Source: Olivibacter jilunii (GTDB lineage: Bacteria > Bacteroidota > Bacteroidia > Sphingobacteriales > Sphingobacteriaceae). From it: 64,000 bases of DNA. How positions within the stretch are numbered: position 1 is the stretch's first letter; the number at the start of each line of letters is the position of its first letter. The stretch is from the NCBI RefSeq assembly GCF_900607235.1, contig NZ_LR027853.1:62001-126000 (forward strand). Direction: 5' to 3'. Positions 1 through 64,000 of this stretch are shown piece by piece. A model generated the notes under the pieces. It had not been told where the DNA came from and did no database searches. It saw only the letters and a program-made list of their open reading frames with translations. A program made the translations under genes and the position numbers.

Positions 1-15
1 GTACTAAAACCGAAA

Positions 16-45
16 GGCAGCAAGTTTTTAACTTGCTGCCTTTTT
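16..45 (+). terminator. Rho-independent terminator of an upstream gene
   Basis: A perfect 10-bp stem (16-25 with 31-40) with a 5-nt loop is followed by five T. It must end a plus-strand gene lying left of the window. Confidence 0.85.
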
Positions 46-351
46 CATATCCCCAAATAGCTGTTTCGGACGATTCGTTAATTCATGGTAAACTTCAAAA
101 GAATTCTTTTCAGCCAGTTATGAGCTAACTTACCTCATTTAAATGACACCATTTATTGAGATCCTTTAATTGGTTAAGGAGACAAGTCCTACGACAAGTT
201 ATTAAAGATTATTATTTTTATTCCACGCACATATCCGCAAGACAATTGTTTGGAACTGTATAAGGCATCATGTAAAATTGATAATAAGCGAGCCTTCTGT
301 TTAGTCAATTAACGGATAAAAGCGAAGAAGACGTTTTATAACATAGAAAAA
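46..351. other. Intergenic region, nothing recognised
   Basis: About 300 bases of AT-rich sequence between the terminator and the VOC gene. No RNA gene, repeat or convincing promoter pair was seen. Confidence 0.5.
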
Positions 352-774
352 ATGAAACCAAGAATTTCTGTATTAACCATTGGTGTGGACGATCTCGAGA
401 GATCGTACCAATTTTATCATGAAGGCCTGGGCTTACCTTCGGACGGAATTATAGGGCAAGAGTTTGAGCATGGCGCAGTAGCGTTCTTTGATCTTCAAAG
501 CGGTGTAAAGCTGGCAATTTGGCCAAGGAAGAGTATAGCGCATGACACGGGTATCCGGTTGCAACATTCTTCCGCTACCGAATTTACAATCGGACATAAT
601 GTTAGCAGTAAAGAAGAAGTGGATTTCATTATGGAGCATGCTGATAATGCGGGTGCAAGAGTCATTAAGCCTGCTTCCGATACTTTTTGGGGCGGTTATG
701 CAGGATATTTCCAAGACCCGGACGGTCATCTTTGGGAGATTGTTTATAACCCCGCTTTTCTCCCTGAGGTTTAA
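352..774 (+). CDS. VOC (glyoxalase/bleomycin-resistance fold) family protein
   Basis: A 140-residue protein of the usual single-module VOC length. The N-terminal strand and helix (VLTIGVDDLERSYQFYHEGLGL) and the C-terminal block YFQDPDGHLWEIVYNP, with Glu129 in the usual position of a metal ligand, are typical. Family members are metal-dependent lyases, dioxygenases or drug-binding proteins that work as dimers of beta-alpha-beta-beta-beta modules; the substrate cannot be told here. There is no signal peptide, so it should be cytoplasmic. It stands alone, with a terminator far upstream and an opposing hairpin just after it. The start follows an A-rich stretch typical of Bacteroidota leaders. 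Confidence 0.85.
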   Translation: MKPRISVLTIGVDDLERSYQFYHEGLGLPSDGIIGQEFEHGAVAFFDLQSGVKLAIWPRKSIAHDTGIRLQHSSATEFTIGHNVSSKEEVDFIMEHADNAGARVIKPASDTFWGGYAGYFQDPDGHLWEIVYNPAFLPEV

Positions 775-814
775 TATGAAGCCGTATTGGTCGACATTAT
801 CGGGCATAAAAAAA

Positions 815-835
815 CCTCACTTTGGGGAAGTGAGG
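815..835 (-). terminator. Terminator hairpin reading leftwards
   Basis: An 8-bp stem (815-822 with 828-835) is preceded on the plus strand by a run of A, which reads as a U-run on the minus strand. Its polarity fits the decayed minus-strand AraC gene at 969-1124 better than the VOC gene, though it lies between the two tails and could serve both. Confidence 0.6.
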
Positions 836-968
836 TAAAACTACTGTTTTTTAATCAACCTAACCTAATGTGTAAAATGAAAGTAAGTGCCTTTTGATAT
901 AAAAACTGATACGAAGTAAATCGTTTTTTTTCAGGATAAAGAAATTTTTACACAGAAAGGTGTTTTTC

Positions 969-1124
969 TTACACTAAAAGGTTTTTTGGTGGTACGAAAT
1001 GTCTATTTCCCGATATTTTTGGCGTGAAGCCGTATTTTTTCTTGAAAGCTTTACTGAAATGATGAACATACTTGTAACCCATTAAATAGGAGGCATCCGT
1101 TACATTATGCTCGCCCTTTTGCAA
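969..1124 (-). pseudogene. Decayed AraC-family regulator, C-terminal DNA-binding remnant
   Basis: Read on the minus strand, 51 codons ending in TAA at 971-969 encode the second helix-turn-helix of an AraC/XylS regulator: LQKGEHNVTDASYLMGYKYV followed by HHFSKAFKKKYGFTPK. This is the classic C-terminal signature. Immediately upstream the frame is closed by a TGA (1127-1125), and another frame reads a further AraC-like stretch (ILKDPTLKMK...) before it too stops, so the gene is broken by at least one frameshift and a stop. The sensor domain is absent: the sequence to the right runs into the 5' side of the CheB-like gene. A minus-strand terminator (815-835) is still in place behind it. Confidence 0.75.
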
Positions 1125-1241
1125 TCAGGTGTAATAGTCTACAACGCCAGAAAAGTTGATTAAGAAAAACCTTCATTTTTAATGTAGGATCCTTGAGAAT
1201 TTACCTATTTTGACTAACTATTTTTATTTTTATCGTGGGGT

Positions 1242-1817
1242 ATGCAAAATAAAGACGTTAGCATTGAATTGTTAATCATCGCTTGTTCAGCGGGAGGAAT
1301 GATGCTTTTAATGGATTTGTTGTCTAGCTTGAAGGAAGATGTCGGCTTTGCGGTGTTGGTCATTGTTCACCGAAACGAAAAGTATGCAAGCTCGTTGGAA
1401 CAAATGGCACAGCATAAATGTGTACTTCGGGTGAAATCGGCAGAAGAAAAGGAAACAATACAAGCAGGTACAGTTTATTTTGCGCCAGCAGGATATCACC
1501 TATTAATTGAAAAAGATCGCAGTATATCTTTAGACGCATCAGAACCAGTCCATTACTGTAGGCCGTCTATTGATGTCAGCATGCAAAGTGCCGCCGAAGT
1601 TTATAAAAAATCACTGGTGGCAATCCTATTGTCAGGAGCCAATAGGGACGGCGCCGAAGGCCTACGAGCTGTTTACAAGTATGGCGGCAAGACCCTTGTA
1701 CAGGATCCGAGTGCCGCATTGGTTGATGTAATGCCGCGGGCGGCCATTGAAACAGGTGCTGTTACCGCAGTTCTTTTGGACGAACAATTGAAAGCATATT
1801 GTAAGAGCCTTAGTTGA
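1242..1817 (+). CDS. Stand-alone CheB-type methylesterase domain protein
   Basis: A 191-residue protein consisting only of a CheB methylesterase domain, without the N-terminal receiver domain of full CheB. The catalytic triad of the family appears as Ser16 (IACSAGG), His43 (VIVHRN) and Asp136 (NRDGAEG); the usual GMGxDG is changed to ANRDG. CheB hydrolyses glutamyl methyl esters on chemoreceptors, but no chemotaxis gene lies nearby. In Bacteroidota such isolated domains are often found with CheR-like proteins or hybrid kinases instead of flagellar chemotaxis, so a role in another signalling path or as an orphan esterase is likely. The start is the first ATG after a GTGGGGT stretch. Confidence 0.8.
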   Translation: MQNKDVSIELLIIACSAGGMMLLMDLLSSLKEDVGFAVLVIVHRNEKYASSLEQMAQHKCVLRVKSAEEKETIQAGTVYFAPAGYHLLIEKDRSISLDASEPVHYCRPSIDVSMQSAAEVYKKSLVAILLSGANRDGAEGLRAVYKYGGKTLVQDPSAALVDVMPRAAIETGAVTAVLLDEQLKAYCKSLS

Positions 1818-1879
1818 AGAAAATTAATGCTCCTATTATCAATGTGTTAACTTTTTTTGAATATTTTGTTTAAAAAATA

Positions 1880-1911
1880 TTTGGAGGGAATGCCTTAATG
1901 TGTTAGTTTTG
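1880..1911 (+). promoter_or_regulatory. Bacteroidota sigma-70 promoter of tRNA-Leu
   Basis: TTTG at 1880-1883, a 20-bp spacer and TAGTTTTG at 1904-1911 match the Bacteroidota -33/-7 consensus (TTTG, TAnnTTTG). The predicted start lies about 18-20 bases before the mature tRNA. Confidence 0.75.
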
Positions 1912-1935
1912 CAGTCCAAAATAACACTAAGTACT

Positions 1936-2017
1936 GCGGAAGTGGCGTAATTGGTAGCCGCACCAGACTTAGGATCTGGCGCCGAGAGGCGTGGGGGTTC
2001 GAGTCCCTTCTTCCGCA
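1936..2017 (+). tRNA. tRNA-Leu (anticodon UAG)
   Basis: Acceptor arms GCGGAAG and CTTCCGC pair perfectly, the anticodon stem is CCAGA/TCTGG with loop CTTAGGA (anticodon UAG, reads CUA), the variable arm is long as expected for class II tRNA, and the T loop is GGTTCGAGTCC. CCA is not encoded. Confidence 0.95.
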
Positions 2018-2021
2018 CTTG

Positions 2022-2053
2022 ATTCCTCCCGACAATATCGGGAGGAATTTTTG
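2022..2053 (+). terminator. Terminator after tRNA-Leu
   Basis: A perfect 11-bp stem (2022-2032 with 2038-2048) with a 5-nt loop and a T-run. It ends only 26 bases before the trigger factor start codon, so tig either has a very short leader or is reached by read-through. Confidence 0.85.
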
Positions 2054-2078
2054 TATTAAGCATATTAAAACGCAACTA

Positions 2079-3422
2079 ATGAACATTTCACAGGAGAGAG
2101 TAGACGACCTGAATGCAGTTATCAATGTAGAAATTACCCCTGCAGATTACACGGATCGTGTAAACAAAGCAATAAAGGAACAAGCAAAAAAGGCTAAGCT
2201 CCCGGGGTTCCGTCCTGGCATGGTGCCGGCTTCCCACATCAAAAAGACTTATGGTAAAGCGATTCTTTTTGATGAAATTAACCGGCTGGTAAGCGATAGT
2301 TTAAATAACTATCTTACGGAGAATAAAGTAGAGGTGCTTGGTCAACCGCTTCCAAAAGAGGGCTCTGAGTCTTCTTATAATTGGGATTTCAATGATGAGT
2401 TTAAATTTCAATACGAAATTGGTTTGGCACCGGCTTTTGAAGTGCCATTTAGTGAAAAAGACAAGGTGACCCAATATGATATTAAGGTAGATGATGAAAC
2501 CTTGGCTTCGCGTATCAAAAATCTTCGTAAGAGCTATGGAAAAATGACGAATCCGGAAGTGTCAGAAGATGGAGATGTTTTATATAGCACATTAACGCAA
2601 TTAGATGCTAGCGGAAATGCTTTAGAAGGCGGAATATCGAATACAGCTTCCGTGCGTACGGATCTTGTAGATGATAAAAAGATAAAAAAGTCTTTGATCG
2701 GGCTTAAAAAAGACGATGAGGTTAAAATCGACTTAAAAAAAGCATTCAAAGACGATACGATAGCGCGCATCTTGAATATAACGGAAGAGGAGGCAGCAGC
2801 TTTAACCGAAGGAACTTTCAAGTTGGTTGTGAAAAATGTAAACCGCTTGGAGGAAGCTGATTTAAACCAAGAGCTTTTTGATAAACTTTTTGGTAAAGAT
2901 GAAGTGAAAACCGAAGAAGAGTTTAAGGCTCGTGTCACTTCAGAGGTTGAGTCGATGCTTGTTCAAAATTCTGATCAACGTTTACAACAAGACCTTTACA
3001 ACTTGGGAATGGAAAAAGTGAATGTACAATTTCCTGATGAGTTCCTGAGAAAATGGTTAAAAGCGACTAACGAGAAATTGACCGATGAAGAACTTTCAGA
3101 AGGCTACGACGATTTTGTTAAAAATTTAAAGTGGACCTTGATTGAAAATAAAATCATTACGGAAAATAAGCTTGAAATCAAATACGAAGAAGTTTTTAAA
3201 TTAGCTAAGGAGCGTATCGCGGCCCAATTTAAAATGTACAGTCCCGAGCCAATCAGCGAAGAACAACTAGCGCAGTATACGGTTCAATTTCTGCAGGATA
3301 AGGAACAGGCGAACAGACTGTTCGAAGAGGTAAAAGCCTTGAAGGTTTTTGATTTCTTAAAAGGTGTCGTGAAGCTGAATAAAAAAGAAATAGACTATAA
3401 TAAGTTCCTGGAATTAAAGTAA
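2079..3422 (+). CDS. tig: Trigger factor
   Basis: A 447-residue ribosome-associated chaperone. The N-terminal ribosome-binding domain holds the signature LPGFRPGMVP (about residues 43-52; family GFRxGKxP), followed by a divergent FKBP-like peptidyl-prolyl isomerase domain and a helical C-terminal domain, the usual order and length for Bacteroidota. The ATG at 2079 gives the normal N-terminus (MNISQERVDDLNAVINVEIT); an upstream in-frame TTG at 2019 lies at the end of the tRNA-Leu region and would read through the terminator, so it is rejected. tig is followed by clpP and clpX, the conserved protein-quality-control order, but a strong terminator at 3440 separates it from them. Confidence 0.95.
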   Translation: MNISQERVDDLNAVINVEITPADYTDRVNKAIKEQAKKAKLPGFRPGMVPASHIKKTYGKAILFDEINRLVSDSLNNYLTENKVEVLGQPLPKEGSESSYNWDFNDEFKFQYEIGLAPAFEVPFSEKDKVTQYDIKVDDETLASRIKNLRKSYGKMTNPEVSEDGDVLYSTLTQLDASGNALEGGISNTASVRTDLVDDKKIKKSLIGLKKDDEVKIDLKKAFKDDTIARILNITEEEAAALTEGTFKLVVKNVNRLEEADLNQELFDKLFGKDEVKTEEEFKARVTSEVESMLVQNSDQRLQQDLYNLGMEKVNVQFPDEFLRKWLKATNEKLTDEELSEGYDDFVKNLKWTLIENKIITENKLEIKYEEVFKLAKERIAAQFKMYSPEPISEEQLAQYTVQFLQDKEQANRLFEEVKALKVFDFLKGVVKLNKKEIDYNKFLELK

Positions 3423-3439
3423 GTCGCATAATTTTTTAG

Positions 3440-3473
3440 AAAGCCATCCGTTTGAAAAATGGGTGGCTTTTTC
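3440..3473 (+). terminator. Terminator of tig
   Basis: A 10-bp stem (3440-3449 with 3461-3470, one G-T pair) is followed by TTTTTC, 17 bases after the tig stop codon. Confidence 0.85.
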
Positions 3474-3494
3474 TATTGTCGCTAAGTTATATTT

Positions 3495-3574
3495 TGTCAG
3501 TTTTTTATTTCGGATAAGGCATTCTGTCAGTTTTGATCGTTCAATGTCGTGTTAAGAATGCTTGGCGCATTCTT
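3495..3574. promoter_or_regulatory. Direct repeat and hairpin upstream of clpP
   Basis: TGTCAGTTTT occurs at 3495-3504 and again at 3525-3534, exactly 30 bp apart (about three helical turns). Downstream, AAGAATGC (3554-3561) and GCATTCTT (3567-3574) form an 8-bp hairpin without a T-run. Both lie in the 246-bp gap before clpP, where stress control would be expected. The function is inferred from position only. Confidence 0.35.
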
Positions 3575-3668
3575 TGATACCTGAAAGTAAAAAAATAGTA
3601 TTCACGCAAGCTATCATTCGAGATTCTAGAATTAATCTTATATATTAGCTAGGCAAAAGGCAAAAATC

Positions 3669-4364
3669 ATGAGTATAGATAAAAATGAATTTAGAAAATA
3701 CGCTGTTAAACACCACGGTATAGGAAGTCAACATGTGGATAGTTTTATCAATCGGGTAGAGCAACAAATGCCGGTGTCGCTGACTCCTTATATTATTGAA
3801 GAACGCCAGCTAAACGTCGCCCAAATGGACGTCTTCTCGCGTTTGATGATGGATAGAATTATCTTTTTAGGAGATGCTGTAACCGATCAGGTGGCTAATA
3901 TAATTCAAGCTCAGTTATTGTTTTTACAATCTGCTGATGCACATAGAGACATACAAATCTATATCAACTCACCAGGTGGTAGCGTTTATGCAGGTTTGGG
4001 TATCTATGATACCATGCAATATATTTCACCGGATGTAGCTACTATCTGTACCGGCATGGCTGCTTCTATGGGTGCTGTATTGCTAGTTGCAGGTGCAAAA
4101 GGAAAACGCGCTGCGCTAAAACATTCACGTGTAATGATTCATCAACCTTCAGGTGGTGCACAAGGTGTTGCTGCTGATATGGAAATCAATCTACGTGAGA
4201 TGTTAAAGCTTAAAAAAGAATTATATCAGATAATTGCTGATCATTCCGGACAGTCTTATGATTGGGTAGAAAAGGCATCAGACCGCGACTTTTGGATGAC
4301 GTCGGGCGAAGCAAAGGAAAACGGAATGATCGATGAAGTGTTATTAGGAAAGAAAGATAAATAA
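3669..4364 (+). CDS. clpP: ATP-dependent Clp protease proteolytic subunit
   Basis: A 231-residue ClpP, longer than the E. coli protein mainly through its N-terminal region. The serine-protease triad is visible: Ser133 in [10 protein letters not shown], His158 in [11 protein letters not shown] and Asp207 in ASDRDFWMT. The INSPGGSV (99-106) and GIYDTM motifs are conserved. Fourteen subunits form the degradation chamber that works with ClpX in the cytoplasm. The stop codon is one base from the clpX start, so the two are co-translated in equal context. The gap upstream carries a spaced direct repeat and a hairpin that may take part in regulation. Confidence 0.97.
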
Positions 4365-4365
4365 A

Positions 4366-5610
4366 ATGGCAAAGAACCCGAGAGAAGTTACTTGTTCATT
4401 CTGTGGTTTACGCAAGTCAGAGACCTTGATGCTTATTGCAGGCAATGATGCACACATCTGTGATCGGTGTGTCGCCCAAGCGAACGAGATCTTAGCTGAG
4501 GAGCTGACATTGCGTAAAAATAAGAGTGTGCAGGCCGCACTTAAGTTATTAAAGCCAGCAGAAATAAAGTCGCATCTCGATCAATACGTTATCGGCCAGG
4601 ATGATGCCAAGAAAGTGCTATCAGTTGCGGTCTATAACCACTATAAACGATTGAATCAGAAGGTGGAAAAGGATGAAATTGAGATTGAAAAATCCAATAT
4701 CATTATGGTTGGCGAAACAGGTACCGGCAAAACACTTTTAGCAAAGACAATTGCAAAAGTATTAAATGTGCCTTTTTGTATTTGTGATGCGACCGTTCTA
4801 ACAGAAGCTGGCTATGTGGGTGAGGACGTTGAGAGCATTCTGACCCGACTTCTTCAAGCTGCTGATTACGATGTAGCTTCCGCTGAACGAGGGATTATCT
4901 ATATAGACGAAATTGATAAAATTGCCCGTAAAAGTGATAATCCGTCGATTACGCGAGACGTGTCGGGCGAAGGAGTTCAGCAAGCTCTTCTGAAAATCTT
5001 GGAAGGAACGGTTGTAAATGTACCCCCACAAGGTGGTCGTAAACATCCGGATCAAAAAATGATCGCCGTGAATACTAGCAATATTTTGTTTATTTGTGGC
5101 GGTGCCTTTGATGGAATTCAGAAAAAAATTGCTAACCGTATGCGTACGCAAACAGTTGGCTATAAAATGAATAGCGAGCATGCCGAGATTGATCTAAATA
5201 ATCTTTATAAATACATTACACCTCAAGATTTAAAGGCTTTTGGATTAATACCGGAGCTAATCGGTCGTTTACCGGTAATTACCTATTTGAATCCGTTGGA
5301 TCGGGAAGCGTTGTTGAATATTCTCACTGAACCAAAGAATGCCCTGGTCAAGCAGTACAAGAAATTGTTTGACTATGAACATATCGATCTTCAATTTGAT
5401 ACGGAGGTATTCGAGTTCATTGTTGATAAAGCCAACGAATTCAAACTGGGGGCTAGAGGACTTCGAGCGATATGCGAAGCCATTATGCTAGACGCGATGT
5501 TTGAAATCCCTTCGCGGGAAAAAGATGACGGTGGAGAGCTTTATATTAATCTCGATTACGCAAAACAAAAATTCGAGAAGTCAGATTTGAAAAAGCTGCA
5601 CGTAGCTTAA
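4366..5610 (+). CDS. clpX: ATP-dependent Clp protease ATP-binding subunit ClpX
   Basis: A 414-residue AAA+ unfoldase of normal length. The N-terminal zinc-binding domain has Cys10, Cys13, Cys32 and Cys35. The AAA+ module shows Walker A GETGTGKT (116-123), the GYVG pore loop (149-152) and Walker B IIYIDEID (177-184), followed by the GGRKHP loop and the arginine-containing C-terminal small domain (LGARGLR). ClpX recognises tagged substrates, unfolds them with ATP and threads them into ClpP. It begins one base after the clpP stop codon and is closed by a bidirectional terminator. Confidence 0.97.
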
Positions 5611-5611
5611 A

Positions 5612-5643
5612 AAAATCCCCCGCACAAAACGGGGGATTTTTTG
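5612..5643 (+). terminator. Terminator of clpPX
   Basis: A 10-bp stem (5612-5621 with 5631-5640) built of A4TC5 and G5AT4, with a T-run on both strands. Confidence 0.9.
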
Positions 5644-5658
5644 TATATTGTTATGAGG

Positions 5659-5716
5659 GTTGAGTCGTTAAGTTGTTGAGTCGTTAAGTTACCACTCAAC
5701 TATCACCCTACTCAAC
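5659..5716. repeat. Word-repeat tract (GTTGAGTCGTTAAGTT)
   Basis: GTTGAGTCGTTAAGTT is present twice in perfect tandem (5659-5674, 5675-5690) and is followed by two inverted partial copies, ACTCAAC at 5694-5700 and 5710-5716, so the tract can fold on itself. The same word recurs in inverted form in the gap at 22261-22386. Confidence 0.7.
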
Positions 5717-5736
5717 TGGTTCCTAAAAAGAAAACG

Positions 5737-6555
5737 ATGACTAAAACAGTAAAAGAAGTTGAATCGGCGGTAAAACCCGGTTTAAAGAATAAAGAAGATA
5801 TCGTAAAGAATTGGTTGCCACGGTACACGGGGCGCCCCTTAAATGAATTTGGAGAATATATCTTATTGACGAATTTCTCACATTATGTAAAATTGTTTTC
5901 GGAATGGCATGATAACGCACCGATTTATGGCCTGGATAAGCCTATGCAGAGTGTCTCGGCCGCTGGTATCACAATTATCAATTTCGGTATGGGAAGTCCG
6001 GTTGCAGCCACCATTATGGACTTACTCTCCGCTATACAACCGAAAGCAGCCTTGTTTTTAGGAAAGGCCGGTGGCTTGAAAAAGAAGAATAGTATTGGAG
6101 ATTTGATTTTGCCGATCGCCGCGATTCGTGGAGAGGGGACTTCTAATGATTACTTACCTCCGGAAGTGCCCGCTCTACCTGCTTTCGCACTTCAGAAAGC
6201 GATATCCACTACTATTCGGGATAATAGTTTAGACTATTGGACCGGCACTGTCTATACAACCAATAGGAGAGTTTGGGAACATGACAAGGATTTTAAGAAA
6301 TACCTAAAATCTTTAAGGGCAATGGCGGTAGATATGGAAACTGCTACCATATTTACAGTTGGATTCGCTAATAAAATACCGACGGGTGCATTGTTGTTGG
6401 TGTCTGATCAACCAATGATTCCGGAAGGTGTAAAGACGCAGGAAAGTGACTCGTCCGTAACGGCAAACTTTGTTGAAACCCACTTAAAAATTGGTATCGA
6501 TTCTTTAAAACAGTTGATCAATAACGGGTTGACAGTGAAACATTTGAAGTTTTAG
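5737..6555 (+). CDS. amn: AMP nucleosidase
   Basis: A 272-residue protein that matches the short AMP nucleosidases of Bacteroidota, which keep only the catalytic nucleoside phosphorylase-like domain and lack the N-terminal regulatory domain of the E. coli enzyme. Recognisable stretches are LPRYTGRPLNEFGEYILLTN, INFGMGSPVAATIMDLL, FLGKAGGLK, IRGEGTSNDYLPPEVPALPAF and AVDMETATIF; the last holds the nucleoside-phosphorylase Met-Glu pair that contacts the ribose. The enzyme splits AMP into adenine and ribose 5-phosphate in the cytoplasm. It stands alone between a word-repeat tract and the next promoter. Confidence 0.9.
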   Translation: MTKTVKEVESAVKPGLKNKEDIVKNWLPRYTGRPLNEFGEYILLTNFSHYVKLFSEWHDNAPIYGLDKPMQSVSAAGITIINFGMGSPVAATIMDLLSAIQPKAALFLGKAGGLKKKNSIGDLILPIAAIRGEGTSNDYLPPEVPALPAFALQKAISTTIRDNSLDYWTGTVYTTNRRVWEHDKDFKKYLKSLRAMAVDMETATIFTVGFANKIPTGALLLVSDQPMIPEGVKTQESDSSVTANFVETHLKIGIDSLKQLINNGLTVKHLKF

Positions 6556-6609
6556 TCCCGTTGCCAGCGCGCAGCAAGCGTCGGCATTAATCCGATAGCT
6601 GAAAGCCGA

Positions 6610-6641
6610 TTTCTGTTAGCTATTATAAATTGCTATGTTTG
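6610..6641 (+). promoter_or_regulatory. Probable promoter of the CBS-type gene
   Basis: TATGTTTG at 6634-6641 is a full -7 match; TTTC at 6610-6613, 20 bp upstream, matches three of four -33 bases. The implied transcript start is about 20 bases before the ATG at 6668. Confidence 0.55.
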
Positions 6642-6667
6642 TATATAATCTATTAAACTTGTAGAGA

Positions 6668-8032
6668 ATGTGGTACAATAATATTCTGGAGACAATCGGT
6701 AATACACCCTTGGTAAAGTTAAACAAGCTAACCAAAGATGTTAAGGCAACTGTATTAGCTAAGATAGAGACAACTAATCCAGGTAATTCGATCAAAGATC
6801 GAATGGCTATCAAAATGATTGAGGATGCGGAACGCGCCGGGTTGTTAAAGCCAGGTGGAACGATTATCGAAGGCACATCGGGTAATACCGGAATGGGTTT
6901 GGCAATTGCGGCAGTTATTAAGGGTTATAAGTGTGTTTTTACGACGACCGATAAGCAGTCGAAGGAAAAAATAGATGCACTGCGCGCTTTTGGGGCAGAG
7001 GTGATTGTGTGTCCGACCAATGTCGAGCCTGAAGATCCCCGTTCTTATTATTCCGTTTCGAGCAGACTTGAGAGAGAAATCCCCAATGCATGGAAACCAA
7101 ACCAATATGACAATCTTTCCAACAGCCACGCGCATTATGAGCAGACCGGCCCTGAAATATGGGAACAGACAGACGGAAAAATTACCCATCTATTGGTTGG
7201 TGTTGGAACAGGCGGCACAATAAGTGGCGCTGGGAAATATCTAAAGGAGAAAAATCCAGCCGTCAAGATATGGGGCATTGATACCTATGGATCGGTGTTT
7301 AAGAAATATAAGGAAACAGGCGTCTTCGATAAGAGCGAGATCTATCCCTACATTACCGAAGGGATAGGGGAAGATTTTTTACCTCGAAATGTTGATTTCG
7401 ATGTTATCGATCATTTTGAAAAAGTGACGGATAAGGATGCAGCGTTGATGACGCGCGAAATTGCACGGCAGGAAGGTATTTTCGTTGGAAATTCCGCTGG
7501 CGCGGCCATTGCTGGCTTATTGCAGTTAAAAGATAGCTTAAAGGAAGGGGATTTAGTAGTTGTCATTTTTCATGATCATGGCTCCCGTTATATGGGAAAA
7601 ATGTTTAATGAAGATTGGCTGCGGGAGCGAGGATTCCTTAAAGACAAGAAATTGACAGCGGAACGCATTTTAAAGAAAAGGGGACCACAGGAGATTATAA
7701 CAGTAGATGGAGAACAGTCTGTAATCGAGACGTTTAATACAATGAAAACGCTCAATATATCACAAATTCCTATTACGCAACAAGGAATGGTGGTCGGCAA
7801 AGTCACTGAATCGGATATATTGAACGCACTCTTGGAAAATCCAAGTGTGAAATCCGGAAAGGTACAACAGATTATGACGGCACCTTTTCCTTTTGTTGAT
7901 CTCAATACCTCAATTGACCGACTTTCATCACTTATCAATAAAGATAATAACGCCGTATTGGTGGAAGATGAGGGCGGTAAGCTCGAGATCATAACCCAAT
8001 ATGATATTATCAATGCTATTTCGGCTGGTTAG
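6668..8032 (+). CDS. Cystathionine beta-synthase-type PLP enzyme with CBS domain pair
   Basis: A 454-residue protein. Residues 1 to about 325 form a fold-type II PLP enzyme of the cysteine synthase family: NTPLVKLNKL near the N-terminus, Lys43 in NSIKDRMA as the PLP Schiff-base lysine, GTSGNTG as the phosphate/substrate loop and GVGTGGTISG as the PLP phosphate loop. About residues 340-454 hold two CBS motifs (ending in MTAPFPFVDLN and YDIINAIS), which in the family bind adenosyl ligands and regulate activity. It probably condenses serine with homocysteine to cystathionine, or acts as a cysteine/H2S-producing synthase; the exact substrate is inferred from the architecture. Cytoplasmic, single gene. 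Confidence 0.88.
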   Translation: MWYNNILETIGNTPLVKLNKLTKDVKATVLAKIETTNPGNSIKDRMAIKMIEDAERAGLLKPGGTIIEGTSGNTGMGLAIAAVIKGYKCVFTTTDKQSKEKIDALRAFGAEVIVCPTNVEPEDPRSYYSVSSRLEREIPNAWKPNQYDNLSNSHAHYEQTGPEIWEQTDGKITHLLVGVGTGGTISGAGKYLKEKNPAVKIWGIDTYGSVFKKYKETGVFDKSEIYPYITEGIGEDFLPRNVDFDVIDHFEKVTDKDAALMTREIARQEGIFVGNSAGAAIAGLLQLKDSLKEGDLVVVIFHDHGSRYMGKMFNEDWLRERGFLKDKKLTAERILKKRGPQEIITVDGEQSVIETFNTMKTLNISQIPITQQGMVVGKVTESDILNALLENPSVKSGKVQQIMTAPFPFVDLNTSIDRLSSLINKDNNAVLVEDEGGKLEIITQYDIINAISAG

Positions 8033-8048
8033 ATGAGAGGAGGTGTCA

Positions 8049-8128
8049 GGCTTAAGCGGGTATGAGGTATAGGGTATAAGGTATAAGGTAGAGGGTATAA
8101 GGTTACCTTAAGCCCTACGCCTTATACC
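8049..8128. repeat. Word-repeat tract (GGTATAAGG) between convergent genes
   Basis: GGTATAAGG occurs at 8073-8081, 8080-8088 and 8094-8102, and its complement CCTTATACC at 8120-8128; GGCTTAAG (8049-8056) and CTTAAGCC (8107-8114) make a second inverted pair. The folded tract fills the gap between the two converging genes and may end both transcripts, although it lacks a T-run. Confidence 0.65.
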
Positions 8129-8137
8129 TTACATCGT

Positions 8138-9460
8138 TCAATGCAGTGGTTTTCCTTCAATTCGTTTGATTTGAGCGCCGAGCGCCAGGAGCCGTTTATC
8201 AATGTGTTGATAACCACGTTCAATTTGCTCAATATTATAAATAACGGATCTTCCTTGAGCGGATAGGGCGGCGATCAGCAAGGAAACTCCCGCACGTATA
8301 TCGGGTGAAGTCATTTCGATTCCCCGTAATTTGAATGCTTTATTCAAGCCGATGACCGTTGCGCGATGAGGATCACATAAAATAATCTGTGCGCCCATGT
8401 CGATTAACTTATCGACAAAGAACAAGCGGCTTTCAAACATTTTCTGGTGAATTAACACATTCCCTTTGGCTTGTGTAGCTACGACAAGTACAATGCTTAA
8501 CAAGTCAGGCGTAAAACCTGGCCAAGGTGCATCTGCGATGGTGAGGATGGAACCGTCTATGAAGGTCTCAATTTCGTACGAATCTTGGGCCGGAATATAG
8601 ATGTCGTCGCCCCGTCTTTCCAGTTTTATCCCTAGTCGACCAAAAACCGTCGGAATAATCCCTAGCTCATCAAAATGAACATCCTTAATGGTGATTTCTG
8701 ACCCGGTCATCGCGGCTAAACCAATAAAGGAACCTATTTCAATCATATCGGGAAGCATACGGTGTTCCGTTCCTGTCAAATAGTCGACCCCCTCAATGCT
8801 CAACAGATTGGAGCCTATACCGGAAATCTTAGCGCCCATACGATTGAGCATTTTGCACAGCTGTTGCAAATAGGGCTCACAGGCGGCATTATAAATCGTA
8901 GTTGTACCTTTTGCCAAAACAGCGGCCATCACAATATTTGCCGTGCCGGTTACGGATGCCTCATCCAAGAGGATATAAGTTCCGTGCAAATTAGTCGCAT
9001 CGATATTAAAAAAATGGTTGTCCTGATCATAATGAAACCGAGCTCCGAGTTTTTCAAAACCTAAAAAATGCGTGTCCAACCGCCTTCGTCCTATTTTGTC
9101 TCCACCTGGTTTAGGAATGGCAGCTTTGCCGAAACGAGCGAGTAGAGGGCCAACGATCATAATAGAACCGCGCAGGCTTCCTCCCTTAGTTTTAAACTCT
9201 TCTGACTGGAAGTAATCAATATTAATGTTCTTTGCTTCAAATGTATAGGTGTCATCACTGATCCGTTCGATAGCTACTCCAAGATCACCTAAAAGCTCGA
9301 TGAGTTTGTTAACATCTTTAATGTCAGGTATATTGCTGATCGTCATTTTCTCGGGCGTAAGCAATACAGCTGATAATATTTGGAGCGCCTCATTTTTTGC
9401 TCCCTGCGGAGTGATTTCTCCTTTCAGCGGTTTTCCACCGTAAATTTCAAATGCATTCAT
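8138..9460 (-). CDS. murA: UDP-N-acetylglucosamine 1-carboxyvinyltransferase
   Basis: A 440-residue EPSP-synthase-fold enzyme that transfers enolpyruvate from PEP to UDP-GlcNAc, the first committed step of peptidoglycan synthesis in the cytoplasm. Family stretches include GAKNEALQ (20-27), SLRGSIM (95-101) and DRRA-like C-terminal SPDIRAGVSLLIAAL. In the active-site loop the usual PGGCxIGxRPVDLH is PKPGGDKIGRRRLDTH, so Asp121 replaces the Cys that fosfomycin alkylates. This Cys-to-Asp change is known from Mycobacterium and Chlamydia MurA and gives intrinsic fosfomycin resistance with retained activity. It follows the DUF4290 gene on the minus strand, beyond a terminator. Confidence 0.95.
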   Translation of the reverse strand: MNAFEIYGGKPLKGEITPQGAKNEALQILSAVLLTPEKMTISNIPDIKDVNKLIELLGDLGVAIERISDDTYTFEAKNINIDYFQSEEFKTKGGSLRGSIMIVGPLLARFGKAAIPKPGGDKIGRRRLDTHFLGFEKLGARFHYDQDNHFFNIDATNLHGTYILLDEASVTGTANIVMAAVLAKGTTTIYNAACEPYLQQLCKMLNRMGAKISGIGSNLLSIEGVDYLTGTEHRMLPDMIEIGSFIGLAAMTGSEITIKDVHFDELGIIPTVFGRLGIKLERRGDDIYIPAQDSYEIETFIDGSILTIADAPWPGFTPDLLSIVLVVATQAKGNVLIHQKMFESRLFFVDKLIDMGAQIILCDPHRATVIGLNKAFKLRGIEMTSPDIRAGVSLLIAALSAQGRSVIYNIEQIERGYQHIDKRLLALGAQIKRIEGKPLH

Positions 9461-9486
9461 TCAACTATCCTAATCGATAAAAATTA

Positions 9487-9526
9487 AACCGGCCTTTATC
9501 TTGACATCGTTAGATACAGGCCGGTT
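9487..9526 (-). terminator. Terminator between the DUF4290 gene and murA
   Basis: AACCGGCCT (9487-9495) pairs with AGGCCGGTT (9518-9526), and the enclosed TATCT/AGATA can extend the fold. Read on the minus strand it is followed by TTTAATTTTT, so it terminates the DUF4290 transcript upstream of murA. Confidence 0.7.
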
Positions 9527-9549
9527 GTTAAAAATATGTGGATAGCGAT

Positions 9550-10233
9550 TTAGAAACGTTTACGCTTCTTGTTACCGCCATTATTCTGATTTTTATGCTG
9601 CTGCTGCCGGTTTTTCTGGCCGCCACCACTTTGCTGGTTACTGCTAGTATTACTTTTTGTGCGATTACCTGGAGGCGGTGTTTTGAATTCCAGTTTAGTT
9701 AAGTTCACATCTTCATCGAGCACTAATTGACCATTTGACATTTCTTTCAAATCGTCAACGATGTGGTCGTCACTGACAGAATCTTTATTCCAGGTTACAT
9801 AGGCCATTTTCATGAAATTGGCCATTGCCTGTACCATTGTTTTTTTACGTTCCGGATCTTCAATCTTCTTGGCCTTTTCAATCATTAACTCAATGATATA
9901 ACCGTAATGCTTGTATTTAATGCGATGCTGCGGATAATTCAACGTTTCCGGCTTTGCATGTATAGCACCTGGCGTAGGCTTGGGATAAGGCGAATCTACG
10001 TCAATTTGGAAATCGGAGATAATGTGCAAGTGATCCCAAAGTTTATGTTTAAAATCCGATACATCCCTTAAATGCGGATTTAAAAAGCCCATTAGGTCGA
10101 TGACAACCTGCGCGTGCCGGTTGCGTTCTTCCTTCGTGGGGAGGGTGCAGATATAAGCCACCATGTTTTGAACATTACGGCCATATTCTGCCAATATTAA
10201 TCTCTTTCGTGTGCTATTATAGTCAAATTCCAT
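9550..10233 (-). CDS. DUF4290 family protein with basic tail
   Basis: A 227-residue cytoplasmic protein of the Bacteroidota-specific DUF4290 family. Residues 1 to about 185 are the helical domain, with family stretches such as YNSTRKRLILAEYGRNVQNM and FLNPHLRDVSDFKHKLWDHL. From about residue 190 the chain turns into a low-complexity tail rich in Asn, Gln, Gly and Ser that ends in the strongly basic KKRKRF. The tail looks suited to RNA or anionic-polymer contact, but no function is established and none is claimed. It sits immediately upstream of murA on the same strand, an arrangement I believe is common in the phylum. Confidence 0.85.
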   Translation of the reverse strand: MEFDYNSTRKRLILAEYGRNVQNMVAYICTLPTKEERNRHAQVVIDLMGFLNPHLRDVSDFKHKLWDHLHIISDFQIDVDSPYPKPTPGAIHAKPETLNYPQHRIKYKHYGYIIELMIEKAKKIEDPERKKTMVQAMANFMKMAYVTWNKDSVSDDHIVDDLKEMSNGQLVLDEDVNLTKLEFKTPPPGNRTKSNTSSNQQSGGGQKNRQQQHKNQNNGGNKKRKRF

Positions 10234-10249
10234 ATTTTCTTTAGTTACC

Positions 10250-10330
10250 AGTTGCCGGTTGTTAGTTGCGAGCAGTAAGAAGATATCCGATCTGATATCG
10301 CTGACAACTCACAACACATAACTCGCAACC
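10250..10330. repeat. Word-repeat tract (GTTGCGAG / CTCGCAAC)
   Basis: The gap between two minus-strand genes is filled by degenerate copies of a GTTG-type word in one orientation (10250-10272) and the complementary word in the other (10301-10329). The outermost perfect arms are GTTGCGAG at 10265-10272 and CTCGCAAC at 10322-10329. Confidence 0.6.
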
Positions 10331-12618
10331 TAATTATTAACAATTCTAAGTTTTGCAAATTTAAGCAACAATTGCTTTTGTCCTAATTCTTTAAAAAAAA
10401 TAGTTGCTTTTATGTCCGGTTTATTACCTTCTAAATTAATTACCTTCCCAAATCCAAAGCGTTCATGCTCTACTTCCATCCCCACCTGCAAATTACTGGT
10501 ATCAGACGGTGCGAAACCGGCACTGGGTTGATGCGCTTTTGGTAAAATGGAAGTGGTTTTGGGTACGACTTTCGGTTTGGGTTTGGTAAAGATGTCTTGT
10601 GATTGCGGTTGCGACCAAGCTGTCCTTGCTTTACCAAAAACATCATCACCGCTGGATTTAGAGGCTGTAGGAGCACTGAAATCCAGTGCCAGGTATCTGG
10701 GGTCTATTTCATCTATAAACCGACTCGGTTCACAATTATTGAGCGTTCCCCAACGATAACGCGATGTTGCATAGGATAAGGTCAGCTTCTTCTCAGCACG
10801 TGTAATCGCCACATAGAATAGCCGACGCTCCTCTTCCAATTCCGTACGTGAATTCAGGGCAAGTTGCGAAGGGAAGAGGTTTTCTTCAAGTCCAACGATA
10901 AAAACCTGCGGAAATTCCAGCCCTTTCGAAGAGTGAATTGTCATCAGTGATACTGTATCAGCATTCGGATTCTTATCATTGTCGTCATTTGTCAATAACG
11001 CAATATCCTGCATAAATACATCTAGGCCTTTTTCTGCTATATCTTCACGCTCACTGAATTCTTTAATACCATTTAATAATTCCTGAATGTTTTCATACCG
11101 GTTTAGGCCTTCAACGGATTTATCCTCATAGAGATCTTTCAATATACCGGAATGTTGTGCGATATGTAGAGCGGTATCATAGGCACTGTTGTTCTTCGCC
11201 AGCACTTGGAAACTTTGGATGAGGGAACCAAACGGATATACAACAGCTGCCGTACGTCCGTCCAAATACTGTTGTGGGGTGGTAATGACTTCCCAAATAC
11301 TTTTTTGATGTTGATCTGCAGCAATAAAGATGCGTTCTACCGAGGTGTCACCTATGCCCCGTCTGGGATAATTAATGACACGCTTAAGTGCTTCTTCATC
11401 GTTGGGGTTAAAAGTAAGTCGAAAGTAGGCTATTAAATCTTTGATCTCTTTCCTTTGATAGAAGGAGGTGCCTCCGTATATCTTGTACGGTATATTAAGT
11501 TTTCGTAAGGCCTCTTCCATGGCGCGCGACTGTGCGTTGGTACGGTAGAGAATGGCGAAATCCTTAAAACGCAGCGATTGCAAGGAACGGTCTTGCAAAA
11601 TATTTTCTGCTACCATTTTTCCTTCTTCATTGTCGCTGAAAGCCCGTACAACTTTTATCTTGTCGCCCGTTTCGTTTTCGGAGAAAACGTTCTTTTTTAA
11701 CTGATTTTTATTATTCGAGATAATACTATTGGCGGCATTTACAATATTTTGGGTAGAACGATAATTCTGCTCCAACTTAAAAACTTTTAAGTCCGGATAG
11801 TCTTTTTCAAAATTTAAAATATTCTGGATATTCGCGCCCCGGAAAGCATAAATACTTTGAGCATCATCACCCACTACGCAGATGTTCTCGTTGATTGCCG
11901 CTAGCCTTTTAACAATCAGATATTGTGAGAAGTTGGTGTCTTGGTACTCATCAACCATTAAATACTTGAACTTTGTTTGATATTTATAAAGTACTTCCGG
12001 ATGTTGGTTCAGCAGGACATTGGTTTTAAAAAGCAAATCGTCAAAATCCATTGCACCTGCTTTGTAGCAGCGTTGACTATAGGTTTGATAAATTTGACCT
12101 AGATTACCCCTTCCGCCCGATTGATCCTCAGCCTGTATTTGTGCATTCTTTTGATACTCTGCAGCGGATATCAGGTTGTTTTTCGCCGCGGATATCCGAT
12201 TATATACAAAGTTTGCATTGTACAGTTTATCATCTAACTGCATTTCCTTGAGAATCGATCGGATCAAGCTCTTACTGTCGTCCGTGTCATAAATAGTGAA
12301 ATTGGCAGGATAGCCAATATGATGAGCCTCCACACGAAGGATTTTAGCGAATACGGAGTGAAAAGTACCCATCCAAATGTTTTTAGCTTCATTTCCAACT
12401 ACTTTCATGATCCGCTCGCGCATTTCCTTGGCGGCTTTATTGGTAAACGTTAATACTAAAATGTTAAATGGATCAATGCCTTTTTGTATTAGATGGGCTA
12501 CTCGATAGGTTATGACTCTCGTTTTGCCCGATCCAGCTCCTGCTACAATCATAACAGGGCCATCTGTTTGTTCTACTGCTGCCCGTTGTGAAGGGTTCAA
12601 TCCTTGTAAGTAATCCAA
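10330..12618 (-). CDS. UvrD/PcrA-type ATP-dependent DNA helicase
   Basis: A 762-residue superfamily 1A helicase with all expected motifs: the Q-motif region LNPSQRAAVE, Walker A AGAGSGKT (26-33), Walker B MVDEYQDTN, GDDAQSIYAFRGA, LEQNYRST and the late TIHSSKGLEFPQVFIVGLEE and VAITRAEK motifs. The C-terminus ends with a small beta domain (about 705-760; VGMEVEHERFGFGKVINLEG) that in PcrA/UvrD contacts RNA polymerase or other partners. It unwinds DNA 3' to 5' in nucleotide-excision repair and replication-conflict clearance. The only usable start is TTG at 12618-12616, with GAGGAG three bases upstream; an in-frame TAA closes the frame 18 bases earlier, so a non-ATG start is required. Confidence 0.93.
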   Translation of the reverse strand: MDYLQGLNPSQRAAVEQTDGPVMIVAGAGSGKTRVITYRVAHLIQKGIDPFNILVLTFTNKAAKEMRERIMKVVGNEAKNIWMGTFHSVFAKILRVEAHHIGYPANFTIYDTDDSKSLIRSILKEMQLDDKLYNANFVYNRISAAKNNLISAAEYQKNAQIQAEDQSGGRGNLGQIYQTYSQRCYKAGAMDFDDLLFKTNVLLNQHPEVLYKYQTKFKYLMVDEYQDTNFSQYLIVKRLAAINENICVVGDDAQSIYAFRGANIQNILNFEKDYPDLKVFKLEQNYRSTQNIVNAANSIISNNKNQLKKNVFSENETGDKIKVVRAFSDNEEGKMVAENILQDRSLQSLRFKDFAILYRTNAQSRAMEEALRKLNIPYKIYGGTSFYQRKEIKDLIAYFRLTFNPNDEEALKRVINYPRRGIGDTSVERIFIAADQHQKSIWEVITTPQQYLDGRTAAVVYPFGSLIQSFQVLAKNNSAYDTALHIAQHSGILKDLYEDKSVEGLNRYENIQELLNGIKEFSEREDIAEKGLDVFMQDIALLTNDDNDKNPNADTVSLMTIHSSKGLEFPQVFIVGLEENLFPSQLALNSRTELEEERRLFYVAITRAEKKLTLSYATSRYRWGTLNNCEPSRFIDEIDPRYLALDFSAPTASKSSGDDVFGKARTAWSQPQSQDIFTKPKPKVVPKTTSILPKAHQPSAGFAPSDTSNLQVGMEVEHERFGFGKVINLEGNKPDIKATIFFKELGQKQLLLKFAKLRIVNN

Positions 12619-13196
12619 AATCTCCTCGCTATTTTTTTATTGGATAATGTGCTATTCAATAGTGTTTTACCAGATTGCAAGCTATCATAGGTTAATATAT
12701 AAAATCCCATGAATATCTATGTTTGCCAAATACAAACACAGATGAAATAACCTGGATATTCCATATGGCCTTTAAAGGACAAATTATTTGCACATGAAAT
12801 ATTTAAGGGCATAAAGATACGAAATAGATATGAGCTTCATAAGGTGAGGGATGATTTTGTATTAAAATAATTTGGTTGCTTTTGATGTTCAATTAATACG
12901 GCAATTGGAGAATTGGGATTAGCATACTATAGAATATTTTAAATTTCGTATTTTCAGCCCATCAAATTTGAATTATGAGCTCATCATAGTTTATTCAAAC
13001 CACATAGGGGATGAATAAATCTGATAGCTTCATCACTTTTAAAAAGAAAATTATATACAGATGAAACCGAGATGTAAATAATAATGGACACACAGGGCAA
13101 TTGACAAGTATTTACATTTTTAGGTGTCAATGAGCTTCGCTGTCGCTTCGGTTATTTACCCGAGCTCTCATCAACCATCAAAAAGAAAATAACAGG
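12619..13196. other. Divergent intergenic region, no gene recognised
   Basis: About 580 AT-rich bases between the minus-strand helicase and the plus-strand DUF1080 gene. No RNA gene or convincing promoter pair was found. A GAGCT...AGCTC inverted pair encloses a GCTTCGCTGTCGCTTCGG stretch around 13132-13166, of unknown meaning. Confidence 0.45.
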
Positions 13197-14018
13197 ATGA
13201 AAAAAATAATTGCTCCATTGCTTTTTTTGGGGATTTTGGTAACAGCGGGATGCAGATCGAATACGGCAACCGAAAGCGAAGATGAACAAAAAAAAGAAGA
13301 ATGGGTCTCCCTTTTCAACGGAAAGGATATCAATGATTGGATGGTGAAAATTCATCATCATGAGTTCGGCGAAAATTATGGGAATACATTTCGGGTAAGG
13401 GATAGTACCATACAAGTACGATATGATCAATATGGCGATTTCAATGATCAATTCGGGCATTTATATTATAAAATCCCTTATGCCTATTACCACCTTAAAT
13501 TAGCATATCGTTTTGTTGGTGAGTTACAAAAAGGGGCTCCGTCTTATACGCTACGTAATAGTGGAGTAATGTTCCATTCGCAAGACCCTCGTACTATGCC
13601 AAAAGAGCAAGACTGGCCTATTTCAGTAGAGATGCAGTTCCTGGGGGGCTTGGGGGATGGAAAGCCCAGGCCAACCGGTAATATGTGCTCGCCGGGAACT
13701 CATGTCGTATATAAAGGGAAAATCGCCGATTCGCATTGTCTTAATTCAACTTCAAAAACGTACGATGGGGATCAGTGGGTTCATGCTGAGCTAATCGTTT
13801 TAGGCGATTCTTTAGTGACCCATATTATTGAAGGGGATACCGTACTACAATATGCTAAACCACAGATTGGAGGTGATGTAGCACATGGTTATGACCCAAC
13901 GATTAAAGTCGATGGCAAACTGTTGAAAAGTGGCTATATTGCACTCCAAAGCGAGGGACAGCCCGTCGATTTTAAGCATATTGAAATTAAAGATCTTTCA
14001 TCGATTTATAAGAAATAA
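13197..14018 (+). CDS. DUF1080 (3-keto-disaccharide hydrolase family) lipoprotein
   Basis: A 273-residue lipoprotein: a hydrophobic signal ends in the lipobox LVTAGC, with Cys19 as the predicted lipidated residue. From about residue 36 (WVSLFNGKDINDWMVKIH) to the end it is a single DUF1080 concanavalin-like domain; further family marks are NSGVMFHSQDP, ISVEMQFLGG and GYIALQSEGQPVDFKHIEI. Members include periplasmic hydrolases of 3-keto-glycosides, so a role in oxidised sugar breakdown is plausible but not shown. The ATG follows AACAGG. It is ten bases upstream of the Nudix gene and may share its transcript. Its domain is related to the two at the end of the 1131-residue protein of locus C. 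Confidence 0.87.
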   Translation: MKKIIAPLLFLGILVTAGCRSNTATESEDEQKKEEWVSLFNGKDINDWMVKIHHHEFGENYGNTFRVRDSTIQVRYDQYGDFNDQFGHLYYKIPYAYYHLKLAYRFVGELQKGAPSYTLRNSGVMFHSQDPRTMPKEQDWPISVEMQFLGGLGDGKPRPTGNMCSPGTHVVYKGKIADSHCLNSTSKTYDGDQWVHAELIVLGDSLVTHIIEGDTVLQYAKPQIGGDVAHGYDPTIKVDGKLLKSGYIALQSEGQPVDFKHIEIKDLSSIYKK

Positions 14019-14027
14019 TAATAGAAC

Positions 14028-14495
14028 ATGCAGGCATTGTATCCATTTAACGTGCGGGTGTATGGTATCCTTGTGACAGAGCAGGGCGAAATCCTGATCA
14101 GTGATGAACAAGAGTATGGTAAACGTTTTAGTAAATTTCCGGGAGGTGGACTGGAATATGGAGAAGGATTGCGAGACGCTTTACGCAGGGAGTATATGGA
14201 AGAATGTTTGGTAGAGGTGGAGGTATTAGATCATATTTATACAACCGACTTTTATGAACATTCTTACTTTAATGATAGTCAGATTATCTCCGTTTACTAT
14301 CGTGTACGCAATAAAATGCCTTTTAATCTAACTTTTAAAACATGTGCTTTTGATTTTGATGAGACAGAAGGGGATGTTTTTCAGGCCTTTCGACTTATTA
14401 AGTTGGAAGACATTAAAATAGAGGATTTGACGTTCAAAACGGATCGCATTGCCCTTGAAGAGTTTTTTAAACAGGAGAAACATTTTATCAAATAA
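14028..14495 (+). CDS. Nudix hydrolase
   Basis: A 155-residue single-domain Nudix protein. The Nudix box (GX5EX7REUXEEXGU) is present as GGLEYGEGLRDALRREYMEE followed by CLV: all acidic metal ligands (REYMEE) are kept, but the final conserved Gly is Leu. Family members hydrolyse nucleoside diphosphates linked to another moiety, often as housecleaning enzymes. The substrate cannot be predicted. No signal peptide; cytoplasmic. It starts nine bases after the DUF1080 lipoprotein gene, and about 70 bases separate it from the next gene. Confidence 0.88.
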   Translation: MQALYPFNVRVYGILVTEQGEILISDEQEYGKRFSKFPGGGLEYGEGLRDALRREYMEECLVEVEVLDHIYTTDFYEHSYFNDSQIISVYYRVRNKMPFNLTFKTCAFDFDETEGDVFQAFRLIKLEDIKIEDLTFKTDRIALEEFFKQEKHFIK

Positions 14496-14566
14496 TTTTG
14501 TTCAGTTTGTTCATTATCAAAGGCTAACTACGTTAAAATATTCGGTTTAAGTATCTTTAAGGTGCT

Positions 14567-15373
14567 ATGTTTGGTACCTTCTTAAACCTAATTTTATTAC
14601 TAACCGCTATCAACCTCTCAGCCCAGGTTTACCCGGCTTCCCGATATTGTGCTATGGGTGGTACGGGAAATGCATTGCAAGGTGTTGAAGGGCTGACATC
14701 CAATGTGGCCGGCATTGGTTCAATGACTGCATCTAGAGCAGGCATTTATCACCAAGAACATTTTTTAAACACAGATATACGCACGCAGGGGCTGCTATTG
14801 GCAGTGCCCACAAAATTGGGTGTATTTGGTTCTCATATTTCAAATTATGGGATTAAGGATGCTTATAGCGAGTTGAAGGCAAATCTTAGCTACGCTAAAC
14901 GTTTTGGCCCTCAGCTGTCCATCGGCCTTGCTTTAAATTACCATCAACTGCAGCTGAGGGAATATGGCAGAAATCAAGCTTTTTCGGCGGATGTTGGTTT
15001 ACAATTTCAAGTAAAACCATTCTGGGTCATCGGTGCCCGCGTTGCAAACCCTGGATATGCTTCTTATGATTATTCCGCTTATTCCGTTATTCCGGTGATA
15101 ATCGGCGTAGGTACCAGCTATCAATTTCATCCGAATTTACTTATAACTGCCGATTCGGAGAAGGTTCTTTATCGAGATAAGGTAGATTTCCGAACAGGCC
15201 TTGAATATAAACCCATTTCCTGGATGAGCTTTCGAGGTGGAATCGGATTAAATGAGTTTAGTCAATTTTGTGGGTTTGGCTTTGTATATCATAAAATGAT
15301 TTTGGATTTAGCCACGGTGATTCACCATCGACTCGGGTTATCCCCTCAATTATTGCTTGCCTATGCTTTCTAA
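14567..15373 (+). CDS. PorV/PorQ-like outer-membrane beta-barrel protein
   Basis: A 268-residue protein with an N-terminal signal peptide (about 1-19, ending in LSAQ) and a body of alternating beta strands typical of small outer-membrane barrels. The N-terminal stretch YCAMGGTGNALQGVEGLTSNVAGIG resembles the start of PorV/PorQ family proteins, which have an A-x-G-G-x-G-x-A pattern followed by a 'NPAGLA'-like loop. In Bacteroidota PorV acts with the type IX secretion machine, but similarity here is only partial and the function is unassigned. Its end overlaps the start of the next gene by 11 bases, which indicates translational coupling with that protein. Confidence 0.65.
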   Translation: MFGTFLNLILLLTAINLSAQVYPASRYCAMGGTGNALQGVEGLTSNVAGIGSMTASRAGIYHQEHFLNTDIRTQGLLLAVPTKLGVFGSHISNYGIKDAYSELKANLSYAKRFGPQLSIGLALNYHQLQLREYGRNQAFSADVGLQFQVKPFWVIGARVANPGYASYDYSAYSVIPVIIGVGTSYQFHPNLLITADSEKVLYRDKVDFRTGLEYKPISWMSFRGGIGLNEFSQFCGFGFVYHKMILDLATVIHHRLGLSPQLLLAYAF

Positions 15374-17402
15374 ATCGGTCTTTTTTGTATTCTTATTTCT
15401 GTTATCCCATCTGGCCACTTTTTGCCAAACGGAAAATACCGATCTTATCGAACAGCTTGTTGAATCCATGGCCGATGATCTCACAGAAGATTATGATTAT
15501 ATGGAGCTTACAGAGAGATGGAACTACTATTTGAAACATCCGATCGATCTTAATAAAACAAGCAACGAGGAATTAAGCGAACTTCGTTTTTTGTCACCCT
15601 TGCAGGTAGCTGCTATTATCAACCATCGTAAACTAGCGGGGCCTTATCTGACGGTATATGAACTGCAAGCGGTGGACGGGCTGGATGTGGAGACGGTACG
15701 GCTCCTGCTACCTTTTGTTCGGGTAGAGCCGTCGTCGAATTGGAATATGCCGGCAAAAGAGTTTCTAAGTAGCGGAAGACATGATTTGATGTTTCGATAT
15801 GGACGCATCCTAGAGAAGCAAAACGGCTATGCCATAAAGGATCTAAACAGGTCGAGATATCTGGGTAGTGCCGATCGTTTATTTGGCCGATATCGTTACA
15901 CGGTTCCGCAAAAACTTCAACTATCGTTAAACATGAAAAAGGACGCAGGTGAACAGTTCTTTAACGGGGCACAGCGCCTTGGCTTTGACTTTTATTCGGG
16001 AAGCCTTTATCTACAGAACGTCAAACGATGGAAGCATGTTGTTATTGGCGACTATTCTCTACAGTTTGGACAAGGACTTGCTTTATGGACAGGGGTTAGT
16101 TTCGGAAAGGGGGCACTGGTTCAACATGTGGCGCGACAAGGCATCGGTTTACGTCCCTATACATCAGCTAACGAGTTTTCTTTTTTTCGCGGGATCTCAG
16201 CCACCTATTCAGTAAAAAAGTGGAGCATTACGCCTTTTATATCTTATAAAAGATTGAGCGCTACCTTCGTGGATAGTCTTGCCGGTAAAGCTAATTATAG
16301 CGCTATTATTGAAAACGGCTTACATAGAACACCTAACGAGGTATCGAACAGGCACAATTTAAAGCAGTTGCTATTTGGTACCAATGTTCAGTATCAACGA
16401 AATTCACTTACTATTGGTGGCAATGTGTTTTATACCAAGCTGTCAGGTATAATAAGACCTCGGACACTTTTATACAATCAATATGCATTTGCCGGAAACG
16501 ATTTATCAAATGCCAGTATATACTACCATACCTATATTCATAATATGTACCTCTTTGGAGAAGTAGCGCATAGTTTTGGTAGCGGTTTAGCGTATACAAA
16601 TGGTATTATCTCGTCCTTATCACACGACTTGTCCTTGGTTTTGCAGTACAGAGATTACCAAAAGAATTATCATGCATTCTATAACCAAGGATTATCGGAA
16701 GGGAGCCGTGCAGTAAATGAAAAAGGATTCTATACCGGACTTATCTTTCAACCCAATAAGAAAGTACTATGGGTGGCTTATGCAGATGCTTTTAAATTTC
16801 CTTGGATAAGGTACCGAGTAGACGCACCATCGGATGGTCAGGATCTGTTTACACAATTGACTCTTACTCCCAATAAAAAGCTAAGATATCTGCTTCGTTA
16901 CCGTTTTCGGAATAAAGCTGAAAATGGCGATTCGATACACCCCACTGCCGCGCTAGACCGGGTTCAGCGACAACAAATTAGGGCTGAAGCACAGTATCAG
17001 GTTAGCTCGACCATCGTTTTCCGTAACCGGTTTGAATACGGGTTTTATAAAAAAGCCGCACATGCCGAAAAAGGCTACCTGGTTTATCAGGATGTGATTT
17101 ATAAGCCTCAAGGTATGTTTTCAGGTAATGCCCGTGTCGCTTTATTTAAAACAGATGGTTACAATTCGCGCATATACGCCTTTGAGAATGATGTTTTATA
17201 TGCATCATCGTTTCCATTCTACAGCAATAAAGGGATACGTTATTATCTCAATCTGCGCTGTCGAATCAGGAGGGGTATGGATTTTTGGTGCCGTTATGCG
17301 GCTAGCCACTATCCGACGCTCCAAGAGCTGGGTTCGGGCTTGGATAAGATTGAAGGCAATCGCAAATCAGAAATCAAAATGCAGCTACGCTTTCAATTTT
17401 AA
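15363..17402 (+). CDS. Helix-hairpin-helix domain protein with outer-membrane barrel
   Basis: A 679-residue exported protein (signal about 1-21, ending TFCQ). Residues about 55-125 hold helix-hairpin-helix motifs of the ComEA type (PIDLNKTSNEELSELRFLSP and QAVDGLDVETVRLLLPFVRV) that in other proteins bind DNA backbone. From about residue 140 to the C-terminal QLRFQF the chain is beta-rich with aromatic ends, as in a large outer-membrane barrel. The ATG at 15363 is preferred over the in-frame TTG at 15357. It overlaps the PorV/PorQ-like gene by 11 bases and stops 6 bases before comEC. This context suggests, but does not prove, a part in DNA handling at the outer membrane. Confidence 0.75.
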   Translation: MLSKSVFFVFLFLLSHLATFCQTENTDLIEQLVESMADDLTEDYDYMELTERWNYYLKHPIDLNKTSNEELSELRFLSPLQVAAIINHRKLAGPYLTVYELQAVDGLDVETVRLLLPFVRVEPSSNWNMPAKEFLSSGRHDLMFRYGRILEKQNGYAIKDLNRSRYLGSADRLFGRYRYTVPQKLQLSLNMKKDAGEQFFNGAQRLGFDFYSGSLYLQNVKRWKHVVIGDYSLQFGQGLALWTGVSFGKGALVQHVARQGIGLRPYTSANEFSFFRGISATYSVKKWSITPFISYKRLSATFVDSLAGKANYSAIIENGLHRTPNEVSNRHNLKQLLFGTNVQYQRNSLTIGGNVFYTKLSGIIRPRTLLYNQYAFAGNDLSNASIYYHTYIHNMYLFGEVAHSFGSGLAYTNGIISSLSHDLSLVLQYRDYQKNYHAFYNQGLSEGSRAVNEKGFYTGLIFQPNKKVLWVAYADAFKFPWIRYRVDAPSDGQDLFTQLTLTPNKKLRYLLRYRFRNKAENGDSIHPTAALDRVQRQQIRAEAQYQVSSTIVFRNRFEYGFYKKAAHAEKGYLVYQDVIYKPQGMFSGNARVALFKTDGYNSRIYAFENDVLYASSFPFYSNKGIRYYLNLRCRIRRGMDFWCRYAASHYPTLQELGSGLDKIEGNRKSEIKMQLRFQF

Positions 17403-17408
17403 ACTGAG

Positions 17409-19517
17409 ATGTCTAGATTCATCAATTACCATACACAGGCGCCATTCGTATCTTTTTTGCTTGCCCTCATCCTCGGAATTGGAATAACCTATTTCATACC
17501 CCTGTCAATTCTTACGTATCGGTTCATACTAATTGCTTGTCTATTGTTAATTGCCTGTTTTTTTGGTCTTGCCATTGGAACAAAGTGGAAGGTGCGATAT
17601 TTATATGGACCTGCTTTTATAATTTTTTTGACAATACTTATTTGCTTTGGAGTTTTGCTAAACTGGAAAAGCAACCCGGTTATCGACCATAGGCATTTCA
17701 GTCATTATCAGAGTAATCATTTGCTTGGTTTTGTATCCGGTGAACCTAAGGTGAAAGGGGAAATTATAAGCACCGAAATGACAATCAATTATGTGAAGAT
17801 AAAAGATGAATATAAGCCGGTAAGAGGGAAGCTTTTACTGAAAATTAAAACAAAGGAGAGAGACTTACTACTCCATTATGGTGATGAGCTTCGTATTCTT
17901 AGCAACTTTAAACGACTCAGGCAACCTTATAATCCCCATGAATTTGATTACGCAGTTTATATGTCTCATCGGGGAATTTGGCACGAAACGTTTCTTACTT
18001 CAGATGCGTTGAGCAAGACCGGTCGTAAAACGGGAAACCCGTTAATCGGTTACGCGCTCGAAACCAGAAAAAAAATGGTCGAGAAGTTTAATCGGTATTT
18101 TAAGAGTAAGGAGTCTGCGGCACTTCTCGCTACGCTAGTTTTAGGGTACCGTGCTTCCTTGGAGAAGGAACTGATAAAGGTCTTCTCCGCTACCGGCACA
18201 ATACACATATTGGCCGTTTCCGGTATGCATGTTGGAATTGTCTTCGCTTTGTTTGCTTTTTGTTTACAATGGATGAATAAAGGCGGATGGTTGCGATATA
18301 TACGTCTTCTTTTATTATTACTCTTTATATGGGCTTACGCATTACTAACAGGTTTTGCGCCATCTGTTCTCCGAGCGGCATTTATGATCAGTATCTTCAT
18401 TATTGGCAATACGCTGAGACGTGCCGGTAATGGATATAACAACCTAGCCGCCTCTGCCTTTTTCTTATTATTGTACAACCCGGGATTTCTGAGAGATGTA
18501 GGTTTCCAATTGTCTTATTTGGCGGTTCTTGGCATCATTTGGTTGATGCCTCTTTTATCAGAGCTAGTAAGGTTTAAATATGAACTAGCGAATAAAGGCT
18601 GGTCATATGTATCGATGTCTTGCGCAGCACAATTAGCGAATTTCCCACTGGTGCTCTATTATTTTCATCTCTTTCCTGTTTATTTTTTGCCGGCAAACTT
18701 GTTTATCACCTTGCCGGTTAGCCTCCTTATTTACGCTGGTTTCTTATTATTAATGCTGCCGCTAAACAAATTCACCTATGGTATGGCTGATATATTAGAG
18801 CAATTCGTTCTTTTTGTTAACCGGGTATTGGTTCGTATAGAACAATGGCCTTTAGCTACCGTGAAGTCGATTTGGTTAACAAGCTATGAATACCTGATGC
18901 TTTACCTGGTTATGATAACGCTGGTACTAGCTTTTCAATTTTCCCGGAAGCAGTTGTTTTATGTATCAGTTATAAGTATTCTTGTTTTAGGACTGATTGT
19001 CAATCAGCAATTATGGTCTAAGCATAACAGTAACCGACTCATCATCTTCAATGTCAATGATCAAATGGCTATAGGGCTTATAAATGGTGCAAAACCAATT
19101 CTTTACAGCAATGCCGATTCGATACAACAAGCGTTTATCCAATATTCCGTAATACCGGCACTTGAAGCTTATTCATCGATTCAATATTTATCCTTTATCA
19201 AAGAACCAGTGAAGTTCCATCTTAACGATATTTCCATCACGAACAATCATCTTCAATTTATGGAGAAACAGTTGCTGATTTTAGACGGTCGAAAGAACCA
19301 TCCAATCGCTACCGCACCTGACTGGTTGTTGATACGAAACAATCCGAAAAGACCGTTAGACAGCTTGTTGGGCACCTTGAAAAAAAGCACGCTTCTTATA
19401 CTAGATGGGTCTAATAGTCGGCATACGATTGATAGGTGGCGGGCAGATGCAGAGCGATTGAATATCGAATTCTACTGTCTAAAGGATAATTTTGCTTATG
19501 TTTGGGGCGCTAAATAG
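17409..19517 (+). CDS. comEC: ComEC/Rec2 family DNA-uptake channel protein
   Basis: A 702-residue polytopic inner-membrane protein. N-terminal membrane segments (about 12-75) lead into an OB-like extracytoplasmic domain (about 85-200), then the multi-helix Competence domain with the signature ILAVSGMHVGIVFALFAF (near residue 270) and LTGFAPSVLRAAFM. The C-terminal region (about 535-700) sits where other ComEC proteins carry a metallo-beta-lactamase nuclease domain but shows no HxHxDH motif, a reduction usual in Bacteroidota. ComEC carries single-stranded DNA across the inner membrane during transformation. It starts six bases after the HhH/barrel gene and is followed 10 bases later by recQ. 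Confidence 0.9.
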   Translation: MSRFINYHTQAPFVSFLLALILGIGITYFIPLSILTYRFILIACLLLIACFFGLAIGTKWKVRYLYGPAFIIFLTILICFGVLLNWKSNPVIDHRHFSHYQSNHLLGFVSGEPKVKGEIISTEMTINYVKIKDEYKPVRGKLLLKIKTKERDLLLHYGDELRILSNFKRLRQPYNPHEFDYAVYMSHRGIWHETFLTSDALSKTGRKTGNPLIGYALETRKKMVEKFNRYFKSKESAALLATLVLGYRASLEKELIKVFSATGTIHILAVSGMHVGIVFALFAFCLQWMNKGGWLRYIRLLLLLLFIWAYALLTGFAPSVLRAAFMISIFIIGNTLRRAGNGYNNLAASAFFLLLYNPGFLRDVGFQLSYLAVLGIIWLMPLLSELVRFKYELANKGWSYVSMSCAAQLANFPLVLYYFHLFPVYFLPANLFITLPVSLLIYAGFLLLMLPLNKFTYGMADILEQFVLFVNRVLVRIEQWPLATVKSIWLTSYEYLMLYLVMITLVLAFQFSRKQLFYVSVISILVLGLIVNQQLWSKHNSNRLIIFNVNDQMAIGLINGAKPILYSNADSIQQAFIQYSVIPALEAYSSIQYLSFIKEPVKFHLNDISITNNHLQFMEKQLLILDGRKNHPIATAPDWLLIRNNPKRPLDSLLGTLKKSTLLILDGSNSRHTIDRWRADAERLNIEFYCLKDNFAYVWGAK

Positions 19518-19527
19518 CTTAAACGCT

Positions 19528-21429
19528 ATGTCTATACACGAAATTCTAGAACGGTATTGGGGTTATTCGCGTTTTAGACCTCTTCAGGAAGAGGTTATAA
19601 ACCATGTTTTGGCTGGCCATGATGCCTTAGCGTTGATGCCTACAGGCGGAGGTAAGTCGCTCTGCTTTCAAGTTCCTGCACTGGCAATGAAAGGGATTTG
19701 CATTGTTGTAACTCCTTTGATAGCCTTAATGAAAGATCAAGTCGAGAATTTAAAAGCAAGAAACATAAAAGCGGTAGCAATATTTGCGGGTATGACCAAA
19801 CGTGAAGTAGATATTGCATTGGACAACTGCGTGTATGGAGATATAAAATTTTTATACCTGTCGCCTGAACGCCTAATGAACGAGCTCGTGAAAGAACGGC
19901 TACGGTATATGCCTGTCAATTTATTCGCCATTGATGAGGCTCATTGTATTTCACAATGGGGATATGATTTTAGACCCCCTTACCTTCATTTATCTGAACT
20001 ACGTGAGCTACATCCACAGGTGCCGTTTTTAGCATTAACGGCTACTGCCACACCTAAAGTAGTAAATGACATCCAGGAGAAACTTAAATTTAGAAAAACG
20101 ACCGACCAAGCCGTATTCGTCAAAAGTTTCTCACGGGAAAATTTGGCCTATATGGTGATTGCTGAAAACCATAAGACCGGCCGCTTAGTCAAAATCATAA
20201 AAAAAATAAAAGGAAGTGGTATCGTTTATGTCCGAAACAGAAGGGAAACGCAGGAAATTACCCGTTTCCTGTTGATGGAAAACATAAAAGCCGATTTTTA
20301 TCACGCCGGGTTGTCGACCCCGGAACGATCGAAAAAGCAAGAGGCATGGAAACAAAACCAGACACAGGTAATTGTAGCAACCAATGCTTTTGGTATGGGT
20401 ATTGACAAACCTGATGTCCGTTTCGTAATCCATATGGATATTCCGGATACATTGGAAGCTTATTTTCAGGAGGCTGGGCGAGCAGGACGGGATGGAAAGA
20501 AAGCCTACGCGGTGTTGTTGTATAATGAAGAAGACAAGGAGCGACTAATAAGAAATTTTGAGTTAAGCTTTCCCACAACCAAGGAAATCACCCAAATTTA
20601 TTATCACTTGGGAAATTATTTTCAATTGGCGTATGGTGCGGGACAATATCTGTGCTTTGATTTTGATATAGGCACTTTTTGCAAAAGGTACCAGTTAGAA
20701 CCTTTAAAAGTAATTAGTGCGCTGAAGTTTTTGGAACGCGATGAATGGCTCGCAGTAACAGAAAATGTATACTTACCTTCCCGGTTTCGCTTCGAAGTGG
20801 GATCGCAAGATCTATACAGTTTTCAAGTAGCCCATGCCAACCTGGATGGATTTATCAAAGTCATGTTACGTGCTTATGGCGGGGCCTTTGATTATTATGT
20901 TTTATTTCGTGAGGCGGACTTAGCCCGTAAAGGGGGACTCTCACTCCATGAGACGCTTAACCATTTAAAGCAGCTGGAACAGTATCAGATTATCAGTTAT
21001 TTATCGCAGACAGATAAACCACAGATCCAGTTCTTGCAACCAAGAAGCGATTCACAGCATTTACATATTGACAAAAAGCACATTGATGAACGAAAGAAAA
21101 TAGGCGAGGAGCAATTGCAGTCTGTACTCAACTTTTTACAGCTTGATGCTTGCCGATCACAACAACTGTTAGCTTATTTCGGAGAGAAAAACGTGGAGCT
21201 TTGTGGGATATGCGATTATTGCCTGAAGAGGCAGAAGAAAGCAAAGGAAGAAGAAATAGAAGACCTAATCGTTGCCGAGATCATAGACCTGCTATCAACT
21301 AATCATTTGACCTTAGATGCTTTGGTCGATGGATTGAAAACGGGAGATGAAAGCGATCGAATCACCTGTATCCGTAATTTAGTTGATGGCGGAAAAATAA
21401 AATTTAACAGCGGTAAGTATTATCTCTAA
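19528..21429 (+). CDS. recQ: ATP-dependent DNA helicase RecQ
   Basis: A 633-residue RecQ-family helicase. Walker A is PTGGGKS (38-44), motif II is DEAH (136-139), followed by CISQWGYDFRP, TATATP and the helicase C motifs NAFGMGIDKPDVRFVIH and QEAGRAGRDG. The RQC zinc site is seen as Cys542, Cys559, Cys562 and Cys565. No HRDC domain is visible, so this is the shorter RecQ form that Bacteroidota carry beside the longer one. It unwinds DNA 3' to 5' in recombination repair. The ATG at 19528 starts after the comEC stop; the frame is open further upstream but would overlap comEC. Confidence 0.93.
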   Translation: MSIHEILERYWGYSRFRPLQEEVINHVLAGHDALALMPTGGGKSLCFQVPALAMKGICIVVTPLIALMKDQVENLKARNIKAVAIFAGMTKREVDIALDNCVYGDIKFLYLSPERLMNELVKERLRYMPVNLFAIDEAHCISQWGYDFRPPYLHLSELRELHPQVPFLALTATATPKVVNDIQEKLKFRKTTDQAVFVKSFSRENLAYMVIAENHKTGRLVKIIKKIKGSGIVYVRNRRETQEITRFLLMENIKADFYHAGLSTPERSKKQEAWKQNQTQVIVATNAFGMGIDKPDVRFVIHMDIPDTLEAYFQEAGRAGRDGKKAYAVLLYNEEDKERLIRNFELSFPTTKEITQIYYHLGNYFQLAYGAGQYLCFDFDIGTFCKRYQLEPLKVISALKFLERDEWLAVTENVYLPSRFRFEVGSQDLYSFQVAHANLDGFIKVMLRAYGGAFDYYVLFREADLARKGGLSLHETLNHLKQLEQYQIISYLSQTDKPQIQFLQPRSDSQHLHIDKKHIDERKKIGEEQLQSVLNFLQLDACRSQQLLAYFGEKNVELCGICDYCLKRQKKAKEEEIEDLIVAEIIDLLSTNHLTLDALVDGLKTGDESDRITCIRNLVDGGKIKFNSGKYYL

Positions 21430-21525
21430 TGGAATGAATAAAGAGTACAGTCCCCTTTACACAGAAACACACTGTTACAAAATAAGTGTGAAATAATCAC
21501 ATTAGCATACAATTGACCGAGTTTG

Positions 21526-21556
21526 TTTGCTTAATTGAATGTTGTTTATATATTTG
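21526..21556 (+). promoter_or_regulatory. Promoter of the locus A sigma factor gene
   Basis: TTTG (21526-21529), 19 bp, TATATTTG (21549-21556): a full match to the Bacteroidota housekeeping promoter. It places the transcript start near 21562 and supports the ATG at 21579 rather than an upstream start. Confidence 0.75.
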
Positions 21557-21578
21557 TGCTAACCACTTTATAAACGAT

Positions 21579-22166
21579 ATGGAATACTGCGACTCTACGG
21601 ATGCTGAATTACTAACGAAAATAAAGGAAAATGACCACCGAGCATTCAAAGAGATTTATAAGAGATATTGGAAAGTGTGTTTTTTACAATTATTCAAAAA
21701 ATCAAGCAGTAAAGAGTTAGCAGAGGAATTAATCCAAAATATTTTCATATCCCTGTGGGAGCGCAGGCAAATAGTTGAAATAAACAATTTATCTGCTTAC
21801 TTGATGTCGGCTGTTCGATTCAGCTTCATTAATTATCTAAAAAACGTTTTGCAATTTGATCAATATGCGGAATACAAAAAGACGCATAGTGAGATCGGTG
21901 CGAATAGCTTGGAAGAGCAGTTAGCGGTTCGGGAGCTTTCTATCTCGATAGAAAAAGGAATTAATATGCTGCCTCGTAAAACCCGGGAAGTGTTTGTGCT
22001 AAGTCGCCTGGAATATAACTCGGTGAAGGAGATCGCACAGAAATTAAAAATTTCCGAAAAGGCAGTAGAATACCATATTACCCAATCGTTAAAAGCCATG
22101 CGCCTAGCCCTGAAGGATTATATGATTATTATAACTTTTATTGTTTCTGCTTTATTTTGCTGCTAG
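21579..22166 (+). CDS. ECF RNA polymerase sigma factor (FecI-like), locus A
   Basis: A 195-residue sigma-70 family protein with regions 2 and 4 only. Region 2 runs from about 10 to 80 (AFKEIYKRYW, AEELIQNIFISLWERR) and region 4 from about 125 to 180 (INMLPRKTREVFVLSRLEYN, VKEIAQKLKISEKAVEYHIT). The C-terminus ends in a hydrophobic stretch (MIIITFIVSALFCC), frequent among sigma factors of the Bacteroidota FecI/FecR type. It should direct transcription of the SusC/SusD genes that follow once released by its FecR partner. A good promoter lies directly upstream; the fecR gene follows after a 316-bp gap with a word-repeat tract. Confidence 0.9.
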   Translation: MEYCDSTDAELLTKIKENDHRAFKEIYKRYWKVCFLQLFKKSSSKELAEELIQNIFISLWERRQIVEINNLSAYLMSAVRFSFINYLKNVLQFDQYAEYKKTHSEIGANSLEEQLAVRELSISIEKGINMLPRKTREVFVLSRLEYNSVKEIAQKLKISEKAVEYHITQSLKAMRLALKDYMIIITFIVSALFCC

Positions 22167-22260
22167 AACGACTTCCGGAAATCGTCTATCAGCTTTTATT
22201 GCATATCCCTGGCTTTGCAACAAGCTTGCTCAGATCCTTACCACAAGATTATACTGGCTA

Positions 22261-22386
22261 ATTATCACATTGGCTAATTCGTTAAGTAGTCAAATAGTTG
22301 AGTAGGGAAATAGTTGCTCTACAATTCACCACTAAACGACTCAACCAGTCAACGTTTCAACAACTCAACCACACCACGTCTCAACC
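22261..22386. repeat. Word-repeat tract in the sigma-fecR gap
   Basis: The 316-bp gap 22167-22482 holds degenerate copies of TTCGTTAAGTAGTC/AGTTGAGTAG in one direction (22276-22315) and of ACTCAACC, CAGTCAACG, CAACTCAACC and TCTCAACC in the other (22331-22386). The inverted half contains CACCACTAAACGACTCAAC, whose complement shares GTTGAGTCGTT with the tandem word at 5659-5690. The rest of the gap shows an A-rich leader before fecR and nothing else. Confidence 0.6.
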
Positions 22387-22482
22387 AAATAAAAAAAAAT
22401 TAAAAAAATTTAGGGGTATGGCTTAGTTGTATTACTATAGATATGTAAAGCCTTTATAAGGCCTATACTAACCAGCATCATT

Positions 22483-23505
22483 ATGAGCCGTAAAGCCTTT
22501 CAAAGTTTATTGGAGCGCTATTTAAAAGGTAACTGCACACAGGAGGAGCAGGAAACCGTTCGTCGTTGGTATGATTTGTTAGATAGCGATGTCGATTTAA
22601 ATTTAAGCGAAGTCGAATTTGCAGAACTGGAAGATCGGCTATGGGATAAGATTAACAAGGAAACGCAGCCAAGGGAGGACAAAAAAAAAGGTCGATCGAC
22701 GGTGATTAGGCCATTCGGTAGATTTTATATATCAACAGCCGCAGCCGCGGTGCTGTTAATTGTAGGTTCGGTTTGGGTTTACAATCGATTAAAGTGCAAT
22801 CCCGTTGAACCGGACTTTGTGAGTAAAAAGGAAAGCTTCATTACGAAAGTTATAAATCCGAATGATGAACCATTGGAAGTTTCCTTGCCGGATTCAACGC
22901 GGATTAAGCTTTTCAAAGGAGCGCAGCTAACATATGCTACTCGTTTTAATAAACGAGAAGTTTCATTAGTCGGTGACGCACTATTTAATGTGAAGGGAGA
23001 CCCCGCTAATCCTTTTCAGGTATTTCATGAAGAAATGATTACCAGGGTATTAGGTACTTGTTTTAAAATCCAGTCGGGCAAGGGAGCGGGTAAAGACGAA
23101 GTAATTGTGTACACCGGTAAGGTACAAGTAATACGAAGTGCTAAAAATAATTTGGTACGACGAATAATAGAGACACCGAAGACCTTGAATTTAACGATGA
23201 ATCAACGAGCGATATTGGACGAGCAAAAAGGAAGCTTTAGTGAAACGTTGGTAGAAAGGCCCATTCCTGTTGAGACGAAAAGAACGCTACTTGATGAGGT
23301 CGTATTTAAAGAAATCAGTTTAGCAGACTTAGCCAATAAATTAAGTGATGTTTATCATATCGATATCCGTGTAAGACCAGCTGTCAGGAAGATTACATTT
23401 CGAGGAGATTTGAGTGGTATGGAGTTGTTTGATCAGCTAAATCTCGTTTGCAATGTTACAGAAACCAATTACCATATAATCGGTAAAACAATTGAAATCC
23501 AATAA
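22483..23505 (+). CDS. FecR family anti-sigma factor, locus A
   Basis: A 340-residue inner-membrane regulator. The N-terminal cytoplasmic part (about 1-80) starts with the usual LLERYLKGNCTQEEQETVRRWY pattern that binds the sigma factor. One membrane helix follows (about 82-101, FYISTAAAAVLLIVGSVWVY). The periplasmic FecR domain (about 120-220) contains LEVSLPDSTRIKLFKGAQLTY and VSLVGDALFNVKGDPANPFQV, and the C-terminal DUF4974 domain (about 270-338) contains LADLANKLSDVYHIDI. It senses the STN domain of the neighbouring SusC and releases the sigma factor. It is 108 bp upstream of susC. Confidence 0.92.
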   Translation: MSRKAFQSLLERYLKGNCTQEEQETVRRWYDLLDSDVDLNLSEVEFAELEDRLWDKINKETQPREDKKKGRSTVIRPFGRFYISTAAAAVLLIVGSVWVYNRLKCNPVEPDFVSKKESFITKVINPNDEPLEVSLPDSTRIKLFKGAQLTYATRFNKREVSLVGDALFNVKGDPANPFQVFHEEMITRVLGTCFKIQSGKGAGKDEVIVYTGKVQVIRSAKNNLVRRIIETPKTLNLTMNQRAILDEQKGSFSETLVERPIPVETKRTLLDEVVFKEISLADLANKLSDVYHIDIRVRPAVRKITFRGDLSGMELFDQLNLVCNVTETNYHIIGKTIEIQ

Positions 23506-23573
23506 ATCCAATCAATAAAACGAAAACCAAACATGAATCGCTTATGAACACAACGTAGACTAAACCAAACAAA

Positions 23574-23644
23574 GACCGGCAATATGGGGGTATTGCCGGT
23601 CGGAGATTAAATCATGATTCAGGGTCGGTGCTTAAAACCGGCCC
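23574..23644 (+). promoter_or_regulatory. Two adjacent hairpins around the susC start, locus A
   Basis: Hairpin 1 has a perfect 11-bp stem (23574-23584 with 23591-23601) closing the loop TGGGGG; it ends directly before a GGAG (23602-23605) that sits 8 bases from the ATG at 23614. Hairpin 2 lies inside the first codons: 23622-23629 pairs with 23637-23644 (8 bp, one G-T). ACCGGC of hairpin 2 repeats ACCGGC of hairpin 1, so the 3' arm GCCGGT could pair with either. Neither hairpin has a T-run. Confidence 0.55.
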
Positions 23645-26600
23645 TTCACAAACCAAAATTTTTCGAATTTATGAAAAAAGAACGAATTATTGCTTTAACA
23701 AAAACGGCGATGAGAATATCCTTTATTCAAGCGCTTCTTATTTCGGTGGGAACCTTAAGTGCCTACGCCCATACAGCCGAAGCACAGGGAGCTTTGAAAA
23801 AAACGATTAACATAACGAAGAAGAGGATGACCTTGAAGAACTTTTTAGAGAATTTGGAAACCCAATCTCAAGTAAAGTTCGTGTACAGTCCTTCTATATT
23901 AAAAAGCCATCGAATAGTGGAGGTGGGAAGCTTGCAAAGTAACTTGGCGGATGTGTTGGAGGAGGTATTGGCTCCGATGGATATTAATTATAAGGTAGAA
24001 AATGAAAAGATCTTACTCATTCAGAATCGACAAGAACTGAAAATTGTAGGTAGAGTAACCGATGCAACGGATAATGCGCCTTTGCCAGGAGTCAGTGTCT
24101 TAGTAAAAGGGTCAACCAATGGTATTTTAACAGACAATCAAGGGCAGTATAGCTTAACCGTGAAGGCAAACGACATATTAGTTGTCTCCTATGTAGGTTA
24201 TACGAGTCAAGAAGTTCGTGTTAGCAGTGGGAAGACAACTTATAACATCAGTTTGCAATCAACTACGAGCGATTTGGACGAAGTGGTGGTTACCGGTTAT
24301 TCCGCACAACGTAAGAAAGACTTGACAGGTGCCGTTGCGGTGGTTGATATTGGACAATTGAAAAGCCAGCCTGCTGCGAGCCCAGTTGAAGCCTTACAAG
24401 GTAAAGCCACTGGCGTGCAAATCGTTTCTGATGGAGCGCCGGGAGCAACACCTCAGATACGCATCCGCGGTTATAGTACAATCAATAATAACGACCCTTT
24501 ATATGTAATTGATGGGGTTCCTTATGAAGGAAAATTAGGTTGGTTGAACTCGAACGATATCGAAAGTATGCAGGTATTGAAAGACGCTTCGGCGGCTTCC
24601 ATATATGGAGCACGTGCAAATAATGGAGTTGTTATTGTCACTACAAGAAAGGGTACTAAAGGAAAAGCGACAATAGGTTTAGATGCATATTACGGTGTTC
24701 AACAAGCTAGAAGTAGCGCTTTTCCAGATATGTTAAATCCACAACAGTGGGCAGAAAATCTTTATCAAGGTTATCGTAATGCAGGCCTAGATCCAGTCAG
24801 TGCCTGGGGTAGGATGTATGGTTCTGGAGATAACCCAGTATTACCGGATTATTTATTAGCTGGAGGAAAAGTTGGCGCCCAAATTACTGCTGCAGATGTG
24901 GATCCTGCTCTATATAATTATTCGCGTGATAACTCCACCTTTTACCAGATTACTCAAGCAAATAAGGTGGGAACCAATTGGTTCAAAGAACTGACGCAGT
25001 CTGCTCCTATGCAAAGTTATCAACTTAGTGCTAGCGGTGGGTCGGATGATGCAACCTACGCAATGTCCGGCGGGTATTTTAAACAAGAAGGCGTGGTGAT
25101 TAATACCGGTTTCCAACGTTTTAATTTTAGATCCAACACCCAATTTAGTGCATTTAATAAAAAATTACGCATCGGAGAAAACGCGCAATATTCTTATACA
25201 GAGAATTATGGCATAGGATCTAATGTTAATGTCTCTGGTGATTATCAGGGAGAAGGAAGCGTGCTCGGATTTGCCTACAGGATACAAAATATTATTCCTG
25301 TATATGATATTATGGGGAATTTTGCCGGGTCTCGAGGTGGTGCTTTGGGAAATGGAGAGAATCCTGTGGCCATATCTTATCGAGCTAAGGATGACAAATC
25401 GAAAAGTAATACATTTTTTGGTAATGCATTTGCTGAATACGACATTATTGAGGGTTTGATGTTGCGCACCAGTTTTGGTATTCGCTATGAAAACTGGGGC
25501 AATATTGACATTGTCTATCCTAATCCGGAATTTCAGGAAGGAAGTTTTAACAACGCCTTGACAGAAAACCAAGGATATAATACCGAGTGGACTTGGACAA
25601 ACACTTTGAATTATAAACCGAAACTTGGTGATGACCACAGTTTGAATGTATTGTTGGGTACAGAGGCTTTTAAAAGCCGCAGTCGACAATTAACTGGAGG
25701 TAGGAATAACTTCTTTATCTTAAATAGCCTGGATTATCTTTATCTAAGTCAAGGAAGCTCTAATATTAGCAATAACAGTTTAGGTAACGTAGGTTCCCTA
25801 TTCTCTTTATTTGGTAAGGCCGACTATGCTTTTAAAGACCGTTATTTATTAAGTTTAACTGTACGTCGTGATGGTTCGTCTAACTTCGGTCCAGATAATC
25901 TTTATGGGGTATTTCCTGCAGCTAGTGCAGCTTGGCGGCTATCTGAAGAGGAATTTTTGAAAGACGCTACTTGGTTGTCTGATTTGAAAATCCGTGCAGG
26001 GTATGGAGTTACAGGTAACCAGCGGATTCCAACCTTTCAATACCTCAATCGCTTTTCTTCCACTATTGCGCAATCTTCTTATCCGATGGGAGGAAGCTCA
26101 TTTGTAACGGGTATTTACCAAAATGCTTACAGTAATCAAGGTATCAAATGGGAAGAGGTGAAATCGCTCAATTTAGGACTTGATTTTACTTTATTGAATG
26201 GTGATTTTGACGGGTCGTTTGATTGGTATAACCGTAAAACGAGCGACATGCTTTATCAATTGCCTTTGCCTGCCATTGCGATCGGTTTAGGAACTTCTCC
26301 TTATGTGAATGTGGGTGATATGCAAAACAAAGGAGTAGAATTGTCGCTAGGATATCATTATGGCAGAAGTCAACAAAAACCATTTACGTTGGATGTTACA
26401 GCAAATATATCGCGAAACGTAAACGAGGTGGTTTCTTTAGCGCCATCCGTAACGCAGCAGGTATATGGGAATTTTAGAAGCTTGCAAACCACTATTTTGA
26501 AAGACGGCGCGCCTTTTGGTTCGTTTTATGGTTACAATATGATCGGTATTTATCAAGACGAAGAGGATCTTGCGAATAGCCCGACTTATTCTGGTGCACG

Positions 26601-27189
26601 TGTGGGGGGACCAAAGTATGCAGATATTAGTGGAAACGGAACCATCGGTCCAGAAGACCGTGATGTCATTGGTAGCCCACATCCTGATTTTGTTTATTCA
26701 CTAGGTATTAATGCTGCCTACAAAAATTTTGATGTTCAAATGTTCTTTAATGGTTCACAAGGAAATGACTTATATGAAGCGACGCGTTATTTTACGGATT
26801 TCGGGACTTTCGCTGGGCAAACCAGTACTCGTTTGTTAAACGCTTGGAGTCCAACAAATACCGGCAGCATGACACCTTCGCCTTATCAAGGGGCTTCAGA
26901 TTTTGAATATGCTTCCTCTAGTTATTATGTACAGGATGGAAGTTTTTTCCGAATGAAGAATTTTCAGATAGGCTATAACTTTCCTGTGAAGACGCTTTTT
27001 GGAGCCAATACTGAAATCAGTAGATTCCGCGTTTATCTCGGTGCAACGAATTTATTTACCATCACAAATTATACTGGCCTTGATCCGGAAGTCTCACAAA
27101 CCAATAGCACCTTTCAAGCTTTGGGAGTTGACTTTGGTGTTTATCCGGTACCACGTCAATATATGATAGGGTTAAATATTGGCTTCTAA
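23614..27189 (+). CDS. SusC/RagA TonB-dependent receptor with STN domain, locus A
   Basis: A 1191-residue outer-membrane importer. After the signal region come an STN domain (about 70-125, MTLKNFLENLETQSQVKFVYSP), a carboxypeptidase-like beta-sandwich (about 140-215, IVGRVTDATDNAPLPGVSVL), the SusC signature region LDEVVVTGYSAQRKKDLTGA, the plug (VIDGVPYEG, DASAASIYGARANNGVVIVTT) and the barrel ending in GLNIGF. The STN domain couples it to FecR. The ATG at 23614 has a GGAG site; an alternative is ATG 23671. It belongs to the same subgroup as the locus C receptor (40776), sharing several middle-region motifs, but that one lacks STN. SusD follows 50 bases later. Confidence 0.93.
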   Translation: MIQGRCLKPALHKPKFFEFMKKERIIALTKTAMRISFIQALLISVGTLSAYAHTAEAQGALKKTINITKKRMTLKNFLENLETQSQVKFVYSPSILKSHRIVEVGSLQSNLADVLEEVLAPMDINYKVENEKILLIQNRQELKIVGRVTDATDNAPLPGVSVLVKGSTNGILTDNQGQYSLTVKANDILVVSYVGYTSQEVRVSSGKTTYNISLQSTTSDLDEVVVTGYSAQRKKDLTGAVAVVDIGQLKSQPAASPVEALQGKATGVQIVSDGAPGATPQIRIRGYSTINNNDPLYVIDGVPYEGKLGWLNSNDIESMQVLKDASAASIYGARANNGVVIVTTRKGTKGKATIGLDAYYGVQQARSSAFPDMLNPQQWAENLYQGYRNAGLDPVSAWGRMYGSGDNPVLPDYLLAGGKVGAQITAADVDPALYNYSRDNSTFYQITQANKVGTNWFKELTQSAPMQSYQLSASGGSDDATYAMSGGYFKQEGVVINTGFQRFNFRSNTQFSAFNKKLRIGENAQYSYTENYGIGSNVNVSGDYQGEGSVLGFAYRIQNIIPVYDIMGNFAGSRGGALGNGENPVAISYRAKDDKSKSNTFFGNAFAEYDIIEGLMLRTSFGIRYENWGNIDIVYPNPEFQEGSFNNALTENQGYNTEWTWTNTLNYKPKLGDDHSLNVLLGTEAFKSRSRQLTGGRNNFFILNSLDYLYLSQGSSNISNNSLGNVGSLFSLFGKADYAFKDRYLLSLTVRRDGSSNFGPDNLYGVFPAASAAWRLSEEEFLKDATWLSDLKIRAGYGVTGNQRIPTFQYLNRFSSTIAQSSYPMGGSSFVTGIYQNAYSNQGIKWEEVKSLNLGLDFTLLNGDFDGSFDWYNRKTSDMLYQLPLPAIAIGLGTSPYVNVGDMQNKGVELSLGYHYGRSQQKPFTLDVTANISRNVNEVVSLAPSVTQQVYGNFRSLQTTILKDGAPFGSFYGYNMIGIYQDEEDLANSPTYSGARVGGPKYADISGNGTIGPEDRDVIGSPHPDFVYSLGINAAYKNFDVQMFFNGSQGNDLYEATRYFTDFGTFAGQTSTRLLNAWSPTNTGSMTPSPYQGASDFEYASSSYYVQDGSFFRMKNFQIGYNFPVKTLFGANTEISRFRVYLGATNLFTITNYTGLDPEVSQTNSTFQALGVDFGVYPVPRQYMIGLNIGF

Positions 27190-27239
27190 TAATTAATGTT
27201 TCTGATGAGGCCTATAAGTTATCAGATTAATAACAAAAA

Positions 27240-28961
27240 ATGTATCCGATGAAAAAGAATAAAATTGCAATATTGATAAGTATTTCTCTCTTAGCACTAG
27301 GCTCTTGTAGTAAGTCGTTTTTGGAGAAAGTTCCCCAGGGGCAGCTGTCAGACCCGCAGGTGATAAGTAGTGAAGGGGTGGAAGGCTTACTAGTTGGGGC
27401 CTACGCACTTTTGAATGGTAATCAGGATGGGACTTGGGGAAATTATGCTTCTGCACCAAGCCAATGGTTATTTGGGGAGGTAGCCTCTGATAACGCGCAT
27501 AAGGGAAGTGATGGTACTGACCAGCCTAACATGAATCTTATTGAGGTATATCAGCCTACAAGTACCAACGATAACCTTTCTGTTATGTGGACCCGTTATT
27601 ATGAGGGAATTGCTAGATGTAACAATACATTGCGGGTGTTAGCGGCTGATCAAGCTGGAAATAAGACAATTAGCGCCGATCGTGCTGCTCAAATTCAAGG
27701 CGAGGCACGTATGTTAAGGGCTCATTATTATTTTTTCCTAGTAAGAGTATTTAAAAACATCCCGTATGTGGACGAAAATACACCGCCGGATGAGGCGAAG
27801 ACTAAACCAAATGATACCGATGTATACCCAATGATTGTTGCTGATCTTGAGTTTGCGGTGGAAAACCTACCCGTGGAAAAAATAAACGGACAGGTTGGTC
27901 GGGTAGATAAAATGGCGGCTGAAGCCTATTTGGGGAAAGTATTGTTGTACCAAAAACAATATGCAGAAGCTCTGCAGCACTTTACAAATGTAATGGCAGG
28001 AAAAGATATTACGTCCATGCCTTATGAGAATAATTTTGATGTAACAACAGAAAATGGTCCGGAATCTATTTTTGCTGTCCAACATGCTATTAGTCCAGAC
28101 GGAACTGGAGATAACGCCAATGTAGGTGATATGCTGAGTGGCCTGTATGGCACTTCACCGGTAGGTTGCTGCGGATTCTTCCAGCCAACCTTCGACTTGG
28201 TTAATGCCTTTAAAGTGAATGAACAAGGCTTGCCGTATTTAGACGGATCTTATCGCAGCAATCCCTACAAGTCGGACTTTGGTTTGAGCGGGGCCGCAAA
28301 GGATAATTACCAATTAGACGTTAATTTACGTTTTGACCCTCGTCTGGATTATACGGTTGGTAGGCGAGGAGTTCCTTATTTGGATTATGGTACCATGCCT
28401 GGTGATGCTTGGATTCGTTTGGCTAGTTATGCAGGTCCCTTTGTGGGCAAGAAGAATCAGGTTCCGGTCGCGCAGTTCCCTTCACATACGGTTTCCGGTG
28501 CAGCCTACATTAATGATCTGAACGTGAACCTAATTCGACTGGCTGACGTTGTTTTAATGGCGGCCGAATGTCAAATTGAATTGGGAAATTTAAGTGAAGC
28601 ACTTCGCTTAGTAAATTCAGTTAGAGCAAGGGCGGCTACAATAGCGCCGATTTCGATAGGAGATACACCAGCTGCTCAATACGATGTAAAACCTTATCCT
28701 TCCTTTCCAAGTGTAGAATACGCTCGCAACGCGGTGCGGTTTGAACGTCGATTGGAATTAGCTATGGAGGGACATCGGTTCTTTGACTTAGTTCGATGGG
28801 GCGTTGCCAAGGATGTGCTTGAAAGCTATTCGGGATTTGAAGGTGGATTTTTACAATCTTACCGTAATCTTACCTTTAGTTCACGGAACGAATATTTCCC
28901 AATACCGCAAGATCAGATCGATCAAAGTAGCGGAACTTTAAAGCAAAATGAAGGTTACTAA
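27240..28961 (+). CDS. SusD/RagB nutrient-binding lipoprotein, locus A
   Basis: A 573-residue surface lipoprotein: signal peptide ending in LALGSC, Cys about 24. The SusD fold is recognised from SFLEKVPQGQLSD at the N-terminus, tetratricopeptide-like helices (EARMLRAHYYFFLVRVFKNIPYVDE, AEAYLGKVLLYQKQYAEALQHF) and the C-terminal RFERRLELAMEGHRFFDLVRWG and NEYFPIPQDQID. It caps the SusC barrel and captures the ligand. The CCGFFQP motif near residue 308 is also in the locus C SusD, marking them as paralogues. ATG 27249 is an equally good start. A terminator follows and no catabolic enzyme is attached. Confidence 0.93.
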   Translation: MYPMKKNKIAILISISLLALGSCSKSFLEKVPQGQLSDPQVISSEGVEGLLVGAYALLNGNQDGTWGNYASAPSQWLFGEVASDNAHKGSDGTDQPNMNLIEVYQPTSTNDNLSVMWTRYYEGIARCNNTLRVLAADQAGNKTISADRAAQIQGEARMLRAHYYFFLVRVFKNIPYVDENTPPDEAKTKPNDTDVYPMIVADLEFAVENLPVEKINGQVGRVDKMAAEAYLGKVLLYQKQYAEALQHFTNVMAGKDITSMPYENNFDVTTENGPESIFAVQHAISPDGTGDNANVGDMLSGLYGTSPVGCCGFFQPTFDLVNAFKVNEQGLPYLDGSYRSNPYKSDFGLSGAAKDNYQLDVNLRFDPRLDYTVGRRGVPYLDYGTMPGDAWIRLASYAGPFVGKKNQVPVAQFPSHTVSGAAYINDLNVNLIRLADVVLMAAECQIELGNLSEALRLVNSVRARAATIAPISIGDTPAAQYDVKPYPSFPSVEYARNAVRFERRLELAMEGHRFFDLVRWGVAKDVLESYSGFEGGFLQSYRNLTFSSRNEYFPIPQDQIDQSSGTLKQNEGY

Positions 28962-28980
28962 TTCATACTTCGCTTGAACA

Positions 28981-29018
28981 AGAGGGCCGTTTCTATCTAT
29001 GAAACGGCTCTTCTTGTT
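28981..29018 (+). terminator. Terminator of locus A
   Basis: Twelve-base arms (28982-28993 with 29001-29012, with G-T pairs) and a 7-nt loop, followed by CTTGTTTA. Confidence 0.7.
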
Positions 29019-29088
29019 TAAATGGGACTAGTGCTTGCCTTTAATTTGGAAAAGAAATATTAGGTTTGTGGTAAAGGAAACGACTTGA

Positions 29089-30396
29089 ATGAAACTAAAC
29101 GATAAATCAACCATTAGGGCCTGGGCCATGTTCGATTGGTCGAACTCCGCTTATAATTTGGTAATCACTTCTACCATTTTTCCAGCCTATTACACGGCGA
29201 TTACTACTACGCAGGATAAGGGTGATCAAGTTAATTTTTTTGGCTTTCAATTTATTAATACCGCATTAGCAAATTACTCGCTTGCCTGTGCTTATTTGAT
29301 CATGGCCATCGTACTGCCTGTTCTTTCTGCAATTGCCGACAATAGAGGAAACAAAAAGTCATTCATGAAAGTCTTTACTTATTTGGGAGGCCTTTCCTGT
29401 ATTGGACTGTTTTTCTTTAAACTAAATACTTTAGAGTGGGGAATTATCTGTAGTACGCTTGCTGCGATGGGCTATATAGGGGGTGTGCTTTTCAATAACT
29501 CCTACCTGCCGGAGATAGCAAGCATTGACGAACAGGATCGGGTAAGTGCCCAGGGATTTGCTTATGGTTATATAGGGAGTGTTTTATTACAGATCATTTG
29601 TTTCGTATTTGTTCTTAAACCGGAATGGTTCGGTATTCAGGATGCTACTTTTGCCCCTCGTCTTTCATTTTTATTGGTTGGGCTCTGGTGGATGGGTTTT
29701 TCTCAAATACCGTTCAAGAAGCTACCATCAGGAAAAGTGAAGCCAAACAAAATAAATACACATATTTTAAGAAGCGGTTTTAATGAGCTGAACGCGGTGT
29801 GGATTAAAATTAAGGGATTGCAAAATCTTAAAAAGTTTCTAGGCGCTTTCTTTTTTTACGCAATGGGCGTGCAAACAACGATGTTGGTAGCGGCTGCTTT
29901 TGGCGAGAAAGTATTGCATTTGGGAGCATCGAAATTAATTGCCACGATCCTGATTATTCAATTGGTAGCTATCTTAGGCGCTTTTTTTATGTCTACGTTG
30001 GCCAAAAGACTGGGTAATGTACGGGTCTTGATCATAGCCGTGTTGTTATGGATCGTTGTCTGTTTTAGCGCTTATTTGATACAAACAGAGATGCAATTTT
30101 ACATCTTAGCAGCATTAGTAGGACTTATCATGGGAGGAATCCAGTCGTTGTCTAGGTCCACCTATTCCAAATTAATACCCCGTGAAGAAGAGGATACAAC
30201 GGCTTTTTTTAGTTTTTATGATGTAACGGAAAAACTCGCCATTGTCATTGGGCTTTTCTTTTTTGCTTTTATCGAAGAACAAACAAAAAACATTCGATAT
30301 TCTGCATTATCGTTAGCATTGTTCTTCGGCATAGGTATGTTCTTTTTGATTCGACTTCTCCGTCAGAATAATAAAGAGAATGTTTCGTTGAATTAG
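29089..30396 (+). CDS. MFS transporter of the UMF1 (Atg22-like) family
   Basis: A 435-residue polytopic inner-membrane protein with about 12 hydrophobic helices. The N-terminal signature IRAWAMFDWSNSAYNLVITSTIFPAYY is diagnostic of the UMF1 family, related to the yeast vacuolar amino-acid effluxer Atg22. Other family marks are FNNSYLPEIAS, GFAYGYIGSVLLQI and GGIQSLSRSTYSKLIP. Bacterial members are unassigned exporters or importers. A TAGGTTTG stretch at 29061-29068 resembles a -7 element but no proper -33 box is at the right distance. It lies after the locus A terminator and appears unrelated to the sugar-uptake genes. Confidence 0.88.
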   Translation: MKLNDKSTIRAWAMFDWSNSAYNLVITSTIFPAYYTAITTTQDKGDQVNFFGFQFINTALANYSLACAYLIMAIVLPVLSAIADNRGNKKSFMKVFTYLGGLSCIGLFFFKLNTLEWGIICSTLAAMGYIGGVLFNNSYLPEIASIDEQDRVSAQGFAYGYIGSVLLQIICFVFVLKPEWFGIQDATFAPRLSFLLVGLWWMGFSQIPFKKLPSGKVKPNKINTHILRSGFNELNAVWIKIKGLQNLKKFLGAFFFYAMGVQTTMLVAAAFGEKVLHLGASKLIATILIIQLVAILGAFFMSTLAKRLGNVRVLIIAVLLWIVVCFSAYLIQTEMQFYILAALVGLIMGGIQSLSRSTYSKLIPREEEDTTAFFSFYDVTEKLAIVIGLFFFAFIEEQTKNIRYSALSLALFFGIGMFFLIRLLRQNNKENVSLN

Positions 30397-30429
30397 AGTG
30401 TATTAAGATTAAAGGAACGTTTATTTTAA

Positions 30430-30494
30430 CTTCTTTCTTTCTCCGCGAAAGAAAGAAGCAAAGAAAGCTCGCCGCTGCCTGCCTACCGCAGGCA
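30430..30494. repeat. REP-like double hairpin in the MFS-lutA gap
   Basis: A perfect 12-bp stem of CTTCTTTCTTTC and its complement (30430-30441 with 30447-30458) is followed by TGCCTGC/GCAGGCA (30476-30482 with 30488-30494). This pyrimidine/purine hairpin followed by AGCAAAGAAAG resembles a dispersed intergenic element of Bacteroidota genomes. The rest of the 297-bp gap shows no gene. Confidence 0.6.
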
Positions 30495-30693
30495 GGCAAA
30501 ATTTAGGAGTGTTAGTGCCTCCCAGTGCTAGTTGTAAATTTTGGAGGCGGCATTTTAGTAGAACGGAGAGCTTTTGCGAGCAGCCAATAAGGACTTAAGG
30601 GCTGGAGAAAACGGCCTTGGAGGACACCGGCTTTGACAACCGGAATAGAACCTATCAAAAACAATTATTACCTTTGAAACAAATGGAATACCT

Positions 30694-31422
30694 ATGGAAG
30701 TAAGCTTATTTATACCCTGTTTTATTGATCAACTATATCCAACAACCGCTTTTAACACAATTAAAGTGTTGGAGAAGGCAGGGTGTAAAGTACAATACAA
30801 CCCTGAACAGACCTGTTGTGGGCAGCCGGCCTACAATGCGGGATTTTGGGATGAGGCTAAGGTTATTGGCAATAAATTTCTCGACGATTTCGCGGAAGCT
30901 AAATATATAATATCCCCTTCGGCGTCTTGCACAGGTATGGTGAAAAATGCTTATAATGATCTTTTTACCAATTCAATGGTGCATAATAAGTGCCGTAGCA
31001 TTCAATCAAGTATACACGAACTATCAGACTTCTTAATAAATATAGTAAAAAAGGACTATTTTGGAGCAGAATTGGAAGGGCGAGCGGTCTATCACGACTC
31101 ATGCTCAGCCTTGAGGGAGTGTAGAATAAAAGAAGAACCGCGTCAGCTATTGGCAAAAGTAGATGGGTTGGAGCTTGTTGAGATGCGCGACCAAGATACC
31201 TGTTGTGGTTTTGGCGGAACCTTCGCAGTTAAATTTAGTGGAATATCTTCTGCCATGGCTGAACAAAAAGTAAATAATGCGCTTGCTATGGATGCTGAGT
31301 ACATCATCTCAACAGACGCTTCATGCTTATTGCATCTTCAGGCCTATATTGATAAGCAAAATCTTCCCATAAAAACGATGCACTTAGCGGATGTGTTGGC
31401 TAATGGATGGGGAAACGTATAA
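30694..31422 (+). CDS. LutA-like (Fe-S)-binding CCG-domain protein
   Basis: A 242-residue cytoplasmic protein made of two cysteine-rich CCG domains, as in LutA/YkgE and the C-terminal part of glycolate oxidase GlcF. Domain 1 shows IPCF, then TCCGQPAYNAGF (about 41-52); domain 2 shows YHDSCSALRE and TCCGFGGTFAVKFSG (about 169-183). LutA works with LutB and LutC in L-lactate oxidation, but neither is next to it here, so the partners lie elsewhere or it has another redox partner. TACCTTTG at 30669-30676 could be a -7 element, without a clear -33 box. Confidence 0.85.
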   Translation: MEVSLFIPCFIDQLYPTTAFNTIKVLEKAGCKVQYNPEQTCCGQPAYNAGFWDEAKVIGNKFLDDFAEAKYIISPSASCTGMVKNAYNDLFTNSMVHNKCRSIQSSIHELSDFLINIVKKDYFGAELEGRAVYHDSCSALRECRIKEEPRQLLAKVDGLELVEMRDQDTCCGFGGTFAVKFSGISSAMAEQKVNNALAMDAEYIISTDASCLLHLQAYIDKQNLPIKTMHLADVLANGWGNV

Positions 31423-31439
31423 ATAGTTTGTAAAAATGA

Positions 31440-31470
31440 TTTGACAATTAGGCGTTCCATATTATTTTTG
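31440..31470 (+). promoter_or_regulatory. Bacteroidota promoter of tRNA-Thr
   Basis: TTTG (31440-31443), 19 bp, TATTTTTG (31463-31470): a complete consensus match, ending 10 bases before the mature tRNA. Confidence 0.8.
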
Positions 31471-31480
31471 TCTTACAAAA

Positions 31481-31553
<73 letters not shown>

Positions 31554-31754
31554 CTCTTTAATAGAAAAGTCTCCCTATCAGTTTTTTGTGCTTTTTATAG
31601 GGCAAGTAATCTGTAAAAATTAACGTACATTATTTCTGAATAAAAGATTGTAAACGTAAAGCCTAAGGTTCGTAATTGGCATTAAATATTCTTCGGCAAT
31701 AGAAATCTTTCCTCTTTTTTTTCTAAATTGCCTGCCTATACAAACCAAAAAATC

Positions 31755-32657
31755 ATGAGTAACAGAAGAGAATTCTTAAAGCAAATGGGGGCAGGAGCTT
31801 TAGGCCTTACCGCTTTATCTAATTTACCACTAGACCTTTTCGCATCTACCAACGGGAAGTATTTTTTTGATATATCCTTGGCACAATGGTCGTTGCATAA
31901 GACGTTATTTGGTAAACAAATGGATAATTTAGATTTTGCGGAAACTGCGGCAAAGAAATATGGCATTTTTGCTGTAGAATATGTAAATCAGTTCTTTAAA
32001 GACAAAGCGAAAGACCAAGCCTACCTTAAAGACATGTTAAAACGATCGAAAGATAATGGCGTGAAGAATGTATTGATCATGGTTGATGGAGAAGGAAGCC
32101 TGGGGGCACCTGACGATGCGGAACGTAAGACGGCCGTGGAGAATCATTATAAATGGGTGGAAGCGGCTAAGTTTTTAGGCTGCCATGCAATACGAGTAAA
32201 TGCTGCCGGGAAAGGCTCTGCAGAAGAGGTGAAAGGCGCTGCCATTGATGGTTTAGGAAGGCTAAGCGAGTTTGCGGCTAAACATAAAATTAATGTGATC
32301 GTAGAGAATCATGGTGGTATGTCTTCAGATGGACAATGGCTGAGCGCTGTTTTGAAACAAGTGGGTAAAAAGAACTGCGGAAGTCTACCGGACTTTGGTA
32401 ATTTTTACGAATATGATCGTTATCAGGGCGTTACAGACTTAATGCCATTTGCCAAAGGCGTAAGCGCTAAAACTCATGATTTCGATAACGAAGGTAATGA
32501 AACGCAGATTGACTACCTGCGTATGATGAAAATTGTGAAAGATGCCGGATATAAAGGGCATGTAGGCATAGAGTACGAAGGAAGTAAATTGAGTGAAGAC
32601 GAAGGGATAAAGAAAACCAAGCTTCTATTGGAAAAAGTGGGAGCTGCTCTAAGTTAG
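31755..32657 (+). CDS. Exported sugar phosphate isomerase/epimerase family protein
   Basis: A 300-residue AP-endonuclease-2 type TIM barrel. The N-terminus [20 protein letters not shown] has a twin-arginine signal, so the folded protein should act in the periplasm. Barrel motifs are [29 protein letters not shown] (metal-binding Glu and His), [26 protein letters not shown] and [15 protein letters not shown]. Periplasmic members of this family are linked in Bacteroidota to isomerisation or lyase steps on 3-keto sugars; the substrate here is unknown. It is a single gene after tRNA-Thr with its own terminator, and parallels the locus C gene at 45812. ATG 31755 gives the twin-arginine signal; an upstream start would bury it. 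Confidence 0.87.
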
Positions 32658-32678
32658 TTGAAAGATTGCATAAATTAC

Positions 32679-32715
32679 AAAGATACTTTCTGTTGTCAAA
32701 TCAGAAAGTATCTTT
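32679..32715 (+). terminator. Terminator after the isomerase gene
   Basis: A perfect 14-bp stem (32679-32692 with 32702-32715) with a 9-nt loop, ending in TTT. Confidence 0.8.
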
Positions 32716-32892
32716 AGCTTTAAACGGCGCGCTATAAGGGCTCAAAATGAGATTGAGCGTTTTATGAAGACCGATAGATAACCAATTAATAAAAACATAA
32801 CCTTAACGTAATATCTGAGGATTTTTTGTTTGCTATTTTGGCCGAATATTTTTTTCAACCTGTTTGATGAATAGTCGAATTTCGATCTAGAG

Positions 32893-33489
32893 ATGGATAA
32901 TCTAAACGAGCGAGCATTTTGGAAAGCATTTATCAAAGGCAACGACCGAGCTTTTGAAAATATTTACAAGCTTTATGCCGATCGGCTTTTTGCATTCGGC
33001 ATGAAATATCATGCTGACCGCGATGTTATCAAAGACTGCCTACATGATCTATTTGTTAATCTTTTTCATTATCGAAGCAAGCTAAATCCAGACGTTAATC
33101 CGCTTTCTTATCTTTTTACTTCTTTGCGGAATAATGTTTTAGCTCGATTAAGAAAGGATAATAGAAGTCAAGCGCTCTTGGAACGGATCGATTATCCCTT
33201 TGATCTGGAATGGAGCCCCGAAACGGTGTGGATCAAAAAGGAAGAAGATAGGCAGCTTGTTGTTAAGCTTCAGCAGCTGATCAAACGACTGCCGGCACGT
33301 CAAAGGGAAGTCATCTACCTGAAATTTAATGAAGAGCTGTCATATGAGGAAATAGCAAGTATCCTTGATATTTCTATCGCGAGCTGTCGCACCTTAATAT
33401 ATCGTGCAATCAAGCAATTGCGAGAGCATGTAGAAGACATACCACTAGTGCAGGTATTTTGCCTTCTGTTATCTAATGTTCGTTATTAG
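32893..33489 (+). CDS. ECF RNA polymerase sigma factor (FecI-like), locus B
   Basis: A 198-residue sigma factor. Region 2 is seen in AFENIYKLYADRLFAFGMKYHAD and VIKDCLHDLFVNLFHY, region 4 in LIKRLPARQREVIYLKFNEE, LSYEEIASILDISIASCRTLIYRAIKQL. As for locus A, the C-terminus is hydrophobic. It should serve the SusC/SusD pair of locus B under control of the FecR gene at 33997, from which it is separated by 507 bp holding a remarkable hairpin repeat. The start ATG follows TAGAG. Confidence 0.9.
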   Translation: MDNLNERAFWKAFIKGNDRAFENIYKLYADRLFAFGMKYHADRDVIKDCLHDLFVNLFHYRSKLNPDVNPLSYLFTSLRNNVLARLRKDNRSQALLERIDYPFDLEWSPETVWIKKEEDRQLVVKLQQLIKRLPARQREVIYLKFNEELSYEEIASILDISIASCRTLIYRAIKQLREHVEDIPLVQVFCLLLSNVRY

Positions 33490-33660
33490 CTGCTTCTTGA
33501 TTTTAGTTATATTGATCCAGCAATAAATTTGTTTAGATTTGTCTAAGTGTTTTTAATCGCTTCTGAGATCTCTTCTCCCCTCTGTAATCCATCCCAACAC
33601 CATAATTGTACTTTTCAGGTAATTGCTTCGAATTTACTACAAATACTATCTATGTGCCAT

Positions 33661-33737
33661 CCAGGGTGAGTCCAGGTTTTTACCTTAAAAACCTGGACTC
33701 ACCCTGGACCCAATGTGGACTCACCCTGGACTCACCC
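33661..33737. repeat. 21-bp perfect hairpin with extra direct copies
   Basis: Positions 33661-33681 pair without a mismatch with 33687-33707 around a 5-nt loop. The stem includes TGGACTCACCC (33694-33704), which is repeated directly at 33716-33726 and 33727-33737, the latter two head to tail; its complement is in the left arm (33664-33674). No T-run follows. The remaining sigma-fecR gap (33490-33996) is AT-rich and holds no recognisable gene. Confidence 0.85.
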
Positions 33738-33996
33738 CGAAGAAAGTACCTAGCATGTCTTGTCCTGTGTCTTGTTAAAATAGGCTGGTGGTTGTTTAAT
33801 TCAAAAGAAATTCTTGACTTTAAAGTTCGATGAAAGGACGCAAACAAGATAACGATTTACAAGCTAAACTTGAAATTTTTATGATAGTATGCGTCTCATT
33901 ATTTGTCAAATATTAAATCGTTTTTTTGAAAAAAAATTAAAAATTTAGTCTATAAAAATTAACTGCTTTACTCTTACCTATAAAAGACAATCTTAA

Positions 33997-35097
33997 ATGG
34001 GAAAGAAAAAGGCCGAAGATATTTTGAATGAGGATAAACCAGACGTGAACATGCCTAGCGATGATAAGCAGGCATCTTTGGCCAACGCGATTGTCGATAC
34101 AGTAAAAAACGTCAAGAATGCATCTTTTTCGGAAGAGGAAAATGTAGCGCTTTGGCATGAAATTCACCATACGATTGAGCCTCGGAAAAATACAACTCCC
34201 TCTCTACGAAAAGGCTTGGTGGCCGCTATCGTGCTTTTTCTGATCGGTGCTGCTCTTTACTTATATCATGTCAATATACCAGAGGTTGATATTCAAAAGG
34301 TTGCGATTATTAATAAAGGATACCTTTCGAAATCAGATGATGTGCAATTTATCAACGCTGAAAAAAAAACACGGGTGCTTCACGATACATTGGTTGTTTA
34401 CAAACAATTTGTAAAACAAGAGCATGTTTCACAAAACGAGCAGGTGGGTTATAATTCAATTGGCGTACCTTACGGAAAACGGAGTGAAATCGTTTTGGAA
34501 GACGGAACAAAAGTTTGGCTGAATGCCGGCTCCATATTAACGTTTCCTGAAAAATTTAACGAAAAAGACCGAGCCGTTTATCTGGAAGGTGAGGGTTATT
34601 TTGAGATTGCTAAAGATGCCAACAGACCTTTCTTTGTCTTATCAGAGGTGATGAAAATACAGGTACTTGGTACGAGTTTCAATCTTAGTGCTTATGCCGA
34701 TGATGATTATGTGTCGGTGCTTTTATTGACGGGGAATATCGCGTTGTTACCAAATGGAAATCAGTCTTTTGAACGCCGGATGCTAAAACCGGGGACAGAG
34801 GCTCGCTTCGGAAAAAGCCGACAAAAGCTGTTGATTCAACCGGCCTCTGAAAGCTCGATTTCATGGACTAATAGGAGATTGCTTTTGAATAGCATGAACT
34901 TAGAGGAGATGCTAAAGAAATTAGAGCGTTTCTATAATGCGGAAATTGAGCTGCCCAAGCCAGCCATCGAGGATGAAACCTTTTCAGGGAGCCTGGATCT
35001 GACTCAAACATTGCCTGAAGTGTTGCAAAATGTATTTGATGTTTCAAAATATACTGTCAATCAAATAGGAAGGAGGGTATACATCCAGACGAAGTAG
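33997..35097 (+). CDS. FecR family anti-sigma factor, locus B
   Basis: A 366-residue FecR-type regulator. The N-terminal cytoplasmic part (about 1-70) is divergent and highly charged; a single membrane helix follows (about 73-91, GLVAAIVLFLIGAALYLYHV). The FecR domain (about 155-255) includes YGKRSEIVLEDGTKVWLNAG, AVYLEGEGYFEIAKDANRPF and IQVLGTSFNLSAY; the C-terminal DUF4974 domain (about 295-364) includes LEEMLKKLERFYNAEIEL and FSGSLDLTQTLPEVLQNVF. It should hold the locus B sigma factor until the STN domain of the adjacent SusC signals ligand. It lies 96 bases upstream of susC. Confidence 0.92.
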   Translation: MGKKKAEDILNEDKPDVNMPSDDKQASLANAIVDTVKNVKNASFSEEENVALWHEIHHTIEPRKNTTPSLRKGLVAAIVLFLIGAALYLYHVNIPEVDIQKVAIINKGYLSKSDDVQFINAEKKTRVLHDTLVVYKQFVKQEHVSQNEQVGYNSIGVPYGKRSEIVLEDGTKVWLNAGSILTFPEKFNEKDRAVYLEGEGYFEIAKDANRPFFVLSEVMKIQVLGTSFNLSAYADDDYVSVLLLTGNIALLPNGNQSFERRMLKPGTEARFGKSRQKLLIQPASESSISWTNRRLLLNSMNLEEMLKKLERFYNAEIELPKPAIEDETFSGSLDLTQTLPEVLQNVFDVSKYTVNQIGRRVYIQTK

Positions 35098-35121
35098 GAT
35101 AATCAACCAAAAATTCAAATA

Positions 35122-35143
35122 GGGAAGGTGCTGCAACACCCCC
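35122..35143 (+). promoter_or_regulatory. GC-rich hairpin in the fecR-susC gap, locus B
   Basis: GGG (35122-35124), AA bulge, GGTG (35127-35130), loop CTGCAA, then CACC and CCC (35137-35143) form a 7-bp bulged stem, the only GC-rich spot in an otherwise AT-rich 96-bp gap. No T-run follows. Confidence 0.4.
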
Positions 35144-35193
35144 CCGTTTACAAAAAATTAACTGGAATAATTAATTAATCGATCTACTAAAGT

Positions 35194-38100
35194 ATGAATT
35201 TTTTTTACACCTGCCAATCACCACCCAAGCAGGTTAATACTGTCATTAAAATTTTTCGAATGTTAAAATTGGCTGCATTTTTAGTTTGCATTAACGTCAT
35301 GGTAGTGCATGCTAACTCGTACTCCCAAGGTAAAATCAGTGTTCGAATTAAAAACGGTGCATTAAGCGATTTTTTTAAAGAAATTCAAACACAGACTAAA
35401 TACGCTGTTTTTTACAGCGATAAGCTTGTCGCTGGTAAAAAAATCAATATCAATGCAAAGAACAAAGATTTACTACAAACACTGGATCAGGTGTTGAAAG
35501 ACGCCGGCCTAAGTTATATGGTCTCAGGTAATCAGATCAGAATTCAGGCTCGAGCCATCGTACCGCTCCGGACTGGTGCTACACAAGATTCCGTACTTAC
35601 TGTGAATGGGCGTGTATTTGATACGAACGAACCTGCAAATCCGCTGATTGGGGTTTACGTCCGTAATAAACATCGCCAAGGAGGAACGACGACGGACGAA
35701 AATGGAAATTTCTCGTTGTCCGTTAACCAGGGCGATATTTTGGTGTTTACTTCTATGGGGTACCAAGCAGTAGAACGGAGGATTACGGGAAATGATGCAA
35801 ATTTCAATGTCTTCTTAGAAGAAGACGTAGCATCGCTTGAAGAGGTTGTTGTTGTGGGGTATGGCACCCAGAAGAAAATCAATCTAACGGGAGCGGTAAC
35901 TGCTATGACCGCTAAAGACTTAGAAAGTAGGCCAATTACTAATGTTGGTCGCGGTATGCAGGGCATCCTACCCGGAGTTACCGTTAGGAATACAAACACA
36001 GTTCCAGGGGGAAACGCACCGTCCATTCGAGTAAGAGGCATTGGTACTTGGGGAGATGCATCACCCTTAGTGGTCATAGATGGGATTCCCGGAGGCGATC
36101 TTAATATTTTGAATCCGGATGACATCGAAAGCATTTCGGTATTGAAAGATGCTGCTTCATCTTCGATATACGGTGTTAGAGGAGCAAACGGCGTGATATT
36201 AGTCACTACCAAAACCGGAAAGAAAGGCACGCCACCCAATATTTCGCTGAATAGTTATTATGGTATACAGACGCCAACGGCTTTACCGGAGTTTTTAGGC
36301 TCTCCTGAATTTATGGAACTCCATAACGAAGCTACGCAAAATGCAGGGCAAACACCCGTTTACTCAGCTGAGCAAATTGAAATTGCCCGCAATGGATCCG
36401 ATCCGAATTATTTCGCCAATACCAATTGGATAGAAGAAATTTACAAAGACAATGCGCCACAACAGAGCCATAATGTCAATATTAACGGTGGAGGCAACGA
36501 TATGAGCTATTTCTTGTCTTATGGTTACCTAGGTGAAGGAGGTCTTGTGGTTGGCGATCAATTTAAAGCAAATAGGCATAATGTTCGCGCCCGTATTAAT
36601 ACGACGTTACTTGACCGATTGAAGCTAGATGCTAATGTGGGCTACATTGATCGCGATGTACAAAGCAACGCCGGAGGTGATGGAGGACGCGCCCTACTGG
36701 CTTCAGCAACAAGTATCACACCCCTTGTACCGGTTCGTTTTACAAATGGTAGCTGGGGCTATCATGGCGGTCAGGCTAACCCAGTGGCGATAGCAAATGA
36801 TGGAGGATACAATGACTTCGGTTCGCAGGAAGTGACAGCCAATTTAAGCGCGACGTTAACGATTGCTGATGGTTTGGATATTAAGGGACAATATGGATTG
36901 GTTCGTTCGAATTCCAAACGAACTGTATTAAGTTCGACTATAAACTATTATAGTCCGGATGATAATGAGCTTATTTATCAAACGAACTATCCAAACTCCA
37001 TTAATGTGACTGATTATACGAATCTCTATCAGACCTTTATTGGTACGGCGAATTATACGAAAACTTTTAACGAAAAACATGAAGTAAACGGTTTACTGGG
37101 AGTTTCACAGGAAGAGAATATCAATAATAGCTTTACAGCAAGTAGACAGAATCTCCCGGTAGATATTCCGTCTTTGAATCTTGGCGTTGATAATCCATTG
37201 AATAACAGCAGTGGTTATCAATATGCATTGCAGTCTTTTTTTGGAAGGGCAAACTATGCATATGACAGCAAATATCTATTTGAAGGAAATTTTCGATATG
37301 ACGGGTCTTCTCGTTTTGCGCCGGAAGTACGTTGGAATTGGTTTGGATCAGTTTCAGCAGGATGGGTGTTCTCTGAGGAGGATTTTTTTGATAAATGGCG
37401 AACGACCTTTCAAACTGCCAAACTGCGGATTTCTTATGGTACGCAAGGGAATGATCGTATAAGAAGAGGGGATACCGATCTCTATTATCCCTATATGTCT
37501 ATTCTGGAACCTGCACAAGTTGGATCCAATAATCCTATCGGAAACCAACCGCGTATTGGTTATCGTCAAACGGAGTTTGCTAACCGTATTGTCACCTGGG
37601 AACAGGCCGAAAAATTCAATGTTGGTCTGGATTTAACCATGCTGAAGGGACGTTTCGACGTGACTGCGGATTACTTTATAAATAATACGAACGATATTCT
37701 GTTAAATCCGCCATTGCCGGATGTTATTGGTATGGGGACAAACTATCCTTCCCAAAATGCCGGCGCAGTACAAAATAAGGGTTGGGAAATTAACCTTGCT
37801 TGGCGCGATCAAATAGGTGAAGTCAAGTATGGCGTTAATCTCAATTTATCGGATGTTCGGAACAAGATTACGCGCTTAGACGATTATGCCCAAAACCTAA
37901 GTGACCGCGTGCGTTTAGTGGGATATCCTATCGATGCGTTATATGGCTTTATTGCAGAACGTATCGCTCAAATCGACGATTTCGACTTGATTGATGGAGA
38001 ATATGTGCCGAAATTTCCGTTTCAGGCAGGAGATTTGGTAGCTCCTGGAGATCTGATCTATCGCCCAGCTAGCCCGGAAGATGAAGCCATTACGGTCGGT

Positions 38101-38610
38101 AAGGATCGACATGTATTAGGCAGTGATATTCCACGATATACGTACGGCTTTAGGGGAGATCTAGCTTGGAAAGGATTTGATTTCAGTTTTTTCTTACAAG
38201 GAGTGGGCAAGGCCGATGGTTGGTTAACCGGTTCCGCTAGGCATCCTTTCATTAACAATAGCGCCATGCCTCAGCGAGTGCATTTAGACCGGTGGACACC
38301 TGAAAATCCAGATGCAAGTTATCCTCGTTTTGTATTCAATCGACAACATAACACCCGGTTGTCATCTTATTGGATAGAGAATGCAGCTTATCTGCGACTA
38401 AAAAATATCCAGTTGGGCTATACCTTACCGAGTCGGATTACCGAAAAATTTAGAGCCAGTAAGTTGCGCTTCTATGTGTCGGCGGAAAATCTTTTCACTT
38501 TGACCGATTTCTTTTATGGGTACGATCCTGAAGCACCGGTAGCGCAAGGGGCTAATTTTTATCCACAACTAAAAACGTTTGTTGTAGGCTTGAACGTAAA
38601 TTTTCGATAG
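35194..38610 (+). CDS. SusC/RagA TonB-dependent receptor with STN domain, locus B
   Basis: A 1138-residue outer-membrane importer. The signal region is about 1-44 (an extended N-terminus, MNFFYTCQSPPKQ..., is usual in this class); the STN domain spans about 50-108 (GALSDFFKEIQTQTKYAVFY), the carboxypeptidase-like domain about 128-205 (LTVNGRVFDTNEPANPLIGV), then EEVVVVGYGTQKKINLTGAV, the plug (VIDGIPGGD, DAASSSIYGVRGANGVILVTT) and the barrel ending VVGLNVNFR. Ligand binding should be reported to the FecR of locus B. The partner SusD begins 18 bases after the stop. Confidence 0.94.
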   Translation: MNFFYTCQSPPKQVNTVIKIFRMLKLAAFLVCINVMVVHANSYSQGKISVRIKNGALSDFFKEIQTQTKYAVFYSDKLVAGKKININAKNKDLLQTLDQVLKDAGLSYMVSGNQIRIQARAIVPLRTGATQDSVLTVNGRVFDTNEPANPLIGVYVRNKHRQGGTTTDENGNFSLSVNQGDILVFTSMGYQAVERRITGNDANFNVFLEEDVASLEEVVVVGYGTQKKINLTGAVTAMTAKDLESRPITNVGRGMQGILPGVTVRNTNTVPGGNAPSIRVRGIGTWGDASPLVVIDGIPGGDLNILNPDDIESISVLKDAASSSIYGVRGANGVILVTTKTGKKGTPPNISLNSYYGIQTPTALPEFLGSPEFMELHNEATQNAGQTPVYSAEQIEIARNGSDPNYFANTNWIEEIYKDNAPQQSHNVNINGGGNDMSYFLSYGYLGEGGLVVGDQFKANRHNVRARINTTLLDRLKLDANVGYIDRDVQSNAGGDGGRALLASATSITPLVPVRFTNGSWGYHGGQANPVAIANDGGYNDFGSQEVTANLSATLTIADGLDIKGQYGLVRSNSKRTVLSSTINYYSPDDNELIYQTNYPNSINVTDYTNLYQTFIGTANYTKTFNEKHEVNGLLGVSQEENINNSFTASRQNLPVDIPSLNLGVDNPLNNSSGYQYALQSFFGRANYAYDSKYLFEGNFRYDGSSRFAPEVRWNWFGSVSAGWVFSEEDFFDKWRTTFQTAKLRISYGTQGNDRIRRGDTDLYYPYMSILEPAQVGSNNPIGNQPRIGYRQTEFANRIVTWEQAEKFNVGLDLTMLKGRFDVTADYFINNTNDILLNPPLPDVIGMGTNYPSQNAGAVQNKGWEINLAWRDQIGEVKYGVNLNLSDVRNKITRLDDYAQNLSDRVRLVGYPIDALYGFIAERIAQIDDFDLIDGEYVPKFPFQAGDLVAPGDLIYRPASPEDEAITVGKDRHVLGSDIPRYTYGFRGDLAWKGFDFSFFLQGVGKADGWLTGSARHPFINNSAMPQRVHLDRWTPENPDASYPRFVFNRQHNTRLSSYWIENAAYLRLKNIQLGYTLPSRITEKFRASKLRFYVSAENLFTLTDFFYGYDPEAPVAQGANFYPQLKTFVVGLNVNFR

Positions 38611-38628
38611 CAAAAAAATAGTTAAAAA

Positions 38629-40302
38629 ATGAAGAGCTTAATGATCAGGCAGTGCGTATACTATACAGGGATACTGGTATGTTTTTTCAGTATTACCGGA
38701 TGTAAAGATTATTTAGACCGTGAACCTTTGGATGCAATACCGAATGAGCGCTACTGGAAAAATACAGAGCAGCTCGAAATGGCAATGACGGCTATTTTTT
38801 CACGGGTAAAAGCAAAGAATACTGTTGATATGGAGAATATGGGCGAGAACACCATGTGGCCTTCTACAAATCAATATAAGGATATCGGTTCGGGAGTGTT
38901 TCCGGTTACACAACCGACAGTAAATGATGAATGGCGTAATATGTATCGAGACATTCGTGAGTCTAATACTTTTCTGGCAAATTATCGAACTGCAGCAGAG
39001 ACAAGCCCTGGCGCGAACGAGCTGCTGGCAGCGGAGGTCAGGGTACTAAGAGCGCTTGCCTATAGTTTCGTCGTTTCTTTCTGGGGCGATGTTCCATTAG
39101 TTTTGAGGCCTTTAGAGCTTGGCGATGAAGAGGTGTATGGAGAACGTACGCCCCGTGAGGAAGTCGTGGATTTTATATTGGCAGATTTAGATAGCGCGGC
39201 AGCCATTCTGTCACCGACAATTCCGACAGGTAATCGCTTAGGAAGAATAAATAAAGGAGCCGCACTTGCTTTAAAGGCACGTATTGCCTTGGCGGAAGGG
39301 CGATACGATGTAGCTGAAGAGGCGGCGAAAGCTGTAATGGATTTGGGTGTGTATCGCTTGTATAGCAATGGTAATCCAGCAACATCTTATTGGGAATTGT
39401 TCACCAATGCCGGTAAATTGGCCAACGGCCGTAACCAAGAGACCATCCTTGCACGGCTACATCTAATGGATATCATTATGCATAACCTTAGTAGGGAGAT
39501 CCAAGTACCCGATCAGTCGGCACGTTTTGTACCAACACGCTCGTTGGTGGATTCTTACCTATGTACCGACGGTTTGCCAATCAATAAATCGCCTATGTAC
39601 CAAGATAGTACCTACGAAAGTATTTTTCGAAATCGCGATCCTCGAATGACGCAAACGATTTTGGTTCCAGGCGATACCTGGGGAGGGCGTTATGACGGCA
39701 GACCGATTAATGAGAACGATAATCCAAGTGTTTTCATGCGACCGAAATTCAATCAAGATGGCCGTGGTTGTATGACTACGACAGGTTATTATTATAAGAA
39801 ATATGTGACACCTTCAGCTGTTGGACTGGTTGGAAGGGACGACAATGATATTCATTTAATACGATATGCTGAGGTTCTGTTGACGTATGCGGAAGCCCGC
39901 TTTGAGCAGGGGAAATTGACCCAGGAAGATTTAGATAGGTCTATAAATCTTCTTCGAGACAGGGTAGGTATGGTTCATATGGATTTAGGCTTTATGGCCG
40001 CTAACGGCCTGGATGTTCGCACAGAAATCCGGCGCGAACGGCGTGTGGAGTTGGCATTGGAAGGACAGCGCTATTTTGATGTAAGAAGGTGGAAAGAGGG
40101 TGAACGATTGGCTGCACCCATTGAAGGAGTAAAAGCCACATGGTTTCCTGAATTGTCACGCGGTTCTTTCCGTATCAGTCCAGAAGGGTATTTGCAAGCG
40201 CAATGGAATAGGCGCTTTGAAGATCCGAAAAATTATTTATGGCCGATTCCGCAGCCACAACTTGATCGGAATCCCAAGTTGGGGCAGAATCCTGGATGGT
40301 AA
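38629..40302 (+). CDS. SusD/RagB nutrient-binding lipoprotein, locus B
   Basis: A 557-residue surface lipoprotein with the lipobox FSITGC (Cys about 25), followed by KDYLDREPLDAIPNERYWKN, the usual N-terminal SusD pattern. Helical repeats (EVRVLRALAYSFVVSFWGDVPLVL, GAALALKARIALAEGRYDVAEEAAKAV) and the C-terminal RRERRVELALEGQRYFDVRRW and NYLWPIPQPQLDRNPKLGQNPGW complete the family picture. It caps the SusC of locus B. Its sequence is of a different subgroup from the locus A and C proteins. A strong terminator follows directly, so no enzymes are linked to it. Confidence 0.94.
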   Translation: MKSLMIRQCVYYTGILVCFFSITGCKDYLDREPLDAIPNERYWKNTEQLEMAMTAIFSRVKAKNTVDMENMGENTMWPSTNQYKDIGSGVFPVTQPTVNDEWRNMYRDIRESNTFLANYRTAAETSPGANELLAAEVRVLRALAYSFVVSFWGDVPLVLRPLELGDEEVYGERTPREEVVDFILADLDSAAAILSPTIPTGNRLGRINKGAALALKARIALAEGRYDVAEEAAKAVMDLGVYRLYSNGNPATSYWELFTNAGKLANGRNQETILARLHLMDIIMHNLSREIQVPDQSARFVPTRSLVDSYLCTDGLPINKSPMYQDSTYESIFRNRDPRMTQTILVPGDTWGGRYDGRPINENDNPSVFMRPKFNQDGRGCMTTTGYYYKKYVTPSAVGLVGRDDNDIHLIRYAEVLLTYAEARFEQGKLTQEDLDRSINLLRDRVGMVHMDLGFMAANGLDVRTEIRRERRVELALEGQRYFDVRRWKEGERLAAPIEGVKATWFPELSRGSFRISPEGYLQAQWNRRFEDPKNYLWPIPQPQLDRNPKLGQNPGW

Positions 40303-40310
40303 TAATTTAA

Positions 40311-40354
40311 AAACAGGTCGGAGCAGCGCTAAAACGCCCCGACCTGTTTTTTTT
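40311..40354 (+). terminator. Terminator of locus B
   Basis: An 11-bp stem (40311-40321 with 40339-40349), an inner GCG/CGC pair and a run of eight T. Confidence 0.9.
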
Positions 40355-40426
40355 CTGCGGTAGACTTTATGTTTTTAAGTTTCCACCAATAAACATATAG
40401 GAAAAGATAACCGTATGTTGGATAAA

Positions 40427-40467
40427 AGCGATTTGTCTTGCATGCGATGATAAAATCGCTATATTTG
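40427..40467 (+). promoter_or_regulatory. Candidate promoter of locus C framed by an inverted repeat
   Basis: TATATTTG (40460-40467) is a full -7 match with CTTG (40437-40440) 19 bp upstream as a three-of-four -33 box. The arms AGCGATTT (40427-40434) and AAATCGCT (40453-40460) enclose the -33 box and spacer, so a bound regulator would block the promoter. A start here would give a leader of about 300 bases. The rest of the 473-bp gap up to 40775 shows no gene; an AAAGGAGGT at 40696-40704 has no start codon at a useful distance. Confidence 0.45.
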
Positions 40468-40775
40468 TTTTCGTCAGATTCTACTGATATAACCAATTAT
40501 GCCTGGTATTGACTACGGGATAAAGCAATAGTAAAATGTCGTATTCGAAGTTTTGCTGATTGTTCAACAAGGATTTTATGATATGGGTTAAAAGGAAATA
40601 ACTTTTCCAATGAACAGCTATGTCCATAAAAACCATTTGAGTGAGTTTGAATCGTGTAAATTAACACAAATACATTGTTATTTATTGATTTTAAGAAAGG
40701 AGGTTAATTAAGCAACAAGAAAGTTCGGTACTAAAACTCAATTCAAACATTTTATCACTTATAAGCTCAAACCGT

Positions 40776-43700
40776 ATGAACAAAACACATTTTAGATCCC
40801 GTAGCGTTAAATGGACCTACATGGGAACTTTATTTCTCTTTTGTCTATTTAACTTTTCATTCGTGGTTGCGAGTAATTACTCGCTCCATCAACAGCAAGA
40901 TTTTGTGATTAAAGGAATTGTAAATGATAATGCGGAACCGCCCAATCCCATCCCGGGAGTCAGCATTCGCGTAAAAGGAAGCAGTAAGGCAACTGCATCC
41001 GATGTAAATGGTACCTTTACCTTGTCTGTAAAAAAAGGTGATGTGCTTGTATTTACCTCGGTTGGTTATCAGGCCCGTGAACTTGTCGTTAGTAATCAAA
41101 CTAGCTTAAATGTAACCCTTAATCAAGATTTAAACACTTTGGAAGAAGTGGTTTTAACCGGGTATTCAACCCAGGTTAAAAAAGATATTACGGGTGCCGT
41201 TTCAGTCGTTAATGTTAAAGAACTCACTAAAGTTCAGGCGCCTAACGTAGCACAACAATTGCAGGGTAGGGCGGCAGGTGTTACCGTAACCAGCAATAAC
41301 ACACCTGGTGGTGAAGCTACTGTTCGGGTACGTGGCTTTAGCACCATCAATAATAACGATCCCCTTTATATTATTGACGGTGTGCCAACGAAAGGTGGAT
41401 TGAATAGCATTAATCCAAATAATATCGAATCGATGCAAGTACTGAAGGATGCTTCCTCTACCTCCATCTACGGGTCGCGTGCAGCCAACGGTGTCATTAT
41501 CATTACCACCAAAAAGGGGAGTGCCGGTGATTCCAGAATAACTTTTGACACACGGGTAGGGGTACAAACCGGTCATGTAAATTTAGGCCTAATTAAAGAT
41601 CCCTTGCAATTTGGCCAACTGCTATGGACGCAACGTCGAAATGCAGGCATCCTGACCAATGGCAATCCATCGCATCAACAGTATGGTAACGGCCCCAATC
41701 CGGTTGTACCGGATTATATCCTGGCAGGCTCCAGTTATGGCTTATTCGAGGGAGATCCCCGTGTTGATCCTTCCTTGTACAGTTATAACGCGGATAATTT
41801 TTATCAAATTGTCCGGGCTAATAAGGAAGGCACTGACTGGCATAAAGAAATATTAAGACCAGCCATTGTTCAAGAATATAACCTAGGAGCTACAGGAGGA
41901 TCCGATAAGGGTCGCTATGCCTTATCACTCAATTACTTAAACCAGGAAGGGGTGTTGGAACATACATCATTCGATCGGTATTCACTTCGTTCCAATACCG
42001 AATTTAATATTAAGAAAATCATTCGCTTGGGAGAAAATCTGGAAGTAAGTTATACCCAGAATAAAGGGTATTATTACAATAATGGAACAGCAAGTTCAAC
42101 CAACAATCAAGATGGCAATCCCATTGGAAACGGTTATCGGATTCCATCTATTATACCTGTTTACGATATCATGGGGAATTTTGCAGCAACGCGAGCTGCA
42201 GGCTTAGGACCAGCGACTAATCCACTTGCTCAGTTATATCGCACAAAAGACAATCAAGCCAAAACGTTGAGAGCATTTGGCAATGTTTTCGCGGAAGTGG
42301 ATATTATCGAGGGTTTGACCGGTCGTACAAGCTTAGGGTTTGACTATACGAACACCAACCGAGTGAATTATGTATTGATGGATCGGGAAGAGGCGGAAAT
42401 TGAGGCGGCAAACTCCATGACTAAAGCGAATATCAATGATATCAACTTAACGTGGACGAATACATTAAATTACAAAAAAGTATTTAATGATATACACAGC
42501 CTAAATATTCTGGCGGGTACCGAAGCAATAAAAGGATTCGGTGAAGACTTCTCAGCAGTCAGGACAACCTATTTTTCGGAGGATCCGGATTTTATGGATC
42601 TTAATTCGGGAACAGCCGGGATCAACAATAGTGGTAGCCGATACGAATGGGCGCTGTTTTCAATATTTGGAAAAGTGAATTACAGCCTTAAGGATAAATA
42701 TTTGCTGGAAGCGACTGTAAGAAGAGATGGCTCGAGTCGATTCGGTAGTAATAACCGCTATGGTACGTTCCCCGCATTTAGCGGCGGTTGGCGGATTTCT
42801 CAAGAAAGCTTCTTGTCGGAATTAAAATGGTTGGATAATTTGATGATTCGCGCAGGCTGGGGACAAACCGGTAACCAAGAAATCGGGAACTATAACGGGT
42901 TTAATACTTATCGCTCCTCGCTTAATTTATCTTCTTATGCCATTAACGGATCAAACAATGCAGTTAAGCCCGGATTTGATACGGATGCTTTCGGAAATCC
43001 TGATGCAAAATGGGAAACCACGACGCAAACCAATATCGGTTTAGATATGACGATCTTAAAGGGAATGCTTGGCTTTAATTTGGATGTTTATAATCGAACC
43101 ACATCCGATATGTTATACCAATTGGCATTGCCTGCAACGCAAGGAACGGCAACCGTGCCCTTTGTTAATGTAGGCGAAATGAACAACAAGGGGATTGATT
43201 TCGCAGTGAACTTCCAGAATAATACAAGCAAAGATTTCACCTATGGTATTAGTGCTAATATTTCGGCTTATAAAAACAAGGTCGTTAAGTTGAACAACAA
43301 TGAATCTGCTATCTTGCTAGGTCCGAATATCAGAAGTTATGTTTGGACACGGTCAACCGTAGACCAACCCTTGTATTCCTTTTATGGTCACGTAATCGAT
43401 GGAATTTATCAAAATGAGCAAGATTTAGCGAATGGCCCTGCGTATCCCGGTTATGCCGCAGTGGGGAAATACAAATATAGAGATTTAGATGGAGATAACG
43501 TAATTACCGATAATGACCGCACTTTTATTGGAAATCCGCATCCCGACTTTACGTATGGATTGAACATTAATTTAGGTTATAAGAATTTTGATCTTTCTGC
43601 ATTTTTTCAAGGGGTTCAGGGAAATGATATTCTAAACATGGTAAAACGATGGGTTGATTTCAATAACCAAGCCGGTAATCGCAGCTTACGCATGCTTAAT

Positions 43701-44048
43701 GATTCATGGACTCCTGAAAATCCTGATGCCGTATTACCGATATTGGATGCCAATGATAGTAGAAGTCAACAACCATCATCCTATTTTATTGAAAATGGTT
43801 CTTACTTCCGCTTAAAAAATCTGACCCTGGGCTACACTTTTCCTGCTGATCTTTTACAGAAATTAGGATTGCAAAGTGCTAGGATATATGTGCAAGGGCA
43901 GAACCTGTTTACTATCACTGATTACTCCGGTATTGATCCTGAAATCACATCGGTGGGTTCAACGCCAGGTACCACTACATTGGGTGTTGACCAAGGGAAT
44001 TATCCATTAGCTAAAATGTATCAGTTAGGAATAAATGTTGGATTCTAA
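40776..44048 (+). CDS. SusC/RagA TonB-dependent receptor without STN domain, locus C
   Basis: A 1090-residue outer-membrane importer. After the signal peptide (about 1-33) it goes straight into the carboxypeptidase-like domain (about 43-120, FVIKGIVNDNAEPPNPIPGV), then LEEVVLTGYSTQVKKDITGA, the plug (IIDGVPTKGG, DASSTSIYGSRAANGVIIITT) and the barrel ending LGINVGF. The missing STN domain fits the absence of a sigma/FecR pair here. The middle region is clearly paralogous to the locus A receptor (shared patterns such as NPVxPDY, ILAG and PxYDIMGNFA). SusD follows 17 bases later. Confidence 0.94.
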   Translation: MNKTHFRSRSVKWTYMGTLFLFCLFNFSFVVASNYSLHQQQDFVIKGIVNDNAEPPNPIPGVSIRVKGSSKATASDVNGTFTLSVKKGDVLVFTSVGYQARELVVSNQTSLNVTLNQDLNTLEEVVLTGYSTQVKKDITGAVSVVNVKELTKVQAPNVAQQLQGRAAGVTVTSNNTPGGEATVRVRGFSTINNNDPLYIIDGVPTKGGLNSINPNNIESMQVLKDASSTSIYGSRAANGVIIITTKKGSAGDSRITFDTRVGVQTGHVNLGLIKDPLQFGQLLWTQRRNAGILTNGNPSHQQYGNGPNPVVPDYILAGSSYGLFEGDPRVDPSLYSYNADNFYQIVRANKEGTDWHKEILRPAIVQEYNLGATGGSDKGRYALSLNYLNQEGVLEHTSFDRYSLRSNTEFNIKKIIRLGENLEVSYTQNKGYYYNNGTASSTNNQDGNPIGNGYRIPSIIPVYDIMGNFAATRAAGLGPATNPLAQLYRTKDNQAKTLRAFGNVFAEVDIIEGLTGRTSLGFDYTNTNRVNYVLMDREEAEIEAANSMTKANINDINLTWTNTLNYKKVFNDIHSLNILAGTEAIKGFGEDFSAVRTTYFSEDPDFMDLNSGTAGINNSGSRYEWALFSIFGKVNYSLKDKYLLEATVRRDGSSRFGSNNRYGTFPAFSGGWRISQESFLSELKWLDNLMIRAGWGQTGNQEIGNYNGFNTYRSSLNLSSYAINGSNNAVKPGFDTDAFGNPDAKWETTTQTNIGLDMTILKGMLGFNLDVYNRTTSDMLYQLALPATQGTATVPFVNVGEMNNKGIDFAVNFQNNTSKDFTYGISANISAYKNKVVKLNNNESAILLGPNIRSYVWTRSTVDQPLYSFYGHVIDGIYQNEQDLANGPAYPGYAAVGKYKYRDLDGDNVITDNDRTFIGNPHPDFTYGLNINLGYKNFDLSAFFQGVQGNDILNMVKRWVDFNNQAGNRSLRMLNDSWTPENPDAVLPILDANDSRSQQPSSYFIENGSYFRLKNLTLGYTFPADLLQKLGLQSARIYVQGQNLFTITDYSGIDPEITSVGSTPGTTTLGVDQGNYPLAKMYQLGINVGF

Positions 44049-44065
44049 GGAATAAAAAGCATATT

Positions 44066-45730
44066 ATGAAAAGATCAAATTTATCGATATATATACTGTT
44101 GGCCTTTTGCGTTATGCAGGGCTGTGGTAAAAGTTTTCTGGAAAAGAAACCATTAGGTTTAGCAAATGAAGAATTGCTGGCTACGAAGTCGGGCGTTGAT
44201 GCCGTCTTAATTGGCGCATATAGTTTGTTGGACGGGGTAGGTTCCGGTTATACATTCACATCGTCAGCTAGCAATTGGATTTATGGATCGGTGGCATCTG
44301 ATGACGCCTATAAAGGAAGCGATGTGGGCGATCAGGCGCAGATAACAACCATTGAACGCTATGTTAGTCAACCGGATATCGCTGCCTTTAATGAAAAATG
44401 GATTACAGTATATGATGGCGTCTCTCGCGCCAATGATGTGCTTAAGTTAATCAAGAAAACGACCGATATGACAGAGGCTGAGGTCGCACAGGCAACAGCG
44501 GAAGCACGCTTCTTACGTGCATGGTATCATTTTGAAGCAAAGAAGATGTGGAATATGGTGCCTTACGTTGACGATAACGTCACGGACTTTATCAACTTGC
44601 CAAATGACAAAGATATTTGGCCTATGATTGAAGCTGATCTACAATTCGCCGTAGATAATTTATCAGCTACAAAGAAAGATGTAGGGCGGGCAAGTCAATG
44701 GACGGCAAAGGCAGTGCTTGCTAAAGTACATATGTTTCAACAAGATTATGAAGCGGCTCGACCGCTATTGGATGATATCATCAATAACGGTCCTTTTGAA
44801 TTAGTAAGTAATTTTCATGATAATTTTAAAGTGGCAACCGAAAATAATATTGAATCGATTTTGGAAGTCCAAATGTCTGTTGGCGACGGAGGAAGTGGAC
44901 AAAACGGCTTTTGGGGCGATAATTTGAATTTTCCCTATGGCTCTGGACCAGGGGGGTGTTGCGGTTTCTTTCAGCCTTCTCAAAACTTAGTAAATGCTTT
45001 CAAAACCGATGAAAGTGGCTTGCCGTTATTGGACAATTTTAATGATGTCGATGTTAAGAATGATGAGGGCTTAGCTTCTTCTGATCCATTTGAACCCTAC
45101 ACAGGTAATTTGGACCCTCGTTTAGATTGGACCGTTGGTAGACGTGGTATTCCTTTCCTTAACTGGGGGATTCATCCGGGACGAAATTGGATCCGCGATC
45201 AAAGTTTTGCCGGTCCGTATACTTTCAAAAAATTCTTTGCGGCCAATGGCGATAATGCCGGAGCGGAATCACCCAGGGCAAATTCAAATAATTATCGCGC
45301 CTTACGATATGCCGACGTCCTGTTAATGCGTGCAGAAATTGCGGTGGAGGATGGCGACCTCACTAGCGCGTTGGATTTGGTGAATCAAATCAGGCGAAGA
45401 GCAGCAAATGAAGTGGTAACAAAAGATGATGGCACACCGGCAGCCACTTATGTCATAAGAGAGTATCCATCATTTCCAAGTCAGGATTACGCACGAAAAG
45501 CCGTTCGATTTGAAAGAAGGCTTGAGTTAGCATTGGAAGGACATCGCTTTTTCGATTTAGTACGTTGGCATGTTGCTGCTGAAACATTAAATACTTATCT
45601 TGAAAAAGAGAAGCAAAAACGAACCTATCTACAGGGTGCTAGTTTTACGGCTGGAAAGAATGAGTATTTTCCGATTCCGCAAGCACAGATTGATATTATG
45701 GGTGCAGATGTGTTGAAACAGAATCAGTAG
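44066..45730 (+). CDS. SusD/RagB nutrient-binding lipoprotein, locus C
   Basis: A 554-residue lipoprotein with the lipobox VMQGC (Cys about 20) followed by GKSFLEKKPLG. SusD marks are EARFLRAWYHFEAKKMWNMV, VLAKVHMFQQDYEAARPLLD, RFERRLELALEGHRFFDLVRW and NEYFPIPQAQID. The motif GGCCGFFQPSQNLVNAF and the position of GSVASDDAYKGSD are shared with the locus A SusD, showing a common origin. It captures the locus C ligand on the cell surface. A hairpin terminator lies between it and the enzyme genes, so the enzymes may be expressed at a lower level than the transporter. Confidence 0.94.
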   Translation: MKRSNLSIYILLAFCVMQGCGKSFLEKKPLGLANEELLATKSGVDAVLIGAYSLLDGVGSGYTFTSSASNWIYGSVASDDAYKGSDVGDQAQITTIERYVSQPDIAAFNEKWITVYDGVSRANDVLKLIKKTTDMTEAEVAQATAEARFLRAWYHFEAKKMWNMVPYVDDNVTDFINLPNDKDIWPMIEADLQFAVDNLSATKKDVGRASQWTAKAVLAKVHMFQQDYEAARPLLDDIINNGPFELVSNFHDNFKVATENNIESILEVQMSVGDGGSGQNGFWGDNLNFPYGSGPGGCCGFFQPSQNLVNAFKTDESGLPLLDNFNDVDVKNDEGLASSDPFEPYTGNLDPRLDWTVGRRGIPFLNWGIHPGRNWIRDQSFAGPYTFKKFFAANGDNAGAESPRANSNNYRALRYADVLLMRAEIAVEDGDLTSALDLVNQIRRRAANEVVTKDDGTPAATYVIREYPSFPSQDYARKAVRFERRLELALEGHRFFDLVRWHVAAETLNTYLEKEKQKRTYLQGASFTAGKNEYFPIPQAQIDIMGADVLKQNQ

Positions 45731-45749
45731 ATTATTTTTAACCGATAAG

Positions 45750-45798
45750 GGTGTCTCCTACAGGTGCTTACAACAAACATAGGAGACACCTCATTTTT
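45750..45798 (+). terminator. Terminator or attenuator inside locus C
   Basis: An 11-bp perfect stem GGTGTCTCCTA (45750-45760) with TAGGAGACACC (45780-45790), a 19-nt loop and a TCATTTTT tail. It ends 14 bases before the next start codon. Confidence 0.75.
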
Positions 45799-45811
45799 AA
45801 ACTAAAAGATC

Positions 45812-46765
45812 ATGATAAAAAGTATGCATGAACATCGAAGAAGTTTTCTGAAGAAAGCTTCGATGGCTGGATTGGGAGCCCTGATTAGCCCATACAATCA
45901 AGTTGAATCAACTATCGGGGAGTCGACAAATGTTAAGCGCAATCCGATCAGTGTATCCACGTATTCGTATTGGCATTTTAAAAAGGAAAAGTTTCCCATT
46001 GAGCAGGTAATTGAACAGGCAGCGACGTTGGGTTTTGATGGTGTAGAAATACTACATCGTCAAATGGAAAACGAAACTACCGGATATATGAATAAATTAA
46101 AGCGTCTTGCTTTCGAAAGTGGTTTGGCCTTACCTATGCTATCGATTCATCAGGATTTTGTATCACCTGATAAAGAAGACAGAAAAAAGAACATCGCACA
46201 TACCAAGCACTGCATCGATCTGGCTGTGCAGATGGGAATCCCTTGTGTCCGGTTGAACTCAGGTCGATGGAACACAGCAGGAACCTTTGACGAGTTGATG
46301 GCCGTAAAAGGAAAGGAAACGCCCTTAGCGGGATATACCGATGATGATGCCTTTAAATGGGTAATAGATGCGACGGGAGAATGCCTGATAAAGGCAGAGC
46401 AGGAGGGTGTGATTTTGGCCATCGAAAACCATTGGGGACTTACGACACAGGTTGAGGGCTTATTACGAATATACGAAGCCTTAAAAAGCTCATCGGCCAT
46501 GGGACTAAATCTGGATACCGGTAATTTTGCCGGCGACCCGTATAGTCAGTTCGAACAGTTAGCACCTTATGCTACCATTGTTCAAGCGAAGACCTATTAC
46601 GGAGGTGGAGAATGGTATACGTTAGATTTAGATTATCAACGGATCGCCGGCATATTGCGTAAAGTGAATTTTAAAGGCTATATTTCATTAGAGATGGAAG
46701 GAAAAGAAGACCCATTAACAGCAGTTCCTAAGAGCTTAGCCGTTTTGCGGAAAGCTTTTTACTAA
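45812..46765 (+). CDS. Exported sugar phosphate isomerase/epimerase family protein, locus C
   Basis: A 317-residue TIM-barrel protein of the AP-endonuclease-2 type. The N-terminus contains [20 protein letters not shown], a twin-arginine signal, so it should be periplasmic. Barrel motifs include [31 protein letters not shown] (metal ligands), [24 protein letters not shown] and [13 protein letters not shown]. With the adjacent oxidoreductase and DUF1080 protein it fits a 3-keto-sugar pathway, in which family members isomerise or split the oxidised sugar. The annotated start is the first of two close ATG codons (45812, 45824); the second starts immediately before the signal. Confidence 0.87.
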
Positions 46766-46780
46766 CGCAACCGTTTGCGT
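46765..46780. promoter_or_regulatory. PurR/LacI-type operator-like palindrome
   Basis: ACGCAACCGTTTGCGT begins on the last base of the isomerase stop codon. It is a 16-bp palindrome with one central mismatch and differs at one position from the classical PurR box ACGCAAACGTTTGCGT. It has a 4-nt centre and no T-run, so it is a poor terminator. The remaining gap to 47143 (about 360 bases) shows only a small TTTATC-G-GATAAA palindrome (46941-46953) and no gene. Confidence 0.45.
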
Positions 46781-47143
46781 GATGAATAAATTGGCAATCC
46801 TATTATTTTATTATTAAATTAACAGCCATTTTGGTCGAACATCATCATTTTATCGATCTTAAACTGCAATATTTAGCTAAATCAAACTTGGTATTATGAG
46901 CCATCTGGTTATTTATTGGTGCCACTGATCATGTCCTTCATTTATCGGATAAACGATAGTATCTCCGAGAAAAAAGGTCATTTTGTCTGTCCGGTTAATT
47001 AAATAGAGAGTAATAAAGAGACTTTTAATTGCAGAGAAAATCATCAAGCATAGTCAATACTTAAAACAACAAATCGAATGGATTTTTCTTAAATCGAACT
47101 TATTTTTTGAGAGAGGATCCTGAAACCAAAAATTAAAGCACAA

Positions 47144-48415
47144 ATGAAAGAAAAAAGTACCTCGAGAAGGGATTTTATCAAGAAGTCTGCCCTAGCAGCG
47201 GCAGCATTTAGCATCGTCCCGCGGTTTGTACTGGGAGGACAGGGATATTTGGCTCCGAGTGACCACCTAACAAAAGGTATTATTGGTGTTGGAGCTATGG
47301 GACGCGGTCATTTTTCCTATGCCGGCACCAAAACCGTTGCTATTTGTGATGTTGATACCAGACATTTAGCGATAGCCATGAAACAGCTGAATGATAGTGG
47401 TGTTAAGCAACTGTCAGATTTCCGTGAATTGATTCAACTTCCGGAAGTGGATATCGTTCATATCGCCACACCGCCTCATTGGCATGGTATCATGGCCGCT
47501 GAAGCTGCACGTGCCGGAAAAGATATATGGTGTGAAAAACCCATGACGCGTACAATAGGAGAAGGTAAACGTGTAAAAGAGGCTGTGCAACAACATGGGC
47601 GGATTTTTAGATTAAACACCTGGTTTAGATTTAAGGATAATTTCTACGGAATGGCTGTTCCGGTAAAGAAGATCAAGAAATTAGTGGATTCCGGTATGCT
47701 CGGCTGGCCACTGAAAGTTACTGTAAGTAGACATACGGGATTTGATTGGAAATTCTATTGGGTCGGAAAAGAGAATTTGACGCCTGAACAAGTGCCTAGC
47801 GAATTGAATTACGATATGTGGCTGGGGCCTGCTCAATACAAACCTTATAATGCACATCGTGTTCATCAAACCTTCCGGGGCTATTGGGACTATGATGGAG
47901 GCGGTTTAGGTGATATGGGACAACATTACCTGGATCCAATACAGTATTTCCTAGGGAAGGACAATGAAAGCCCGATTTCGGTTGAAGTAGACGCTCCACA
48001 GCAACACAGCGACGCAGTTGGCACGTGGCGACGAATTGAATATACCTATGCTGATGGATGTAAAATTATCCTCGACGGTGAAGGGAAAGATAAAGATGTG
48101 CCTTATATCGATGGGCCTAATGGTAAATTATATCCCGGGTTTAAATCGGATATCCCGGACATGGAACGTAAACTAGCGACATTCCCCGAACCGGAAGAGC
48201 AAGTGGTCGACTTTGTTGAAGCAGTGAAAAAGAGACAGAAATTTGCATTAAACGAGGATAATGGTTATCGTTCTTGCACCTTGGTAAATATGGGTTTAGC
48301 ATCTGTAAGGTTAGGTAGATCCTTAAAATTTGATCCAGATAAGCAGTTATTTGTTGATGATGAAGCGGCCAATCGTTTAATTGACCAACCGATGCGTGGC
48401 CCATGGACTATCTAA
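47144..48415 (+). CDS. Exported Gfo/Idh/MocA family oxidoreductase, locus C
   Basis: A 423-residue protein. The N-terminus STSRRDFIKKSALAAAAF is a textbook twin-arginine signal, expected because the enzyme folds around NAD(P) before export. The Rossmann domain shows GIIGVGAMGRGHF (about 46-58), AICDVD, HIATPPHWHGIMA and the EKPMTR motif (about 139-144); the C-terminal domain shows YWDYDGGGLGDMGQHYLDPIQ, which carries the active-site Asp and His. Periplasmic relatives oxidise or reduce C3 of glucosides. It lies 33 bases upstream of the HEAT/DUF1080 gene, so both are co-transcribed. Confidence 0.92.
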   Translation: MKEKSTSRRDFIKKSALAAAAFSIVPRFVLGGQGYLAPSDHLTKGIIGVGAMGRGHFSYAGTKTVAICDVDTRHLAIAMKQLNDSGVKQLSDFRELIQLPEVDIVHIATPPHWHGIMAAEAARAGKDIWCEKPMTRTIGEGKRVKEAVQQHGRIFRLNTWFRFKDNFYGMAVPVKKIKKLVDSGMLGWPLKVTVSRHTGFDWKFYWVGKENLTPEQVPSELNYDMWLGPAQYKPYNAHRVHQTFRGYWDYDGGGLGDMGQHYLDPIQYFLGKDNESPISVEVDAPQQHSDAVGTWRRIEYTYADGCKIILDGEGKDKDVPYIDGPNGKLYPGFKSDIPDMERKLATFPEPEEQVVDFVEAVKKRQKFALNEDNGYRSCTLVNMGLASVRLGRSLKFDPDKQLFVDDEAANRLIDQPMRGPWTI

Positions 48416-48448
48416 TGTATTTAATTATCACGAACTATTAAAACCAAT

Positions 48449-51400
48449 ATGAAGAATTATATATATGCTTCTATCCTTGCTTTTATGCTCGCCAACCCAC
48501 CGGCTTTTGCGCAGCAAGATGATAGGCGTACAGCGACGACCAAAATAGCAGATTTGTTAGCCACACAGCCCGCTCAGAATGCCGATAAGCTGAATGCTGC
48601 AATGGCCCAATTAGACAATTTTACGGCTGCTGATATCAGCGCACTGCTTTTATCTTTAAAGCCACAAGGCGGGGACAACGCAAAAATCGAATATGCAACC
48701 AACAGCTATTCCTATTTTGTTATGCAGAATGGAAAGGAGTCAATGCGTTCCAAATTTGTCCAGGGCGCTTTGGATGCCTTGGGGAAAATGCAGGATAAAA
48801 ATAATAAAGGGTACGTGCTGAATCTACTCACTAATGCAGGAAAAGACGATGCCGTGTCTGCCGTTTCTACGTATTTACAAGATGAATATTTAGGGGATCG
48901 TGCTGCACGGACTTTGGCACGAATTCGTTCCGATGAGGCGGGAAAAGCTCTTATGGCTGCGTTACCGTCTGCAAAAGGAAGAAATATAACCTACATACTG
49001 GAAGCTATTGGCGATGCCGATTATGTGCCTGCAGCGCCCACCATTGTTTCATTTGCCACCGCAGAGGAATTAACGGTTAGGAAAACAGCGCTCTATGCAT
49101 TAGCAAAATTGGCTGACCCATCTTCTGAGGAAGTTTTAAGGGCTGCAGCTGAAAAGGTTAACTTCGGTTATGATGAATCAAAAGCGACCGCTTCTTATAT
49201 TAATTACGCAAATAACCTACTCCTCAAAGGGAATAAGGAGCTAGCTGAAAAAGTAGCAAAAACTTTGTTGAAAGTAGATGATGAACATACACCTACGCGC
49301 ATTGCAGGGCTTAATATTTTAACGCACATTTACGGAGCCGAATATGTTCCGGATTTGGTAAAAGCATCTAGAGATAAGGAGAAAGCATACAGCATTGCCG
49401 CTTTAAAATTAGCGCAGCCATATTTAAATGGCGCTGCTGTCGAAAAATGGGGGAAAGCAGTAAAAAAAGCGAATCCCGAAACGCAAGCAGCTATCATAAA
49501 AGCTTTATCAAATACAACAGACGATAGTGCACTTCCTTTTGTTGAAAAAGCCCTAAAGAGTGATGATACCCTTGTGAAAGTTACGGCTATTAAAGCCTAT
49601 GGAAAACTAAAAGGGGTAGAGGGTACGCCTGAATTGTTGAAGTTATTATCAGAATCCAACCAAGAAGAGCGAGAAGCGGTAAAGGAAGCCTTTCTTACAT
49701 TGAAAGGCGAAGGTTTAACGGGTAAGTTAGTGACTTCCTTAGCTACAGCAGTACCGGCAGATCAGGTGACAATTATGCAAGTACTAGCTAATAGAGGCGC
49801 AAACGAAAGTTTCACCGCAGTTACTGCCTTGCTGAAAAGCAGTGATCCGACGGTAAGAGATGCTGCATATAATACATTGCCCGCCATTTCGAAATCCGAA
49901 AATCTTGCCTCATTAACCTCTTTATTATCTACAGCAGGTAACGAAAACGAGATAAAATTAGTACAGCAAGCTATAGTTGCGGCCGTTCAGGGGAGTCCAC
50001 AAAAGGAGCAGGATATCCAATCATTATTGGCCAGTTATCAATCGGCAAATCCGAACGGAAAAACGCTTTATTTGAACGTTTTTTCAGGAATAGGTGAAGG
50101 TAAAGCTCTACAGCCGGTTGTTGAAGTACTTGATGGAAATGATGCGAACTTAAAAGCTGCGGCAGTTGAAGCACTCGCTAATTGGAATGATCATGACGCG
50201 TTGCCTGAATTAATCAAGTTGAGTCGGGCGACAAGCGACTCAAAGCAATTGAATCAGATCTTAAACGGTATTGTACGATTGACCGCACAAAGCGACTTCC
50301 CGGCAGAGCAAAAAGTATTACTCCTAAGGGATGCTATGGGAGTTGCACAAAATACGCAGCAAAAAAGAATGATATTGGGTGCATTGAGCAATAATTTTAC
50401 TTATAATGCACTCATCTTTGCCGGAAAATATTTAGACGACCCGGAGTTGAAATCCGCTGCAGCCATGGCGGTGTTAAACATCGCATTATCAAATCCTAGC
50501 CTCTATGGTGAAGAAGTGAGCGCCATCTTGAATAAAACGGTAGACGCGTTAAGCGGACAAGATAGCGATTATTTAAAACAAGCCTTAATTAAACATATCA
50601 ATGAATTACCCAAGGGTCGTGGTTTTGTGTCACTTTTCAATGGCAAAGATTTAACAGGTTGGAAAGGTTTAGTAGAAAATCCCATTAAGCGAGCCAAAAT
50701 GAGTGCGAAGGAACTATCTGTCGCTCAGCAAAAGGCTGATGAATTGATGCGGCGTGGCTGGTATGTAAAGGACGGGGTGCTTTACTTTAATGGAAAAGGT
50801 GATAATATTGCAACCATTAAACAATATGGTGACTTCGAAATGCTGGTAGATTGGAAGTTGAGTACCGTTGGTAAGGAAGGTGATGCAGGTATTTATCTTC
50901 GGGGAACACCTCAGGTCCAGATTTGGGATACCTCCCGCGTAAACGTTGGAGCCCAAGTAGGTTCCGGTGGTCTTTATAATAACCAACAGAACGAAAGCAA
51001 ACCTCTTAAAGTAGCGGATAATGCACTGGGAGAATGGAATACCTTTCGTATTATTATGAAAGGCGATAAGGTGACAGTATATCTTAATGGGCAGCTAGTA
51101 ACTGATAACGTTACCTTAGAAAATTACTGGGATCGAAGTCAACCCATTTTTCCTATTGAACAGATAGAACTACAAGCTCATGGAACTGAAGTCGCCTATC
51201 GGGACATCTATATTAAGGAAATACCTAGAAAAGAGATTTTTACTTTAGGCAATGAAGAAAAGGCTGCTGGTTTCAAAGTACTGTTTGACGGTTCGAACTT
51301 AGATAGCTGGACAGGGAATACAACTGCTTACACAATCAGTGACGAAGGAACGCTGGCTTGTTATCCCGTTAAGGACTCAGGAGGTAATTTGTATTCAAAA

Positions 51401-51844
51401 GAAGAGTTTGGTGATTTTATCTATCGCTTTAGCTTTCGTCTAACTCCCGGAGCGAATAATGGCATTGGTATCAGGGCCCCTTTAGAAGGCAACGCGGCGT
51501 ATGAAGGAATGGAAATTCAGGTATTGGATAATGAAGCGGACATTTATAAAGATCTTAAGAAATATCAATACCACGGATCGGTTTATGGGGTAATTCCTGC
51601 TAAAAGAGGCTTTCTTAAACCGGTGGGAGAATGGAATGAAGAAGAGATTTACGTAAAAGGAAATAAGATCAAAGTCACGCTAAATGGCACCGTTATTTTA
51701 GAAGGTGACATTGCCGAGGCATCAAAAAATGGTACGTTAGATAAACTCGATCATCCGGGACTTAAACGAAAATCCGGTCATATAGGGTTTTTGGGTCATG
51801 GATCAGAGGTACATTTTAAAAATATCCGTGTTAAGCGGTTGTAG
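48449..51844 (+). CDS. Large exported protein with HEAT-like repeats and two DUF1080 domains
   Basis: A 1131-residue exported protein, signal about 1-22 (ending PAFAQQ). About residues 30-710 are alpha-helical HEAT/PBS-like repeats (for example VRKTALYALAKLADPSSEEV and KVTAIKAYGKLKGVEGTPEL). About residues 723-935 form a first DUF1080 domain (RGFVSLFNGKDLTGWKGLVE, DAGIYLRGTPQVQIWD, IELQAHGTEVAYRDIYIKEI) and 939-1131 a second (AGFKVLFDGSNLDSWTGNTT, NNGIGIRAPLEGNAAYEGME, GHIGFLGHGSEVHFKNIRVK). DUF1080 proteins include 3-keto-disaccharide hydrolases; the repeats may form a scaffold. It is the last gene of locus C. Confidence 0.88.
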   Translation: MKNYIYASILAFMLANPPAFAQQDDRRTATTKIADLLATQPAQNADKLNAAMAQLDNFTAADISALLLSLKPQGGDNAKIEYATNSYSYFVMQNGKESMRSKFVQGALDALGKMQDKNNKGYVLNLLTNAGKDDAVSAVSTYLQDEYLGDRAARTLARIRSDEAGKALMAALPSAKGRNITYILEAIGDADYVPAAPTIVSFATAEELTVRKTALYALAKLADPSSEEVLRAAAEKVNFGYDESKATASYINYANNLLLKGNKELAEKVAKTLLKVDDEHTPTRIAGLNILTHIYGAEYVPDLVKASRDKEKAYSIAALKLAQPYLNGAAVEKWGKAVKKANPETQAAIIKALSNTTDDSALPFVEKALKSDDTLVKVTAIKAYGKLKGVEGTPELLKLLSESNQEEREAVKEAFLTLKGEGLTGKLVTSLATAVPADQVTIMQVLANRGANESFTAVTALLKSSDPTVRDAAYNTLPAISKSENLASLTSLLSTAGNENEIKLVQQAIVAAVQGSPQKEQDIQSLLASYQSANPNGKTLYLNVFSGIGEGKALQPVVEVLDGNDANLKAAAVEALANWNDHDALPELIKLSRATSDSKQLNQILNGIVRLTAQSDFPAEQKVLLLRDAMGVAQNTQQKRMILGALSNNFTYNALIFAGKYLDDPELKSAAAMAVLNIALSNPSLYGEEVSAILNKTVDALSGQDSDYLKQALIKHINELPKGRGFVSLFNGKDLTGWKGLVENPIKRAKMSAKELSVAQQKADELMRRGWYVKDGVLYFNGKGDNIATIKQYGDFEMLVDWKLSTVGKEGDAGIYLRGTPQVQIWDTSRVNVGAQVGSGGLYNNQQNESKPLKVADNALGEWNTFRIIMKGDKVTVYLNGQLVTDNVTLENYWDRSQPIFPIEQIELQAHGTEVAYRDIYIKEIPRKEIFTLGNEEKAAGFKVLFDGSNLDSWTGNTTAYTISDEGTLACYPVKDSGGNLYSKEEFGDFIYRFSFRLTPGANNGIGIRAPLEGNAAYEGMEIQVLDNEADIYKDLKKYQYHGSVYGVIPAKRGFLKPVGEWNEEEIYVKGNKIKVTLNGTVILEGDIAEASKNGTLDKLDHPGLKRKSGHIGFLGHGSEVHFKNIRVKRL

Positions 51845-51848
51845 TTAT

Positions 51849-51900
51849 CTGGTTATTAGTCGTTAGTTATTTGTTTCTGGTTATTAGTGTCGTGTGTTAC
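51849..51900. repeat. Word-repeat tract after locus C
   Basis: CTGGTTATTAGT is present at 51849-51860 and 51877-51888 with further degenerate GTTATT/GTTAGT words between and after, and TATTAACC in the opposite sense just beyond. Confidence 0.55.
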
Positions 51901-51987
51901 TATTAACCTCTGTGACATATAAATAACGATTCGTAAAACAAATTCTTCAACTTATTGTTCTACCAACAAGGTTTAGGTTGGATAAAA

Positions 51988-52033
51988 GCAGAAAGCCCGG
52001 CGTTCCCAAGCGTTTGGGCTTTCTGCATTTTTT
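51988..52033 (+). terminator. Terminator of locus C
   Basis: GCAGAAAGCCC (51988-51998) pairs perfectly with GGGCTTTCTGC (52016-52026), with a 17-nt loop and ATTTTTTG behind. Confidence 0.9.
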
Positions 52034-52380
52034 GTATTGCCAGATCAGGAAGTAGTATCTTCTGTCATTAATGACTCGCAAAAAAATGTAGAATTATTTA
52101 TCTAGCTACAGGGAATTCGCCTTTGGCCTATAGATGAAGGTGTATATATTAAAAGAGATTTCCCTAATCTAGCTAAAGTAATTTGCATTTAAAAAGCAAT
52201 TTATCTAAGTTTGTTTAACTCATTTTATAGTCTTACAAAAATAATACGCTGACCAATTATTTATCATATAAGCGTTGCGGGACCTTCGTGTTTGGTTAAA
52301 AATAATAATGCAAATAATATCATTGACTTCATAAGGAAGCATGGTGACGTAACGAATTTTTTATGGTTTAAAGCTTGATT
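52034..52380. other. Intergenic region before the locus D sigma gene
   Basis: About 350 AT-rich bases. No gene, repeat or consensus promoter pair was identified, although the sigma gene needs a promoter here. Confidence 0.45.
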
Positions 52381-52965
52381 ATGAAAGATTTAACAAAGTT
52401 TTCTGATGAAGAACTTTTCCATGCCTGTGTAGACGGGAGCGAATTATCCTTTGAAGAGCTATACAATCGTTATTGGTATAAATTATATGCCGAGGCGCTG
52501 AGACGGTTAAGAAAGGCTGAGTTAGCAGAGGAAATTGTACAGGATCTGTTCACTAGTATATGGCTGAACCGCAAACGAATACAGATTCATAGTTCCGTTG
52601 CTGCTTATCTTTTTACATCTGTTAGGTACTTGGTAATAAGTGCTATACAAAAGGAAATAGTTAGAAAGAATTACAAAGAATTCTACAAAGGCAATTTTAG
52701 GGATTACGATAATTCTACCGAAACACGGCTAGCCTTTAACGAGTTACAAAATCAAATTGAAAACCATGTTCGATTACTACCCGATCGCTGTCGTTATATT
52801 TATGAGCTAAGCAGAAAAGAGTTTAAAAGTAATAAGGAAATAGCTGATTTGCTTGGCATATCGGAAAAAACGGTTGAAAACCAGTTGACCAAAGCATTAA
52901 GTAGGCTGAAAGTAGCTATGAAGCTTTATTCGTTTCATCTTTTATTGCTGTATTATTTATGTTAG
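52381..52965 (+). CDS. ECF RNA polymerase sigma factor (FecI-like), locus D
   Basis: A 194-residue sigma factor. Region 2 is seen in SFEELYNRYWYKLYAEALRR and AELAEEIVQDLFTSIWLNRK, region 4 in LLPDRCRYIYELSRKEFKSN, KEIADLLGISEKTVENQLTKALSRL. The protein ends with the hydrophobic SFHLLLLYYLC found in many Bacteroidota ECF sigma factors. The ATG at 52381 is preferred over a TTG two codons earlier. It should activate the locus D transporter and enzyme genes under control of the FecR at 53262, 296 bp downstream. Confidence 0.9.
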   Translation: MKDLTKFSDEELFHACVDGSELSFEELYNRYWYKLYAEALRRLRKAELAEEIVQDLFTSIWLNRKRIQIHSSVAAYLFTSVRYLVISAIQKEIVRKNYKEFYKGNFRDYDNSTETRLAFNELQNQIENHVRLLPDRCRYIYELSRKEFKSNKEIADLLGISEKTVENQLTKALSRLKVAMKLYSFHLLLLYYLC

Positions 52966-53261
52966 ATATGTTTAGAATTTCGTTGTTAAACGAACTCTTC
53001 GCCTTTTGTTTCGATCTTAAGGGTGACCAAAACCCAAGAGCGAAGCGATGAGCTCCCTACAGTCGACGTTGGTTTTGTGGAAGAAGTAACACGAATTTTT
53101 AAAGAAAATTGACCAAAGAAAGCCTTTCCTTAATTCTAATATCGCAACCATTTTGGCTTGTAGCTTAAAAAGATAATTTTTTTTACAACGGCGTAGGGGA
53201 TAAAGGGCTTTGGGCCGACTATACAAATGGAAGCTATTATAAATAAAAGATATACTATAAA
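52966..53261. other. Sigma-fecR gap of locus D
   Basis: 296 bases. GGGTGACCAAAACCC (53021-53035) is a short inverted word. A 69-codon minus-strand frame here has no recognisable family and is not called. No other structure seen. Confidence 0.4.
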
Positions 53262-54284
53262 ATGAAGAGCGAAATTTCCGAGGCTTTAATAGAAAAATAC
53301 CTTAATAAGCAATGTAATGCAGAGGAAGTGAAACTAGTGGAGGCGTGGTACGATGCGATGGGTAACTCGTTATCAGCCGAAGAATTCGATCAAATACGGA
53401 AAAATAGCCTTTTGAAAGCACGGATGTTGTATAATATCAAAAGGAGAAGTGGTCTGTCTCTCCATAATGGCAGTGAGGGCGCGCCTTTTAAGAAAGTACA
53501 TCGTAAAAATCGCTCTACCGGCGTTTGGGCCGCCGCTGCAGCAATTGTGTTAATCGCGTTCATATGGCTACTGTTGGGTGGCCAATTGGACAAAATTTTT
53601 AAAACAGATCCGGTGGTACTGGTTAAAAATGAAAGTAAAACCATACTGAAGCATCATTTGCCGGATGGAAGTGTGATTTGGCTAGCGCCACATTCGTCGC
53701 TGCAGTATAGCGGCACTTTTCAACAAGGGGTAAGAGAAGTAACGATGCGGGGTGACGTTTTTTTTGAAGTAGCCAAAGATCCGAACAAACCTTTTCTTAT
53801 CAATAGTGGATCGTTGTTGACCAAAGTTCTTGGAACAAGTTTTCGCATAAGGAGCGCAGGCGATGCAGAAGAAGAGGTCTCTGTGGTAACAGGTATGGTA
53901 GCTGTCAGTCGCGTCGATGAAAATATAAGCGTCGCTGAAAAGATGCAAGGTAGCCGAGAGGTTCTGCTCGTAGCTGATCAGAAAGTACATTTTAATAAAC
54001 ACAAGGCCCATTTAGTTAAAACAAAAGAAACATCGCGTTCGTCAGTGAAAATGTGGAAAAAGAGGAGTATGTCTTTTGAAGATAAGCCACTTAAAGATAT
54101 TGCTCACTTGCTTGACAGTACTTTCAATGTCCAAATTGATTTTCAGGATAAAAAACTTGAAAGTTATACATTGACTGCCGACTTTAATCAGCTAAACTTA
54201 ATTTCCATTATGGAAATAATCAGTCAATCACTCAACCTGCAATATGAGATTTCCGGAGATCGCATCAGGTTAATAAAAAAGTAA
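53262..54284 (+). CDS. FecR family anti-sigma factor, locus D
   Basis: A 340-residue regulator. The N-terminal cytoplasmic domain begins with the classic IEKYLNKQCNAEEVKLVEAWYD pattern; the membrane helix is about 88-107 (TGVWAAAAAIVLIAFIWLLLGG). The FecR domain (about 120-220) contains KHHLPDGSVIWLAPHSSLQY, VTMRGDVFFEVAKDPNKPFL and LTKVLGTSFRIRSAG; the C-terminal DUF4974 domain (about 265-338) contains FEDKPLKDIAHLLDSTFNVQ. It should restrain the locus D sigma factor until the STN domain of the SusC at 54459 signals ligand. 174 bp with a long dyad separate it from susC. Confidence 0.92.
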   Translation: MKSEISEALIEKYLNKQCNAEEVKLVEAWYDAMGNSLSAEEFDQIRKNSLLKARMLYNIKRRSGLSLHNGSEGAPFKKVHRKNRSTGVWAAAAAIVLIAFIWLLLGGQLDKIFKTDPVVLVKNESKTILKHHLPDGSVIWLAPHSSLQYSGTFQQGVREVTMRGDVFFEVAKDPNKPFLINSGSLLTKVLGTSFRIRSAGDAEEEVSVVTGMVAVSRVDENISVAEKMQGSREVLLVADQKVHFNKHKAHLVKTKETSRSSVKMWKKRSMSFEDKPLKDIAHLLDSTFNVQIDFQDKKLESYTLTADFNQLNLISIMEIISQSLNLQYEISGDRIRLIKK

Positions 54285-54365
54285 ATCATTCATGACCCTA
54301 ATTACTATCCATATGAAAACTTAACAACTTATTATTAACTAATAATTAATACATAGTTACATAAC

Positions 54366-54414
54366 GACAGTTGTGATATTTTAAATTATTAAAATATCGA
54401 TATATGCAATTGTC
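54366..54414. promoter_or_regulatory. Nested dyad in the fecR-susC gap, locus D
   Basis: An inner perfect 10-bp AT-rich inverted repeat (54375-54384 with 54389-54398, loop ATTA) is enclosed by a second pair, GACAGTTG (54366-54373) and CAATTGTC (54407-54414, one G-T). It ends 44 bases before the susC start and could be an operator or an mRNA-stabilising fold. Confidence 0.45.
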
Positions 54415-54458
54415 ATGGGCGCTATTTGCCTACATTTTAACCATCAAACAGCATTTAT

Positions 54459-57400
54459 ATGAGAATCAACCCGAGGACATCCACAACCATTCGATCCTGT
54501 CTGCTTGGACTAATAATTATACTTACGGCCATCCACGTCCAAACATTTGCAAAGCAACCTGAGAGCACATTGGATCTTTCTAAACGTATCAATTTAAGCG
54601 TAAAAGGGCAGGCTTTATTACAGGCGTTAAAGCTTATTGAAGAGAAAGCAGCCATTAAATTTATTTACAGTAAACAAATTATAGATTTATCGCAGCGCGT
54701 ATTCATCGAAGTGCAGCAAGAGTCTTTGCAGCGAGTGCTTGATCAGCTTCTTACAGCCAAAAACATTCAGTACAAAGTTATCGAGAATCGGATTGTTTTA
54801 GGTAAATCCATCCCTGGTCTGAATCAAGAAATAGAGGTAAAGGGACTCGTAACCGATGCGCAAGGGCAGGGGATCCCGGGCGTGAGTGTACGCCTAAAGG
54901 GTAGTACCAAGGGTACAGTAACAGGGGCTGACGGTGCTTACCAATTAAAAGTGGAAGGGACAGGTGAATTAGAATTTAGCTATATGGGCTATGTGGGGCA
55001 AACCGTAGCTATTGGCGGTCGTCATGTAGTAAATGTACAATTAGTAGAAGATAATCAAGCCTTAAGTGAAGTAGTTGTTACCGCATTAGGGATTTCACGT
55101 GAAAAAAAGGCGTTGGCCTATTCGGTAGCCGAAGTTGGCGGTGACCAATTAACGCAGGCAAAAGAAGTGAATGTCGCTAATGCTTTGGTAGGTAAAGTGG
55201 CAGGTGTTGATGTTTCGGGTATGGCTACCGGCCCAGGTGGTTCGAGTAGGGTGATTATTAGGGGTAACGGATCATTGAGCGGAAACAATCAACCGCTGTA
55301 TGTGATCAATGGAATGCCGATGGATAATTCGACACCGGGAGGTAGCACAAGTTCGACAGGAATGGGTTGGAATATTGACCGTGGCGATGGAATAGCGGGT
55401 ATCAATCCAGATGATATTGAAAGTATCAGCGTTTTAAAAGGCGGTCCGGCATCTGCTTTATATGGATCGAGAGCCGCAAATGGCGTAATTTTGATTACTA
55501 CAAAAAAAGGAGTAGCACAAAAAGGTTTAGGTATTGAGTTTAATAGCACCTCTACCTTTGAGCGTCCTTCCATGTACCCTGAATGGCAGTATGAATACGG
55601 ACAGGGGATTGATGGACGAAAGCCTACCACACAGGACGAGGCGATTGCAACCGGCCGTTTATCCTATGGTGCGAGGATGGACGGGCAGCCCTATGTGCAA
55701 TTTGATGGCGTAGAACGACCCTATTCGCCTGAAAAAAACAATCCACAACAATTTTATGAAACCGGGCAGACTTATATAAACTCGTTAGCACTATACGGAG
55801 GGAGTGAAGATCTGCGGTATCGTGCGAGTGTTTCGAACACGGATGCGCAAGCGATTGTACCGAACTCTACTTACAAACGACTAACTACCAACTTATCGGT
55901 CAATGCCAATATCGGCAAGAAGCTTCATTTGGAAGCCGTTTCACAATATAATTATGATCAAGGAAAAAACCGTCCTAAAGTTGGTTATGCAAATGATAAT
56001 CCCGCTTGGGCTGTATATATGTTAGCAAATACAGTTGACATCATGTCGCTGGCACCGGGTTACGATGCTGAGGGAAATGAAGTCAGGTGGAATCCGGTGG
56101 CTGAAGCACCAAACTCTTGGTTTGTCGTAAATCGTTACCGGAATCACGATAAAAAGAACCGATATATTATGCAGGGAAGTCTTCAATACGATATTCTCGA
56201 CAATCTTTTTATCAAGGGAAGCGCGAGTAGAGACTATTATAATTCAGAATTCGAAGCTATACAGCCCACAGGAACCGCTTTTAGACCCCTAGGTGCTTAT
56301 CAAAGCTTAAGAGCGACCTCATCAGAAACAAATTACATGTTTACCTTGAATTACAATACAAGTTTCCGTGATTTCAGCTTGTCCGCGATGGCCGGCGGAA
56401 ATATACAAAGGAATGAGTACGATCTGACAACGATTGAGGGAAGTGAATTCAGGGTGCCTAATTTCTACAGCTATACGAATTTAAATATTTTAACAACCAC
56501 CCCTTTATATCAAAAAACGGGTATTAACTCAATTTTTGGATCAGCGGACATTGGTTATAAAGGCTTAGCGTATTTAACTTTCACGGGTCGACAAGATTGG
56601 TTCTCTACATTAAGTCCGCAAAACAATAGTATTTTCTATCCATCGGTAGGAGGAACCTTTGTTCTATCAGAAGCACTGAGCTTTCCCAAATCCATAAGTG
56701 GTTTGAAATTACGGGGCTCATGGGCACAGGTAGGTGGTGCGACACCGACCGCTTATATATTGAACGAATCCTATTCCATGGTACAGGGAGGACATAATGG
56801 AAGGCCGGTACAGGAATTGACGTCCGATTTAGTTAACAATCCAGGCTTAAGACCTTTGACCTCTACCACTTACGAATTTGGTCTTGATGCGCAGTTTTTC
56901 AATGGGCGTCTAGGGGCTGATCTTACTTTTTATAATCGAAAAACAACCGATGATATTGTTGAATCCAACATTTCTCAAGCTTCCGGTTATAATCGAGCCT
57001 TATTAAATGTAGGCGAGTTAAATAATCGGGGTATTGAAGTACTCTTAAGTGGTGCACCTATCAAAAAGGAAAATTTCAGTTGGGATGCCACCTATAACAT
57101 TTCTTATAACAAAAGTGAAATTCAACAATTAGCGGAGGGGTTAGATGCTATAGTAGTAGGCGATGGTGTTGGCGGAGGAAGTATACGCAATGTGGTAGGT
57201 AGGCCTTATGGCGCTTTGTGGGGTTATCGGAAACTAACAGACGAAAATGGTCAAGTGGTATATAATCCGGAAAGTGGGTATGCGGTAAGAGGCCCGCTCG
57301 AAGAGATTGGTCAGGGTGTTCCTCCTTTAATTATGGGATTGAACAATACGTTTCGCTATAAGGACTTTTCGCTGAATGTATTGATCGACGGGAAGTTTGG

Positions 57401-57848
57401 TGGTATGATGTACTCCAATATGTATCAGTATGCCTACCGTTTTGGATTGCCGGAAGAAACCTTACCGGGACGTGAAACCGGTTTAACAGTGACCGGTGTT
57501 GACCCCGAAGGTAATCCATTCAGTAAAACGTGGGCCCCTCAAGACATTGATACCTATTATGATAATGACAAGTTCTATACCTCCATGTTTATGTTTGACA
57601 ACGACTTCGTAAAGCTCAGACAGGTTATTTTATCCTACAATCTTCCGATAGAAAAATTCCGATGGGCGAAATTACAGGGTGCCACTATTTCCTTGGTCGG
57701 ACGGAACCTATTGACTTTATATCACGATAAGCGAAATAAGTATTTCGACCCTGAGTCTAGCTATACTAACAGTAATGCACAGGGATTAGAGGCATTTGGC
57801 GTTCCCAGAACGAGGAGCTTCGGTATCAACCTAATTGTTAAATTTTAA
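54459..57848 (+). CDS. SusC/RagA TonB-dependent receptor with STN domain, locus D
   Basis: A 1129-residue outer-membrane importer. Signal peptide about 1-31; STN domain about 45-105 (GQALLQALKLIEEKAAIKFI); carboxypeptidase-like domain about 125-200 (IEVKGLVTDAQGQGIPGVSV); SusC signature LSEVVVTALGISREKKALAY, a variant form; plug with VINGMPMDNS and GGPASALYGSRAANGVILITT; barrel ending FGINLIVKF. The variant 'TALGISREKK' type is a known SusC subgroup usually paired with the SusD-like_2 type of lipoprotein, as here. It should import the locus D substrate and signal to FecR. Confidence 0.94.
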   Translation: MRINPRTSTTIRSCLLGLIIILTAIHVQTFAKQPESTLDLSKRINLSVKGQALLQALKLIEEKAAIKFIYSKQIIDLSQRVFIEVQQESLQRVLDQLLTAKNIQYKVIENRIVLGKSIPGLNQEIEVKGLVTDAQGQGIPGVSVRLKGSTKGTVTGADGAYQLKVEGTGELEFSYMGYVGQTVAIGGRHVVNVQLVEDNQALSEVVVTALGISREKKALAYSVAEVGGDQLTQAKEVNVANALVGKVAGVDVSGMATGPGGSSRVIIRGNGSLSGNNQPLYVINGMPMDNSTPGGSTSSTGMGWNIDRGDGIAGINPDDIESISVLKGGPASALYGSRAANGVILITTKKGVAQKGLGIEFNSTSTFERPSMYPEWQYEYGQGIDGRKPTTQDEAIATGRLSYGARMDGQPYVQFDGVERPYSPEKNNPQQFYETGQTYINSLALYGGSEDLRYRASVSNTDAQAIVPNSTYKRLTTNLSVNANIGKKLHLEAVSQYNYDQGKNRPKVGYANDNPAWAVYMLANTVDIMSLAPGYDAEGNEVRWNPVAEAPNSWFVVNRYRNHDKKNRYIMQGSLQYDILDNLFIKGSASRDYYNSEFEAIQPTGTAFRPLGAYQSLRATSSETNYMFTLNYNTSFRDFSLSAMAGGNIQRNEYDLTTIEGSEFRVPNFYSYTNLNILTTTPLYQKTGINSIFGSADIGYKGLAYLTFTGRQDWFSTLSPQNNSIFYPSVGGTFVLSEALSFPKSISGLKLRGSWAQVGGATPTAYILNESYSMVQGGHNGRPVQELTSDLVNNPGLRPLTSTTYEFGLDAQFFNGRLGADLTFYNRKTTDDIVESNISQASGYNRALLNVGELNNRGIEVLLSGAPIKKENFSWDATYNISYNKSEIQQLAEGLDAIVVGDGVGGGSIRNVVGRPYGALWGYRKLTDENGQVVYNPESGYAVRGPLEEIGQGVPPLIMGLNNTFRYKDFSLNVLIDGKFGGMMYSNMYQYAYRFGLPEETLPGRETGLTVTGVDPEGNPFSKTWAPQDIDTYYDNDKFYTSMFMFDNDFVKLRQVILSYNLPIEKFRWAKLQGATISLVGRNLLTLYHDKRNKYFDPESSYTNSNAQGLEAFGVPRTRSFGINLIVKF

Positions 57849-57865
57849 TCAATAGACCAAAAGAT

Positions 57866-59413
57866 ATGAAAAAGCTATTTCTACATGTGTTAGCGGTTTC
57901 GTTGTTCTGCTTCTTTTCTGCCTGCGATAAAGGTTTTGAAGAGATGAATGTTAACCCAAACGCTTCAACCACGGTGGTGCCTGAATACATGTTTACGAAG
58001 GCGCTATTAGATGGTGTGAGTTTCAATTATGTCGGTGCTGCTTATTTAACAATTGGCGGATCGATGCAGCAGACGGCTACCTATAAAGAAGTACCCGCCG
58101 CAGGCGATAAATATTTTAATGAAACCTATTCATACAATAGTTGGGAGGCTTATTCTACAGCCGTTATTGAAATAAAAAAAGTGATCGATGCAGTAAGCGC
58201 CAATCCCGAAGACATTAATAAATTGGCTATTGCACGTATTTGGAAGGTTTTAATATTTCACAGGCTTACTGACTTATATGGCGACGTTCCATATACCGAA
58301 GCAGGTTTTGGTGCTAGTAACCAAAATTACACACCGAAATATGATGTGCAAGCCACGATTTATAACGATTTATTGAAAGAATTGGAAGAGTCGGCCAATA
58401 CGTTGGATCCGGATTTACCAACTTTTGGCAATGGCGATTTGATTTATGCCGGAAACGTTACGAAATGGAGGCAATTTGCATATTCATTGATGTTACGCCT
58501 GGGCATGCGTTTGACAAAGATAGATGCGACGCTTGCAGAAAGTTGGGTAAGAAAGGCAATCGCGGGAGGCGTAGTTATGAATGATAACGATTTGGCACGC
58601 ATTCAATATGTAGATGGATCGCAAGTAGCACAGCGTAATTTCATTGCAACAGCTCTTTTGAATACGGATTATCTCAATCCGCAAGCGGTGGATAATATAG
58701 AAGGGGGTAAACTGGCCAAAACCTTTATTGATCATCTGAAAGAGACGCAGGATCCGCGATTAAATGCAATTGCTGTCGTCTGGGTACGTAACGCAACAGG
58801 TACCTATGTAGCGGACACCAGTTCAGCGATTCAAAAGGGGATGCCCAATGCTGCTTTTAATTCATTTCCTGCCGATTTTGCAAGTTATTCGGAACCGAAT
58901 CCAAACACGATTCTACGTTACGATGCCCCTCATTTGGTTTTAACAAATGCCGAAACGAATTTATTACTCACGGAAGCCGCTCTCCGCGGATGGTATGATG
59001 GTAATCCCGCGCAAACTTATGAAGCTGCGGTACGCGCAGCAATGCATCAATGGAGTTTATTTGGTCAACATGGGGAGATCAGTGAAGCTCGGATTAATTT
59101 CTACTTATCACAACACCCATTTAATAATCAGGGCACTTTCGAAGAAAAGCTTGAACAGATTTATACCCAATTATGGGTGTCCTTATTCTTACAAGATGAA
59201 TATGAAATTTTTGCTAATTGGCGCCGGACGGGTTACCCCAGCCTGACTCCGACTAACTATCCGGGAAACCTGACAGGAGGAACCATCCCCCGACGTTTTG
59301 TGGTGCCACTAACTGAAGAAAGTTACAATCGCGATAATTTTAATGAAGCAAAACAACGGCAAGGAGGAACAAATGCCTTAACCAGTCGTGTATGGTGGGA
59401 TCCCGCGAACTAA
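57866..59413 (+). CDS. SusD-like lipoprotein (SusD-like_2 type), locus D
   Basis: A 515-residue lipoprotein, lipobox FFSAC (Cys about 20), followed by DKGFEEMNVNPNASTTVVPEYMFTKALLD, the start typical of the second SusD subgroup. Other marks are IWKVLIFHRLTDLYGDVPYTEA, WRQFAYSLMLRLGMRLTKID, HLVLTNAETNLLLTEAALRGW and NFYLSQHPF, with a C-terminal GGTIPRRFVVPLTEESYN. This subgroup is found with transporters for small peptides, amino-compounds or sugars and not only polysaccharides, which fits the non-glycosidic enzymes downstream. It starts 17 bases after susC and ends 14 bases before the amidohydrolase. Confidence 0.92.
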   Translation: MKKLFLHVLAVSLFCFFSACDKGFEEMNVNPNASTTVVPEYMFTKALLDGVSFNYVGAAYLTIGGSMQQTATYKEVPAAGDKYFNETYSYNSWEAYSTAVIEIKKVIDAVSANPEDINKLAIARIWKVLIFHRLTDLYGDVPYTEAGFGASNQNYTPKYDVQATIYNDLLKELEESANTLDPDLPTFGNGDLIYAGNVTKWRQFAYSLMLRLGMRLTKIDATLAESWVRKAIAGGVVMNDNDLARIQYVDGSQVAQRNFIATALLNTDYLNPQAVDNIEGGKLAKTFIDHLKETQDPRLNAIAVVWVRNATGTYVADTSSAIQKGMPNAAFNSFPADFASYSEPNPNTILRYDAPHLVLTNAETNLLLTEAALRGWYDGNPAQTYEAAVRAAMHQWSLFGQHGEISEARINFYLSQHPFNNQGTFEEKLEQIYTQLWVSLFLQDEYEIFANWRRTGYPSLTPTNYPGNLTGGTIPRRFVVPLTEESYNRDNFNEAKQRQGGTNALTSRVWWDPAN

Positions 59414-59427
59414 TCAGCAGAAGCATT

Positions 59428-60687
59428 ATGTATAAAAAGATCATATTTTTTATTACGCTAACCGTTCTTAGCGCAACATTATGCGCGCAAGACTACGCGA
59501 TACTTATTAAAGGTGGGCACGTCATCGATCCGAAGAATGGTATCGATGAAGTAATGGACATTGCCATTAAGGACGGGAAAATTGTCCAGGTGGCTAAAAA
59601 TATTCAAGGAAAGGCTACACAAGTTGTCCTCGCGGAAAAACTGTATGTAACACCTGGTTTAATCGATATTCACGCGCATCATTTTTTCGGGACCGAACCG
59701 CATAGTTACCTGAGAAATAGTTATACGGCTATTCCACCGGACGGCTTTACTTTTCGCAATGGCGTTACCACGGTCGTGGATGCCGGAAGTCCCGGTTGGA
59801 GAAATTTTCAGCTTTATAAGGATCAGACAATAGATCACTCAAAAACCCGCGTACTTGCTTTCTTAAACATTATTGGTGAAGGAATGCGCGGTGGTGCTTA
59901 TGAGCAGGACTTAAAGGATACCGATCCAAAAATGGCCGCTTTGGTTGCTCGGCAATTCCACCCTTATATCGTAGGCTTCAAAGTAGCTCATTTTGAAGGC
60001 CCGGATTGGACAATAGTTGATCATGCCGTAGAAGCGGGGAAGCAAGCGGGTAATTTGCCGGTTATGGTGGACTTCGGTGGTAGTATACCACCACTACCTT
60101 TGGAAGACCTGCTCCTGAACCATTTAAGAAAAGGTGACATTTTAACCCATTGTTTTGCACAGATCAAAGGGCGCGAATCAATTGTCGATCCCACTGAAAA
60201 GAAAGTGAAGCCTTTTGCATGGAAAGCGCGAAAGGAGGGGCGGTATTTTGATGTGGGCTACGGAGGGATTAGCTTTTCCTTTAGCCAGGCAATTCCAGCT
60301 ATCAAAGAAGGCTTCTATCCGGACGCTATTAGTACCGATATCCATACAGGCAGTATGAATAATGCGATGAAGGATATGTTGAGCGTGATGTCTAAGTGTT
60401 TGGTAATGGGAATGAGCTTGCAGCAGGTAGTTGCCGCCAGTACTTGGCAACCCGCTCAAATAATAAAACGACCGGAACTAGGTAGTCTGAGTGTAGGGGC
60501 AGAGGCTGATATTGCTATTCTGAATGTACTTAATGGAAATTTCGGATACTTTGATTATACAGGATACAAGATCAACGGAAAGCAGAAGTTAGCCTGTGAA
60601 ATGACCGTGCGAGGTGGAGAGATTGTATACGATCTCAATGGGATCGCTAACCCTATAGTCGTTGCTAAAAAGCAAACGGAACATTAA
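59428..60687 (+). CDS. Exported amidohydrolase/deacetylase family metallohydrolase
   Basis: A 419-residue amidohydrolase-superfamily enzyme with a cleavable signal peptide (about 1-20, ATLCA before QDYAILIKGG). The metal site is visible as His82 and His84 (GLIDIHAHHF), Lys185 (VGFKVAHFE), His241 (LTHCF) and Asp304 (STDIHTGSM). It resembles the COG3964 group, whose studied members deacylate small N- or O-acyl compounds and whose genes often neighbour a SelA-like PLP protein, as here. It probably removes an acyl group from the imported substrate in the periplasm. ATG 59428 yields the signal peptide; an in-frame upstream start would overlap susD. Confidence 0.85.
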   Translation: MYKKIIFFITLTVLSATLCAQDYAILIKGGHVIDPKNGIDEVMDIAIKDGKIVQVAKNIQGKATQVVLAEKLYVTPGLIDIHAHHFFGTEPHSYLRNSYTAIPPDGFTFRNGVTTVVDAGSPGWRNFQLYKDQTIDHSKTRVLAFLNIIGEGMRGGAYEQDLKDTDPKMAALVARQFHPYIVGFKVAHFEGPDWTIVDHAVEAGKQAGNLPVMVDFGGSIPPLPLEDLLLNHLRKGDILTHCFAQIKGRESIVDPTEKKVKPFAWKARKEGRYFDVGYGGISFSFSQAIPAIKEGFYPDAISTDIHTGSMNNAMKDMLSVMSKCLVMGMSLQQVVAASTWQPAQIIKRPELGSLSVGAEADIAILNVLNGNFGYFDYTGYKINGKQKLACEMTVRGGEIVYDLNGIANPIVVAKKQTEH

Positions 60688-60727
60688 CAAAAACCATATA
60701 ACAGTTTAACAATCAAATTTATTCATT

Positions 60728-61183
60728 ATGAAAACAGAAAGAAGATCAGTCATTAAAAGATTGTTTGCCTCCATGGTAGGTCTATTAGGAGCTAATGCCA
60801 TGCTTCGAGCTGAAAGCAAGTCGGCCACAAAAGAAACCTTCAATATAACTAAGCAGGACAATGTGCCTTTATTCTCGGGATCCACCAAATATAACGGATT
60901 AGTGTTTGTGGCCGGTAAAGGGGCACATTTCGATGGTGATATAAAAGCACATACAGATCATGTATTAAAAGAATTGGAAGCGGAACTAAAAAAGGCAGGA
61001 TCATCGATGGAAAAGGTGCTGAAAGTCAACGTCTATCTGGCAGATCTTGGAGATTACAAGGCCATGAATGAGGTGTATCAAGGACGATTTGGCAGTAAAC
61101 CGCCCGTACGCACTACCGTGGCGACTTATGGCGGGGTGCCCGGTGATTCGCTCGTGGAAATGGATTGCATAGCCTATGTTTAA
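60728..61183 (+). CDS. RidA family protein with twin-arginine-like export signal
   Basis: A 151-residue RidA/YjgF/UK114 protein. The N-terminus TERRSVIKRLFASMVGLLGA followed by NAMLRA looks like a twin-arginine signal, absent from ordinary RidA (about 128 residues). The RidA core starts near residue 45 (VPLFSGSTKYNGLVFVAGKG) and keeps the catalytic-site Arg128 (PPVRTTV, equivalent to Arg105 of E. coli RidA) and Glu144 (VEMDCIAYV). RidA hydrolyses reactive enamines and imines made by PLP enzymes to keto acids and ammonia. Export and the neighbouring PLP enzyme suggest it does so in the periplasm. Its end overlaps the next gene by 8 bases. Confidence 0.88.
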   Translation: MKTERRSVIKRLFASMVGLLGANAMLRAESKSATKETFNITKQDNVPLFSGSTKYNGLVFVAGKGAHFDGDIKAHTDHVLKELEAELKKAGSSMEKVLKVNVYLADLGDYKAMNEVYQGRFGSKPPVRTTVATYGGVPGDSLVEMDCIAYV

Positions 61184-62120
61184 CATGAACAGAATGTACG
61201 TTAGGAAAAGTTTTTTTATGCTTATGATGCTGCTCTTTTTTGTTACTACCGGCGCAGCTCAGCAAATAACAAAAGAAGAACTTCGTTTTCTAACTTCCTC
61301 CTGGAAAGGGGAGCGTTACCGAGATGGGCGCCCGAAGATTCCTGATTCACTCCTTTTAAGAGCCGAGCGTATTGGTTTTGATGATGCTTGGACCATTCTG
61401 AGAAATGCGGGCTATTATAATCAATTTGAGGATGGGTGGAAAGCGATTCGTGAAAATGAGGTCTTTGCAGGGCGCGCTGTAACGGCCGCGTATATGCCAA
61501 GGAGGCCCGATATAGAAGATGCCATATTAGAGCGCGGGCATGAGAAAGGCCTTAAAGGAAGCACCAATGCGTGGCCCATTGAGCTACTGCAAAAAGGAGA
61601 TGTGTACGTCGCTGATGGCTTCGGGAAAGTAGCGGGTGGAACCTTGATTGGACAAACCCTGGGAACCACCATCTTTCAGCGTACCGGTAAGGGCGTAGTT
61701 TTTGATGCCGGAGCACGTGATTTTGATGGTTTAGCCGACATAAAAGGTTTCAATGCTTTTGTACGTGATTTCCATCCGTCTTTTTTAGAGGAATCAATGT
61801 TAATGGGACTTAATACACCGATACGTATCGGCAAAGCGATTGTGTTACCTGGAGATTTAGTGTTGTGTAATAAAGAGGGGGTGCTTTTTATACCGGCCCA
61901 CCTGGCAGAAGAGGTCATCGTCACTGCCGAATTTATCCAATTGAGGGATGCCTTTGGAAAAGATCGAATTCAAGCGGGGAAATACAGTGTAGGACAGATC
62001 GATAACCAGTGGGATGATCCGATAAAACTTGATTTTCTGAACTGGTTAAAGGAACAAGAAGATCGGGTGAGGCTTACCAAGAAGCAGCTGGATCAACTAA
62101 TGGAAAAAAGAACCTGGTAA
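61176..62120 (+). CDS. Exported RraA-like (2-keto-acid aldolase fold) protein
   Basis: A 314-residue protein with an N-terminal signal (hydrophobic about 11-28, ending TTGAAQQ). Residues about 90-255 are an RraA/HMG-aldolase domain: VYVADGFGKVAGGTLIGQTL and GVVFDAGARDFDG, containing the Arg180-Asp181 pair used by metal-dependent 4-hydroxy-2-oxoacid aldolases and oxaloacetate decarboxylases of this family, then GDLVLCNKEGVLFIP. Extra N- and C-terminal helical parts make it longer than RraA (about 160-230). Ribonuclease inhibition is unlikely for an exported form; cleavage of a keto acid is more probable. The start overlaps ridA; ATG 61185 or 61194 are alternatives. Confidence 0.83.
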   Translation: MFNMNRMYVRKSFFMLMMLLFFVTTGAAQQITKEELRFLTSSWKGERYRDGRPKIPDSLLLRAERIGFDDAWTILRNAGYYNQFEDGWKAIRENEVFAGRAVTAAYMPRRPDIEDAILERGHEKGLKGSTNAWPIELLQKGDVYVADGFGKVAGGTLIGQTLGTTIFQRTGKGVVFDAGARDFDGLADIKGFNAFVRDFHPSFLEESMLMGLNTPIRIGKAIVLPGDLVLCNKEGVLFIPAHLAEEVIVTAEFIQLRDAFGKDRIQAGKYSVGQIDNQWDDPIKLDFLNWLKEQEDRVRLTKKQLDQLMEKRTW

Positions 62121-62144
62121 ACATAATGAACCTAAATATTTGAT

Positions 62145-63266
62145 ATGAGGCAATTTTCATTTTACAAAGTCACTTTGTTGATTGCAATGGTGACGGCAAT
62201 CCTGGCCATATGGGCTTACTGGACCCAGAAGCAATCAGTATGGGGCCCGAGCCTTATTATATGTTTGCTAGCAACGGCCTTATCTTTTCGGACCATTAAG
62301 TCGTTACAAGGGTATGCTTATTCAATGATGATATTTGCAATGGTTGCGGCGGCGCTGTGCTATCCCCAACACTTTGTAAGTGTTAACGGTTTTCCATTGG
62401 CTGAGCTGATCACTCCTTTGATACAGCTGATCATGTTCGGCATGGGGACTTCCATGAGCGTACACGATTTTGTGGGGGTGATTAAGCATCCAAAGGGCGT
62501 TTTTATTGGTGTAGTAAGTCATTTCATCATTATGCCCTGTGTTGGCTTTTTCCTGGCCAATGTAAGCGGCTTTTCTCCGGAAATAGCAGCTGGAATTATT
62601 CTGATTGGCTGTTCGCCCAATGGAATGGCCTCCAATGTGATGTCTTATATGGCTAAGGCCAATTTACCATTATCGATTACGATCACAGCGGTATCAACAT
62701 TACTATCACCTTTGGTAACTCCGACGCTGATGAAGCTATTAGCCGGTGCATTTGTAGAAATCCACCTATTAGACATGATGTGGGATATTTTGAAGATGGT
62801 TATACTACCCATAGGTGCCGGTTTGTTATTCAATAGACTATTTCATGGCAAAGTAAAGTGGTTAGACGCATTTATGCCTAAAATCTCGATGGCAGGTATT
62901 GCTATTATCATTGCCATCATTACAGCTGCCGGTAGAGATAGTTTACTCCATATTGGTCCGCAATTGATCCTGCTCGTTTTAATACACAATTTAACAGGTT
63001 ATTTCTTAGGCTATAGTTGCGGTAGACTTTTCCGTATGTCTGAGCGCGACTGCCGAACCATGGCAATTGAAGTGGGAATGCAGAATGGAGGCCTAGCCTC
63101 CGGTATTGCAAAGGAAATGGGTAAGCTAGCTACAGTGGGACTAGCACCTGCCATCTTTGGGCCTTTAATGAATATCACAGGATCATTGTTAGCTTCCTAT
63201 TGGCAAAATAAACCACTAGCTACTCCTGACGGTGCGCTTAAAACGGTTAGCGAGCTTAAAAATTAA
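62145..63266 (+). CDS. Bile acid:sodium symporter (BASS) family transporter
   Basis: A 373-residue inner-membrane protein with about ten hydrophobic segments. Family motifs are LIQLIMFGMGTSMSVHDFVG, GIILIGCSPNGMASNVMSYM (the crossover region GCxPG/N-x-x-SN) and RTMAIEVGMQNGGLASGIA. BASS proteins take up organic anions with sodium; bacterial members carry, among others, pyruvate, pantoate and keto acids. Its place between the RraA-like protein and the PLP enzyme suggests import of the pathway product. It starts 24 bases after the previous stop. Confidence 0.9.
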   Translation: MRQFSFYKVTLLIAMVTAILAIWAYWTQKQSVWGPSLIICLLATALSFRTIKSLQGYAYSMMIFAMVAAALCYPQHFVSVNGFPLAELITPLIQLIMFGMGTSMSVHDFVGVIKHPKGVFIGVVSHFIIMPCVGFFLANVSGFSPEIAAGIILIGCSPNGMASNVMSYMAKANLPLSITITAVSTLLSPLVTPTLMKLLAGAFVEIHLLDMMWDILKMVILPIGAGLLFNRLFHGKVKWLDAFMPKISMAGIAIIIAIITAAGRDSLLHIGPQLILLVLIHNLTGYFLGYSCGRLFRMSERDCRTMAIEVGMQNGGLASGIAKEMGKLATVGLAPAIFGPLMNITGSLLASYWQNKPLATPDGALKTVSELKN

Positions 63267-63278
63267 AAAGAATTTATC

Positions 63279-64000
63279 ATGAGAAGAAGAGAACTATTAA
63301 AATATTTGTCGATGCTGCCTGCCGGTGGATTCATCACCCCTTATGTAGACGGGAATAGATTATTATGGCTGGATAAGGAGCGGCGGGGTCGAGAGCTATT
63401 CAAAGAATTGGGCGTACGTACTTTTATCAACGCTGCCGGAACCTATACTGCTATGACGGGATCCCTTATGCGACCGGAAGTACTGGAAGCGATAAACTAC
63501 AGTGCAACGGATTTTTGCATGCTGGATGAATTGCAAGATAAAGTAGGTGAAAAAATTGCGAGTTTGGTACATGCGGAATCTGCCGTCGTAACAGCAGGAT
63601 GTTTTTCCGCTATGACTTTGGGATTGGCCGGAATATTAACGGGCCTTGACGAAGAAAAAGCAATTCAGTTACCCCACCTAATGGGAACCGATATGAAGTC
63701 GGAGGTGATCTGTCAAAAAGGGCATGAAATTGTTTATACCCATGCGCTTAAAAATACGGGTTGTAAAATTGTGATGGTAGAAACGAGGGAAGAGCTTGAG
63801 CAAACCATTAATGAACGAACGGCGTTGATGTTCTTTCTTAACGTACAGGCTGACAAAGGTAGCATCATGCACGAGGAGTGGGTCTCGATTGCAAAAAAAC
63901 ATGGTGTTCCCACCATGATTGATATCGCGGCTGACGTACCACCTGTTTCCAACTTGTGGAAATTTCATGAAATGGGCTTTGATTTAGTGTGCGTATCTGG
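63279..64000 (+). CDS. SelA-like PLP enzyme with twin-arginine-like signal, partial at window end
   Basis: The first 240 codons of a gene that runs off the window. The N-terminus MRRRELLKYLSMLPAGGFIT looks like a twin-arginine signal. The body matches the SelA/D-glucosaminate-6-phosphate ammonia-lyase family of fold-type I PLP proteins: FINAAGTYTAMTGSLMRPEV, HAESAVVTAGCFSAMTLGLA, and MIDIAADVPP with the Asp that contacts the PLP pyridine nitrogen. The window ends at VCVSG, just before the expected lysine. Such enzymes eliminate ammonia from amino acids or amino-sugar acids to give enamines, the substrate class of RidA. It starts 12 bases after the transporter gene. Confidence 0.85.
   Translation, partial: MRRRELLKYLSMLPAGGFITPYVDGNRLLWLDKERRGRELFKELGVRTFINAAGTYTAMTGSLMRPEVLEAINYSATDFCMLDELQDKVGEKIASLVHAESAVVTAGCFSAMTLGLAGILTGLDEEKAIQLPHLMGTDMKSEVICQKGHEIVYTHALKNTGCKIVMVETREELEQTINERTALMFFLNVQADKGSIMHEEWVSIAKKHGVPTMIDIAADVPPVSNLWKFHEMGFDLVCVS

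Follow-up and report, generated by a model that had tools for sequence, protein, structure and literature searches.

In Pseudoalteromonas prydzensis, the OngB-OngC-OngD-KdgK set converts unphosphorylated N-acetyl-glucosaminate into 2-keto-3-deoxygluconate by direct deacetylation followed by deamination, and the available passages of that study report that OngB, OngC and the RidA-family protein OngD are all required for growth on GlcNAc1A (PMC9537276). A second system, DgaABCDEF of Salmonella, uses a SelA-like PLP-dependent ammonia-lyase (DgaE, here DGL; 7lc0/7lce) on a hexosaminate and then an aldolase; the passages on this enzyme describe three arginines near the substrate phosphate, placed by manual docking, and state that loss of His163 makes DGL release the enamine (PMC9529869). 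The locus described here lies in a stretch of 64,000 nucleotides from Olivibacter jilunii (the window). On balance, we favour the view that it encodes a SusC/SusD-fed, extracytoplasmic breakdown of an N-acetylated amino-sugar acid, with substrate, reactions, location and direction of transport all predicted from sequence.

From 5' to 3', the locus reads as a SusC/SusD pair, an amidohydrolase, a RidA protein, an RraA-like protein, a BASS transporter and a SelA-like PLP enzyme (Table 1), and the gene coordinates bear out the original prediction of a five-gene run from amidohydrolase to SelA-like enzyme with spacings of 40, -8, 24 and 12 bp. The locus is probably under sigma/anti-sigma control; the ECF-type sigma gene keeps its position in the genus-mate loci L138 and L139. 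The SelA-like gene overruns the window by 496 bp and encodes 405 aa on the host contig. It is followed by a 13-pair terminator-like stem and then by thrS and infC (both named by eye), with no further gene of the set directly after it on that contig.

Table 1. Features of the locus, with positions in the window and family assignments from Pfam/NCBIfam profile models unless stated otherwise.
Feature	Position	Strand	Basis
ECF-type sigma factor, head of locus, TTG start as listed	52375..52965	+	weak phmmer match to ECF cluster, 62 bits
FecR-like anti-sigma factor (named by eye)	53262..54284	+	phmmer, 89 bits to anti-sigma cluster
SusC-type TonB-linked outer-membrane transporter with STN domain	54459..57848	+	TIGR04056, 674 bits (cut-off 368); PF07660, PF13715, PF07715
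SusD-like lipoprotein	57866..59413	+	PF12771, 265 bits
COG3964-type amidohydrolase/deacetylase, Sec leader; proposed N-acetyl-hexosaminate deacetylase	59428..60687	+	NF006689, 434.4 bits (curated cut-off 371)
RidA-family protein, twin-arginine leader; proposed enamine/imine hydrolase	60728..61183	+	PF01042, 70.4 bits (cut-off 27.3)
RraA-fold protein, Sec leader; proposed 2-keto-3-deoxy-aldonate aldolase	61176..62120	+	PF03737, 60.9 bits (cut-off 24.5)
BASS-family inner-membrane transporter; proposed organic-anion (pyruvate or keto acid) importer	62145..63266	+	PF01758, 134.3 bits (cut-off 24.3)
SelA/DgaE-like PLP enzyme, twin-arginine leader; proposed 2-amino-2-deoxy-aldonate ammonia-lyase	63279..64000, on to window-equivalent 64496	+	TIGR01437, 179.5 bits (below cut-off, 385.3)

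In the proposed route, the SusC/SusD pair would bring into the periplasm either a free 2-acetamido-2-deoxy-aldonate (N-acetyl-glucosaminate or N-acetyl-galactosaminate, for example) or an oligosaccharide that contains one; there, the amidohydrolase would take off the acyl group. The SelA/DgaE-like enzyme would then eliminate the C3 hydroxyl and release an enamine, which the dedicated RidA would hydrolyse, yielding ammonia plus a 2-keto-3-deoxy-aldonate. This product, a 4-hydroxy-2-keto acid, may be split by the RraA-fold protein into pyruvate and an aldehyde, and BASS would import an organic anion. Relatives may form the substrate acid from its sugar within that compartment, by means of an exported dehydrogenase together with a lactonase; alternatively, they may move the keto acid inside by way of a galactonate-type transporter, a kinase and a KDPG-type aldolase.

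The co-occurrence of these genes in other Bacteroidota, on which the prediction depended, is found both in genomes of the family and in a wider set of loci. The amidohydrolase (E<=1e-60) and the SelA-like protein (E<=1e-10) occur in the same 31 of 201 family genomes; RidA (E<=1e-40) occurs in those 31 and in one 68%-complete genome, and RraA (E<=1e-50) in those 31 and seven others. The wider set consists of 75 loci from at least 19 genera, chosen as the best among at least 515 matches rather than as a random sample; a run was defined as the same-strand genes around the best SelA-like gene of each locus. Such runs contain the amidohydrolase at 65 of the 75 loci, RidA at 54, BASS at 17 and RraA at 14; without the 21 Dyadobacter loci, the numbers are 46, 38, 16 and 13 of 54 runs, with a sorbosone-type dehydrogenase in 22 and a lactonase in 13. 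RidA of the first type is absent from 21 of the 75 runs (17 when a second type is counted), and around the SelA-like gene (within 5 kb) RidA reaches 5.8 per 100 kb, only slightly more than in the outer flanks (4.2). Co-occurrence at the genome level, together with synteny in the 75 loci and in genus-mates, where the gene set is likewise syntenic, puts the set beyond chance. The complete five-gene route that had been envisaged thus survives in part: deacylase, PLP lyase and RidA travel together, while RraA and BASS are optional parts rather than obligate steps.

All four enzymes had been predicted to carry signal leaders. Using a heuristic sequence score with a hydrophobicity cut-off of 1.6, we find Sec-type leaders on the amidohydrolase and the RraA-like protein and RR leaders on RidA and the SelA-like protein, which agrees with the prediction by type; the hydrophobic stretches of the window's SelA-like (1.12, weak) and RidA (1.57) leaders, however, fall below the cut-off, and the former has no clear cleavage site. 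Only 49 of 98 SelA-like leaders pass this cut-off. By the same heuristic, a twin-arginine motif is present in 91/98 SelA-like and 59/65 RidA proteins and a hydrophobic leader in 84/89 amidohydrolases and 16/16 RraA proteins, and neither is seen in any of 55 cytosolic controls. The predicted export of the window's SelA-like and RidA proteins is drawn mainly from the conserved RR pair and from the orthologs. The weak hydrophobic stretch of the SelA-like leader could also mean that the proteins are cytoplasmic and the leaders misread, but we consider this most improbable: R3 R4 are present in all 97 SelA-like rows with letters and R5 R6 in at least 95% of the RidA alignment, while the adjoining residues vary; the extension stands ahead of the part alignable to solved homologs; and TatC is encoded in the genome. 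It is almost certain, judging by these sequences, that we are dealing with a conserved gene set with export leaders.

The PLP lysine of the SelA-like enzyme, which had been sought beyond position 64000, is K243 in the motif SGGKAIRGPQ on the host contig, just past the end of the window, and it is present in 98/98 alignment rows with letters. The protein scores below the cut-offs of its family models (141 vs 600 bits for one, and TIGR01437 as in Table 1). Its closest solved relative by sequence is DGL, a hexosaminate-phosphate enzyme, with 179 bits, and the second best by E-value is Cap15 (8t7j), with 145 bits. The enzyme might be an O2-using PLP oxidase/decarboxylase like Cap15, with RidA handling the imine product; the periplasm is exposed to oxygen, and the query-normalised TM-score to Cap15 is equal to or slightly better than that to DGL (0.79 vs 0.77). 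Given that DGL is ahead by sequence and that the neighbouring genes suit a 2-keto-3-deoxy acid product, we hold this to be very unlikely.

Taken as an ammonia-lyase, the protein can be compared with DGL residue by residue. Arg301 of DGL aligns with T340, a position that is basic in 0/97 rows with letters. The two remaining phosphate-site arginines align near 371-373 or with a gap (by eye), where basic residues are rare; this lack of counterparts fits an unphosphorylated substrate. Two residues away from the Arg301 site, position 342 is Arg/Lys in 48/97 rows and Tyr in the window protein, so that proteins with a basic 342 may still have a site for a phosphate or a second acid group. At the position of the alpha-carboxylate Arg226, 94/98 rows have K/R. 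No HH pair equivalent to His162/His163 is found in the loops of the 98 proteins, in an alignment that has gaps there (Q190/A191 in the window protein), and the missing His163 equivalent fits the need for a RidA. Some other His is present in this loop in 43/98 proteins; position 188 is His in 39 rows and Asn in the window protein, and where present, His188 could stand in for His163. The RidA protein scores below the TIGR00004 subfamily cut-off (66 vs 106 bits), and R128, which we take to be the catalytic Arg, and E144, presumably the conserved Glu of the family, are kept in at least 95% of the alignment. Lyase plus RidA chemistry appears, from sequence, very probable.

In the amidohydrolase, H82, H84, K185, H241 and D304 are kept in at least 95% of 93 rows; the metal ligands of the superfamily are HxH, Lys, His, His and Asp. 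The site of the beta6 metal-binding His of related enzymes is Tyr in 71, His in 13 and Phe in 7 of the 93 rows, and Tyr in the window protein, which weighs against the proposed route.

Of the two substrate classes originally proposed, an amino-sugar acid is the better and, from the gene content, a reasonably probable one. N-acyl amino acids are less likely, because an aldolase of the RraA type would require a 4-hydroxy-2-keto acid as substrate and because dehydrogenase, lactonase and 2-keto-3-deoxygalactonate kinase genes stand in many of the same runs. A sorbosone-type dehydrogenase with cytochrome c is found in 38/75 runs (44 with a second cluster added, itself without a family-model match) and a lactonase (PF10282 or SMP-30 type) in 27/75, while six loci have a 2-keto-3-deoxygalactonate kinase, a KDPG-type aldolase and an MFS transporter in the run. 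One representative per cluster was tested, giving 176 bits to PF05035, 134 bits to PF01081 and, for the transporter, 256 bits to the TIGR00893 D-galactonate transporter model, which is under its cut-off. In two family genomes (L150 and L154), dehydrogenase, SMP-30 type, RidA, SelA-like, amidohydrolase, RraA and BASS genes are clustered, the SelA-like proteins sharing 46-47% identity with that of the window. A point against the route is that dehydrogenase, lactonase and kinase genes are all absent from the run of the window itself; the best dehydrogenase match of its genome lies on another contig (42% identity, cytochrome part outside the match), and a 2-keto-3-deoxygalactonate kinase and a KDPG-type aldolase are encoded elsewhere in it. 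MlrC-like and gamma-glutamyltransferase-like genes (named by eye) stand in some runs, at L121, L129 and L135.

These last genes would suit an exported breakdown of N-acyl beta-hydroxy amino acids, in which the amidohydrolase deacylates, the PLP enzyme dehydrates and deaminates, and RidA finishes; N-acyl-3-hydroxyaspartate, for example, would give oxaloacetate, and its decarboxylation by the RraA-fold protein could supply BASS with pyruvate. COG3964 enzymes reportedly hydrolyse N-acetyl-D-amino acids (the work is said to be that of Ornelas et al. in 2013), RraA-fold aldolases also carry the family name oxaloacetate decarboxylase, and 18/75 runs, several of them with RraA and BASS, lack dehydrogenase, lactonase and 2-keto-3-deoxygalactonate kinase alike. 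We nevertheless think this reading unlikely, in view of the dehydrogenase, lactonase and kinase-aldolase counts given above and of the hexosaminate phosphate used by the closest solved SelA-like relative.

For the amino-sugar-acid route, the roles of RraA and BASS are less settled. The RraA-like protein matches the folds of 3k4i, 3noj and 5x15 and lies under the HMG/CHA aldolase equivalog cut-off (TIGR02798, 50 vs 304.5 bits), and BASS does not reach the cut-offs of the TIGR00841 and PanS models. R181 D182, which we take to be the R-D motif of RraA-fold aldolases, are invariant in 16/16 rows with letters and in 16/16 rows of a second alignment. Asp102 of HMG aldolase presumably corresponds to Gln160, a site that is D in 9, S in 5 and Q in 2 of the 16 rows. 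A lesser but real possibility is that deacetylase, ammonia-lyase and RidA form a three-enzyme core, that RraA is no aldolase here and that BASS imports the intact 2-keto-3-deoxy acid. The Gln at the Asp102-like site points this way, as do the presence of RraA in only 16/75 and of BASS in 21/75 loci, the kinase, aldolase and MFS transporter of the six loci, and the kinase and KDPG-type aldolase elsewhere in the genome. Seven family genomes have RraA but no SelA-like protein, and the window's genome encodes two further RraA copies, one of them next to a BASS gene without a lyase (L158); since the two also pair without the lyase, our confidence in RraA as an aldolase on the lyase/RidA product was lowered slightly, from just short of even to tentative. 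Against the three-enzyme core stand the presence of RraA in all 31 SelA-like-positive family genomes, its position within the operon with an 8 bp overlap, and the conserved R181 D182. That BASS imports pyruvate rather than the keto acid seems rather unlikely from the sequences. It is conceivable, if doubtful, that Bacteroidota break down N-acetyl-hexosamines wholly within the cell envelope, by a full non-phosphorylative route of the Entner-Doudoroff kind in which the dehydrogenase, lactonase, deacetylase, PLP ammonia-lyase, RidA and aldolase are all exported. Small organic acids alone would then pass the inner membrane, and one genus would have expanded the set into many paralogous copies.

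The amino sugars of chitin, peptidoglycan and glycans are rich in nitrogen, and the described routes that we found liberate this nitrogen inside the cell. If the proposal is correct, a widespread gene set frees ammonia and acetate outside the inner membrane, PLP and enamine chemistry is an activity of the envelope, and the Tat leader of RidA is explained. For SelA-like, RidA and RraA genes so far annotated by family only, the proposal also supplies a testable reaction, and a lyase that lacks the protonating His of DGL and has its own RidA offers a direct test of why RidA accompanies such lyases.

The amidohydrolases resemble other COG3964 enzymes (NF006689; 2ics, 2ogj, 8je0, 8wzy) in their HxH, Lys, beta5 His and Asp, and differ from them in the export leader and in the beta6 His, which is mostly Tyr. 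We know of no RidA partner for Pseudomonas PvdN. According to the passages available, PvdN is likewise a periplasmic fold-type I PLP enzyme, but one that serves pyoverdine modification and not catabolism (PMC7497351). The Salmonella Dga system differs in that its substrate is a 6-phosphate formed in PTS uptake, and the passages on that pathway name no RidA or deacetylase (PMC9529869); DGL His162/His163 and the docked phosphate-site Arg have no counterpart by alignment in the SelA-like protein. The Ong oxidative chitin pathway, in which the RidA-family protein is essential, likewise has TonB-dependent importers in the outer membrane, whereas OngB and OngC are predicted to be cytoplasmic, behind an SSS transporter; in the passages seen, its distribution is given as Gammaproteobacteria and one Betaproteobacterium, and no exported aldolase is described (PMC9537276). 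Compared by family names only, OngB, OngC, SSS and KdgK stand against COG3964, SelA-like, BASS and no kinase in the present run. By analogy, the present set would parallel the cytoplasmic OngB/C/D route with other deacetylase and deaminase families.

Re-reading of the coordinates bears out the order of the five genes (amidohydrolase, RidA, RraA-like protein, BASS transporter and SelA-like PLP enzyme) and the spacings of 40, -8, 24 and 12 bp that had been claimed for them. The SelA-like gene extends beyond the window and encodes a product of 405 aa; the PLP lysine, for which a check past the window end had been proposed, is found there as K243 within SGGKAIRGPQ, which rules out its loss. This gene is followed by a terminator-like stem and its T run, and then by thrS and infC, which suggests that the run stops with the SelA-like gene. 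At the other side, the distance from the end of SusD to the amidohydrolase is 14 bp.

Features of the window and of compared loci (L) and genomes (G)
Feature	Location	Remarks
ECF sigma factor, FecR-like anti-sigma factor, SusC/SusD pair		upstream of amidohydrolase
Amidohydrolase Tyr, residue 278	window 60259-60261	beta6 position
End of SelA-like gene	equivalent of 64496	beyond window
thrS, then infC		beyond terminator-like stem; named by eye
Second SusC/SusD pair	window 40776-45730	
Two RR-leader proteins	window 45812-48415	behind second SusC/SusD pair; sugar-isomerase-like TIM-barrel and Gfo/Idh-type oxidoreductase (by eye)
SelA-like gene, apparently split in two pieces	G249:C1:1095987-1096732	
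Longer SelA-like form	L108 15521-17128; L054 12948-14597; L058 13804-15525	about 535-570 aa; Tat leader and unassigned C-terminal part
Sulfatase-like and Tat-leader enolase-superfamily-like genes	L128 8274-12667	by eye; triple amidohydrolases on one side, 2-keto-3-deoxygalactonate kinase (DGOK) plus KDPG-type aldolase (DGOA) on the other
Sialidase-like genes	L124 3-761 and 17087-18163	by eye; flank three amidohydrolases and SelA-like gene

The amidohydrolase matches NF006689 at 434 bits (cut-off 371), and the RidA, RraA-like and BASS proteins match PF01042, PF03737 and PF01758, respectively. The SelA-like protein reaches 179 bits against TIGR01437, the DgaE family, which is under the model cut-off; it resembles DGL, the D-glucosaminate-6-phosphate ammonia-lyase DgaE of Salmonella (179 bits, query-normalised TM 0.77), and Cap15 (8t7j; 145 bits, TM 0.79). 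For the RraA-like protein, the best of five predicted models (mean pLDDT 80; the other four 60 to 77) resembles 3k4i, 3noj (an HMG/CHA aldolase) and 5x15, with TM by query of 0.51-0.54. The structure searches confirm the fold assignments only.

The SelA-like protein (E<=1e-10) and the amidohydrolase (E<=1e-60) occur in the identical 31 of 201 family genomes, which are related and not independent trials, presence varying inside genera g2, g4 and g5. RidA (E<=1e-40) is found in the same 31 genomes plus one (G540), and RraA (E<=1e-50) in the same 31 plus seven others without a SelA-like protein; at genus level the first three are present in 6 genera each and RraA in 8, out of 25. In the sample drawn from the phylum, a SelA-like protein occurs in 8 of 395 genomes, including that of the window. 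The nine-gene order is kept in two genus-mates (L138, L139), and the same parts are rearranged in two others (L140-L141, L142). The claim that these genes co-occur elsewhere is thus borne out by the 31 family genomes together with 75 loci from a contig scan, and chance adjacency is ruled out by the genome co-occurrence and the run counts given below. Genus g5 (G429 to G536; genome size 2.3-4.3 Mb) stands out by copy number, with at least nine SelA-like copies in 12 and at least eight amidohydrolase copies in 13 of its 14 positive genomes, first-look candidates numbering up to 19 and 37, and triple amidohydrolases among its runs (L124-L132); G453, of another genus, likewise has at least nine and at least eight copies.

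An alignment-based scan of genome contigs gave at least 515 matches, of which the 75 loci are the best. Their sources are 19 named genera, or 20 if a MAG titled Chitinophaga pinensis is counted, two family-level records and other MAGs; by our labels they form 38 groups, with 21 loci from Dyadobacter. A run comprises the best SelA-like gene of a locus and the genes around it on the same strand, with no gap larger than 350 bp. Such runs include the amidohydrolase in 65/75 and RidA in 54/75 (46/54 and 38/54 without Dyadobacter), SusC in 25 and SusD in 20, while BASS is present in 17/75 and RraA in 14/75 (16/54 and 13/54 without Dyadobacter). All five genes share a single run in 6 of the 75 and a single locus in 12. 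The complete route of the original prediction is rejected as an obligate one: RraA and BASS are optional among the 75 loci. The window's genome carries two further RraA copies, 49% identical, in other SusC/SusD settings on contigs C5 and C7 (L158, L157); both loci lack a SelA-like gene, and in L158 RraA directly adjoins a BASS gene. These copies, and the seven family genomes with RraA but no SelA-like protein, speak against RraA and BASS having a fixed role, and we rate RraA as an aldolase step lower for this reason. Three loci (L121, L129, L135) show a recurring alternative group near the SelA-like gene, by eye BASS, MlrC-like, second-type RidA, gamma-glutamyltransferase-like and Tat-leader proteins.

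A sorbosone-type dehydrogenase with cytochrome c (PF07995 and PF00034, one representative tested) is present in 38/75 runs. A second dehydrogenase-like cluster, named by eye, is found in 26/75; it matched no model in Pfam and NCBIfam, so that our main count is of the first cluster only. Other run members are a small cytochrome c (22/75), lactonases of PF10282 type (19/75) and SMP-30 type (8/75), and a second RidA with a leader (10/75). Densities per 100 kb fall from 6.4 (first dehydrogenase), 3.8 (second cluster) and 3.0 (small cytochrome c) at distances up to 5 kb from the SelA-like gene to 1.2, 0.2 and 0.2, respectively, in the outer flanks. RidA shows only a slight drop (5.8 to 4.2), as in many runs it lies at a greater distance. 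Dehydrogenase, lactonase, amidohydrolase and RidA share one run in 18/75, the second SMP-30-like cluster left out; a looser count, with that cluster and unlinked genes, gives 33 loci. The second SMP-30-like, c11, c12, MFS8 and thiolase-like clusters were rejected as Dyadobacter background, since their members are confined to loci of that genus and never form part of a run.

Leaders were called with our own simple hydrophobicity score (cut-off 1.6), plus-strand sequences truncated at a locus edge having been excluded beforehand (3 of 92 amidohydrolases). Hydrophobic leaders are present in 84/89 amidohydrolases, 16/16 RraA, 51/65 RidA and 49/98 SelA-like orthologs, and a twin-arginine motif in 59/65 RidA and 91/98 SelA-like orthologs; neither is found in any of 55 cytosolic controls (kinase, aldolase, sigma factor, thiolase-like). 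The SelA-like RR pair is unchanged in 20/20 rows of a first alignment, at identities down to 46%, and in 97/97 rows with letters of a larger one, and the genome encodes TatC. In the window itself, the leader of the SelA-like protein is only weakly hydrophobic (1.12), and that of RidA, at 1.57, falls narrowly under the cut-off. Judged by sequence, the set is real, conserved and equipped with export leaders. The longer SelA-like form adjoins a dehydrogenase and paired amidohydrolases in several loci.

The amidohydrolase retains HxH, Lys, His and Asp in a 93-row alignment, while the beta6 metal-ligand His of the superfamily is Tyr in 71/93. DGL residues (PMC9529869) were placed on the SelA-like proteins by eye from alignments. 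Arg226, near the alpha-carboxylate, aligns with SelA-like position 257 (Lys 76, Arg 18, Gln 4); the counterpart of Arg301, one of the docked phosphate cluster, is T340, a position that is basic in 0/97 rows. The other docked-phosphate residues fall near 371-373, where basic residues are rare, or in a gap; at position 342, however, 48/97 rows have Arg or Lys, and the window has Tyr. We infer from such alignments that the exported SelA-like enzymes act on unphosphorylated acids. The His162/His163 pair of DGL has an HH equivalent in 0/98 SelA-like loops; 43/98 nevertheless have a His somewhere in the loop, and 39 rows have one at position 188. DGL without His163 releases the enamine (PMC9529869), and the SelA-like enzymes may pass theirs to RidA.

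In six loci (L102, L104, L105, L107, L108, L110) the run continues after the SelA-like and amidohydrolase genes with those for a 2-keto-3-deoxygalactonate kinase (PF05035) and a KDPG-type aldolase (PF01081), and with that of an MFS protein best matched by the D-galactonate transporter family (one representative of each tested). These would take a 2-keto-3-deoxy-aldonate, the product expected of a DgaE-like lyase from a hexosaminate. L128 was left out of this group because its DGOK and DGOA may serve the neighbouring enolase-superfamily-like gene. In L150 and L154, of the window's family, a dehydrogenase and an SMP-30-type lactonase stand beside RidA, SelA-like, amidohydrolase, RraA and BASS genes. 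Together, the six loci and these two suggest the order sugar, lactone, acid, amino acid, keto acid. Genes for the first two steps (dehydrogenase, lactonase) are missing from the run in the window, and dehydrogenase, lactonase and kinase are all absent from 18/75 runs.

Among the papers listed by literature searches for an exported version of the pathway, none describes one, which is weak evidence of absence, subscription papers and preprints lying outside their coverage. PvdN is a known periplasmic PLP enzyme (PMC7497351), acetic acid bacteria oxidize hexosamines to hexosaminates (PMC9171043), and a glucosaminate route is predicted in Natrarchaeobius (PMC12343721). In the oxidative chitin (Ong) pathway of Pseudoalteromonas, known from Gammaproteobacteria and one Betaproteobacterium, OngB (described in PMC12017989), OngC and a RidA protein are each required for growth on GlcNAc1A (PMC9537276). 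The enzyme families of the set are ordinary ones, their site and their combination unusual, and the set is best filed as a variant oxidative amino-sugar-acid pathway of proposed substrate and location. Salmonella DgaE differs in that its substrate is a phosphate; the Ong pathway follows the same logic as the window set, but differs by its predicted cytoplasmic site and its other enzyme families (PMC9537276).
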